Positions 1 to 64,000 of a stretch of 64,000 bases of DNA are shown here, in pieces. Origin of the DNA: Apostichopus japonicus (taxonomy: Eukaryota > Echinodermata > Holothuroidea > Aspidochirotida > Stichopodidae); the NCBI RefSeq assembly GCF_037975245.1, contig NC_092565.1, positions 13,917,499 through 13,981,498 of the forward strand, in the 5' to 3' direction. The notes beneath the pieces were generated by a model. That model did not search any database. It was given only the letters and a program-made list of their open reading frames with translations, and was not told where the DNA came from. Position 1 is the first letter of the stretch. Each line of letters starts with the position of its first letter. The position numbers and the translations under genes are program-made.

Positions 1-25
1 CGGCCTAATATCTCAGTCCATACAG

Positions 26-124
26 TGGCGCGATGGCTTGGCGCACTGTACGAGCTGATGAGCGAGACTCTCTTTTGCATCGGTGGTTCGAACCCCGGTG
101 ACGTGCGTCTTTTGCCGATCTTTT
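26..124 (+). promoter_or_regulatory. tRNA-like pol III boxes in a satellite monomer (first copy shown)
   Basis: In the first monomer TGGCGCGATGG (26-36) resembles an A box. GCGC/GCGC at 28-31 and 41-44 could form a tRNA D-arm around a loop containing GG. GGTTCGAACCC (85-95) matches the pol III B-box consensus. TTTT runs follow at 110-113 and, in long monomers, again at 121-124, where pol III would terminate. The same elements recur in nearly every monomer. No matching acceptor stem or anticodon arm is visible, so this is not an intact tRNA gene. Transcription is inferred only. Confidence 0.6.
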
Positions 125-3100
125 ACAGCTCGTGCCTACATGGGGAGCTGCAAGTATTAGTTAATCGGCCTAATATCTCAGTCCATACAGTGGCGCGATG
201 GCTTGGCGCACTGTACGAGCTGATGAGCGAGACTCTCTTTTGCATCGGTGGTTCGAACCCCGGTGACGTGCGTCTTTTACAGCTCGTGCCTACATGGGGA
301 GCTGTAAGTATTAGTTAATCGGCCTAATATCTCAGTCCATACATTGGCGCGATGGCTTGGCGCACTGTACGAGCTGATGAGCGAGACTCTCTTTTGCATC
401 GGTGGTTCGAACCCCGGTGACGTGCGTCTTTTACAGCTCGTGCCTACATGGGGAGCTGTAAGTATTAGTTAATCGGCCTAATATCTCAGTCCATACAGTG
501 GCGCGATGGCTTGGCGCACTGTACGAGCTGATGAGCGAGACTCTCTTTTGCATCGGTGGTTCGAACCCCGGTGACGTGCGTCTTTTACAGCTCGTGCCTA
601 CATGGGGAGCTGTAAGTATTAGTTAATCGGCCTAATATCTCAGTCCATACAGTGGCGCGATGGCTTGGCGCACTGTACGAGCTGATGAGCGAGACTCTCT
701 TTTGCATCGGTGGTTCGAACCCCGGTGACGTGCGTCTTTTACAGCTCGTGCCTACATGGGGAGCTGCAAGTATTAGTTAATCGGCCTAATATCTCAGTCC
801 ATACAGTGGCGCGATGGCTTGGCGCACTGTACGAGCTGATGAGCGAGACTCTCTTTTGCATCGGTGGTTCGAACCCCGGTGACGTGCGTCTTTTGCCGAT
901 CTTTTACAGCTCGTGCCTACATGGGGAGCTGCAAGTATTAGTTAATCGGCCTAATATCTCAGTCCATACAGTGGCGCGATGGCTTGGCGCACTGTACGAG
1001 CTGATGAGCGAGACTCTCTTTTGCATCGGTGGTTCGAACCCCGGTGACGTGCGTCTTTTACAGCTCGTGCCTACATGGGGAGCTGCAAGTATTAGTTAAT
1101 CGGCCTAATATCTCAGTCCATACAGTGGCGCGATGGCTTGGCGCACTGTACGAGCTGATGAGCGAGACTCTCTTTTGCATCGGTGGTTCGAACCCCGGTG
1201 ACGTGCGTCTTTTGCCGATCTTTTACAGCTCGTGCCTACATGGGGAGCTGTAAGTATTAGTTAATCGGCCTAATATCTCAGTCCATACAGTGGCGCGATG
1301 GCTTGGCGCACTGTACGAGCTGATGAGCGAGACTCTCTTTTGCATCGGTGGTTCGAACCCCGGTGACGTGCGTCTTTTACAGCTCGTGCCTACATGGGGA
1401 GCTGTAAGTATTAGTTAATCGGCCTAATATCTCAGTCCATACAGTGGCGCGATGGCTTGGCGCACTGTACGAGCTGATGAGCGAGACTCTCTTTTGCATC
1501 GGTGGTTCGAACCCCGGTGACGTGCGTCTTTTACAGCTCGTGCCTACATGGGGAGCTGCAAGTATTATTTAATCGGCCTAATATCTCAGTCCATACAGTG
1601 GCGCGATGGCTTGGCGCACTGTACGAGCTGATGAGCGAGACTCTCTTTTGCATCGGTGGTTCGAACCCCGGTGACGTGCGTCTTTTGCCGATCTTTTACA
1701 GCTCGTGCCTACATGGGGAGCTGTAAGTATTAGTTAATCGGCCTAATATCTCAGTCCATACAGTGGCGCGATGGCTTGGCGCACTGTACGAGCTGATGAG
1801 CGAGACTCTCTTTTGCATCGGTGGTTCGAACCCCGGTGACGTGCGTCTTTTACAGCTCGTGCCTACATGGGGAGCTGCAAGTATTAGTTAATCGGCCTAA
1901 TATCTCAGTCCATACAGTGGCGCGATGGCTTGGCGCACTGTACGAGCTGATGAGCGAGACTCTCTTTTGCATCGGTGGTTCGAACCCCGGTGACGTGCGT
2001 CTTTTGCCGATCTTTTACAGCTCGTGCCTACATGGGGAGCTGTAAGTATTAGTTAATCGGCCTAATATCTCAGTCCATACAGTGGCGCGATGGCTTGGCG
2101 CACTGTACGAGCTGATGAGCGAGACTCTCTTTTGCATCGGTGGTTCGAACCCCGGTGACGTGCGTCTTTTACAGCTCGTGCCTACATGGGGAGCTGTAAG
2201 TATTAGTTAATCGGCCTAATATCTCAGTCCATACAGTGGCGCGATGGCTTGGCGCACTGTACGAGCTGATGAGCGAGACTCTCTTTTGCATCGGTGGTTC
2301 GAACCCCGGTGACGTGCGTCTTTTACAGCTCGTGCCTACATGGGGAGCTGTAAGTATTAGTTAATCGGCCTAATATCTCAGTCCATACATTGGCGCGATG
2401 GCTTGGCGCACTGTACGAGCTGATGAGCGAGACTCTCTTTTGCATCGGTGGTTCGAACCCCGGTGACGTGCGTCTTTTACAGCTCGTGCCTACATGGGGA
2501 GCTGTAAGTATTAGTTAATCGGCCTAATATCTCAGTCCATACAGTGGCGCGATGGCTTGGCGCACTGTACGAGCTGATGAGCGAGACTCTCTTTTGCATC
2601 GGTGGTTCGAACCCCGGTGACGTGCGTCTTTTACAGCTCGTGCCTACATGGGGAGCTGTAAGTATTAGTTAATCGGCCTAATATCTCAGTCCATACAGTG
2701 GCGCGATGGCTTGGCGCACTGTACGAGCTGATGAGCGAGACTCTCTTTTGCATCGGTGGTTCGAACCCCGGTGACGTGCGTCTTTTACAGCTCGTGCCTA
2801 CATGGGGAGCTGCAAGTATTAGTTAATCGGCCTAATATCTCAGTCCATACAGTGGCGCGATGGCTTGGCGCACTGTACGAGCTGATGAGCGAGACTCTCT
2901 TTTGCATCGGTGGTTCGAACCCCGGTGACGTGCGTCTTTTGCCGATCTTTTACAGCTCGTGCCTACATGGGGAGCTGTAAGTATTAGTTAATCGGCCTAA
3001 TATCTCAGTCCATACAGTGGCGCGATGGCTTGGCGCACTGTACGAGCTGATGAGCGAGACTCTCTTTTGCATCGGTGGTTCGAACCCCGGTGACGTGCGT

Positions 3101-6100
3101 CTTTTGCCGATCTTTTACAGCTCGTGCCTACATGGGGAGCTGTAAGTATTAGTTAATCGGCCTAATATCTCAGTCCATACAGTGGCGCGATGGCTTGGCG
3201 CACTGTACGAGCTGATGAGCGAGACTCTCTTTTGCATCGGTGGTTCGAACCCCGGTGACGTGCGTCTTTTACAGCTCGTGCCTACATGGGGAGCTGCAAG
3301 TATTAGTTAATCGGCCTAATATCTCAGTCCATACAGTGGCGCGATGGCTTGGCGCACTGTACGAGCTGATGAGCGAGACTCTCTTTTGCATCGGTGGTTC
3401 GAACCCCGGTGACGTGCGTCTTTTGCCGATCTTTTACAGCTCGTGCCTACATGGGGAGCTGTAAGTATTAGTTAATCGGCCTAATATCTCAGTCCATACA
3501 GTGGCGCGATGGCTTGGCGCACTGTACGAGCTGATGAGCGAGACTCTCTTTTGCATCGGTGGTTCGAACCCCGGTGACGTGCGTCTTTTACAGCTCGTGC
3601 CTACATGGGGAGCTGTAAGTATTAGTTAATCGGCCTAATATCTCAGTCCATACAGTGGCGCGATGGCTTGGCGCACTGTACGAGCTGATGAGCGAGACTC
3701 TCTTTTGCATCGGTGGTTCGAACCCCGGTGACGTGCGTCTTTTACAGCTCGTGCCTACATGGGGAGCTGTAAGTATTAGTTAATCGGCCTAATATCTCAG
3801 TCCATACATTGGCGCGATGGCTTGGCGCACTGTACGAGCTGATGAGCGAGACTCTCTTTTGCATCGGTGGTTCGAACCCCGGTGACGTGCGTCTTTTACA
3901 GCTCGTGCCTACATGGGGAGCTGTAAGTATTAGTTAATCGGCCTAATATCTCAGTCCATACAGTGGCGCGATGGCTTGGCGCACTGTACGAGCTGATGAG
4001 CGAGACTCTCTTTTGCATCGGTGGTTCGAACCCCGGTGACGTGCGTCTTTTACAGCTCGTGCCTACATGGGGAGCTGTAAGTATTAGTTAATCGGCCTAA
4101 TATCTCAGTCCATACAGTGGCGCGATGGCTTGGCGCACTGTACGAGCTGATGAGCGAGACTCTCTTTTGCATCGGTGGTTCGAACCCCGGTGACGTGCGT
4201 CTTTTACAGCTCGTGCCTACATGGGGAGCTGCAAGTATTAGTTAATCGGCCTAATATCTCAGTCCATACAGTGGCGCGATGGCTTGGCGCACTGTACGAG
4301 CTGATGAGCGAGACTCTCTTTTGCATCGGTGGTTCGAACCCCGGTGACGTGCGTCTTTTGCCGATCTTTTACAGCTCGTGCCTACATGGGGAGCTGTAAG
4401 TATTAGTTAATCGGCCTAATATCTCAGTCCATACAGTGGCGCGATGGCTTGGCGCACTGTACGAGCTGATGAGCGAGACTCTCTTTTGCATCGGTGGTTC
4501 GAACCCCGGTGACGTGCGTCTTTTGCCGATCTTTTACAGCTCGTGCCTACATGGGGAGCTGCAAGTATTAGTTAATCGGCCTAATATCTCAGTCCATACA
4601 GTGGCGCGATGGCTTGGCGCACTGTACGAGCTGATGAGCGAGACTCTCTTTTGCATCGGTGGTTCGAACCCCGGTGACGTGCGTCTTTTACAGCTCGTGC
4701 CTACATGGGGAGCTGTAAGTATTAGTTAATCGGCCTAATATCTCAGTCCATACAGTGGCGCGATGGCTTGGCGCACTGTACGAGCTGATGAGCGAGACTC
4801 TCTTTTGCATCGGTGGTTCGAACCCCGGTGACGTGCGTCTTTTACAGCTCGTGCCTACATGGGGAGCTGTAAGTATTAGTTAATCGGCCTAATATCTCAG
4901 TCCATACAGTGGCGCGATGGCTTGGCGCACTGTACGAGCTGATGAGCGAGACTCTCTTTTGCATCGGTGGTTCGAACCCCGGTGACGTGCGTCTTTTACA
5001 GCTCGTGCCTACATGGGGAGCTGCAAGTATTAGTTAATCGGCCTAATATCTCAGTCCATACAGTGGCGCGATGGCTTGGCGCACTGTACGAGCTGATGAG
5101 CGAGACTCTCTTTTGCATCGGTGGTTCGAACCCCGGTGACGTGCGTCTTTTGCCGATCTTTTACAGCTCGTGCCTACATGGGGAGCTGTAAGTATTAGTT
5201 AATCGGCCTAATATCTCAGTCCATACAGTGGCGCGATGGCTTGGCGCACTGTACGAGCTGATGAGCGAGACTCTCTTTTGCATCGGTGGTTCGAACCCCG
5301 GTGACGTGCGTCTTTTACAGCTCGTGCCTACATGGGGAGCTGCAAGTATTAGTTAATCGGCCTAATATCTCAGTCCATACAGTGGCGCGATGGCTTGGCG
5401 CACTGTACGAGCTGATGAGCGAGACTCTCTTTTGCATCGGTGGTTCGAACCCCGGTGACGTGCGTCTTTTGCCGATCTTTTACAGCTCGTGCCTACATGG
5501 GGAGCTGTAAGTATTAGTTAATCGGCCTAATATCTCAGTCCATACAGTGGCGCGATGGCTTGGCGCACTGTACGAGCTGATGAGCGAGACTCTCTTTTGC
5601 ATCGGTGGTTCGAACCCCGGTGACGTGCGTCTTTTACAGCTCGTGCCTACATGGGGAGCTGTAAGTATTAGTTAATCGGCCTAATATCTCAGTCCATACA
5701 GTGGCGCGATGGCTTGGCGCACTGTACGAGCTGATGAGCGAGACTCTCTTTTGCATCGGTGGTTCGAACCCCGGTGACGTGCGTCTTTTACAGCTCGTGC
5801 CTACATGGGGAGCTGTAAGTATTAGTTAATCGGCCTAATATCTCAGTCCATACATTGGCGCGATGGCTTGGCGCACTGTACGAGCTGATGAGCGAGACTC
5901 TCTTTTGCATCGGTGGTTCGAACCCCGGTGACGTGCGTCTTTTACAGCTCGTGCCTACATGGGGAGCTGTAAGTATTAGTTAATCGGCCTAATATCTCAG
6001 TCCATACAGTGGCGCGATGGCTTGGCGCACTGTACGAGCTGATGAGCGAGACTCTCTTTTGCATCGGTGGTTCGAACCCCGGTGACGTGCGTCTTTTACA

Positions 6101-9100
6101 GCTCGTGCCTACATGGGGAGCTGTAAGTATTAGTTAATCGGCCTAATATCTCAGTCCATACAGTGGCGCGATGGCTTGGCGCACTGTACGAGCTGATGAG
6201 CGAGACTCTCTTTTGCATCGGTGGTTCGAACCCCGGTGACGTGCGTCTTTTACAGCTCGTGCCTACATGGGGAGCTGCAAGTATTAGTTAATCGGCCTAA
6301 TATCTCAGTCCATACAGTGGCGCGATGGCTTGGCGCACTGTACGAGCTGATGAGCGAGACTCTCTTTTGCATCGGTGGTTCGAACCCCGGTGACGTGCGT
6401 CTTTTGCCGATCTTTTACAGCTCGTGCCTACATGGGGAGCTGTAAGTATTAGTTAATCGGCCTAATATCTCAGTCCATACAGTGGCGCGATGGCTTGGCG
6501 CACTGTACGAGCTGATGAGCGAGACTCTCTTTTGCATCGGTGGTTCGAACCCCGGTGACGTGCGTCTTTTGCCGATCTTTTACAGCTCGTGCCTACATGG
6601 GGAGCTGCAAGTATTAGTTAATCGGCCTAATATCTCAGTCCATACAGTGGCGCGATGGCTTGGCGCACTGTACGAGCTGATGAGCGAGACTCTCTTTTGC
6701 ATCGGTGGTTCGAACCCCGGTGACGTGCGTCTTTTACAGCTCGTGCCTACATGGGGAGCTGTAAGTATTAGTTAATCGGCCTAATATCTCAGTCCATACA
6801 TTGGCGCGATGGCTTGGCGCACTGTACGAGCTGATGAGCGAGACTCTCTTTTGCATCGGTGGTTCGAACCCCGGTGACGTGCGTCTTTTACAGCTCGTGC
6901 CTACATGGGGAGCTGTAAGTATTAGTTAATCGGCCTAATATCTCAGTCCATACAGTGGCGCGATGGCTTGGCGCACTGTACGAGCTGATGAGCGAGACTC
7001 TCTTTTGCATCGGTGGTTCGAACCCCGGTGACGTGCGTCTTTTACAGCTCGTGCCTACATGGGGAGCTGTAAGTATTAGTTAATCGGCCTAATATCTCAG
7101 TCCATACAGTGGCGCGATGGCTTGGCGCACTGTACGAGCTGATGAGCGAGACTCTCTTTTGCATCGGTGGTTCGAACCCCGGTGACGTGCGTCTTTTACA
7201 GCTCGTGCCTACATGGGGAGCTGCAAGTATTAGTTAATCGGCCTAATATCTCAGTCCATACAGTGGCGCGATGGCTTGGCGCACTGTACGAGCTGATGAG
7301 CGAGACTCTCTTTTGCATCGGTGGTTCGAACCCCGGTGACGTGCGTCTTTTGCCGATCTTTTACAGCTCGTGCCTACATGGGGAGCTGTAAGTATTAGTT
7401 AATCGGCCTAATATCTCAGTCCATACAGTGGCGCGATGGCTTGGCGCACTGTACGAGCTGATGAGCGAGACTCTCTTTTGCATCGGTGGTTCGAACCCCG
7501 GTGACGTGCGTCTTTTACAGCTCGTGCCTACATGGGGAGCTGCAAGTATTAGTTAATCGGCCTAATATCTCAGTCCATACAGTGGCGCGATGGCTTGGCG
7601 CACTGTACGAGCTGATGAGCGAGACTCTCTTTTGCATCGGTGGTTCGAACCCCGGTGACGTGCGTCTTTTGCCGATCTTTTACAGCTCGTGCCTACATGG
7701 GGAGCTGTAAGTATTAGTTAATCGGCCTAATATCTCAGTCCATACAGTGGCGCGATGGCTTGGCGCACTGTACGAGCTGATGAGCGAGACTCTCTTTTGC
7801 ATCGGTGGTTCGAACCCCGGTGACGTGCGTCTTTTACAGCTCGTGCCTACATGGGGAGCTGTAAGTATTAGTTAATCGGCCTAATATCTCAGTCCATACA
7901 GTGGCGCGATGGCTTGGCGCACTGTACGAGCTGATGAGCGAGACTCTCTTTTGCATCGGTGGTTCGAACCCCGGTGACGTGCGTCTTTTACAGCTCGTGC
8001 CTACATGGGGAGCTGTAAGTATTAGTTAATCGGCCTAATATCTCAGTCCATACATTGGCGCGATGGCTTGGCGCACTGTACGAGCTGATGAGCGAGACTC
8101 TCTTTTGCATCGGTGGTTCGAACCCCGGTGACGTGCGTCTTTTACAGCTCGTGCCTACATGGGGAGCTGTAAGTATTAGTTAATCGGCCTAATATCTCAG
8201 TCCATACAGTGGCGCGATGGCTTGGCGCACTGTACGAGCTGATGAGCGAGACTCTCTTTTGCATCGGTGGTTCGAACCCCGGTGACGTGCGTCTTTTACA
8301 GCTCGTGCCTACATGGGGAGCTGTAAGTATTAGTTAATCGGCCTAATATCTCAGTCCATACAGTGGCGCGATGGCTTGGCGCACTGTACGAGCTGATGAG
8401 CGAGACTCTCTTTTGCATCGGTGGTTCGAACCCCGGTGACGTGCGTCTTTTACAGCTCGTGCCTACATGGGGAGCTGCAAGTATTAGTTAATCGGCCTAA
8501 TATCTCAGTCCATACAGTGGCGCGATGGCTTGGCGCACTGTACGAGCTGATGAGCGAGACTCTCTTTTGCATCGGTGGTTCGAACCCCGGTGACGTGCGT
8601 CTTTTGCCGATCTTTTACAGCTCGTGCCTACATGGGGAGCTGTAAGTATTAGTTAATCGGCCTAATATCTCAGTCCATACAGTGGCGCGATGGCTTGGCG
8701 CACTGTACGAGCTGATGAGCGAGACTCTCTTTTGCATCGGTGGTTCGAACCCCGGTGACGTGCGTCTTTTGCCGATCTTTTACAGCTCGTGCCTACATGG
8801 GGAGCTGTAAGTATTAGTTAATCGGCCTAATATCTCAGTCCATACAGTGGCGCGATGGCTTGGCGCACTGTACGAGCTGATGAGCGAGACTCTCTTTTGC
8901 ATCGGTGGTTCGAACCCCGGTGACGTGCGTCTTTTACAGCTCGTGCCTACATGGGGAGCTGCAAGTATTAGTTAATCGGCCTAATATCTCAGTCCATACA
9001 GTGGCGCGATGGCTTGGCGCACTGTACGAGCTGATGAGCGAGACTCTCTTTTGCATCGGTGGTTCGAACCCCGGTGACGTGCGTCTTTTGCCGATCTTTT

Positions 9101-12100
9101 ACAGCTCGTGCCTACATGGGGAGCTGTAAGTATTAGTTAATCGGCCTAATATCTCAGTCCATACAGTGGCGCGATGGCTTGGCGCACTGTACGAGCTGAT
9201 GAGCGAGACTCTCTTTTGCATCGGTGGTTCGAACCCCGGTGACGTGCGTCTTTTACAGCTCGTGCCTACATGGGGAGCTGTAAGTATTAGTTAATCGGCC
9301 TAATATCTCAGTCCATACAGTGGCGCGATGGCTTGGCGCACTGTACGAGCTGATGAGCGAGACTCTCTTTTGCATCGGTGGTTCGAACCCCGGTGACGTG
9401 CGTCTTTTACAGCTCGTGCCTACATGGGGAGCTGTAAGTATTAGTTAATCGGCCTAATATCTCAGTCCATACAGTGGCGCGATGGCTTGGCGCACTGTAC
9501 GAGCTGATGAGCGAGACTCTCTTTTGCATCGGTGGTTCGAACCCCGGTGACGTGCGTCTTTTACAGCTCGTGCCTACATGGGGAGCTGTAAGTATTAGTT
9601 AATCGGCCTAATATCTCAGTCCATACAGTGGCGCGATGGCTTGGCGCACTGTACGAGCTGATGAGCGAGACTCTCTTTTGCATCGGTGGTTCGAACCCCG
9701 GTGACGTGCGTCTTTTACAGCTCGTGCCTACATGGGGAGCTGCAAGTATTAGTTAATCGGCCTAATATCTCAGTCCATACAGTGGCGCGATGGCTTGGCG
9801 CACTGTACGAGCTGATGAGCGAGACTCTCTTTTGCATCGGTGGTTCGAACCCCGGTGACGTGCGTCTTTTGCCGATCTTTTACAGCTCGTGCCTACATGG
9901 GGAGCTGTAAGTATTAGTTAATCGGCCTAATATCTCAGTCCATACAGTGGCGCGATGGCTTGGCGCACTGTACGAGCTGATGAGCGAGACTCTCTTTTGC
10001 ATCGGTGGTTCGAACCCCGGTGACGTGCGTCTTTTGCCGATCTTTTACAGCTCGTGCCTACATGGGGAGCTGCAAGTATTAGTTAATCGGCCTAATATCT
10101 CAGTCCATACAGTGGCGCGATGGCTTGGCGCACTGTACGAGCTGATGAGCGAGACTCTCTTTTGCATCGGTGGTTCGAACCCCGGTGACGTGCGTCTTTT
10201 ACAGCTCGTGCCTACATGGGGAGCTGTAAGTATTAGTTAATCGGCCTAATATCTCAGTCCATACATTGGCGCGATGGCTTGGCGCACTGTACGAGCTGAT
10301 GAGCGAGACTCTCTTTTGCATCGGTGGTTCGAACCCCGGTGACGTGCGTCTTTTACAGCTCGTGCCTACATGGGGAGCTGTAAGTATTAGTTAATCGGCC
10401 TAATATCTCAGTCCATACAGTGGCGCGATGGCTTGGCGCACTGTACGAGCTGATGAGCGAGACTCTCTTTTGCATCGGTGGTTCGAACCCCGGTGACGTG
10501 CGTCTTTTACAGCTCGTGCCTACATGGGGAGCTGTAAGTATTAGTTAATCGGCCTAATATCTCAGTCCATACAGTGGCGCGATGGCTTGGCGCACTGTAC
10601 GAGCTGATGAGCGAGACTCTCTTTTGCATCGGTGGTTCGAACCCCGGTGACGTGCGTCTTTTACAGCTCGTGCCTACATGGGGAGCTGCAAGTATTAGTT
10701 AATCGGCCTAATATCTCAGTCCATACAGTGGCGCGATGGCTTGGCGCACTGTACGAGCTGATGAGCGAGACTCTCTTTTGCATCGGTGGTTCGAACCCCG
10801 GTGACGTGCGTCTTTTGCCGATCTTTTACAGCTCGTGCCTACATGGGGAGCTGTAAGTATTAGTTAATCGGCCTAATATCTCAGTCCATACAGTGGCGCG
10901 ATGGCTTGGCGCACTGTACGAGCTGATGAGCGAGACTCTCTTTTGCATCGGTGGTTCGAACCCCGGTGACGTGCGTCTTTTACAGCTCGTGCCTACATGG
11001 GGAGCTGCAAGTATTAGTTAATCGGCCTAATATCTCAGTCCATACAGTGGCGCGATGGCTTGGCGCACTGTACGAGCTGATGAGCGAGACTCTCTTTTGC
11101 ATCGGTGGTTCGAACCCCGGTGACGTGCGTCTTTTGCCGATCTTTTACAGCTCGTGCCTACATGGGGAGCTGTAAGTATTAGTTAATCGGCCTAATATCT
11201 CAGTCCATACAGTGGCGCGATGGCTTGGCGCACTGTACGAGCTGATGAGCGAGACTCTCTTTTGCATCGGTGGTTCGAACCCCGGTGACGTGCGTCTTTT
11301 ACAGCTCGTGCCTACATGGGGAGCTGTAAGTATTAGTTAATCGGCCTAATATCTCAGTCCATACAGTGGCGCGATGGCTTGGCGCACTGTACGAGCTGAT
11401 GAGCGAGACTCTCTTTTGCATCGGTGGTTCGAACCCCGGTGACGTGCGTCTTTTACAGCTCGTGCCTACATGGGGAGCTGTAAGTATTAGTTAATCGGCC
11501 TAATATCTCAGTCCATACATTGGCGCGATGGCTTGGCGCACTGTACGAGCTGATGAGCGAGACTCTCTTTTGCATCGGTGGTTCGAACCCCGGTGACGTG
11601 CGTCTTTTACAGCTCGTGCCTACATGGGGAGCTGTAAGTATTAGTTAATCGGCCTAATATCTCAGTCCATACAGTGGCGCGATGGCTTGGCGCACTGTAC
11701 GAGCTGATGAGCGAGACTCTCTTTTGCATCGGTGGTTCGAACCCCGGTGACGTGCGTCTTTTACAGCTCGTGCCTACATGGGGAGCTGTAAGTATTAGTT
11801 AATCGGCCTAATATCTCAGTCCATACAGTGGCGCGATGGCTTGGCGCACTGTACGAGCTGATGAGCGAGACTCTCTTTTGCATCGGTGGTTCGAACCCCG
11901 GTGACGTGCGTCTTTTACAGCTCGTGCCTACATGGGGAGCTGCAAGTATTAGTTAATCGGCCTAATATCTCAGTCCATACAGTGGCGCGATGGCTTGGCG
12001 CACTGTACGAGCTGATGAGCGAGACTCTCTTTTGCATCGGTGGTTCGAACCCCGGTGACGTGCGTCTTTTGCCGATCTTTTACAGCTCGTGCCTACATGG

Positions 12101-15100
12101 GGAGCTGTAAGTATTAGTTAATCGGCCTAATATCTCAGTCCATACAGTGGCGCGATGGCTTGGCGCACTGTACGAGCTGATGAGCGAGACTCTCTTTTGC
12201 ATCGGTGGTTCGAACCCCGGTGACGTGCGTCTTTTGCCGATCTTTTACAGCTCGTGCCTACATGGGGAGCTGCAAGTATTAGTTAATCGGCCTAATATCT
12301 CAGTCCATACAGTGGCGCGATGGCTTGGCGCACTGTACGAGCTGATGAGCGAGACTCTCTTTTGCATCGGTGGTTCGAACCCCGGTGACGTGCGTCTTTT
12401 ACAGCTCGTGCCTACATGGGGAGCTGTAAGTATTAGTTAATCGGCCTAATATCTCAGTCCATACATTGGCGCGATGGCTTGGCGCACTGTACGAGCTGAT
12501 GAGCGAGACTCTCTTTTGCATCGGTGGTTCGAACCCCGGTGACGTGCGTCTTTTACAGCTCGTGCCTACATGGGGAGCTGTAAGTATTAGTTAATCGGCC
12601 TAATATCTCAGTCCATACAGTGGCGCGATGGCTTGGCGCACTGTACGAGCTGATGAGCGAGACTCTCTTTTGCATCGGTGGTTCGAACCCCGGTGACGTG
12701 CGTCTTTTACAGCTCGTGCCTACATGGGGAGCTGTAAGTATTAGTTAATCGGCCTAATATCTCAGTCCATACAGTGGCGCGATGGCTTGGCGCACTGTAC
12801 GAGCTGATGAGCGAGACTCTCTTTTGCATCGGTGGTTCGAACCCCGGTGACGTGCGTCTTTTACAGCTCGTGCCTACATGGGGAGCTGCAAGTATTAGTT
12901 AATCGGCCTAATATCTCAGTCCATACAGTGGCGCGATGGCTTGGCGCACTGTACGAGCTGATGAGCGAGACTCTCTTTTGCATCGGTGGTTCGAACCCCG
13001 GTGACGTGCGTCTTTTGCCGATCTTTTACAGCTCGTGCCTACATGGGGAGCTGTAAGTATTAGTTAATCGGCCTAATATCTCAGTCCATACAGTGGCGCG
13101 ATGGCTTGGCGCACTGTACGAGCTGATGAGCGAGACTCTCTTTTGCATCGGTGGTTCGAACCCCGGTGACGTGCGTCTTTTACAGCTCGTGCCTACATGG
13201 GGAGCTGCAAGTATTAGTTAATCGGCCTAATATCTCAGTCCATACAGTGGCGCGATGGCTTGGCGCACTGTACGAGCTGATGAGCGAGACTCTCTTTTGC
13301 ATCGGTGGTTCGAACCCCGGTGACGTGCGTCTTTTGCCGATCTTTTACAGCTCGTGCCTACATGGGGAGCTGTAAGTATTAGTTAATCGGCCTAATATCT
13401 CAGTCCATACAGTGGCGCGATGGCTTGGCGCACTGTACGAGCTGATGAGCGAGACTCTCTTTTGCATCGGTGGTTCGAACCCCGGTGACGTGCGTCTTTT
13501 ACAGCTCGTGCCTACATGGGGAGCTGTAAGTATTAGTTAATCGGCCTAATATCTCAGTCCATACAGTGGCGCGATGGCTTGGCGCACTGTACGAGCTGAT
13601 GAGCGAGACTCTCTTTTGCATCGGTCGTTCGAACCCCGGTGACGTGCGTCTTTTACAGCTCGTGCCTACATGGGGAGCTGTAAGTATTAGTTAATCGGCC
13701 TAATATCTCAGTCCATACATTGGCGCGATGGCTTGGCGCACTGTACGAGCTGATGAGCGAGACTCTCTTTTGCATCGGTGGTTCGAACCCCGGTGACGTG
13801 CGTCTTTTACAGCTCGTGCCTACATGGGGAGCTGTAAGTATTAGTTAATCGGCCTAATATCTCAGTCCATACAGTGGCGCGATGGCTTGGCGCACTGTAC
13901 GAGCTGATGAGCGAGACTCTCTTTTGCATCGGTGGTTCGAACCCCGGTGACGTGCGTCTTTTACAGCTCGTGCCTACATGGGGAGCTGTAAGTATTAGTT
14001 AATCGGCCTAATATCTCAGTCCATACAGTGGCGCGATGGCTTGGCGCACTGTACGAGCTGATGAGCGAGACTCTCTTTTGCATCGGTGGTTCGAACCCCG
14101 GTGACGTGCGTCTTTTACAGCTCGTGCCTACATGGGGAGCTGCAAGTATTAGTTAATCGGCCTAATATCTCAGTCCATACAGTGGCGCGATGGCTTGGCG
14201 CACTGTACGAGCTGATGAGCGAGACTCTCTTTTGCATCGGTGGTTCGAACCCCGGTGACGTGCGTCTTTTGCCGATCTTTTACAGCTCGTGCCTACATGG
14301 GGAGCTGTAAGTATTAGTTAATCGGCCTAATATCTCAGTCCATACAGTGGCGCGATGGCTTGGCGCACTGTACGAGCTGATGAGCGAGACTCTCTTTTGC
14401 ATCGGTGGTTCGAACCCCGGTGACGTGCGTCTTTTGCCGATCTTTTACAGCTCGTGCCTACATGGGGAGCTGCAAGTATTAGTTAATCGGCCTAATATCT
14501 CAGTCCATACAGTGGCGCGATGGCTTGGCGCACTGTACGAGCTGATGAGCGAGACTCTCTTTTGCATCGGTGGTTCGAACCCCGGTGACGTGCGTCTTTT
14601 ACAGCTCGTGCCTACATGGGGAGCTGTAAGTATTAGTTAATCGGCCTAATATCTCAGTCCATACATTGGCGCGATGGCTTGGCGCACTGTACGAGCTGAT
14701 GAGCGAGACTCTCTTTTGCATCGGTGGTTCGAACCCCGGTGACGTGCGTCTTTTACAGCTCGTGCCTACATGGGGAGCTGTAAGTATTAGTTAATCGGCC
14801 TAATATCTCAGTCCATACAGTGGCGCGATGGCTTGGCGCACTGTACGAGCTGATGAGCGAGACTCTCTTTTGCATCGGTGGTTCGAACCCCGGTGACGTG
14901 CGTCTTTTACAGCTCGTGCCTACATGGGGAGCTGTAAGTATTAGTTAATCGGCCTAATATCTCAGTCCATACAGTGGCGCGATGGCTTGGCGCACTGTAC
15001 GAGCTGATGAGCGAGACTCTCTTTTGCATCGGTGGTTCGAACCCCGGTGACGTGCGTCTTTTACAGCTCGTGCCTACATGGGGAGCTGCAAGTATTAGTT

Positions 15101-15576
15101 AATCGGCCTAATATCTCAGTCCATACAGTGGCGCGATGGCTTGGCGCACTGTACGAGCTGATGAGCGAGACTCTCTTTTGCATCGGTGGTTCGAACCCCG
15201 GTGACGTGCGTCTTTTGCCGATCTTTTACAGCTCGTGCCTACATGGGGAGCTGTAAGTATTAGTTAATCGGCCTAATATCTCAGTCCATACAGTGGCGCG
15301 ATGGCTTGGCGCACTGTACGAGCTGATGAGCGAGACTCTCTTTTGCATCGGTGGTTCGAACCCCGGTGACGTGCGTCTTTTACAGCTCGTGCCTACATGG
15401 GGAGCTGCAAGTATTAGTTAATCGGCCTAATATCTCAGTCCATACAGTGGCGCGATGGCTTGGCGCACTGTACGAGCTGATGAGCGAGACTCTCTTTTGC
15501 ATCGGTGGTTCGAACCCCGGTGACGTGCGACTTTTACAGCTCGTGCTTACATGGGGAGCTGTAAGTATTAGTTAAT

Positions 15577-15751
15577 CGGCCTAATATCTCAGTCCATACA
15601 GTGGCGCGATGGCTTGGCGCACTGTACGAGCTGATGAGCGAGACTCTCTTTTGCATCGGTGGTTCGAACCCCAGTGACGTGCGTCTTTTGCCGATCTTTT
15701 ACAGCTCGTGCCTACATGCTCGTGCCTACATGGGGAGCTGTAAGTATTAGT
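15577..15751 (+). repeat. Degenerate terminal satellite monomer at the array edge
   Basis: The last monomer differs from the consensus (A at 15673) and carries a tandem duplication of GCTCGTGCCTACAT near 15705-15732. The preceding monomer also has private changes at 15530 and 15547. The repeat stops after GTATTAGT and is followed by ACGTCTTTTGCCGAACTG, which resembles the internal ACGTGCGTCTTTTGCCGAT of the monomer. Divergence concentrated at the edge fits reduced homogenisation there. Confidence 0.85.
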
Positions 15752-15804
15752 ACGTCTTTTGCCGAACTGTTCTCCCAGTGTCATGCACGGCCATTCACTC
15801 TGGT

Positions 15805-15907
15805 ATTTTGTATTTGTATTTGTATATATATTTGTTTCATCACAATTTACAGTGTGACGGGAAGTCTCCTATAAAGCCTGTAAGGCTTAACAAAGTAGGA
15901 GACTACC
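15805..15907 (+). repeat. Hairpin-bearing interspersed repeat, copy 1
   Basis: A TATTTGTTTCATCACAATTT block is followed by GGGAAGTCTCCTA and, 24 bases later, TAGGAGACTACCC. The two can pair as a long stem, and AAGCC/GGCTT form a second, inner stem. The same block recurs at 16146-16250, so it is a dispersed repeat, perhaps the 3' part of a SINE or MITE. The class is not resolved. Confidence 0.7.
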
Positions 15908-16145
15908 CTTTTCATATGTATTAGTACCCTACTCCCTAGGGCCTATCTATTAAAATCTGTTTCAAGTTGGAAGCATTGTGAGGCACAAATAAAGCCTTGT
16001 GTCACAAAAAGTTATGTACACAATTGGGTTTTGAATGTGCTGGAAATAAAGTGAAATAAAGTAAATCCCAACGTTATATGTCGATTTTAGTCAAGTTATC
16101 TGCTTGGAGGCCACAAAGACTCCTTACTACAAAAGCTATGTTAAT

Positions 16146-16250
16146 ATTTGTATATTTGTTTTTGTATATTTATTTGTTTCATCACAATTTACAGTGTGAC
16201 GGGAAGTCTCCTATAAAGCCTGCAAGGCTTAACAAAGTAGGAGACTCCCC
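16146..16250 (+). repeat. Hairpin-bearing interspersed repeat, copy 2
   Basis: This copy is nearly identical to the one at 15805-15907 and keeps both arms of the outer stem (GGGAAGTCTCCTA and TAGGAGACTCCCC) and the inner AAGCC/GGCTT stem. It lies between the satellite edge and the ~500-bp tandem repeat. A purine-rich A tract follows it. Confidence 0.7.
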
Positions 16251-16324
16251 AAAAAGAAAAAAAGAAAGAAAAACTTAAGAATAGAAAAAGGGAAAATATA
16301 ACAAAGGGGTCACCTTTTTTTTTT

Positions 16325-17640
16325 ACCATGACCGTGAAGATTTTTTGCTATCCGAGCCGGAAGTTTTCGTCACTTGTAAACAAACCTCTTCACTCAGTGG
16401 TAAACAAATTTCCTACGGTGCTCCTGGGAGGCCTAAAGGGGTCTAAAATTGCCTCAATTGACCCAATTTTTTCACCACATGTACTTCCATTCATGCTCTT
16501 CAACATGCAAGCCACAAAAAAAAACTAGATTATGATTGATAACAGGTCACAAAAGATGTTCTCCTGCTGCTTTTCGGCACTTTTCCTGAAGGAGAACAAT
16601 CGAGCGGATCGATATAGACTCTAGTAGGAGTATGCCACCTTAAGGTGAAAAACAAATAAATAAATCAAATCAAAGGTTAAGTTAAGGTAGCATACGCCCA
16701 TTAAAAGCCCCATTGACTTACACACTAAATCACAAAAGTAATGTCTTCTCTAAGCCTAGATAGAAGTTTTCACTTGCTAAACGCTACCCATCACTGGATA
16801 GCTGACAAGTTGGTCTTTCATGGCACCATCAGTTTTCCGTACCATGACTATGCAGATTTTTTGCTACGAGAGCCGGAACTTTTCGTCACTTGTAAACAAA
16901 CCTCTCCACTCAGCGGTAAACAAATTTCCTACGCTGCTCCTTGGAGGCCTAAAGGGGTCTAAAATTGCCTCAATTGACCCAATTTTTTAACCACATGTGC
17001 TTCCATTCATGTTCTTTAACATCAAAGCACATCCTAATTGATAACATAGCAAAACAAGTTGTTCTCCTGCTCCTAATTGGCACTTTTCCTGAAAGTGAAC
17101 ATTTGCCGCGGATTGATATAGAGGCTAATAGGAGTATGCCACCTGCAGCTGTTCTGCACATTTCTATGGAAGGGAGCATACGCACAGTAAAATCCCTATT
17201 GATTTACACACATAAATCACAAAAGTAATGTGGTCTCTAAGTCTAGATAGAAGTTCTCACTAGCTAAACGCTACCCATCAATGGATAGTTGACAAGTTGG
17301 CCTTTCATGGTACTGTCAATTTTCCGTATCATCACCGAGCAGATTTTTTTGCATCAGAGCCTGAAGTTTTCGTCACTTGTTAACAAACCTCGTCACTCAG
17401 TAGTAAACAATTTTCGTACGCTTCTCATGGGAGGCGAACATGTACATGTACTTCCATGCATTTTCTTTAACATAGGCTACAAGCCAGAAAAAGCTAGATC
17501 CTGATTGATAACAGGTCAAAACAATGTTCTCCTGCTGCTTTTGACACTTTTCCTGAGACAGGAGAACAATCGGGCGGATCATAGACTCTAATAGGAGTAT
17601 GCCACCGGAAGTGTAGGAAGGGACATATAAATTGACGTTG
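16325..17640 (+). repeat. ~500-bp tandem repeat, about 2.6 degenerate copies
   Basis: Three copies start near 16326, 16842 and 17330 (spacing about 516 and 488 bp). Shared landmarks include TTTTCGTCACTTGT, CCTCAATTGACCCAATTTTT (first two copies), GTTCTCCTGCT and ATAGGAGTATGCCACC. Copies differ by substitutions and small indels, so they are older than the satellite next to them. Short open frames inside are not conserved between copies and are not called as genes. Confidence 0.85.
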
Positions 17641-18837
17641 GCAGGACCCAAAGAAATGCTGGAAACGTTTTGAATTCCCTCAACTGACACCCTCCCCACC
17701 ATGGGGACCCACACTAATGAAATCATGCGCGCCCCATTGGGTCCCTCCCTCTGCTTCGTCACTGTTTGGGATGTTACGTACGTATACGCTATTGCGTAAA
17801 GTTAGTCCGCTAACATATTAGCGCTGCGGAATTCAGTTGCTCAAGCATTTTATTTAAATTTAAATCATTCCCGAAACGAGGTGTATTTTTCACTTCCCTT
17901 AACAGTTCGTGAAGCCCATTTTTGATAGCAATTCAGAATTTTTATAGCAAAAGCGTCTGCTTCAATTTCCCCTTATGAATCATAGCGCACACAGCATACG
18001 ACGCTTTTGGCGGATTAATATTACTGGTTACTGTGGTAACTGAAAGATTGGTCTTCCATGATAAAAGAATTCATAAATAACGTAGACATATGACAGAAAA
18101 GTGATCGAGATGTATTTCCTTTTATTTGAGGTTATTCACCAAATGATATTTCATTCCTTGTGTAAGTGATGTGATAAATTGCTTGAAAGTTACGCATCTT
18201 AATTAAAGCGACCTTTTTTATTCTCGTAATAACATTGTTTGCATAGCAGTGTAGCGTTCAAACAATGTAGTACACCGAGGGTTCATGTTTTACTTGTGTT
18301 GTAATTGTGCAGTTGCTGAAAATTGTTGGCTTGAGTTAGGAAGTTACGATGGGATAATCTGTGCTAACGTGTCATCGTTATCTCGCACAGTATTGTAATT
18401 GCCTTGATATTGACACTGAATCAGGATCTGACTTACTAGCTAGCCTATACAAACTTAAGTATATTGTTGTAGGCCTGAGAAGTTTAAACTCATTGTTCAT
18501 AAACTGAATATTTAAGTTTCGCAATTATTTCTTTCACCGTGATCCTAAATGAGGCTACTGTAGCATATCTATAGCCTAACCATACTGGATTGGCTAGCAC
18601 ACTGCACAGGTGCTTCTTTCTCTTACTCTTAGCGTGGTCGGACCAACCTTGCAGAAACTAAGGCCAATTGGCCTAAACTGAACTAATTCATTGGTGTAGT
18701 TCGACGACTAAGTACTATCATCGTCCGTGGCAAAAGCATTTAGTCTAGCTATAACATTAAGCTCAGTTTTAGGCTAACATTAACAGCAAACTTGTTATTG
18801 AACTGTGCTCATCGATCAGGCTTGGACCAATTTCAAG
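17641..18837. other. Intergenic region upstream of the C6orf163-like gene
   Basis: This AT-rich unique sequence contains no recognisable exon or repeat. It must hold the promoter and 5' UTR of the gene starting at 18838, but I see no clear TATA box or other core element and cannot place the transcription start. Confidence 0.5.
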
Positions 18838-21800
18838 ATGGATGGCCCTTTAAGAGACAATAAAGCCTTGGCCCGAAAATATAGAGGGGTTCCTAAAAGA
18901 TATGAAGATACAAAACCTGTGCAGACTCAAGCATTCACCCATTCAAGTATACTAGGTAAATTTTGAATCTATATTTATATTTCTATATTTAAGTTGAATA
19001 CCTTTATTTAAGTTTGCAATCTATATGCTATAGCCTACTACTAGCTATCAGGGATCATAATTATGTCTCCCTTGTACAGGCGCGTAGCCAGGAATTTGCC
19101 AAGGGAGGGGCGAAACTGTATATTCCGCATTGCAAACTATCTAAACGTAGCGCCACCATGAGTTGGCGCGAAGCGTACAAGAAAATTTTGGCTGAAAATA
19201 CCTCCCAGATCGCTGGAAATGGCACTTCCCAGGCCTTGTAAGTTGCATCTTAGCATTTTCTCTTTTGAAAATACTAGCGATATCATAAAAACATTAAAAA
19301 AAAAATTGAAAATATGCCCAAGGGGGGGGCGGCTGCCCCCTTCGCCCCCCCCCCTTGGCTACGCGCCTGCCCTTGTACCCAGCCGACATATTCCGCTAGA
19401 AGCTTGTTTCTAACGTGTTGGGTGCTTCGTTTGTGTGTATAATCTTTACACAGCCATTGCATTGAATGGCTAGGCTTCTGTTATATTGAATGTGGTTGCA
19501 CATCTTGCAAATGGTTGTGTGTAGATAGATTTTGCTCCATTTATTTTTTACATGTGTCAAATAGAACTTGTTTATTGGGTATTGGACCTTGGAGTTTTGA
19601 TTTAAAAATCCTGAAGTATATTCCAAACATCTCGCAAAGTGCTACAACTTACAAGTCAATTGACTACAATATGGTTACATTTGTGAAAAATAATTCCTAA
19701 AGTCATCGCAGATTACTGTTCTTTTAACTGTTTTAATTTATCTGTTAGCATTGTGGCTCTGTAATGTGAAGATAAAAATTGTTTGCAAAAGGTGGTTTCA
19801 GTAATTTTACTATCAAATACGTCAACTAGCCAGCAATGTCTATCTTTGCAGGTAGAAATGTATTTACAGTATGCAAAATTATGAGGTACACAGGGTTATC
19901 ATATACCACCATACCATGACATGGTCACATAGCGGGATAGCCTTGACATTTCTCTCAATAGTGTGTAGTGTGCATATTTGCAAGTTCATTTGTAAGTATT
20001 CATGGATATCCTTTCAAATATGCTCATACCCCTGAAGTTTCAAATCAAACCAAAACCATGGTTTGAAACTAATGAAACTCTTGAACCAGTTGTATGTCCT
20101 TCTCCTTTACAAGGAGATTAAACTTTTCTCGGTCTCTGGTTTGTCATGAACATACAGTGAATGTATATGTCAGAGGAAAACAAAGCCAATCCTGTTAACA
20201 TTTTTCCATTCATATTTCTACTAATAAATAAAGTAAAATTTCCATTAAATTTCGGTAGCCAGCCAATTGCAGACTTATTTTCAGAAAAGTACAGTACCAC
20301 TGAAACCAATGTCCACTTCTTAATGTTTTCTTATTGTAGGGACTGTTCTTATATTGTAAAATATATATACTGTACATTGCTATTATTTGTTGGTATCCAC
20401 CAACATTGGTAAATCATTCCATTGTTATTTAGCATAGACCAGCTTTGAGGACCCCTTACCAATTTGGAGTTTTTTCCTTAATGACTTGATGTTTTTAAAA
20501 AAAAGCAATGTTGAGATGATGTGATACTAGCAAATGCAACCACAAAATGGGACAGCCTGATTGCATTCTTTCCTGTGAGATTCACAGTACCTTTGCCTTC
20601 TGTTCAATGAGTGCTCATGTTTTTCATTTTCATTAGAAATTGGCCAGAATATCCATGTGAAATGGGAGAACAAAACAGATGAGGAAAGAAGCATTGCGAT
20701 TGAAGCTGCTGAAGAGGCTGTGTGGAAACAAGCTACTCATGTGAAAGAAATCGCTCTAGAGAAATGTCGTAAACTGGCAGAGGAAGAGTTGGATAAAAGG
20801 ATGAAGGAGAAGGACTTGGAATGTGAAAAGGCCCTCAAGGTATTTTAATGTAAAGGTTGTTTGGTAATAATGCGGTACATTGGTAAATTGGTACATTTTC
20901 GTGTATCCTGCTTACTGATGCATGATGGTTTAGTGTATTGGCAAAACCCGACTGTCAACGGGATGAAATAACTTATAAATTCATCTCTACCGTGGTAAGA
21001 GCATCTTCATGCTGCTTTTCTTAATATTTCTCCCTATTCAGTAGAACACAGCTAATGTCTTGAATGAGTCGTAGAAGTTATGGTTTAAAACTTATGTATT
21101 TTTATTCTCTTTAAGGAGCAAACCATCAAGATTGAAACGGACATGAAGCAGATCGCTTTGCAGCAAGTGAGGCAGGAACGTGAACGTGCCCAGGGAGTAT
21201 TGGAACAAACAAAAGCTGAGTTGATAGAGGAGAAGAACAGTGAAAGGGAGGAAGCTGTTGCTGTAGCTAGGAAAGAAGAAATACAAAAAGCATTGGAAGA
21301 AACAGAGAGAGTTGCTGGGTAAGGCAAACTCTAGGGGGTGGTGTCTGAACAAATTGAGCGCAGTTGACGTTCGTGCATTCCTATTCGTTTTATGGATGTT
21401 TTCTTTTACACACCAATTTTCTATGTGTGCAGTAAAGTCCTGGATCTGCCACTGCTTTGGTTATAATTAGAAACATCTGACAAAGACACCTCTTGATGTG
21501 ATTGGTGTCTGTACATTCCTCTGGGGTACAGTGCAATAATTTGTAATTGGTATATTATTGGGACTGAAATATCAGTTACAGAGCCTCCCTTTTTTTAATG
21601 AGCCCCAACTGCAAGTAATATGATAAATAAAAACTGGGCTTTATATTGAAAAGCTTTGGATATATCACAATAATTGCTTATTGGAGCTCAGACTCTGGCA
21701 TAGTGATTCTGGGGATGTAATGATATTGCAGTGTATATCTATACAATTAAGTTTTGGTTTCTGAGTTTTGTTTCACAAAAACTGGCATAAACATTGTGAC

Positions 21801-22759
21801 AAATTTTGTACCAAATATTGCCCCATACAGCACATGAAATTTGACAAACCTTGCTAGGAGTATTTTTGTTTTAAAAGCAATCTCACTGTTCAGCAGATAT
21901 TTTTATAACCCAAAGAAATAAAAAAGTAGAAAGTAGAGGATGCTCTCCAATTTCATTTGCCGGGGAATGCACAGTGTCTTGTTCCGGCAGGACTGCTGTG
22001 TATATTTATTGGCTCCATTGGAAGTTTGTTGCAATATTTTACTTGGACAGGAAAAGCGATATTCTACTACAGGTCTATCAATATGTTAAATCTCTTCTCC
22101 TCTCATTGCTATCTTACCTGAGAATCTGACTGGATTTATGAAACTTCAGAAAGTCTGGATTTTCGGGTTGTTCCGACCAACATATCCACTGCAAAGCTTT
22201 TTCAATTATGATCTGGCCATTTCAGTAGCGATTTTTATAAGTATACAGTGTATGCTAGGTTAAGCTTTTCAACTTTATATCCAGGTCAGTTTTCACGTAC
22301 AGTAGTGACTCTGGAAATAATTTATTCCCCCAAAGGAGAAACTGATATGTGGTTCTCAACGCAGTATTTATTTGTGTATCCCGCAGGTTAACGTCGGCTA
22401 AATCAGCCGAGACAGCGAAGGAAGCTGAAGCAGACAAAGCCACAGCCCTGAAAGAATTGACTGCCGAACTAGACCGAGTGAAAGTGGACGCAATATTGAA
22501 TACACAGATGGAAGAAAGACGTGCAGCAGCCGTGGAGCTTGGCAAGATTCAACAGAATCACAAACAAGAAATAGCTAAGTTAAAGGAAGAGATTAAAGCA
22601 GGGGAGGCTAGACACCAAGATGCTTTGGATGAAATTGAACGGGAGAAACAGGAAAAAGAAGGCTGGATTGAAAAATACAATAAACTCAAGACATCCTATC
22701 AATTATTTATTAATGAAACAGTTGGCTTTAAAAAGGGGCAAGCAGAGTTTCTGCTATAA
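18838..22759 (+). CDS. C6orf163: C6orf163-like coiled-coil protein, complete, four exons
   Basis: The coding exons are 18838-18955, 20637-20839, 21116-21318 and 22387-22759 (stop at 22757). All introns are GT..AG and the phases (1, 0, 2) join without a break, giving 298 aa. A short N-terminal segment precedes a THSSILEIG motif near residues 34-42. Residues from about 50 to 275 are Glu/Lys/Ala-rich heptad-like helix with no membrane segment. The C-terminus has YQLFINETVGF followed by GQAEFLL. The T-H-x-x-I-L-x-I-G motif before a long coiled coil, and this ending, recall vertebrate C6orf163 (about 329 aa), a protein of unknown function. That assignment comes from memory of the family and was not searched. 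The start is the first ATG giving an open first exon. Intron 1 holds a MITE. The gene converges on EXOSC1. Confidence 0.82.
19069..19377. mobile_element. hAT-like MITE with 8-bp target-site duplication
   Basis: The element spans 19077-19369 (293 bp). Its ends are CAGGCGCGTAGCCAGG and, inverted, TTGGCTACGCGCCTG. It is flanked by a perfect 8-bp direct repeat CCCTTGTA at 19069-19076 and 19370-19377. An 8-bp duplication with CAG..CTG termini is typical of the hAT superfamily. It encodes no transposase and sits in intron 1 of the C6orf163-like gene. Its subterminal GC-rich tracts resemble elements at 39337 and 46390. Confidence 0.88.
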
Positions 22760-23933
22760 ATTTTTTGTGGTTCACTTCTCAAAGGATGAGTTCTTGTTGC
22801 TTCTTGTTGCTGCTGAAAGTTTCATATATATTTCTGAAATCAGAACACAGTGATAGCAAATGATGGAAAGTACTAATTTAATGTAGTATTCTTATTTATT
22901 AACAAACATTACTTAAAGACTTCAAATACAAGAGAGAAATGAATAATGTTCCTCGAGTACAGTATCGACACCCACCCCCTGTCCCCCCCCTCCCTCCACC
23001 CCTCCTCACAACTTAACAAATGAAGAAATACTTGTTTACCTAATGATAACTTTTATAAATCTTTTGCAATCATCCCAAATGGTCTACTGCAGTCTTAAAA
23101 AAACAATTGGATTTGAAATGTTATGCTCCTCAGTACTTGGTATTTCTTGGGAGTAACTTTGAATATTAGATCTCAAGATCTGCTTTGCAGTGCATCATCC
23201 AAGTACATAATACTTGGCCAGACTCCAAAAAATTTTGAAACCTAGTTTCTTGGAGAAACAGAATGTAAAACAATTGAAATTATTTGAGAGGAGCATTAAG
23301 CCTCCCTTTTCTACACACCAAGGTCTAAAGGTCGATACTTACAATTTTTAGTGACATTGTTTGTACTTGGCATTTATACTTTTGCAGGCTGCTTGCAACA
23401 GCACAACCAGTGTTCAGATTGCTGTTATAACAACACTTGAATAGTTTGCTTTTTATGTTTGGTTTACTGTGGAAGTATCCTTGATATACTTCCAGGTTAA
23501 CTTTGCATAGAATCTCAGTATGTTCTGTGTCTTAGGACTGAAATATATTTATCCTTCTACGATAGCAAGACAGGTCATCTAGAACAAGGACATGATTGAT
23601 AAACCATTGTAGTCCGGTGCTTCCCAGTGAAAACAGAACACACACATCCAGGTCTTGTTTTCTTGGTTTGTCAACTTTAACTTGTTCACTTCTTAAGAAT
23701 GGAATGATAGATATGAAACAGAAGACACATTGGCTTGAAAAGTCTTGTCAATTTGAGTCGTCGTCCATGTACGGCTACTGATCAGTTCCATGATAATGAG
23801 GAAACAGTTTATTCCATCGCTAACCAGCAACCAGCAACTTTTATGTCCGATCAAAGGCTGTTGATGATCAGTTCACTTTACCCATGTGCAGCTAATGACA
23901 ATCTCCATGGGAACGAGTTGCGAGATAGATCCA
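22760..23933. other. 3' flanks of two convergent genes
   Basis: This interval separates the stop of the C6orf163-like gene from the stop of EXOSC1 and holds both 3' UTRs. It has a C-rich run near 22970-23000. TTTATT at 22895-22900 and 23808-23813 reads as AATAAA on the minus strand. I see no exon or mobile element. Confidence 0.6.
23808..23813 (-). terminator. Candidate poly(A) signal of EXOSC1
   Basis: AATAAA on the minus strand lies about 120 bases after the EXOSC1 stop codon. This is a normal position for a short 3' UTR. A second AATAAA at 22895-22900 would give a UTR of about 1 kb. Confidence 0.35.
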
Positions 23934-26900
23934 TCACGTTGTTTGTATGTAGTCTGGTTGAACCTTTGCCACTTTTCGTAATTCTTTGACGTGAGTCTTT
24001 GGACAAATCATCTCGCACCAACTGATAGGGACAAGATTTACTCCTGCAAGAGATGAGAGGCTGACATTAATTTCCAAAGTTCTAGTTAGGTAGTGAACTT
24101 CACCGACACACTATAAGAATATGGTCAATACTAAGATTTCATGGAAAGGAACATTGTGATGTCATCACATCTTTTATCATTTCTAATTTCCAATGGGGAG
24201 AATCCAATGATTTAACTTGCACATTATTCCCAGGCTAAAATTATAGAATTTCAAATGCTTGTACTGCACTACTGCATGTTGTTATCAACCTATAAATTTT
24301 AACTGTCTCTAATTGTTTTGTCACCTTTTGTGAGGAGTAGCAATTGCTTTGAAGGTGAAAACAACTATCAACATTCCACTTAATTTGTATGTTAGGATAG
24401 AAGTTCAAGTTGGATTTCTGTTAGTTTGCCACAGTCAGATTATAAATAAAACATTTGACAATAATTGAAGCTGAGTTTAGCTTTATGGAGTTTTCAACCA
24501 GGTAGAAACAGAGAACTGAGTACAACAGTTAGGAACATTCTCCCCCGTTAATTTCAACCCTAATGTTATACATCTTTATGGTCAAAAAATCATAAGGATT
24601 GTTTTATGCAAACAGTTGTTGATGACTTCACACAGTAAACCTGAACTGAGAAAACTTCTGATATTTGTGCAAATATTACCTTGGCAATCCAGACCCAGAC
24701 ATATCATATTTCAACTTTAAGTGTTTAACATATGCTAGCCTTATAAATAGTTTACCCAATAAATAATGCTATGCCTCTGTGTATCCATATTTGCTAGTGT
24801 GTTCTCTACATGTATATATACCTTTTGTCCTTTAACACATTACAAACATGTTATCAGAGGTCATGAGGTCTTATGCTTGAGTATTGGTCTGTGTTTTGAT
24901 TTAACAGTTCAACCACTTTAATGAGTCTAAGGTGTTGACAGGTTCATTTCTCAAAATGAAACACAGTATAAAATTACAACCTGGACTGTCAGCTCAGTTT
25001 CTTCTTCATTACTCTACAACATAAAAAAATTAATTTATGTGCCTAAAGTCATCATCGAAAGCTTTTGGAATTTTAGAAAGATGTAAAATACTTCATTTTC
25101 ATAACTTATGACCCATGTTGTTTTATATATATTTATGCAGTCAAATAAATGGCTTTTGGAAACAAAGTAAATTGCGTCAATCTGTGTGGTATTTTGTGTC
25201 CAAACCCTTCCGTCACCTCAATCCTTCATTAGAATAGTTAATGTGTACAACTTACCTGCCTCACTTTGGGCAAGCACAACTCCTAGTTCATTCTCTGCAG
25301 TTGTCAAAAGGTAAGAGCGGGCATCGCCAAGAGAAAGCTTCACAGTTATGTCAAGGCTACAATAAGACTGACTGGAGAGAATGCAAAACCTATTATCAAC
25401 TTTTCAATAGCTACCTATTTCTGAAAAAAAAACTCGCCACCCACTTTCCAAGTTTCTTGTAAATATGACCGTTAAAACACAAATTTTCTGCGCGCTGCAA
25501 GGTTTTCAAAAGTGTTGTCCAAAGAACCCTATAATTTCAGAGAATTATTTTTATTGAACCATAAATTAACTGGAACAAATAACTTATTTAAAGGACAAAA
25601 GAATAAAACTGGAAAGTTTGTATATGATGCTAATGATGGGATATTTCAGCATAACAAATGGACCATGTGCAGGTCAAAGTATCCGATACAAAAAAATAAT
25701 ATTTTCATTATTGTCATGGGAGCCAGTATACCCTTAATTATTGCAGCCTACAGATTGGAGACAAAATTTCACAGGCTTGACATATCAATCTTGTGCCAAC
25801 TTTGGCTGAAAGATGAATGCCATACTGTGCTTTGCTGATTGCTATTGGTAACAATCAGTACTTCAGTTTAAGTTCAGTACAGCATAACTGACACCTTGTA
25901 AACAACACAGAGGTCTACTATATTAAAAAGGCACACAGTTAACCACTAAGATTGTGAGAAAAAAAAGAGTTTGCTAAATTTTTGTACAGGTAAAAGGTCA
26001 CTGGTAATCAGAAATGTCAAAAAAAAATGGGAAAGCTTTTATAATGATAACCCTAACAGTATTCCACTAAGTAGTAAAAAAGAGATATTCATTGGTTTTG
26101 AAAATTGGAATCACTTTGATCAAGGTATCTTCTTCACCCTTTCCGTTCTTTAAAGACCTTTCAAGAGCACTTTTTTCAGGATTTTATGAACTTTCAAACC
26201 TGACAATCAGTATTACTTAAAGTAGCATTCAGTTTCTATCAACTTCACACAACAAGAAATTATTGACATCCTACAACTTAAAAAATCTTCAAAGAATTTT
26301 TGAAAGTTAACCAAATCCAAGTGGTATAATGGAGTATTTTCCAATTTTGTTAACTTGTGTCAAAGGATATATTTTTCAGGTAGCTTTTATATTCCTAAGC
26401 TATTGAAAATGGTACCCTAAGACTGCATCAATGGAAAATGTGACATCAAATGTTTTTGTTAAAGGATACAACTCTTGCAAGTACAATGTCTCCAGGTCGA
26501 AATGACTTATAAACTTCCACTTTGTCTTTTTCTGTTGCTCTGATGTCCTCTCTTCGTATCATCCCACGGAATGTTTCTCTCAAAGACTTTCCCTCAACGC
26601 CCAGTATAGCACAAGAACAAAACTTGGTGTTGACTGCAAGAATCTGAAAAGAATTACTTCTTTTCCTTATTTTACTTTTTTTTAAAGGTACAGAAAATGA
26701 CTTTGAAGATTATTAATGAAAGTGATTTTAGACAAGAGAGGTCAATATTGCATAAACACAAGCCTGTGCCATTTACAAAATACTTCTTTTTAATGCATTT
26801 CTTCATGCAATTTTCTATTCTTTTGTTATGAAGGAAAAGGTTAAACCTGAGGTGATTGATCCACCCACTAACAGCTGTGAAATATGACTGTTTGCTAAAG

Positions 26901-29050
26901 TCTGTCCTGCTCAAACATGAAGACGGTGGTGTTACAGTGAACTTTATTGAAACTTATGACTGAGTGAAAAAGAAACATTCTTGACCTACCTTAACAGTGA
27001 CCACAGACCTAACTTCTGGAATGACAGAACTCTGTTTTCTGGACACAACTGTCAATTCTGGAATCTTTTCACAGGAAAATATAAATAAAGAGATAAAAAC
27101 TTTAGCCACTTTTTTGTTATTAGAGTCAAGTACTGTGGAGAATGGATTGGCACAAGTCTCCATAGCAAACAAAAACTTGTTTCAGTCAGATGGGGGGTGG
27201 GGGGGATTGAAAATAATTGTGATATGTGTGACTAACTAACAAGCACCCTGGGGAAAGGAGTAAGGCAATGGGAGAACCTGGACAAAGTAGGAACTTTAAG
27301 GCAACCTATGTATGCAAATTAGTGGACATCATATAACATCCAGCAACATGTCTAGAAAATATGTCTAGATAGCAAGTAGGTAAAAAACAGTCCAGTTTTC
27401 CCTTTTGGAAAGCTATAGCCTGTTCCTACAACAGCAGACATAAAATTATCCTAATTTATGCAAACTGCTTTCATGTGTAAACAAACAGATCTAGCAGTCT
27501 CCTGTCATATTTAAAGAGGTACAGGGCCAGAGGTGCAGGTGAGTGATCAGCTGACCCAAGACTCAGTAGACACTGTTGAAGGGCTGTGCAAATTTTGAAA
27601 TATCATTAAAATCATCTAAATCAAACTGTTCTTGTCAGGCAAAAGTTGTTCAGTAAACTAATACAGTACTTATGCAATATAATTGCATAAATCCTGTATC
27701 CATGGGCCATTTTCTATAGATCTGTCAATTATAACCTGCATCGTTAGGTTGCACAGAATTTATGACAATTGCCACACACTGATGAACTACATATGATACA
27801 ATATATTTGTCACAAAAGCCTATAGGGTTGGAAGGTTTCCTTCCATTTCAAATTGGGTAACATAATAATTGATGGAAGCAAATACTTGGTGGGACTGCAT
27901 CATGAAATTGGAGCACATATCTTGCAATAGGAGTACATACACATCCTGCAGAATCAGTATGAATTCTCCATCATCCAATCCAGCTTAAATTTACCCCAGG
28001 GATAGCCCTAGATGTTAAAAAATGACATGCTCATCATTAATAAGACACATTACTAAGAGAACGTTTTCAGTTACTCACCTCCCCATCATCTACTGGGGTA
28101 GTCCTCTTGTAACCTGCTAGATTTGAGAAGATAAACCCATGACGAACATATGTGCCCTCACCAGCTTTGTAATGATCAACACTGCCCAAACGTTCACCTA
28201 CCATAGGAAAAGAGAATATGAAAGTGGCAGAAAAGCAGAATGCACCAGACAATGGTGATTACCACATAGCGATCTCAAAATATTGATAACTGAAATTGTG
28301 GCAGATTATTCAATATGCAAACTTGAAGCAAATGGGTATGATTGTCATTATTGAAGCCAAAAAAAAATGTCCTTTTGCAACTTGCAAACATACACATGAA
28401 TAAGACAATTTCTAATTTTAAGTGCTTTTGAGATTTAACATAGGTACATTATTTATTATTATATTATTATTAGGATTTATTCATGAAATATCTTCTTTTT
28501 TTTGCGACAGGTGTATATGTATACAGTAGTGGGTATCAATGTAATATCTTTTGAATGCACAGTGCACCAAGTCTGCTAAGTGTCAACAGACTTTGTTTGG
28601 ATTTTTTTGAAGCGAATCTTTCCCTGGTAACATTTGTTAAAGTCCTTGAATTGTGGTACCGATTTTATACCTTTTTAAAATGATGATCCTTTATTTTTAC
28701 GATTGTTCACAATATATATGATCATGTATATAGGATAATATCATACGTTCGTGTACACGTTTTTTATTCCAGAATAATTAGGAATTTTCCTCAGGAGTCA
28801 CTCGACTATAGATCTGTTTGACTCGTCCTAGCATTGGCCTAAGTATGTATTGAATAACTTAAGCTAAGCTAGGCCAACGCATAACGTTAGTTTACAAAAA
28901 AATTCAATGTACATACATTTACAGCATACTGTAATTTAGCTAGTAATATTGTATAGGCTACAGTCTACAGGTAGTACTAGTATAGCCTAGGCTATACTGC
29001 CTGGCTGTGTCAGACGACAACTAACCTGGTATGCATATGGTCTCCGCCAT
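23934..29050 (-). CDS. EXOSC1: Exosome complex component CSL4 (EXOSC1), complete, six exons
   Basis: Minus-strand exons are 29050-29026, 28197-28079, 27064-26990, 26643-26470, 25337-25256 and 24043-23934. They total 585 nt, giving 194 aa against 195 in human. Phases join cleanly. Diagnostic stretches are CIPGERLG near the N-terminus, GTYVRHGFIFSNLAG, the S1-domain block IRATEKDKVEVYKSFRPGD, YLLTTAENELGVV, and the C-terminal VPISWCEMICPKT and KVAKVQP. Known for the family: CSL4 is an S1-domain cap subunit of the nuclear and cytoplasmic RNA exosome, stabilising the ring and helping guide RNA for 3'-5' decay. The order is N-terminal domain, S1 domain (about 64-147), then a zinc-ribbon-like C-terminal domain. 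The donor after exon 4 (GTATCC) is weak, but the junction is forced by the homology. Exon 1 encodes only 8 residues and one base. Confidence 0.96.
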
Positions 29051-29599
29051 TAACTCTAGGCGCTAGAAAGGTTAAGATAAAATTGCAATTTTTTCCCTTT
29101 TTGTGGAGAGGAGGGGGCACAACAGTTTACAAGTTTATAAATCGTTGACCAGATAACTTTAGACGTTAATTGCTAGTGTTCGATGAACACATGTCAGTTC
29201 GAATGTGACGTCATTGTGAAATGGGGGAAATACCGTAATCCTTCCCAAAACTAACAATGTAGCGCAAAGAAAGAACGTACTAGAGACTAGGCTCGAACTT
29301 CGAAGAGACAAGTATTGGCCTAACATTAGGCAGCACTGAACAGTAACCGTTGTCCGTGCACAAGATAAACACACACTAGGCATATATGTATTACTATAAT
29401 ATTTATTTTACTGATAACTCTTAATATATTACAAGGAATTGGATACCTGGCGATATCAGGCTCTGAGAGAGGACTCGACCTTTCAGTTACCAAGTTAGAT
29501 TGAGCAGCATTGGGCGACACGAAGAAACATTTTATTTGTACTTTTATTAAACCAGTTCTACTTCTACATTCTAGCCTAGGCTTTAAAACTCAGTTTAAG
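29051..29599. promoter_or_regulatory. Shared divergent promoter interval, EXOSC1 / membrane-protein gene
   Basis: The two start codons (29050 minus, 29600 plus) are 549 bp apart in head-to-head orientation. This interval must therefore contain both 5' UTRs and probably a bidirectional promoter. It contains a full CRE palindrome (29206-29213) and a G-rich tract near 29106-29118. No TATA box is obvious for either gene. Confidence 0.6.
29206..29213. promoter_or_regulatory. CRE palindrome TGACGTCA
   Basis: This is a perfect 8-bp cAMP-response/ATF-CREB consensus site midway between two divergent start codons. Binding is inferred from the consensus alone. Confidence 0.5.
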
Positions 29600-32500
29600 A
29601 TGAAATCTTTTCAAGTGAAATCATCTTTCTACGGCTTCGTGCTGACTGTTCTAATAATGTCGATGTCGAGAGCTGCAGATGCGGAAGGCGAACAAGGGTA
29701 GGACGTAAACAATCTCAATAAAGAAATGAGAACGATTTAGTCTAACAGTAACAATTAATGCATACTTGTATTACTATTTATAAGTAAGTATAGCATGGTG
29801 GGCTCATAATTGACGCACTTAAGGATTTGATAAACGATGTCTATCAAGGAAAAATCCAAATCTCTCAACTGTATGCGTTTTTAGTATGTGTAGTTCCCAG
29901 AAATCCAATGATTTCAAAATATTCATTGTTCTGTGCCAACACAACTAAAAATTGAGCAGAATATGACCACAAAATGTCTGCCGTGTCAAGTTTTTTCATA
30001 CCCCGAAATTGACACATTCGTCGAAAGCTAACTAACTTTTGTGTAAGTATACATCCAGTGACTCTGGATGCTGTTTGCTATTGTCTGAGCCTCTTAGCTC
30101 CGACAGGTCAGGTCCCATGGAAGAGTAATGGTATCATATTGAGGTTAGTTTGGTTATTTTTTGGGAGTAGGCTAATTAGATTTTCAAATTCCAAAAATAC
30201 CACAAAAATATATAGATGGTTGGTTTGCGTCTATCTTGGCGCAGAGTGCTCTTTGTCTGGTGGACAGAGCTAAATATATGTTCTGGAACAGTTGTCTGAT
30301 GATCGCTCAATGTGTGAAACTCTTGAGTAACAACTACTAGTGTTCAACTAGTCTCAACATACATACACATCTTTCAACATGTAGCATGGTAGGCTCATAA
30401 TTGACGCACTTAAGGATTTGATCAACGATATCTATCAAGGAAATAGCCAAATCACTCGACTGTATGTGTTTTTCATATGTGTAGTTCCGCAGAAATGTTA
30501 TGATCTCAAAATATTTAAGGTTCTGTGCTTATGCACCGTACAATTGAGCAGAATTTGACCACAAAATGTCTGCCGTGTCAAGTTCTTTCATACCCCTAAA
30601 TTGACACATTCGTTGTAAAGCTAACTGTAGTGTAGGCCTTAGTATACATCCATTGACTTTAGATGCTGTTTGCTATGCTCTGAGCCTCTAAGCTCAGACT
30701 GGTCAGGTTCCAGAAAGCAGTGTTATCATATTGAGGTAATGTTGGTTATTTTTAGGGAGTAAGATATCCAAATGACCAAAAAATGTGCAAAACTGGTGGG
30801 AGGGTGTTAAAACCTTAAAAAATAACACAATTTGGTCAGCAAATAGCTGAAATGGATTCAAACTCATGAAATATGTCATTCTGCTTGACTGCAAAAAGTT
30901 TAGGTGGCCTGCTGTATCGTTGCTAGTAATAATTGAAGGTGCGTCAATTACGGGGGTGCGTCAATTATGAAGCCTTTACTATATAGCAATTTGCCACATC
31001 TTGCTTAGCATTTTGAGATGCAATACCGGATAAATTATTTCCTGGGTTTCATGGTAGTGAGAAGAAGTAAGTAACTATATAGCTAGAACTAACTTAGAAG
31101 TATCAATTTATGGTCAAGATTTTCTCCACTTTTGTTTTCCACAAATATCTGCAATTTCTTGTTTGGTGACCCTAAAGAGGGCCACAACCCCATTCCTCAT
31201 TCCCCTCCCCCCCCCCCCCCTTCTACCACAACCACTCTCGCTATATTGTTTGTTTATACTCACAATTTGACATTTTCCTGTAGATTTGCATCACAGTGCT
31301 TCCAAGGTTCATTGATACTTGATCAAAGCAATAAGATAAAACTTGCTGAAAGTTGGGCCAACGTTCAAGTGACACCATGTACAGGTAAGGGAAGAACCAC
31401 TACAATGGAACCTACAACAATGGAACCTACGACAATGGAACCTACGACAATGGAACCTACAACAATGCAACTTACAACAATGGAACTTACAACAACGGAA
31501 CTAACAACAATAGAACTTGCATCTACCACTAACACATCTACCACTTCAACTAATAAACCATTGACATCGACTGACATGATGACAACTAGCACAACCGAAC
31601 CACCAGCCAAAGCAGACAATACAACGGAGACAGGTAGAAAAAGAAGGGCTGCTGCTGTTTCTCCAGAAATGGAAGATAAATTCTATTGTCAAGTCTTTTA
31701 CTACCCTAACGATGACTCTCCAAAACTGAAAATAGATTCAGCTTCTACTCTAGACTTTTCTTGCACCCAAGAACCCGATTCAGACTGTCTGGATGGTAGT
31801 GCAGTAAATAAAACGGTAAGGAAAAATAATATCATGCCCGAAATATGACATTATTTTAATTACTGTCATTTTTTTGGTTGGTAGCAAATTTTTAACTGAT
31901 CTATATTAAATTTAGGTCAAATGTTACTTAATGATAACACCTACAGGAGTATCAAACCTAGGCTTTGCTCAATTCTTCACTCATGCTTTGTTGTCTCTGA
32001 TAAATATTTCAGTAAACTATAGTTCATACTTAAGCATACTCTTTCCTGGAAATGCTTCTCTTTTTCTTGATACAAGAGATGCAGTTTCCAGCTAAATTTA
32101 GTTCATCAAGGATAATGAAACTTCAGAAATGCATATAAAAACCTTGTACAACACTTTTAATTTAATCCAGTGAGTAGTGGGTCAGTGGGATATATCATTC
32201 CTAGCCCCAATGTTAACAACAAGTAGTTTGCTTTAGTTATTCAATCATGTATGCATGCATTTAGTCATTCATTCTTGCTTTCTTTGTGATTTGGGATCCC
32301 AGAGTTGTCATCCTCTCTACAATTACAATAAACAATTAGGTCCTTCTTGAAAGCCACTAAGCTCTGATTCAAAGAAAAGTTTCCAAACCCTATTTTTTTC
32401 TTCATCACAAGATCGAACCCCCTTTCATTTCATCACAAAATTTGAGGTACCCACGTACATTCTAAACGATTCATGAACCTCTTTCACCTTCAATCCACCG

Positions 32501-35500
32501 TCTTCAACAGTATTAAATAAACTTGTTCGCTTAATACTTCTACCAGGGTTGCCTGACCACATAAAATTAGCCATCACACGTTCAACTTCTTTTATTAAGC
32601 TTGATTTGGCAGAAATAGAAAGAGGTAAGCTACCTGCAAGAGCAAGTGTCTTTACGATAACACTTCAACCTTCTGCAGTGAGATCCAGAGAGGACCAAAC
32701 CCAAAGGCAGTTTTGTAGGCGTGATAGTTTCGGCACAAGGTTTAGCCAGAAAAGATCATATGTTTGTTTGTTTGTGTTCTGTTTGGATGCTTATTTATTT
32801 ATTTATTTGGGGGGGGGGATAGTTGGATTGGGAAAATTTGCATTCAGTAGTAATTCTATAGTATTTCATCAATATGTCTACAAACTTCCCATGCTCTACC
32901 CTGCCAATCACACTGAACTTTAGCGCCAGTGTTTACAAATGCATGCAACATGGTTTCAAACAGTACTAAATTTCCTGTAAAGTTAGAAATTTGAATTGCT
33001 ATTGATGTCCAAATTATTAAGTATCACAGTAATGTAGGTTCTGTTCTGTAGGTCAAAGTAACTTTCACAAATATTTCATCATGCACTTTGCAAAGAACCT
33101 TCCAAATTCTTTTTTTTTTTTTTTTGACTTCACAGATTGATGGCAAGACTGGAAAACTCTATTGCTGTAAGAATGACAACTGCAATTCCCCTTCCCTGGT
33201 AACCAGTGATCCATCTAACGGTGTTGAAGTAGAAACTCTGTCAAAGTGTGACCATTACAGTTCAGAAGGTCAGTAAATATTAATAAAAACTTGATTAATT
33301 CCTTCTTTTAAAGCGGCTGATTGTACTCTCAGAAGGAACCGTTCACGTAAACATTTCTTGTCCAAGTTCAAGGAGTAAATTGTTCCGGTATCGCATTGTA
33401 AAATGCTGTGCAAAATGTTCAAATTGCTATACATGTGAGAAGCAGCTGTATAGCAGTTCTTTTCCACCGTTACCATAGTTACCATGGTATTGTTGAACAC
33501 TACATTATTCTCTTCCATTGCAGACAGCTGCTTTTAAATTTAGTGTCAGTGTTAAACAGCATATTTTGCCTTGGTCAGCTCTGTTGTGGTTAACAAATCT
33601 GATCAAAAGGAAAAGGTTGTTTTATTTTTGGCCTCCTGGTGTATATCTTAAAGTGTGTGAAGATTCGCGCAAAAAGAAACGTCTAATACCGGTAATCTGA
33701 CCTAGTTTCGAATGAGGTGTAACAGAAGTGTTAGACGCCACCATCAATCCCAGAAAATACACACACAGCTTGCTACCGTCGATAATTAGACACTAGTGTA
33801 CAGTCAGTAAATACAGTTGCGGTCAATACCCACAGCACAATGTAGAAACGATACAGCCATGGACATCTCAGGTCCAGCTAAATATAACAAGTTATCATGT
33901 TTCATTACTGTCTGCATTTTGTAGCGACACGAACAAAACGTCACTTGCAAGCAACGGAAAGTTAACTTTTTCAGATGGCCGCACGCGGTTTGGGGCGAGT
34001 CTTCAATGCTTTTAAGGGGCAATGGAACTATATAGAAGGCTGCAGGAATCCTGGTGTTGTTTCACTACATACCATTCCTTCAAATAACTGAAGGTGGTAG
34101 TTCTGGCTAGCATTTCTTGCCCGGCTACATTTGCACCGTAAGACAGATCAAGTCTGTCGTCTCACGATACATTAGTCTGTAGGAAGAAAATTAGTGTTGA
34201 TGGGCAAAGCTGTATCTCTCACACTGTTGTTTTTACATTAGTAGGAAGAAAATTAGTGTTGATGGGCAAAGCTGTATCTCTCACACTGTTGTTTTTACAT
34301 TAGTAGGAAGAAAATTAGTGTTGATGGGCAAAGCTGTTTCTCTCACACTGTTGTTTTTACATTAGTAACAAGAAAATTAGTGTTAATGGGCAAAGCTGTA
34401 TCTCTCACACTGTTGTTTTTACATTAGTAGGAAGAAAATTAGTGTTGATGGGCAAAGCTGTATCTCTCACACTGTTGTTTTTACATTAGTAGGAAGAAAA
34501 TTAGCGTTGATGGGCAAAGCTGTATCTCTCACACTGTTTTTTTTTGGATGTTGTACTCAAAGTCAACTACAAATTCCAAACCATTGCTGTCTTGTTTGAC
34601 AGAAGCTCTGTTCTAGCTGTGACGAGTTTTGAGAACTAGACGCTGTGACATGAATTTGCCAATACTGTCACATGATGCAATGCCTTCCTAATGGGTCTTT
34701 GGAAATAGCCACACACATAAATGATTAATTGTAGAAAATCCAGTGACTTTTTTTCTTTAATCCTCTTTCTCATTGTTATTTTAGGTTATTAAAAAAACAA
34801 TTATGGCTGAAATCTGTATGCTACAAACAATCCAGAAGAAGTAACTTAAAAGAAGCGTTGTAATATTATATCTGACCTCTGACCTCCGAATACCCTTTGT
34901 ACACTGAGAATTCTGTCTCTATACTGAAATATAACAACAATGACTTGCTTTAATAATATGGAGCCAAACAGTGTAATGTTTCCCCAACGTATTTTCTAGG
35001 TATTTTCTCTGTATCCCGAGAAGTCATGCAAGAACTCCCCCTCAACGATCTCGTGTGGAACGTCTTTGAATTTCGTCTCGTAAGATTATTTAGTAGACTT
35101 AGACTGGGAGGCTGTACGTTCATTATATAATATCATGGGTGTTTAACAAGAGGTCGGCGAATTAGGCCCACCAAACAGGATCTTCCATCACGACATATTC
35201 ACCACTCATCAGGCCTTTAGATTATATGCTCAGAATGCATGGAAAACTTGCTTACAAGTGCTATGGGAATAATCGTAACAAAACAAATTATCAACTTATT
35301 TGATCTCCATGAATAAAGACAAGCTCCGAAATTGTAGATAAATTTACAGACTCATGAAAAATCACACAACCCACCGACAATTTGTGGAGATTATTGGGTC
35401 GCACCTCACGGTTTATTTACTGTTGATGTCTGACGAACCTATCCCTTAATCATTTTAAGGAATGCAACAGATGCACTGGTCATTGACAAACAACAGTCCA

Positions 35501-37954
35501 ATATATTTTACTTGTACCTGAATGATGTAATCTAGTATCTATGGTACCTTAGGAAAAGAACTGATTTCCAACTAGTCTGCTAAAGCCATAGCCAACTAGT
35601 CAATTAACACGTAAACAAATCCGCAATAATATTTTAAAATCAAATACTTAACACATATATACCTTCACATGCTCTCTCTCTTTCTCTCCGAAAAGGTAAT
35701 ATTTTATCAACAATCAACAAGATGACTCTTTATACCACATGAAAGACATATTAGTCCATTGTTACATAAAACATACTTTTCAGGGTGATACCAAATGTCA
35801 AACACATTTTTATGTAACTGCAAGGCAAAGTATTCTGACTCTTTCTGGTTATCCTTTAGACCACCATGTGTTATGTTTTAATTGTCCAAAAGCAAACTTG
35901 AGTGTCCCAAGAAATGTTGCATGTAATATTAAAGAATGCATGACCCATATGTGTATTGTAGGACAGATCTTGTGTAGCTTTGGTGAATAGAACACCCTGC
36001 AGCTTTGGGCCAGTAAAAACGCAGCTTCAGGTGGACCATGGGTCTACCACAAAATTTTGTTATATTTCTTATTTTTATGTACGTACATCCAAGAGTGACG
36101 TAGGAGGAGGGTGAATGTAATCCAATTTATACCATTTTAACCTATTTGTGGGTAAATTAGTTTACAATGCAGTCTGAATTTGGATGTTAACAACTAGTCA
36201 TCCACGGGACAACCTACAACGCTGATGTTGGTTGTTCTCACAAATATTGTCGTCTGGGACGACCATTAAAAAGTTTGCCCTGGACTGACATATTTATTCA
36301 GCTCTATGTCCAACAAATTGACTAAGTCTTCAAGCCTTTTAACATACTGCTTCCCTAAACCGTATGGCTTGTCAGTATCGCTCGACTAATTCGTCTGAAC
36401 TATCGTGATGTTTGGAAGATCACTGGAAATGGAATTAATATGATGGAAAACAGAATGATAAATATTGTGCATGTCCTATTGCAACTTTCCAGGAAACTGC
36501 CAAAACTGCTTCTCATCGTTGCTGGGATTTTTTGCCCCCATGACTTGTAAAATCGTTCATATTTTCTGTTCGTCATATATAATTGCACATTTTCAGTTCA
36601 TGGAAACAACCTAAAGAAAAAGCTTTCCATTTTTTGGTGTTTTTTTTCAGGATTCTTACCAGTCTTTTGTCTCTATGAATCTCATCTATGTGTCAACTAT
36701 ACAAGAAATGGGACAACATCCTATTACTGTGGAAACAAACAAACAGAAGGTCATTGCATAAAGGACAACTGGTATGCTGAGACCTGTTCAGCACCTGATG
36801 CCATGGTAAGTTGAAATCTGCCATTTTGTGAAAACGCCTTTGAAAGTAGTTGAAATTTTGACGAACAGTGCCAAAAAATTAGAAATCTGATGCAGCCTCT
36901 TTGGAAAATTGGGAGATTTAACCTGATTTTCTTATTAATGTCAGAGTAAAAATATATTCCAATTGTTCTGAAGTTCTAGATCTTAGAAATGAAATAGTTA
37001 TTTTACTTCTGTTGTTTTGTGTTTCAAATCAGACTTTTTACAATTCTTTTCTGATTGACTTTCTTTACAACAAATTCTGAGTAATTAATTGATACAATTG
37101 AACTTCTTTTGAGAATTGGAGCATATAACTAATAATAATAATAATAAAAATAATAATAATAACAAATATTGTCATTTTCGCCATGGCCATCATCATCCTA
37201 ATAATAATAATATAATGACAATAATGATACTAGTAGTAGTAATAATAGTAGTGGTCATTGCTCTAAAAGTATGGTCTGTGAGTTGTCATTGTTAGCTGAC
37301 ACACTTTACCGTGTTTGAAGTTATTGGAGATTCTTGAGCTGGTCTTGGGAGATCATAAAGTGATAAGAGCCATCCATTTCTTTCATATTTAGTGGTACAT
37401 ATTTTTTGTAGTGATTTCATGCGACACCATTGCTTCTTTCTGTAGCGAGTGGCGTCATAAAACCCCTGCATTGTTTAGCTGTAGCCCTTATTGGATGGAA
37501 ACCATTTTTCACTTGATATTCTTAATTATAGTAATTGTTATGGTAGCATACCAGGGACATCACAGTGACAACTTAACACACATTGTAAAAAAGTGAAAGT
37601 TACCACTGTACTATTTTAGGGTTTTAAGGTTTACTGTCAATGAACTGCTCTGTGTGAGCTACTGGAGGTTTATCTGCTCCAGTAATATTGTTAGCTGGTG
37701 TATGTATTTTCAGGAATATGCCAGTAAGTACTGGAGTTTTTTGCCCGTGGAATTTTTAAGTACTTGGATTTTGTTTTAGCAAGTGGCTAAAATTGAGAAA
37801 ATCTAGGCCTGTAGTAGTAGTAGTCTTAGTAGTAGTAGTGGTAGTAGTAGTAGTAGTGGTAGTAGTGGTGGTAGTAGTAGTAGTAGTAGTAATAGAAGTA
37901 GTTTTAGTAGTAGTAGTAGTACTTGTAGTAGTAGTACTTGTAGTAGTAGTACTT

Positions 37955-37997
<43 letters not shown>

Positions 37998-40900
37998 AAG
38001 TAGTGTTAGTAGTAGTAGTAGTAGTAGTACTTGTAGTAGTAGTAGTAATAGTAGTAGTGATAGTAGTAGTAGTACAGTTTAGTGGTTGTTGTTGTCTTTC
38101 TCTTCTATACCTTTAACGATTCCTTATTTTGATTGGAGGGCAATACCACTTGTTGTCAATGAAAATCCCTGCGTGAACTTTCCTGCAGCTTAAAGGTTTT
38201 CTGTTATCACCATTTGTACCTTGAATTCAACCATTTCCTGTTTTCATAGGGGGGTACCATTTGCTGTCATTTACCTGAAGATCCTCCTAAGAATCCTACT
38301 ACTGTGAGTATTAAAGAAGAAATATTTCGTCAGTGTTCACCTTTATCATGATTTTGAGTACAGTGTTTACTGTGCAACATACGCCCCCTCCCGCACACTC
38401 ATTCACTGATTCAGAGGAAGATGGAGCTCTTTCTTTATTCAGCCTGTAAATACACAACAATCTTTCCCCCCTCATAATATCACAGTTTATCAATATCAAT
38501 TTATCATCAATGTGCATAGCAAGTTACAGAATTGAATATTATTTGATAAATGTCCATTCAGCCTTGTCATCTTCGTTCCTTTCTTCAATACCCAAGTGTT
38601 AAATCATGCAGTCCAGTGAGTGGTATTATGACTGACCTCCAGTGACTGACCTCCAGTGGCAACCATTATATATCAGAAGGATAACAGATTATCTGTACTT
38701 CATAAAGCAATTAATGGAAAGACTGCTATTCCTATCCCATCCTACATTAAGAAGCCAGCTCGTACAACTAGACAACTCAATCAAGCTAAGTTCATCCAAC
38801 CTCGCTGTAAAACAGATGATTACAAATATAGTTTTTTTTTTCGAGAACGATAACACATTGGAACTCTTTGCCTCCAGAATTGATTTCAATAACGTCTGCT
38901 GACAATTTCAAGGTGAAAACATCTAGGTACTTAGCAGAGATTTAATATGCAACACATGACTTGGTGATGTCACTAATCAACCTTTGCGAGATGGACACCA
39001 GTCTATTGCAGAGCATCGATGTAGATGTAGTACTATGACTCTAAACTTTCTCTGGGATTTCAACTCTGAGATCCCAAAATTAGAATCCCTTCTTCAAAGA
39101 CTTAGCTCACTCGATTCCTTTTTACCTAATTTTGTCAAATGCCTCCTTATACGTGACAATCTTTATTCTGAACATTTCTTATAATTTTAATGTCCTGGAA
39201 TAGGGTTGGGCGATATATGGAAAATTATTATTATCGCGATAATTTTTTTTCAAGACGATATTTTTTGAGGATTGAACAAATGACGATAATTTCTTGTGAA
39301 AGAAATTTGAAATAAATGTGGAAAAAATGCGATTATCAGGCGCGTATCCGGGGGGGGGGGCGTTGGGGGCGCGCGCCCCCCCGGGTAAGAAAAAGAGGAG
39401 AGAAAAAAAGAGAAGAAAAAAAGGAAAAAAGAGGGAGAAAAAAAGAGGAGGAAGGAGAGGAAGGAAGGGAAAAAAAAAGAAGAAAGAGAGAAAAGGAGAA
39501 AAAGAGGGAGTAGAAGATAAACGCCAAGATACCGGGAAGAGAAGAGGAACAGTCATAATTACAGCGCTGATCACTATTATATACACAGGGTAGCCAGTGA
39601 CGAATCGCGGATTACGGAAGGGGTGTGCGCCTCACCCTTCCCCTTACACCGACCAACTCCATTTTTGACGTTTCCATTTTTCCTCTCTCACTAATGTAGA
39701 TATCTATATATATATACCGGTGTAACAGGAAATTTCCCCCCCCCCTGAAAATTTTCCCCCCCGGGTGGGGATTTTTCCTAGGATAAATTCCCCCCACCCT
39801 GAAAATTTACCCCCCCACCATAAGCATGATCAATTTTTCTGCCAGCACCTGCAAGTCTTTAGCTTGCAATGAATTTCATAATATTCCTATATTCCAATAG
39901 GCGATATCTCAAATTCAGTGTATGATGAGATGGTCGATCGCTTGTTCATGGCAATTAAACGCTAGGAATATATCCTTCACGTATTCGCAACATTTTTTTA
40001 GTGGCCAGCGAACAGTGTGTTGCAAAGATTGGTGCAATTTGTTTCTTCAAATCATTCACAGAATAAAGTTTATCCACAGTGAAGTTTACTAGTTTTAAAT
40101 ATCAAATATGTTTCGAACGTTATCAGCAAATCTATCACTTCCTTCAGTCTCCATGATGTAAATTGAAAATTTGTGATGACCAGGGCATTTGGGTCCACTC
40201 TATATACCCAACATTCCCACACCATATCAATCAGGACTATCTGTGTAACAGTATGTATAACTTGCTTCAGTGCAGCAATCCCTTTGATGTTCACCCTCAT
40301 AAGCCATGAATTAAGATAATCCCATTGAGCTTCACCACAGCTCATAATCAATAATCAATAAGTCAACCCCTTCCCAATAAACATTGAATCCTCCTGTGGA
40401 ACCATCATACCAACACAATGTAATAGTTTCAATTTACAATGATTATACTTGACTACATCAGTAACATCAGAGCATCAGAGCTAGTCCCATTCCATTCATG
40501 GCACTGCATTCATGGCCTAACCCTAACCCAAGACATTTCCTCTGAATATCCTTATTGCAGGAATGATATATTCCAAGTTCATGCCCAAAAAATGTTAAAA
40601 TCTCCTTATTATAGTTCCATGATGAGATATCCTTGATAGGTGTACAAAAAAAATAATAAACTAGAATTACATGAAGGTGGGGGGGGGGGGGGGAATTTTT
40701 CCAGGTTGGGGGAATATTTCCTAGGAATAATGCCCCCCCGGGGGGAATATTTCCTAGGTAATCTCCACCCGGGGGGAGAATTTTCTAGGAAATATTCCCC
40801 CCGGGGGGGAATATTTTCAGGAGGAAAAAAATCCTGTCACACCAGTTCTATATATGATAACGAGTGTGTGTGTATGGACGCCTTAAATTGTACAATTGTG

Positions 40901-43900
40901 CTATGAAACCAACTGGCTGGTCTCGAACTCGACCAAGTTACGAAACTTAATTAATGACCTTCGCCCGTAGTACCAAGACCTTGACAAAATCCGACAACAC
41001 ACCACTTCATCGATAACAAGTGATCGGGTATATTAGTGACGTCTAGAGGTCGTGCAACTGACCTACATAGAGTGTGACCACTTCCGACATTGCAATTTCC
41101 CAAGATCAGGCCCCGAAAAATCCAAGAAATCCCAAGGGCACTGTACTGTATGGATATCTAGCAATATCTAGCGATAGGGATAAAAATCCTAAGATCTTCC
41201 CTTAAGTGAAGGCAGATAAAGAATCGAAGCCTTCAGTGTGTAATGAACTTGAAACTGTGCGTCTTTCGAAATGAACAGAATGTGGGGCAAAGTAGCCTAA
41301 CTCCTATGGGCTCAGACCGTGCTAACCAGGTGGCCCCGACCAAAACGGGGGCCCGCTATACTGAAGCACAGAAAAAGGGTATACCTCTTTGGATAGGGAG
41401 GGCCCGTTTTACTGGGAAAGAAAAACTCATGCAAAGACTGAACAAGACAATATACATATTTTCACGTTATTCGGAATACGGACATCATGATCATGAGCTC
41501 ATTGGGTATTAATGTCTGTGTCGAGCTAGTTATGTTATTTATTATTATAATCAAAACTGAAGTATATTATTTAAAACCCAATTCCAGCCAATGTTGTACT
41601 GAGTACAACATCGGGACATACGATTTTTTGAAAAATTCTAAAACAATAACCCACCACCCAACAGACTTGAAACTGCGTTCATTTGAAAAAGAAGGCAGGG
41701 CTTGCCTATAAATATGATATAAAAGGTAAGAATAAAGATGCCATCGGTGTATCTGGTAAGTAAAAAAGCACAGGAAATTAGGCTTAGATGGAGACAAAGT
41801 TTCAGCCGAAATTAGGTTTATGCTAAGGTTTGATTACTGTATTTGTACAGTAGTCTCCATTTTACTCCATACAGTATAGGGGGGAACTTGCCCACTCCCC
41901 CTGGAAAATCACAAATTACAAAAAAAAGTTAAGCATTTGACATTTCAATGATTTCCCTTAACCGACAGTTCTCTAGTTATGTTAATTGCATAAGGACCCA
42001 TAATGCATTACTGAAATTATTGAAAGTCAAAATCCTAAGACATGAGATCTCAAAATAACCGATGTGTAAATGCAACTTGAACGGGAAGTGTCTTTTCCGA
42101 CGATCTAGGAGTATTTTTTGGCAAAGAAATCGTTGTGCGCTCCGCGCCAACCGATGGTGGCGCTCCGCCTAGATAGTATCAAGTAATGTTACACCTTTAT
42201 GACCTACTGACTCCCCCCCCCCTTGTAAACATTTCTGAGGACGCCCTTGCTTAGACATCCTGATAGGGGCCCCTTTGGGCCAGGAGCCCGCCAGGCTCAT
42301 CGTTACACCCGGGTGGAGCATTACACAATAAACAGATAATAGTTACTTATTTCAGTTTCCTTTCAACTATTTAAATTTTTAAAGCAAACAGCAGATATCA
42401 CATCATATCAGTGAGCATGAAAATGGCGCTCCGGGATGAACAGCCTCTAACTGTAGATATGTGTAGTGTTCGGTTTCGGAAATATCTGGTATTTTTTCAT
42501 TTCCTTCAACGAAGTTTTTTAGTAGCCGTTATAAGAGGTTTTAATAGATGTACACCAATAAATTAACTGTGTCTGAATTTTCGAAAATTCCCTGACCACC
42601 ATTCTTCATCATTATTCCCTCCATGCAATTTTTACCAGTCTGTTAGGGGTGAAGGTTTTCCTGTATTGGTTGTCCACAGATGATATTTTGTGCAACATTA
42701 TGGGTATGTTTGGAAGTGAATTTATTCACGAGAATTTGTGAATTTTCAAATTCTGAACAAATAATGGGCTTAAAACCTTGAAAAGTGGGGCTTACGGGTA
42801 TTGTGGGCCGCGACGTAGAATCACCTACAAAAGCAATGATCCATAGGAGATGCGGTGAGGTCGAACATGATGTGTGACTGGTGACATCTTCCAAAAGGTT
42901 ATGGATGGAAAAAAAAACTTTTGGGAAATACTTGGTTCTCAGGCAAAAGTGTACATCTGGTTGGTTATTTTCAAGCCCGAGAAGTGCCATTTCCGGTGAT
43001 CTGGGGAGTATCAAAACCTGAAATTTTCTTGTACGCTCCGCGCCAACCGATGGTGGCGCTCCGCTTAGATAGTAATTCGCGCCCCCCGGGTGAGAAAATC
43101 CTGGATACGTGCCTGTTAACGGTGACTTTTATGCAGTGTTGGTCGAATCGGTGCGAAGAAAAATAAAATGTGTTTACGTATAGCGTTGTTAGGTAGTGTT
43201 TCTGTTAAGAAAGGCCCGGCCTTACATTTGAACAAACACAACGTAGGTATACCCATGGAGCTATAAACAGCTCCATGGTATACCTCATGCCTACTGCACG
43301 TTCAAAAATACCCGCCAAATTACAACTGGATAGAGCGGATATTATCACTTAGTCGGAAATCTCAGGTCACCATAAGTCCGCGACCGTTCACTTTACATTT
43401 ATCAAGAACACAAGAGGGATTGCAGAAACCCCGAAAGAAGGATTATTCTTAAAAACGCACGCAGACTTGAAGTACGAGTACGCGAGCGTTCACACAAACA
43501 CACGTACACATTTATGCAAACACCCATACACACACATGCACTCAAACCGATGAAAGCATCATACTTCTATGACATCGTGCAATAGCACCAACATAATATT
43601 GGGTTAAAATTATCACAAATTCATTTCTATGCAGAGCATATTTTTTCATTCAAAATGGTATATCTTAAAAGATTTGATTTAATATATATGTTTATTGATA
43701 TTCCTAATTATTTTCAGTTGACTAACACTTTGAAAACTGTTGCTTTTTTTACTAACTCTTAATTTGCCTTTAATCGCTTTTATGGAATTTATCTATCATA
43801 CGTTTTATCCTCTCTTATTAAACATAATTGTATTTTATGCTATTTATACTGGAATGAAGGAACGGAAACTGAAACTATAACCAGATCTAACACAGCTAGG

Positions 43901-46900
43901 ACATGTTTCTTTTGAATTTATGTGTGCTATGAAAAAGAGGTTCGACCCACACCCTCTATCCACTCTTGTTCAAACATATATTTATTGGATGCCACCATAT
44001 ACAAATTGAAATGATAAAACTACCATTAATTTATCATGCACAACCAACCTGAACATTCTGCAGCTTGCTTGCATTTTGTGTGCATTGAAATCTTAGCTTG
44101 TTTTAGTAAACTTGTCTAACATTCTGTCCAGATGTTGATCAAGGAATGAAAAGAATGTAGTTTCACAGGTTTACATTAGCAAGACTTGAGAAATCAGCAG
44201 AAAGCTGTACAAATAGAAAAATCTTATATTAATACCAAGTATTATTCTCAGTAATGTTACTGGGATTTTAAGAGTTGCGCCAGAGCCGGGATACAACATC
44301 TTAAAAATTGTTTGCGTCCGCTCAGAAAAAACTTGCGTCCCCACGTTCCTCCATGAAAACATGCACTTTAAATTACCTCTACAGGAACGCACAATACTTA
44401 GTATGACCCCTGACAAAAACATTGGCTTGTGCGCAACGGATATCCTATAGTTATAGGTTTATAATGTGCATATTGAAAATCATAAATGCAAATTATACAA
44501 CTCATGCCTATGGAAGCGTGGGGACATTAATATTATATGTATTATCTTAGATTACAAATAAATTCATGTGTTTGCACTGAAACCCTTTACAAGGTGTACT
44601 TACTATATAAAGAGAAGTGCAACTCATAGCAAGAATATTTTGACATAATGTGGTAGCCCATACATGCAATACAGACACAACTCTTTAAATGCACATTAAT
44701 ATACGGTACGGTGCCAGCATTATTTTAATATATGCCAGCATTAATTTGAATTTATGTCCACATCAAATCAATTTTATGTAGACATGAAAAAGTCCTGCCT
44801 CCTGATATGTCGTCATAATTTCTGAATTTTGTCCACTGTGGCCAACCTTACACGTTGTGATATTTGAGGGTGCACACACATGAGAGCCTACAAACTTTGC
44901 TATCTCTACACAGGACAGCAACGTTACAATTAGTTGCATTGAGACAGTCGGTATAATGCGCTATATAAATAACTTATTTAAACATAATACGTTGTGTTTA
45001 TTGAGCACGATAAATGCAAAAATTGTTTGCAGACAATGGTAGGGACTATTAGCCAAACAAATCACAGGAAATTTGGAAACGCATCATTGACTGCTTTCAG
45101 CATGAAACTTCTTTGTAACGCCTGGGAGTGTTTTTAACCTTCTACTTTGCGGTTGATTGTTATCATTTATTTTTTTTGAAACAAATTCAATCATCTATAC
45201 AAAGGATTGGAAGAATGTTGGTTCTTTTGAGAAGTTGCGTATTTTTTTAAAGAAAGAAAGAAAGATATTATTCCAAAAAGTACTATGTTATTGGAAACCT
45301 GCTCAAAATACCGAATCCTGTGTCGTTGTACTCTTGTTTACACAATTTACACGATGACACTGAGGGTTATATCTACGATTTGTGCAAACAGATGAATATT
45401 TTTTTCAACTCCCTGGTTTAAAGTTGCAGGTAAAACGGCATGTCTATTTAGTGTTTATATGAATGAGGAATTGTTATAATGGAACGCCATTTCTCATTTA
45501 GAGATGTGTAACCAGGTAGTGATGAGTCTGTTGTATAAAGCTTTACAAGATTGATTGCCCTACACAACAAACAATAACAACACCACTGAACTGAACAATG
45601 TGGCAACAAACACGTATTTAATGTAGATCCCACCCGTACAGTATACCCACAAAGAAATGTGTAATACCCACAGGTTTATAGTACTTGAGTCCAGTTTTCT
45701 GCACTTGGACTTTAGACCAATTCCAATTTGGTATATCATCTTGCTTGGCAGATCTCTTATTTCTGAAGTTTACTCTTTGAGTGTCCAGAATGAGCACTTA
45801 TGTAAGGAGTCAATGCAGTCTTACACATTTAGCCACACATACAATGAATATCTTCTTGTTTAAAGCAAATCATATGAAGCCAATGCTTTGATTGGTTGCT
45901 GCTATTCATCATATCGTAGATTCTTTGGCATAAACGATAGTGGCTTTGTAATTTATATAGAGACTGTGTGTATACGGTAATTCTCACAATATAACTCCAT
46001 TTCAATTAGATCCTTTCATTATTCAAAGCTGTTTCAAAGTTATGGTTACAAAGATAAAATGGTGATCATTAGATGTCATTTTGATCTTAGTAATACAGTG
46101 AAAAGCAGTGTGATGTGACAAACAATAATTCACAATGACACAGGCTGTCCTGAAATGACCATTCACCTCAACAACTGGCTTCTTGTACTAAATGTGATAC
46201 ATCAAAATACTAAATATGACATCTGTCCTTGTTAAAATATAGTGATAAACAATGGTTTCCACAATTTGACCCCTGGTGAACTCAAACGAATATATGACCT
46301 CCGCCCACAACATATCACAATATTGGGACTACTAGCCCCCTTCATCATCTACATGGCTGGCTGGTGAATGCCAGCTGAACATACACTCTCAGACGCGTAT
46401 CCAGGGAGAGGCGTTGGGGCGTGCGCCCCCCGGGTAAGAAAAAGAGGAGAGAAAAAGAAAAGAGAAAAAAGGGAAAAAATAGGGGGAAATGAGGAGGAAG
46501 GAGAGGAAGGAAGGGAAAAGAAAAAGAAAAGAGAGAGAAAAAGTAGAAAGGGAGAAAAGGAGGGAGCAGAAGAAAAATGCCAAGACATCGCCAAGATGGT
46601 GGCGCTCAGCTTAGATAGTACTTTGCCCCCCCCCCCCCGGGTTAGAAAATCCTGGATACGCCCCTGATTATCCTTTCTCCGTTTTATTTGAAAATGTTTG
46701 AAAAGCATTCCATGGTTAAGAGAGTTGAAAAGAAATAGGTTAATCAACTTCATTAACTGACTTTTGAGCTTCGTAAAAACCCGTCCTTTACAACATTGAC
46801 TGTATAGAGAACAATACTCAGTAGAGAAATTACCAAATGTGTATGAAAGGTAAGTTGGTACACCTTTCAAATTTTACGAAAGATCAAGCAAAATACTTTC

Positions 46901-49593
46901 GAAAAATTCACGCGAAACTGGCATATCTTGCTGATTGCATCTAATGTCATGTAAAAAAGGCTCTAGTACACCCATTTATGAATAAACCATAAGACCACAT
47001 CTGGTGTTAAGCGTGGGGAGAAGAAAGTATTTTCTAGAATTTCCACAAAAAAATGGAAAAAATAATATCCTACGATAGTTAAGTGTACAGTAAATTGCCT
47101 AACCACTTTGTCGGTTACGGATCTCACGTAACAACAAAAACACTACTAATTTTTATTTTTTGCGAAGTTGACGTTATCTACAACGACATGAAAACAATAT
47201 TTAGCATATAGTTAATCATGCCAAGGGGCCTAAAACACGGGAATGCAAGGTTTACTTTCATAAAGATGGCCATACTGTAGCTACAGTATTAGGGCCAATT
47301 GATATCGTGCTATGTCTGTATGGTATAGACTGTGCCTCGTATATTCAAGGGGAATAGATTGTTTTGTTCATGCGGAGGAGTCGCTTGACTTGAGGTGTGT
47401 TTTACTTACGAGGATGTTTACCTACTTTTCTCGAACGTCTAAGATAATATTGCGCATAACTTACCTGATCCTTTACTGACTGATCTAATTAATTCTAGAG
47501 TTGAGCCAAATAGTTTACTCCTTGAAAACTTTTTTGGAAACGTGCCAAAAATGTTAGCAAACAGGTGTTAGACGGGGGGGTTGTTTGGCAAGGTACCTGG
47601 GAAAATTCGCAGCACATATAGCCAGCCTACCGTGATATTTAAGTTGTAAACTGATGTACGTATAGTGCACATTGTTAGGCAGTCTAGAAATGGGGCTTTG
47701 CCGAACGCAGTTTGTTTCATAATATCGACAGTTTTGTAAGTTAAACTTTTTAAAGATTTTAAGACAGATTACATCTCTTTTCATTTTGTCACATAAGATA
47801 GCTACTCTAACTTGTCATTTTAAAAATTTTCATCAATTTCGTGACAATTTAAATTCAAAAAGTTGTCAGTATTTTGAATCCTCAACTGCGAATTTTTTAT
47901 CGCCAGACACGCAAAAATACTAAATTTTCCGGGGGCCTTCGCCCCTGGACCCCCACAAGGGGTTCCACCCCTTGACCTCACCGGGCCCTAAGGTGGGCCT
48001 CTGGACCCCACGCCATTATTCTCGCACGCAATGCGTGCTCGGTGTGTTCGCTGCGCGAAAACACCGGTGGGAAACCGGCAGTTGTTTTAAGTGTGTTCGG
48101 GAACACACTAAAAACAACAAGGAAAATTATCGAAATATCGCGATAATTTTTGAACTATTTATCGTGACGTTAAAAAGCAAATATCGCCCAACCCTATCCT
48201 GGAATGCATGTAAATGTGACATAGTTGTTAGTGGTCACAAAAATTTTGTAAGAAGCTACTAACATGTTAGGCTATAGGCCAGCGGTTCTCAAGTCATTTT
48301 CTACGAGGGCCAGGGAGAGACATTGGTTGGACCATTTTGGCCCTGAGAGAGAATCAAATTCTCACTACACTTTCGAATATGTTCTAAGACGTATTATTAA
48401 GGCACACCTAATTAGTTCAAGATTGTGCTCCTGTTTAAAAAAGAGCCCGAATCTTCCACCAACCGGATTTGGCCTGCATGCCACCTATGGAGAACCCCTG
48501 GGCCATATACTACGCACAAACACTTTCAAAAGAGTTTATGGATCTTCATGTTCTTAAAAAAATTCGTAAATAGGATGCCTCTCTCAATACCATCCTAATT
48601 GCCAGTGTGAGGGTAGACCTCAGCTGCCTTACATTAGTAATCAAACATTCCTTTTAAGTTTTGTTGGAGTTTGATGTTGCTTCATAGCTCGATTGGATGA
48701 TGCTTCTTATTGATGATGATTTATTTGTTTCAACACATAGTAATACAAGATGAACAAGACAATATAACTGCAAATAAGTAAAATATGTGAAAGGAAGTAA
48801 ACTGAGAAACCCTTGTGGGCTTAATCTAATGGTAGTCCCATCAAAGAAAATAGAAAACCTTAACACCTAAAAAAGAACCCACCCCTCCCCAAAAAAAAAC
48901 AGATAACCTTAACAAATAAGACAAATAACACTACCCCCCCCCAATTAATCACAAACTAACTGCATAATTTTTGATGTACAAATATATGCCAATTGGTCAA
49001 GCAGATATTGAAAAGTTCTTATGAGGTCATCAGAGAACATCAAAATGTCAGAATACTTGTACATGTATGTTCTATCTCAAAGGACAATTCTATGGGATCT
49101 GAAAGTTGACATGCAAATACCGATATGATTTTGAGTATACGAAACTGACTGTTTTTGTCAAAAGGTCTTAGATATGAGGTCACCAGAGGTCATATCTCAA
49201 CAAGTACAACTGTCAACTTGTAAAAATGTAATTCTTTTTACATCCATGTCCAAGAGTAGAAGGAGGAACCCCTATTGATCTGAAATAAATGTACAGTACC
49301 TCTAATTTGGTTGTCGTTCGTTTGTCCTCATTCAGGCCCTCACCACAGCAGGTCCTACAGCAGGTCCTACAGCAGGTCCTACAGCAGGTCCTACAGCTGC
49401 CGGACATAGCCAAGTGGTCACGGTCCTGATTTTTGTGTCTGTGGCCTTCGTAGTCGGCGCCACCATCGGATGTGTGCTGCTTGTAGTGGTACAGAAGAAA
49501 TGCAAGAAAAGGCCCGCTTTTGATGACATGATGGACTTCAGTTACAGTCGATTCCAGTCAGCAGAGAGTGGTGCAGACGATCTGGAATTGTGA
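29600..49593 (+). CDS. Single-pass membrane protein with two Ly6/uPAR-like cysteine modules and a mucin stalk
   Basis: Six exons join in phase: 29600-29697, 31284-31815, 33136-33268, 36651-36805, 38250-38303 and 49336-49593. They encode 409 aa. Residues 1 to about 26 form a signal peptide. Module 1 has eight cysteines ending in CCKNDNCN, the Ly6/uPAR-type CCxxDxCN signature also seen in TGF-beta-receptor ectodomains. It is split by a Thr-rich segment with RKRR at 151-154. Module 2 (exons 3-5) has several cysteines and ends in ICC but lacks the final CN. Sequons include NKT, NYT and NGT. A TAGP-repeat stalk leads to a transmembrane helix (351-376), then a 33-residue tail with basic residues, YSRF (394-397) and an acidic C-terminus. 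There is no kinase domain. I know no named family with this layout. Role inferred: surface receptor, co-receptor or decoy. Further exons could hide in the 11-kb last intron. Confidence 0.78.
29791..30981. mobile_element. TIR element with an internally duplicated ~385-bp block
   Basis: CTCATAATTGACGCAC near 29812 is matched in inverted orientation by GTGCGTCAATTATGAAG at 30956-30972. Both are close to TA dinucleotides, as in Tc1/mariner-type elements. The left part (29791 to about 30170) is repeated directly at 30382 to about 30762, offset 591 bp, with moderate divergence. It therefore looks like two copies in tandem or one nested in the other, with only one right end. No transposase is visible. 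It lies in intron 1 of the membrane-protein gene. Confidence 0.7.
31385..31666 (+). other. Candidate exitron (in-frame internal intron) encoding the mucin stalk
   Basis: Inside exon 2 a strong donor (ACAG/GTAAGG at 31385) and an acceptor with a pyrimidine-rich lead (TTTCTCCAG ending at 31666) bound exactly 282 nt, or 94 codons. Splicing it would keep the frame and remove residues 67-160, meaning the whole Thr-rich stalk and the RKRR site. That would leave a compact eight-cysteine module of ordinary Ly6 length. The open frame through the segment means the unspliced form is also translatable. RNA evidence is needed. Confidence 0.6.
31398..31513 (+). repeat. Coding minisatellite, 15-bp unit (TTMEP repeats)
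   Basis: The unit ATGGAACCTACAACA repeats about eight times with decay toward the 3' end, encoding Thr-Thr-Met-Glu-Pro and variants. It forms the O-glycosylation-prone stalk in the membrane protein and is likely length-polymorphic. Confidence 0.85.
31816..33135 (+). other. Intron 2 of the membrane-protein gene
   Basis: This AT-rich intron has a TTTA run and G tract near 32795-32818 and a T-run before the acceptor (33109-33125). Short open frames near 32549-32923 lack homology that I recognise. I see no exon or mobile element. Confidence 0.6.
34181..34547 (+). repeat. 62-bp tandem repeat, about six copies
   Basis: Copies of the AGGAAGAAAATTAGTGTTGA unit start at 34181, 34243, 34305, 34367, 34429 and 34491. 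The spacing is exactly 62 bp with very few changes. It is a minisatellite in intron 3 of the membrane-protein gene. The rest of that intron (33269-36650) shows nothing I can name. Confidence 0.93.
37128..37260 (+). repeat. AT-rich trinucleotide microsatellite (TAA/ATA)
   Basis: Interrupted runs of TAA lie in intron 4 of the membrane-protein gene, separated by a short unique stretch and ending in TAG/TAA mixtures. Confidence 0.8.
37811..38075 (+). repeat. (GTA)n microsatellite
   Basis: About 265 bp of GTA/TAG repeat with scattered interruptions lies in intron 4 of the membrane-protein gene, about 175 bp before exon 5. The poly-valine frame it contains is a by-product of the repeat. Confidence 0.95.
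38637..39030 (+). mobile_element. 5'-truncated LINE remnant, C-terminal end of reverse-transcriptase ORF
   Basis: Translation gives LHKAINGKTAIPIPSYI, then PARTTRQLNQ, then TDDYKYSFF. After a frameshift at a T-run (38829-38840) it continues RTITHWNSLPPELI and ends at a stop near 38943. The KYSFFPRTI..WNSLP pattern is the usual C-terminus of CR1/L2/RTE-type LINE ORF2 proteins. The rest of the ORF is missing and the frame is broken, so it is inactive. It lies in intron 5 of the membrane-protein gene. Confidence 0.8.
39337..39540. mobile_element. GC-rich TIR end plus purine-rich tract, incomplete copy
   Basis: CAGGCGCGTATCCGGGG starts at 39337 and is followed by alternating G/C runs and about 150 bp of almost pure A/G on the plus strand. 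It matches the left half of the element at 46390. No right end is visible nearby, so the copy is truncated. Lysine/arginine-rich frames here come from the purine tract. Confidence 0.65.
39719..40843. mobile_element. 1.1-kb TIR element with G/C-run termini
   Basis: GGTGTAACAGGA (39719-39730) is matched in inverted orientation by TCCTGTCACACC (40832-40843). The subterminal parts mirror each other, with C-rich blocks at 39737-39825 and G-rich blocks at 40676-40815, each with TTCCTAGG-type spacers. No coding region or clear target duplication is seen. It is nested in the 9-kb element. Confidence 0.7.
42080..43115. repeat. Dispersed-repeat fragments ending in a TIR right end
   Basis: A block containing GCTCCGCGCCAACCGATGG occurs at about 42138 and 43034, with similar flanks on both (GAAGTGTCTTTTCC and GAAGTGCCATTTCC). 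The second copy runs into GGGTGAGAAAATCCTGGATACGTGCCTG, ending at 43115, which resembles the right end of the element at 46390-46676. These are partial copies of one GC-rich TIR family. Confidence 0.6.
43246..43284. repeat. Short near-perfect palindrome
   Basis: GGTATACCCATGGAGCT and AGCTCCATGGTATACC pair across a 6-base loop, with one extra C in the left arm. It lies in the 9-kb element with no gene next to it. Confidence 0.75.
43285..46389. other. AT-rich interior of the 9-kb element
   Basis: This stretch has no recognisable coding region on either strand. A CA-rich stretch near 43490-43545 is a weak microsatellite. Short frames show no transposase, helicase or polymerase motif. Confidence 0.55.
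46390..46676. mobile_element. GC-rich CAG..CTG MITE, complete
   Basis: The ends are CAGACGCGTATCCAGG and CCTGGATACGCCCCTG (inverted), spanning 287 bp, with a purine-rich middle of about 170 bp and a C-run before the right end. The ends resemble those of the 19077-19369 element, so it is probably hAT-related. The flanks do not show an obvious 8-bp duplication. Confidence 0.75.
46677..48180. other. Right interior of the 9-kb element
   Basis: This is AT-rich to about 47880, then GC-rich with short inverted runs such as GGGGTTCCACCCC (47950-48110), leading into the right terminal repeat. No gene is seen. Confidence 0.5.
48280..48500. mobile_element. hAT/Charlie-like MITE
   Basis: CAGCGGTTCTC (48280-48290) is matched in inverted orientation by GAGAACCCCTG (48490-48500). 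CAGxGGTTCTC..GAGAACCxCTG is the known end type of Charlie-like hAT elements. The 221-bp element carries no transposase. No clear target duplication is visible. A 97-codon frame across it is incidental. Confidence 0.7.
49345..49392 (+). repeat. Coding minisatellite, 12-bp unit x4 (TAGP)
   Basis: Four perfect copies of ACAGCAGGTCCT lie at the start of the last exon and encode the Thr-Ala-Gly-Pro juxtamembrane stalk, directly before the transmembrane helix of the membrane protein. Confidence 0.95.
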
Positions 49594-52500
49594 GGAGGCA
49601 AGGGGTTCCTACCGGTGAAGAGAGACTGAAGAAAACAAAACGGCTGTGGAAGACTCTACGAGGTTATATTTTCTTAATTCAGACATATTATTCAGAATTT
49701 TTTTCTGTAGACAGATGTGGTCAAGGTTAGTAAAGAGGGAAATAACAAACTTAGCTGCACCGATTTACATTAAGTGATGAAGAAGGTAGTCTACTTCTGA
49801 ATGAAAGCTACAAAATGCTGAACATTTCATGTTTGCAGGTTTAAAATTGAGTGATCATGAGGCTTTTAATCTGTTCATTTTATGAATATAGTCTCAGTGA
49901 CAACACTTGGGGAGATTTGTTTCACTTTTCATTCGATTTTTTACTAAAACTGTTGCCAGTGGTATATCTTGTCTTAAATCCTTTTAGTGTTTAATATGCA
50001 AAGGCATTGCAAACAAAACTAGAGCTCTGAAATGAAATAATGAAATAATAGATTATTAAGGTACCATTTTTAGTAACATCACTTTAGTAACATGAAAATC
50101 AAAAATGTGATATATTTTATTTAGACTTACTCAAGTCTCTACCTCTTGCATCAGAATGATGTGACCAAAAAAAAACTGGAAATGCTTCAATGTCTGGTGA
50201 GGGAAACTTAGTTCAGTCTTAGCAATTCCATCAATTTGCATAACAAAAGATTAATGGGTACAAAACTTGATCAAATACTCTGATTGAAATTAGTGTGTGT
50301 CAGCTTGCAATGAGCAAAGACATTGTTGTTGGCTACAATGGGATTTGAACCAGTGGTTACCTCAGGTGACATTTTCCTTCTTCCCAGTGAGTTTTCTGAA
50401 GTTTATTTACTTTTGTCTCACTGTTAACACAATTGGAGGAAATTTACATCATCAGATTATGGGTGTTCATTCAAAACTGATGTCATTTTAGCAGTAATGT
50501 GTATGTTTTTCCTGAAACTGAGTTGTGACAGTAGCCTAATATAAACCGTCATTAAGATTCACTCACCCTTACAATCCAGAGAATCTGATTCAAGTTTTCT
50601 TGCCCCCATCCCAGCTACCCAAATTACGTTGAGTATGAATTCATTTTGAAAAGGGGCGAGGGGTAGGGTGGGGTAGACCAGAGGTATATACCGTGACTGG
50701 GGAAGGCTGTAGCAGAGAGGTTTGTCAAAAAAAAGGGACATTTGGGGTCTGCAGGTGTGAGGACAAAATCATGGTTTTTTCAAATCTTTTTTTTAAAGAC
50801 AAAATGTCTTTAGGCAGCTGTTTTAATTTGCTTTCTGTGGTCAAAATATTTCATATTCAAGAGGTTTGTGTATTTGTTTTGAAATTCAAAAGACTTGTAA
50901 GGTTTTTTTTTAAAAATCAGAATATATTTTTCTTTATTGTCTTTTTTTTTATTTTTTGTCATTGGGTAACTTTCTTTCTGTCTTTTATAAAAATCATTCC
51001 TGGTTTCATATTTTTTGCTTTACGTTCAGTAGAAGTCAAAATATGAAATCCTTAAAAAAGTATCAGAGGAAGGCAACTTGGATATTGTGTGCTTGCTTCT
51101 CCTGTGGATATAGCCCTTTCCACATGTTAATGCAAGTTTGTCTCTATGGAAAGTGATATGGACAAAATGTCTGTTCTTCAAGTAAAATTATTAGGAGCAT
51201 GTCACTGCATTGGAATCAATGTGCACAAAATATCCATTCTTGAAGAAGAATTTATTAGAAGCATAAACACTGCATGGGAATCAATGTGAACAAAATTGAA
51301 GAATTATTAGAAGCATAAACACTGCATGGGAATCAATTTGAACAAATTGTCTATTATTCTTGTAGGAACATAACGCTAGTAAATAATCTGAATTTGCAGT
51401 GCAGGTAACTACAACCAATCAGTGTTCCCAGTTTTTCTGTGATGCACCCTGCCAAATTGACGGCCAATTCGGGCGAAAAAATGCCAGATACAAACTTGCT
51501 CTCAGTTTATGACAATTGACCCTGTATGTGGGTAGGAGTTGTGTGGGTTCGCAATTCATTGCAATTTGGGGTCTCTTTAAGTGAATGTTAGTTCAATAGC
51601 TTGTGAAACGAGTAGGACTATTTGCTTACTTTGAGCTGGATTAAACAACATGAAATATTTGAAATCATTGTTATCTGGGGAGAATTTAACAGTTCTCAGC
51701 TACTATTTTGCCTAGATTTGGTAGGCCCATTAAAGACTGTCATAAAATGCCAAAATGCTGTTTGTCTAGAAGTTTCCATTTTATTCCAGTCAAGAAACTT
51801 TGAAAGATGCCAAATTTGTCATATTGGCTGTTTACAATATTTACCAAACTTGAAAATGCAGCATTTGTCTGGGGGGAAAACAGCATAGGTTTTCACTGTA
51901 GAAGAGACTTAATTATTAAGTGAACTACTCAAGTTGATTCAGGACAGACTTTTGTGATTCTATCCGATAAGAAAACCTCATAGTAGATTCCATGTATTAG
52001 CTTGTCTAGTTAAGTTTTCATTTTGCATAATGAATTAGAAGTCAATTTTTTTTATTCCTTCCCTCCAAGTCTGTTATCACGTAACATTTGTCAGTGTAAC
52101 ATATATAGGGATTATTACATAAAATAAGTGTCAATGCAATATAGTCGTCAATTATTTACATTTGGCTGCAGGATAATTATATGTGGCTGCATCTGATGCG
52201 GCAAACTGCAGCTTGTCTGTTTCGTAAAGTCACTGTTACTCCTCAGGCTATAAATAACTTGTTTGTGCTTCTTGAAAAGAAGGGGGGGACTGAAGGGGAG
52301 GACATGTTCTGTATTTGAATTTTTGTTGTTTATGTTCTATAACCCCATGCACAAATATGTTATACTAGAAGTATAAGGCACTTAATCGTTATCAATTTGA
52401 ATAAGTTTTAAAAAAAAGGAAACCAAATAAAAAACACATCGTGATTAAGATTTTAAAGAAAGTGATCAGTACTACCATTTCACCGATTCTTGCTTTTATT

Positions 52501-54575
52501 TTCCTCTTCTTTTTGGAGGGCTTTCTTACAAAAAAACTTACAAAAAAACAAATATTTGTCTTTGTTTTCTCCTTTCTTATTTTGGTGTAGCATAGTATTC
52601 CTTTCCATTTTGTCTTTTTTCACCACTGTATTTGTACCGGTTTATCTGTACGTTTCTTGGTTTTTTTCTTATTCGTGCATATATGCATTCACTCGTGGGA
52701 AGTATTCGTATTAGAACTTGGTAACCCTCAGAGGCACAGCGTTTGGTTATAAATATGCCCAGAGAATTCAGGACATATTTACAAAATTTAACAGTTCTGT
52801 GGATACTTTTTTAACAAGTAGCATTTATAACCAAATCTGTAGTTAGCAATCTTTCCATAGCCAAAGCCTAACAGAGTGTTTGGGACTAAGTTTTGCTAGA
52901 ACTGTATCAAACACAGAGCTTTGAGTTAAACGAGGGCGGATCAAATTAGCATATTTTAATCTGATCCGCGACCAAGTTCCAACCCAAAGATCATGGATCT
53001 TGGTATCAAATGTGACCTTGGCATTTATGTACAAACTATACGTATAGCTACCCATGCTCAGTAGTATTGTATGTAATAAGACACAAGTTTCGTTTTGATC
53101 TGGATCTGATCTGGACTCAGGGTGTTAACATGAGGGCATTTAAACTTCTGAAGGTTAGCTCAGGTGAAACTTTACTTGTGACTGCTTAATGAGGGACTAT
53201 ATGCTATAGGCATCTTGGTGAATTTTATGCAGGAATTCCAACTTATCGTTTCAGAGGCTGTTAAGATGACTGCTTCATACCAAGAGTTGTGAACTTCAAG
53301 CAAACAGGTGCGATGAATTTACTGTAGTATAACAGTGCTTTATATGTCAATTTATTCACCACAAAGAAGAGGGGGAAAAAATGTAAATACCAGTCCAGCA
53401 CCAATTGCATCATAAATAATATAGAAAGCATTCTCAATATTATATATCTCTTTGAAAATTTGCATCCCCCCATTAATAACTCACTTATTAAAAACGAATA
53501 AATAAAATATACAGCAATATGATTGTATCTTTCCATTCGATGTAAGTTCCATGAGGTTTATTCTTTTGTTTCTTTGCCTTTTTTATATGTTACTTGTCCA
53601 GATATAGTCTGCAGTGTACTTGGTGAAATTTGTATATTTTATAAATACATATATATTTCATTGCATAACAGTGTATGTATACAGAAAAAAAACACATCTT
53701 GAACTTTGGTCAAGTATTCAGAATATTGCTTTGAATTTTGGGTTAAGTTTGAGGCAGGGAAAGGAAAGGATAATTATGTTCTCCTTCCACCACCCCCTCC
53801 CCTCTCCCCATCTCTCTCTGCCTCTCTCTGTACTTTTCTTTTCTTCTTTTATTATTATTATTATTAAGGAAAAGAAAGTTTAATATTCTTGCACAATTTT
53901 GTTTATTTTAACAGCTTGCAAATAGTATCGTCACTTTTTAAATAACCTAAGAACAAAGGTTGAGACTGTTCTTGAATTAAATATTTTGGTTCCTTTTCAC
54001 GACCAGCAGGTCTGGTAACTTATTTTATGAACGAAATATCTTAGGAATTTGCTATTTGCAGATGAAAATGAGAATTTCAGAAAAATAGTTTCAAGGAAAT
54101 GCTTTGATTGAAGACGACAACTAATATCAATTTTTTTTTTTTTTTTTGGAGATCAACTTTTGGTGATACCTACGTTCTGAACAGATTTGATAAGAATTCA
54201 TTTGATACTCAGAGAAAAAGTAATGAAGTAGAATATTGTCATCGGTTAATGTGAATCATACATGTCTTTTTATGGTTTGAATGTCAGTCATATCTTTCAT
54301 AAATAAGTTTATAACGGCACAAAGGGAAACTGTTAATGATACTTAGCTAACGCTTCAGTGTTCATGTACGAATAGATAAACATTTTATGTCTATATATGT
54401 TGAAGTTAAAAACATGTGGTTTTTGCCCAAAGAAGAGAATTTGAATGAGTTTGCCTTTTATGTGGTTGACATCCATGTTAACAACCTGCAATAATTTCAA
54501 GTTAAACTGTTGTTACCATACATTCACTTATATTATGTTAACATTGATCTGTCGATCAAGCGATTGATTGCTTGT
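49594..54575. other. 3' flank and intergenic region
   Basis: This AT-rich region starts with the 3' UTR of the membrane-protein gene. A candidate AATAAA lies at 52426-52431, which would give an implausibly long UTR of about 2.8 kb, so the true end may use a variant signal. There are long T-runs near 50900-50960 and 54130-54147 and a TTA microsatellite near 53852-53868. I see no exon. Confidence 0.5.
51190..51360 (+). repeat. Degenerate short tandem repeat (~3 copies)
   Basis: ATTAGAAGCATAAACACTGC and GGGAATCAATGTGAACAAA recur near 51254 and 51307. An older variant (ATTAGGAGCATGTCACTGC) lies near 51190. Spacing is irregular (about 53-64 bp). Confidence 0.75.
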
Positions 54576-55625
54576 TTAAAGGCGCCGTCTCGACCGGGTG
54601 AGTCAGGACTGTATCAAAATACCCCTCTGTGTTTCAAGAGATATTTTCTCCCAATTTTACCACGTCAATGTGTTCTATATTGATCTATATACCCGCGGTG
54701 TGTAACAGGGGATTGGCAGATGAGAATATACCACTCCTTATGCAATATTGCCCAGGTCTCACTATTTGATCCCAGGGCTATATTCCCCATCCATCCCCCT
54801 CCCGCATTGATCCCCCCTTATTTCCAGGTCAGAGGTTGAAACTTTCTATTGAATATTCATATAGACTGCAGACAGTTAAATATAATGAAAACAGTTTTAG
54901 GAGCAATCGAGTACTGTTGTTATTATAGAACTAGCCATTCTGAAACACAAACAGTAAATGACAATCTGTGAAGGGAACTTCATTGCCATCTCATACATTC
55001 TTAGCTATCATGGGGTATAATGGTATATCTGTTTAATGTAAGAGTCCAGCCGATTCACACAGAGATTATAGTAACTACTGTAAATCTGAAAGTTTTGTAC
55101 CACAGTAAATACTGGATTGAGCTGACAAGTCTGATAAATCGGTAGCATGTGCTATTAGGTTTACAATAAGAACTAAGGATATGTGTTACCCCTACAAATC
55201 CCAACAACTGTATTTGTTGGGATTACACATATCCTTAGTTCTTATTTGTAATTCTAATAGCACATTAGTACCGATTTATAGCACAATCCAGTTTTTACTT
55301 TGGTACAAAACTTTCAGATTTACAGTAGTTACTGTGTTCTCTATGTGTGTCGGGGGAATTGGTGGAATTGCCAAGTTTCTTTTATTAAAAAAATGTGGAT
55401 TTCTCTACCAATAATATGGTAGCCCTGGGAATGTATCGTTATGATATTCTGTTTATACATGATGAGTTTATGAAACTTCAAGAGCCTGCTTGTGTGTATA
55501 TAACCTTCAATCCGAACAAAAGACTACGTTTATTCGAATAGCAGGTTTGTTCGTGTCCGGAACAGATGAGAACAATCTGGGGGTTAATTAGCCACCTAAT
55601 TAAAGAGACGAGATGGCGCCTTTAA
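54576..55625. mobile_element. TTAA-bounded TIR element (piggyBac-like target)
   Basis: TTAA then AGGCGCCGTCTCG (54576-54592) is matched at the right by CGAGATGGCGCCT then TTAA (55609-55625). The terminal repeats are inverted with one mismatch. A TTAA duplication is the mark of piggyBac-type transposition. The 1,050-bp interior has no transposase and contains a large foldback at 55049-55353. Confidence 0.68.
55049..55353. mobile_element. Foldback element, ~140-bp inverted arms
   Basis: The left arm (from CCGATTCACACAGAG, through AGTAACTACTGTAAATCTG, to AATCCCAACA) is mirrored on the right (TGTTGGGATT through CAGATTTACAGTAGTTACT to the end near 55353). Only a few bases separate the arms near 55205. 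An RNA copy would form a ~140-bp hairpin. Confidence 0.88.
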
Positions 55626-58600
55626 GTAGATTTCAATCCTTTAAGTAGAAATTAATTACATGACTTTTACCGATGAGTAATTTGCTGTGTACTGGTATTT
55701 CTAGACCTTGAGGACATGTGAACAATATTTTCTTTGGTTTTGTGATTTTTGCCTTACATTGATACTCAGATAAAAGAAACAAAGATATTTTGGTTGGTTT
55801 AAAGGTGTACTTATCAATCTCCTTTCTGTGTAGTGGTATTTTTGAAAGAATTTGAATGTTAGGGTCACTGGTATTGTCCCAGAAATTGAAATGGCTATCT
55901 TACTACATACTTTTCTGTTGGTTCAGCCTACCACCCCCCGCCCCATCCCAACCCTTACCCCCTCCTATTCCTACCCTTGTTGCCTATCGAAAAAATTCCG
56001 GATGCAAAAGTGAAAATTTAGTCAGTACAAATGCTCTGAAAGTGCTAGTTGCCCACTTGATTCTCGTCCCTCCCCCCCCCCTCCTCCTCCATTAGAATGA
56101 GGCACTTTTTCACTCAAGTCAGTAAACTGCGGGTCTCGTTGGTAGTCCTCGACTGTGCCTATTTGCAATTAAATCTATAAGCCTTAGCTGGCCCACATAA
56201 TATGCCAACCGAAATACCGGCACATCGCTGGACACGTGGCACCCAAACCGCCTTCAGATTGAGGTGCATGCCGAATGCGTTGATTTCCTCTTGGTTGCTA
56301 AATGTATTGGATTCGTCTGAGGCGTCAAATGCGTCATTACTTTCAAATTATATTTCACTTGAGTAGAATTGGGAAGGTTAATGTAGAACGACTTGCCATT
56401 GAAGCCGTTTTAGAATTTACCCCCTAATTTTACTCTCAAGTGAAATACATTCAACTTAAGTGTAATTCAATTCAATTTCACTTAAGTCGAATTGTAAATA
56501 GAGGCCAATACTGTCCAATTTTACCTAAGTAAAATGGAATCCCTACTAATGTGAACAGCATTTTACTTAAGTTACATTTTACTTAACAAAATATGTAGGG
56601 GGTCTGGACGTTTTCATTTTTTTTTTCTCGCAAAGGTGAGGTATGTCCCATGTGCTTTCCTTCACCCTGTATGCTCACTCCCCCACCCCGGGGCTACCGC
56701 CCATGGATCTACTGTTGTTATTGAAAATTAATGACTCCATAGGGTGTATCATCTCACCATCTCATCTTTCGTCACGATTATAATATCCAGCAGCCCTGGA
56801 CTACGCAACTCGCTCCATTTTTAGTCGAATAAGAGAATATCTCTATTGTCCTGAAATTGACACCTACCTAACTTTATTGAAAGTTGCCATAAGTTCTTGC
56901 AGACCGTTAATAACCTTAATGTAATCAAACAGGATGATGGATCTGTTTATGTCGTTAAGCTGCTAACGGATATATTTGCAGACAGTACTGTAAATCATTG
57001 ATTTTTATTTCTCGTGCCACACCAGACGAATGTCGCTTATCAATCATATGCTTTTTCTATGAAAACTCATAAGTCCCTCCCCCCTCCCATGCACACCGCC
57101 TACTATCGATACTTTAAATAGAAAGCGACAACTTTTCTCGTACCGGTGATGATGTTCATGCGCTTTCACAAAAATAAACTTCTATGCGTGTTGTTTACGT
57201 TATGTTGTCCCTGTTATTACATTATAGCACTTCATAGTTGTTATTTTCTTCCCGTCAAACCATCTAGAAAAGCTAAACTATGGTTTGATAAAATGTAGTG
57301 ATTATGTTGAAAAATCAGTAAACTAAATGTCAGACAAATCGTGAAGACATTTTCTTGTAACTAATGTATTTTGGGACTGATATGAGCCTTCTGTATATGA
57401 AACCATAAACTTCGTTTAAATCCAGTTTGTATTTGTCTATAATTGGTTCCACATCTCAACAAATTCTCCTGATGAATTTGTACCCGGTGCGCAATTATTC
57501 AATAGGCAGGTGAGGCAAACGGGTAACGGCCTCGAGATCAATGGCACCAAGCTCATTTGCGGGTGGGGGGCGTGGCCAGACCTCCCATCCCCAACCCCCC
57601 CCCCCCCGACACTCACCCGAACGGGAAATACGTTCAGTCGGAGATTTCTTTTCTACAATTCAAGAGTGTCTATATATCAGCACAACCTTGCGTTTATATA
57701 CCTAATTACAGACATTTATATTCTAAATATGCCTCAGACTGTACCATTTGACGTATAAACTTTGAGATCAAAGAGTCGGTTTGAGGGTGGGTGTAAGGGG
57801 GGGGGGCTGGTTGGGGTTAGGTTGCGTTGCAATAGCCAGTCAGCTTTTCCTCTTATAGTTACTTGGATATCAGATACTTGAGCAAATAATCTTATTCCTG
57901 GATGAACTGTTTGATTTATTACATATTTAAGGTGAAAGTTGACAAGAAAACGAAAGAAGAGGAAATATTATTGTTTCATGGAATGCTGATTTCAAGCGAA
58001 GAGGCATTAATCTCTCGAAACCAGTCATGGTTTCTATTTATAGATGGTGAACTGTGGGAGTTAAGATATGGAATACATTACGATGATATAAGCAGCCACG
58101 TGTTCATGAGAAGGGGGGAGCCGATATTGGTTTATAACTTGCAACTCACATCCGGTGGCTATCCAATTTACAATTGTGTCTCGTTTGGATATCTAACTAC
58201 AATTTGGAAGATGAGAAATACGTAGATTTCTCCTCGATGAAAAAAATCTAGTCGACCAGAAACCCACGATCTCACATGTGTATGTTTTATTGCTTCTTAA
58301 CGCGAGTGGGGAGGTCTGGGGAAACAGCCACCGGACCAGGGGTCAATAAGGGGGACCGGGCAATATGGGATTAACAATAATTTATTCATGATTTCATCAC
58401 ATAACTACAGGTGAAATGAAGATTTGAAGAAGGGGTTCTAGCTATATGACATCATTCCTCCGGGCCTATAATTCCTGGCTCTCGCCGCCATTGCTTTCTT
58501 ATGGTCACCACCTTTATCCACTCAGTCGACCAAGGAGTCATATCATCTGTTTTATCCACCGGAACCGTAAACTGCGAGGAAGGATGATTATTCCACATGA

Positions 58601-60789
58601 AATAATGTTTTGAAATGAAAAGTGAAAAAAAAAACAAATATACTGAACATACCAAAAAAATGCAGGACGCAAAATGTTCTGTATTCAAGCACATACGTTG
58701 TGCAAATCTAATACATTCAGTGTAATGAAATGTTTAAGGTAACCACGTAGGTACATGTAATTAGTCATACAGAGGTACTATATCCACATACATATGTGAA
58801 TAAATTACATGACTTGGCAGAGGTATATCGAAAGTTACAAACCAATGCAAAACTATACATAAGCCTATAACTAGATCTGTTTAATAGTTGTAAGGTAGTA
58901 TTTATTATCTTTGTATGTGTTTGGTAAATTGTACGTGCTGATGGCAGGCAATCGGTCACGACTATGTGTACTATAAACCGAGGCTACAATAACAAATTCC
59001 ATCTTCCATGAGGCACGTCCTCTTTAGAACGCCTATAGGATCACATCAGGGGGTACATCGCATTGTCCTTTTCTATTGTCCTTCCAAAATATAGAATGAA
59101 CCCTCGCGCTTGAAATTACTTTTATGGATTAGAATGTTACATATCGATGAAATGTCTGATACAAGGCTACACCCCATGTAGACGATACTTACTTATTGAC
59201 CAGTTAACATGAAAGCATTCAAGCAGCGAGCCGTCTCACGTAAAAAGTACAACGTTACGGTATAGGCCTATATTAATCAGCATAAATGTCGAGTCTGACT
59301 TTTGAGACGATGCGGGAGCGGTTAATCATGCTGTGTCTGTCTGTTATAAGAATATCTCAAAAACAAACAATCACCGAAACAGCAATTAGTCTGTATATAT
59401 AGCCAACCCCCCCCCCCTCCTCCAATACCCATACACCACAGTTATAGTTAAGGCAAAAAGAAAATATGTAGTGACTTTGATATATAACAGCATTCAACTT
59501 CTTATCATTTATTTTGCATGGAAACAGCATCCTTTGTGCTTATCGATTTTTTGTCTTAAGTTGTTATTCTTGTTATTTGCCTCTTTCACTCTTTTTTTGA
59601 CAATTAGATTATTATCCGAGAGAATTTAGTTTATAGTGACCTGTTTTTTATTGTTCTCTCGAACGTTTACATATAAACTTGTTTTAAATCAGTTTAGGTG
59701 GCATATGCACAGGATTTGACGGTGCAGGCGGGAGGTCCTTCACGGCCACCCCCCCCCCCTCCCCTCACTTGTATTCTAAGTGAAAAGTAAGTCTACTCCT
59801 TGGCAAAATGTCAAAACTCCATAGGTAACCATTACCTGTGGGTGCAAATGAAGGGAAAAAACATATCCTAAAGGAACATTTTCCTGTTTTTATGGTTCAT
59901 ATTTCATCGTGTTGTATACTTAATTATGACAGTAATCAAACGGGGTACACTGCCCCTCGTTCCTTCAATGACTGCCAACAAATCCCCCCCCCCCTCCCTA
60001 TTAGCAATGTTCATGGACGTACATAGTTTATGTTTAACTTTCGGAGTACTATGGATGAATGGTCACAATCGTCCCCGTATTTAGTTCTCAGTCTTTCAAT
60101 GTCCTCTAAAAAATTCCGTTCGGTTATGTAAAACGAGCAAACCTTGCTAACGCCTTCGTATCATAATGTTTTATCACTACTCACTATCGTCTAGTCCCCA
60201 CTCCCACCCCTCCCCCACCCCTCCCCTTACCTCCGCCATCCCGTCTAAGGATGTCAGAATAACAATTGTACAGTATGATTCTGTGCCATTATTTTCCACT
60301 TTTAATGGTTGTCATATCTCCCACTGCGAGGTATAACAACATATATAAACTTTCGAGATCAGCAAATCGATATAAACTCTTTGAGTTTGTATTGAATCCC
60401 TCCCGTAAATACTCACAAGGGAACCCAAGAGCAGAGGTCCCATAAACGTGGAGTAATATATTGATCGCGTATGTGGATGAAAAGATCTCATCTAACGACT
60501 TTATTGAACCCCGGTGTGTGGTTCATCAGAAGTCACGTTGCTCATCCATCGTGTATGTCCTCAGTGTGAAAGATATCACTGGTATAACAAGTGTGCTCCT
60601 CTACAGACCGACACCTAGACATCTACGAAGTGGATTATAAAGAGCGAGGTCGATTTTTAAAGTTTTGTTTGTGAACTTGAATGTGTCTACTTGTGTTGCC
60701 GCTTTGTGGTATTAGACAGGTATTATTTACTAATTGGTTTTCTTAGTGGTACCGACTATTCAACTGGACTCGTCTTTTCTGGTCAGACA
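55626..60789. other. Intergenic region upstream of the Ser-rich protein gene
   Basis: It contains recurrent TTTACTTAAGT/ACTTAAGTGAAAT motifs (56360-56590), probably remains of a short repeat, and several C- or G-runs (near 55930, 56070, 57595, 57800, 59407, 59750, 60195). Only one weak frame (57902-58225) is worth noting. The promoter of the downstream gene must lie near its right end. Confidence 0.5.
57902..58225 (+). CDS. Hypothetical open frame, 107 codons, uncertain
   Basis: The frame has mixed, protein-like composition (VKVDKKTKEEEILLFHG near the start; FLFIDGELWELRYG mid-frame) and no repeat content. The sequence TTTAAG just before GTGAAAGTTGAC could be a splice acceptor, so this may be part of an exon or a decayed gene. 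I recognise no domain and see no upstream partner exon. It is kept only because it is richer in sense-like codons than the neighbouring frames. Confidence 0.2.
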   Translation: MNCLIYYIFKVKVDKKTKEEEILLFHGMLISSEEALISRNQSWFLFIDGELWELRYGIHYDDISSHVFMRRGEPILVYNLQLTSGGYPIYNCVSFGYLTTIWKMRNT

Positions 60790-60822
60790 ATGCCCGTAGT
60801 TATGACATGGCTAATCCTTTAA
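60790..60822 (+). promoter_or_regulatory. Upstream ORF overlapping the main start
   Basis: An ATG 17 bases before the main start opens a 10-codon frame that ends at TAA (60820-60822), overlapping the main ATG at 60807 in another frame. The main ATG has the better context (GACATGG). Overlapping upstream frames commonly lower translation, so this could tune expression. Confidence 0.5.
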
Positions 60823-62424
60823 TCGGGGTTTCGATGGAAGGAACTACCGGTTCTCTCGTTCAAGTTAACATTTCGTCTCTGCCAAGTGAAGAACAACATT
60901 ACGTTAGTTGCAACGTCCAAGACAAACGTTCATCCATAGGACTTCAAGGGACAGAGGAATTAGACTCGAGTGGGCCACTTTATCGATATGAATATGAAGA
61001 TGACAATGATATCATTTTGGATGAGGATTTTTTGATGACTCTCGATGATGATGTTGAAGATGATGGACAAGACTTTCTTTCCAGTAACCATGGTCAGCAC
61101 CCACACGACTTAAATGAGGAGTTTTACCAGAGACCCCCAATTATGGAAGTGTCATCGATTTCAAGTTATTCGCTGCATTCACATGAAAGACAGCATGCTG
61201 GGTGTAGTGCCCCCGACAGCTCAGGTGATGAACTGAAAGAAAATGTCTTGAACAAAAGTCATCAACAGTTATCATATATTACTCAACGAAACACGTTGTT
61301 CAAACCAGTCATACCCGTGATTACTGAGGACAGTGGTGAAGAAAGATCCAGCCCGTTGGAAGACATAGTCCCAGACACAAAGCAGCGCGGCGTATCAAAG
61401 TTTGATCCGATTAGAATTAATTACACTCGTCTTCATAAAGGAACAATGGACAACACCACGCCAAAGAGAAGATCCTCATTCTCAATCTCAGAGATGTCGT
61501 CTGACGAGGAGGAAGAAGATTCAATCTCCAGCGGAGAAGATGAAGAAAGGATGAAGCAATATCGAAAGGTTTCTTGTACACCCAAAGAACCACAGACTGC
61601 TAAAGGTATCACGACTAGGAGACATTCCATTGCAACTTCCTCCGTCGATCATTTGGAGCAAATTCTATCACTTCTTAAGAAGAGAACTCTCATAGAAGAA
61701 GAAGATGTTGCTGGAAATGCTGGCTCGGTTTCCTTATCCAATATTGGTCTGTCTTCGTCACTTACAAACAGAGTTGAAGGAAAGACATTGGAGTGGCTGA
61801 AGGAGTCCGATTTTACCAAAAATGATCAAAGGGATGATAAGAAATCTAAATATGAAAATGATTTACACCGCGCCGATGGCTTGCATACCGATGGAAGGAT
61901 GATAAAATCCAATGCCCGTCAAAGACCTGCCAGGAGATTCTCAATTGACGTGAGTAACTTATCTAACATAGAATATACTACTGCAGTGGCGGACCCTTTG
62001 TTTGCCAGAGAAATCTTACACCAGAAAATAATCAATCTAGCTTCATCACAAGACAACATTGATGAACATGATGAGAATGATGTCTCGTCATCTCAAAAAG
62101 CTGACAATGATATATCAATCCAAAGAACAAGACGTCTCTCCGTCGGGAATGGTCCGCTTCCTGGTTTCCAACCGAAAATGATAACGAAAAGGAAATCTGA
62201 GCCCAAGATGGGCGCTGCGTTTTCTAGTCCAAGACAGTCTGCTTTCAGAGATTTTCAAACGGGACGTGACGGGGCCATCGTCTGCGATGATGTCGCAGAA
62301 CCTGTGGTGGCTAAGCAGCCCCCTCGAGTGAGGCAGCGGAGATCTTCGTGGGCCTGTACGGGGGCACATCCAGCGTTACAAATGATATCTCGTGTTACCC
62401 TGCTCAAAGAGAGCAACTACGATG
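60807..62424 (+). CDS. N-terminal exon of an unidentified Ser-rich, acidic protein with RRxS sites (partial)
   Basis: A single open exon of 539 codons ends at a strong donor (GATG/GTAAGT at 62425, phase 1); the gene continues beyond the window. The protein appears largely disordered: an acidic block at about 60-92, a Ser/Asp/Glu block near 228-248 (MSSDEEEEDSISSGEDEE), and five Arg-Arg-x-Ser-type sites near residues 221-224, 271-274, 376-379, 442-445 and 511-514. These fit a PKA- or AGC-kinase-type substrate. The last residues before the donor (ALQMISRVTLLKES) look more ordered and may begin a domain. I see no signal peptide or membrane segment. I do not recognise the family. Coding nature is supported by length, composition and the clean donor. 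Confidence 0.8.
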
Positions 62425-64000
62425 GTAAGTCTTGCTTATTTGTCTACGAAATTGCACGATATTTACAAACTTATAACCAATGACCGATTTACCTTTAGTT
62501 TTCATTAATGTAGGAATGACAGTTTTTGCGTTGATGAGCCAAAATATATATGATTTCTCAGGCTAACCACAGTGTCTTAACCTAGTTTCAGTTAAGGTCC
62601 CATAATAACCTGACAAACATCGAACACTCTGAAAATAACGTCAACATGCATTGACTTAGTTAAATTAATTGTTAAGCGTTGTAAATCACTATATGTTCTT
62701 AGGCAGCTAATACTTACATTGCAAATCAGTGTGCCTGCAGACATGTTCATGAACTTTATTATTGCAATTTTGGCATAACTGCTGTAAAAAATATTATTCG
62801 TTGAAAAATTTAAAAAAGAAAATTGATTTTCTCTAGCGTTGGATTTTGTAAATATACCATCAAACAAGATTATGAGTAAACCATGAACTTATAACACTCA
62901 TTTACAAATCATCGCACCTTAAAAATAATTTCGAGATCACGTCTATGAGCGTGGTGGTGTTCATGACATAGAACAACTGTGCTGGGAATAATCTTGGGCA
63001 ACCCAACTTACACCCCAGGCCTCGGGATGAACTGTATGCTAAACATGCATATATAAAGAGTGTCATCAATTGAATAACCGAAATTGAATCAGTTTACAGG
63101 GACTATGAGTAAAATGAAATAAAAGAAACGTGGCTAAACATTCAGGTAAGACCAGTGTCTTGGTCATTTGTGAAACAAAGATATCACAAAATATGAATAT
63201 CATGTTAAATGATTATTCCAAAACTTGGAATAACTGTCTTCACTAAAGTTTGGATTTTTTTTTGGGGGGGGGGGGGTGAATAAAGCATATTCAACAAATG
63301 TATCCCTATATACAGAGTCAATTGATTGCCCGAGCTATCATCGGCATTAATATTATAAGATTATCGAGATTCAATTACATAGATTTACATCTGTACAATA
63401 CATAAAAGGAGTTTCTTTACAGCCAGATGGAATCAGCGTCACATGCAGTCTGGTCTATAAAATGTACCGCTCAAACAAAAATGCTGATTTGCGTGTCTAT
63501 TTCTGCAGATAATTTCGTAGCTGAGGACACACAAATAATTGTGTTTTAATATTAATGCGCTATTAAAATTTCGGTTTGCTTTCGGTTTGTGTTAAATTTG
63601 GGATTATGCCTTGAGCGCGTTTTGATGGAGTAAAATATATATCCTATCCTATCAGTTTCCATGCAGTGGCGCACGCAAAGGGGGAGGGGAGATCACCCCC
63701 ACCTCGGGGGAGGGGAGCTCCCCCACCTCCATCATCATACGGTGGAAAAATATTCAGTCGTGGAAGAATTAGACAACCCGGGCCCAATACGCCGTAAGGA
63801 AACAGGGGTTTGGGGGAGCATACCTCATTTACAACCTCTCACACTCACACTAACATCTTGCGTTAAGACGTAATCATAAACCTCATATCTAGTCTAAAAA
63901 TATGCCATATATTACACCATTTGCATTAAGTCTTAACTTTAATTTTTAATCTCGGTGAGGGGAGGAGGGGGAAGAGTGAGTCGGTTACAACGTCCCTAAA
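62425..64000 (+). other. First coding intron (partial) of the Ser-rich protein gene
   Basis: This AT-rich intron has a G-run near 63264-63278. No second exon is visible before the window ends. Confidence 0.55.
63664..63760. mobile_element. Possible left end of a GC-rich TIR element
   Basis: CAGTGGCGCACGCAAAGG followed by alternating G and C runs resembles the starts of the elements at 19077, 39337 and 46390. A matching right end is not present before 64000, so this is tentative. Confidence 0.4.

Follow-up and report, generated by a model that had tools for sequence, protein, structure and literature searches.

The question raised by this locus of the sea cucumber Apostichopus japonicus is whether one short segment can serve both as protein-coding sequence and as an intron. 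In the window (the whole stretch of DNA that was analysed, 64,000 nucleotides at C5:13917499-13981498), the segment lies at positions 31385-31666 of the forward strand within a predicted coding exon. It starts CAG/GTAAGG, with the donor GT at 31385-31386, and ends TTTCTCCAG/A, the acceptor being GGCTGCTGCTGTTTCTCCAG/A with its AG at 31665-31666. The sequence-only reading had described a GTAAGG donor at 31385 and an acceptor at 31666 enclosing 282 nt, a multiple of three, and these coordinates and the frame proved exact. It had further proposed that excision rejoins the cysteines of one module and drops a Thr-rich stretch. This was borne out by the translation, as excision fuses ...VTPCT with EMEDKFYC... 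in frame and shortens the inter-cysteine distance from 102 to 8 residues. The segment has two features of exitrons, namely GT-AG borders within a predicted coding exon and the absence of stop codons when retained.

A six-exon gene model was assembled manually on the basis of phases and splice sites, and all of its exons are predictions on the forward strand. The coding part of exon 1 (29600-29697), placed by its translation and its in-frame join to exon 2, starts with a signal peptide assigned by eye (MKSFQVKSSFYGFVLTVLIMSMSRAADAEGEQ...) and ends in phase 2 at a GTAGGA donor at 29698 (score 6.9). Exon 2 (31284-31815, 532 nt), recognised by its open frame, carries the start of LU-like module 1 and the 282-nt segment, and lies between an acceptor CCTGTAG/A ending at 31283 and a donor ACG/GTAAGG at 31816. 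Exon 3 (33136-33268), which has a phase 0 acceptor and an in-frame join, encodes the remainder of module 1 (YCCKNDNCN) and a linker containing a ninth cysteine. Exon 4 (36651-36805; acceptor 11.9, donor 9.9), located through a genome search and tblastn, starts a divergent LU-like module 2 in frame (FCLYESHLC...ETC), and the 54-nt exon 5 (38250-38303), also in frame, ends it (GGTICCHLPEDPPKNPTT). Exon 6 (49336-49593) adds 85 in-frame residues up to a TGA stop, comprising TAGP repeats, a TM helix assigned by eye and a 33-residue tail. The product has 409 residues, or 315 without the segment, in the order signal peptide, module 1, module 2, Thr/Pro TAGP-repeat stalk, TM helix and tail, and is probably a cell-surface protein.

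Several repeats were seen in and around this gene. The TAGP stalk of the last exon is encoded by a perfect 12-nt repeat (4.4 copies, 49345-49397), a second in-frame minisatellite stalk of the gene. Intron 1 contains near-identical stretches at 29790-29860 and 30380-30450, about 590 bases apart (by eye), and intron 3 a 62-bp tandem repeat (5.9 copies, 96% matches, 34179-34544). Intron 4 contains (GTA)n, with 88 copies at 37811-38074, which is open on both strands and reads poly-Thr-like in reverse. Elsewhere in the window, a 154-bp satellite array (99 copies, 96% matches) occupies positions 119-15689, with a GC content of about 0.52 compared to 0.35-0.41 in 4-kb steps after 16 kb. A 578-residue open frame at 60747-62483, which by eye has many Ser and acidic residues, had no Pfam family above cut-off.

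If retained, the candidate exitron, which is entered in phase 1, would encode a 94-residue insert with 33 Thr, 8 Pro, no Cys, two N-glycosylation sequons and the motif RKRR, the only R-x-K/R-R site within module 1 and one that we take to be of furin type. A 15-nt minisatellite at 31394-31516 on the forward strand (Tandem Repeats Finder; 8.3 copies, 89% matches, no indels) encodes TTMEP-like repeats within it. In the compact form, module 1 has spacings of 26, 8, 24, 7, 18, 0 and 4 between its first eight cysteines, and the ninth follows in the linker. Retention separates two of these cysteines and turns the spacing of 8 into 102, whereas excision gives an LU-like spacing. An LU-type cysteine pattern ending CC-x4-CN was accordingly found in the compact form and not in the full form. 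When the LU-like regular expression, which was made by hand after the sequence had been seen, was applied to permutations, 9 of 200,000 matched. In an LU numbering that is our own assignment and that rests on the cysteine pattern, the predicted module 1 is split between C4 and C5 and is completed by exon 3. The usual LU disulfide pairing is 1-5 and 4-6, and with this pairing the two chains would stay joined after cleavage at RKRR. The insert is placed between C4 and C5 because the 2-3 pair is taken as absent, as in the type II receptors BMPR2 and ACVR2, which are described as having lost the 2-3 disulfide (PMC6600238).

The claim that the protein belongs to no known family held as far as Pfam is concerned, with no family reaching cut-off in the 315- or the 409-residue form, and has to be qualified by the LU-like cysteine pattern. 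Neither UPAR_LY6 nor Activin_recp was listed for either whole form in Pfam; the sub-cut-off matches of these forms to TMEM154, INO80_Ies4, H_PPase and PT repeat were taken as chance or composition. Activin_recp was weakly matched by the compact form of exons 1-5 (E 7.8, 8 bits against a cut-off of 20.9, residues 36-135) and not by the full form of exons 1-5; the match deserves little weight because it was unlisted when all 315 residues were scanned. Among solved structures, the compact protein of exons 1-3 had no match up to E 10, and the full protein had one, between its Thr-rich stretch and decay-accelerating factor (E 7.6). When profiles were compared with three ActRII-type sequences, the compact and full forms had the same E of 0.021, over the last 33 columns only, and 9 columns were aligned for module 2.

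The same genome contains an ActRII-like exon (C4:27613476; stretches L010 and L024) that matches ActRIIA (1bte) with E 2e-11. Module 1 shares with this exon, and with ActRII/BMPR2 ectodomains, an LU-type cysteine pattern. Compared with an ActRII-type domain, the compact form aligned along the domain with 21% identity (tblastn E 0.11, in a small database), and the full form aligned only in pieces. Unlike ActRII/BMPR2, the candidate has two modules, a short tail and no cytoplasmic Ser/Thr kinase, the frame of the model stopping 33 residues past the TM helix; the similarity is weak and gives no family assignment. Membership of the TGF-beta receptors was rejected, as the kinase is absent from the model and the Pfam match was far below cut-off and unstable.

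Searching the genome with the compact module returned three matches that are the gene itself, a 31-residue match on contig C10 (E 0.23) and a match on C17 (E 3.7). The C10 fragment (L020, 9908-9991) shares 54% identity with the core of module 1 across 28 residues and is perhaps a decayed relative. A stop lies upstream of this fragment and inspection by eye gave no clear splice acceptor, so that it is uninformative on the intron. No paralogue among the own-genome matches showed an intron at the position of the segment. A search with PF01064 gave two matches below cut-off, and one with PF00021 a single match just above it (25.2 against 24.8 bits) that contains an internal stop. Exons 4-6 gave five more matches (E 0.005-6), the best of which, on C8, looks by eye like an EGF-repeat protein. 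The lack of a family match above cut-off is what one would expect if the gene model were wrong or a pseudogene, with exon 2 and its neighbours unexpressed. We consider this highly improbable, since the six exons are phase-compatible from signal peptide through TM helix to stop, with no internal stop.

No stop interrupts the segment when it is read in the frame of exon 2 (from 31285), while the other two forward frames contain 5 and 7. Of 35,322 overlapping 282-nt frames in the window that were presumed to be noncoding, 272 (0.77%) were open. After dinucleotide shuffling, the whole segment stayed open in 12 of 5,000 cases and the non-repeat part alone in 355 of 5,000 (7%). In a wider control (parts of the window plus seven stretches, some of them exon-bearing), 860 of 93,252 frames were open, none of them with 33 in-phase AC dinucleotides. 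Outside the repeat array, 15 of these threonine-type dinucleotides are in the coding phase and 3 in each of the other two (binomial P 4e-4), and all four third letters occur. As many in-phase AC were present in 22 of 132,720 control frames of 150 nt, all within a single Thr-rich exon-like frame of contig C3, a stretch that had entered the control through its match to the segment. This C3 frame (L025, 6953-7117, minus strand) has TTMETT repeats and belongs to an apparently unrelated gene. On the open-frame and Thr-phase statistics, the segment looks coding.

These statistics bear most directly on the explanation that the segment is an ordinary intron, always excised, so that only the 315-residue compact protein is made, and that its length and open frame came about through the minisatellite or recent intronisation. 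Its splice sites match the strength of the others in the model, the flanking pieces (101 and 149 nt) are near the other internal exons in size (133, 155 and 54 nt), and the LU-like pattern is found in the compact form. Intron sequence here can also be open: read in the frame of exon 2, intron 1 has 63 stop-free codons at its 3' end. The points against this explanation are the rarity of open 282-nt frames in the control (0.77%, yet 7% of the non-repeat shuffles), the threonine-type triplet phasing, and the size of the other introns of the model, which span 1.3-11 kb. Overall, we regard an ordinary intron as unlikely.

Splice sites were scored with a generic matrix not trained on A. japonicus. 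The donor of the segment scored 12.2, the best in the model, the five others scoring 6.9, 9.9, 8.5, 9.9 and 6.6. The acceptor GGCTGCTGCTGTTTCTCCAG, with its polypyrimidine tract (31647-31666, forward strand), scored 9.8, inside the range of the five others (5.0, 10.4, 11.9, 10.2 and 10.8). The donor agrees with CAGGTAAGT at 8 of 9 positions, compared to 5-7 for the other donors of the model, and this agreement was reached by 30 of 13,901 GT sites in control sequence (candidate included). The splice control consisted of 236 kb strand-bases, namely the window from 16,001 plus seven 10-kb stretches, on both strands and with the candidate included; all seven stretches surround search matches and are thus a non-random sample. 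Eight donors and 77 acceptors in this control reached the scores of the candidate. They formed three pairs spaced 60-482 nt, of which the candidate alone had a length divisible by three; the two others both lie in L024, the stretch with the ActRII-like exon. Such a pair was contained in 70 of the 22,752 overlapping control windows of 532 nt, and 25 had a pair with a length divisible by three, necessarily the candidate.

Exon 2 was also recoded synonymously, counting recodings with a pair at least as strong and at least 60 nt apart. This occurred in 0.39% of 20,000 recodings with the codon usage of the gene, in 26 of 10,000 with uniform codons and in 56 of 10,000 with the codons of the other exons. 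With spacing divisible by three as well, the figures were 0.025%, 1 of 10,000 and 0 of 10,000, respectively. The splice-site pair thus exceeds what coding constraint gives (0.26-0.56% of recodings) and is more than chance, although the effective odds are weaker than these raw figures because the finding had been preselected for its splice sites.

This result weighs against a constitutive coding exon, in which a mucin-like loop would always be part of module 1, possibly with disulfides holding it after a cut by a furin-type protease, and the splice signals would be accidental or unused. The placement of both sites within one inter-cysteine interval, with an LU-like spacing on excision, is also not what that explanation would predict. 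It does account for the open and Thr-phased frame, for an in-frame minisatellite without indels, and for the similar TTMETT repeat in the other exon-like open frame on C3. The branch-point region is in its favour too. No yUnAy consensus branch point was found within 92 nt of the acceptor, the nearest being 93 nt upstream, with nine AGs between it and the acceptor. The last AG before the acceptor ends at 31646, leaving an AG-free stretch of 18 nt compared to 26, 37, 38, 52 and >98 nt in the other introns of the model. This poor region weakens the case for efficient splicing, and fits partial splicing and equally none. We regard a constitutive exon as a lesser possibility.

The segment at 31385-31666 is in our judgement a good candidate for an exitron, a reading in which we place about even confidence; this grading and those of its rivals are judgements and not computed posteriors. 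Both statistical tests, of the splice-site pair and of the coding signal, point to an exitron rather than to either of the main rivals, each of which needs a rare event that the exitron avoids: chance splice sites for the constitutive exon and a chance-open frame for the ordinary intron. Exitrons are, however, a minority class. Under the exitron reading, the segment would be both protein-coding and spliceable as a U2-type intron. When retained, it would give module 1 a mucin-like, furin-site insert of 94 residues between the fourth and fifth LU cysteines. When spliced, the halves would rejoin at VTPCT/EMEDKFYC in a compact LU-type domain with eight pattern cysteines, resembling the ActRII/BMPR2 ectodomains without the 2-3 disulfide. 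A strong donor and a good pyrimidine tract combined with a poor branch-point region may result in partial splicing, which would therefore be adjustable, as we propose, by factors that bind pyrimidine tracts or CUG. Two elements of the acceptor tract, GCTGCTGCTG and TTTCTCC, are taken here to resemble MBNL/CELF and PTB motifs and may be a lead towards regulation. For the earlier proposal of an exitron with two ectodomain forms, the anatomy and the statistics on the splice-site pair and on coding stand. Splicing, coexistence of both mRNAs, regulation of a switch, and effects on binding, glycosylation or cleavage are what we infer. Three cassette readings were discarded: joining exon 1 to the acceptor at 31667, or the donor at 31385 to exon 3, breaks the frame by phase, and joining that donor to exon 4 keeps the frame and loses the remainder of module 1.

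Exitrons have been described in Arabidopsis and human as segments with GT-AG borders within coding exons (Marquez et al. 2015, PMC4484396). According to that description, about 55% of human exitrons have a length divisible by three, an excess, their splice sites tend to be weaker, and most of an analysed set were traced to ancestral coding sequence (PMC4484396). The candidate is like them in being a stop-free GT-AG segment of a predicted coding exon, a multiple of three in length, that would give an internal deletion if spliced, and unlike them in that its donor and acceptor are strong, like constitutive sites, and its splicing is predicted (PMC4484396). No report of an echinoderm exitron was found in the literature searched, which also held nothing on exitrons together with mucins, as judged by titles and the starts of abstracts. 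For activin-receptor splicing, nothing was relevant by title among the matches listed.

Among LU proteins, SP-10/ACRV1 is described as having a disordered N-terminal extension that is varied by alternative splicing of exon 2 (PMC6600238). The candidate would likewise be an LU protein with a disordered segment of splice-variable length, but the segment of SP-10 precedes the LU domain, whereas the sea-cucumber insert would interrupt C4-C5 (PMC6600238). In another echinoderm, the starfish Asterias rubens, 48 three-finger (LU) proteins have been reported, three of them with two LU domains (PMC11595613). The candidate is like these proteins in that some have two LU domains and some a TM segment; the likeness excludes gene structure, as the words intron and exon do not occur in the part of the text that was available (PMC11595613).

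Taken further, the segment could be a splice-controlled fold switch between an intact three-finger module and one opened by an insert between two core cysteines, an idea that we hold as doubtful. The insert would be mucin-like, furin-cleavable and variable in length through its 15-nt VNTR, and RNA processing would choose between a binding domain and a glycosylated, cleavable receptor surface. If the exitron is real, it would interrupt the core of a disulfide-rich domain and bring glycosylation and protease sites into it. This would extend what is described for LU proteins, as the splice-variable disordered segment of SP-10 adjoins its domain and does not lie inside it (PMC6600238).
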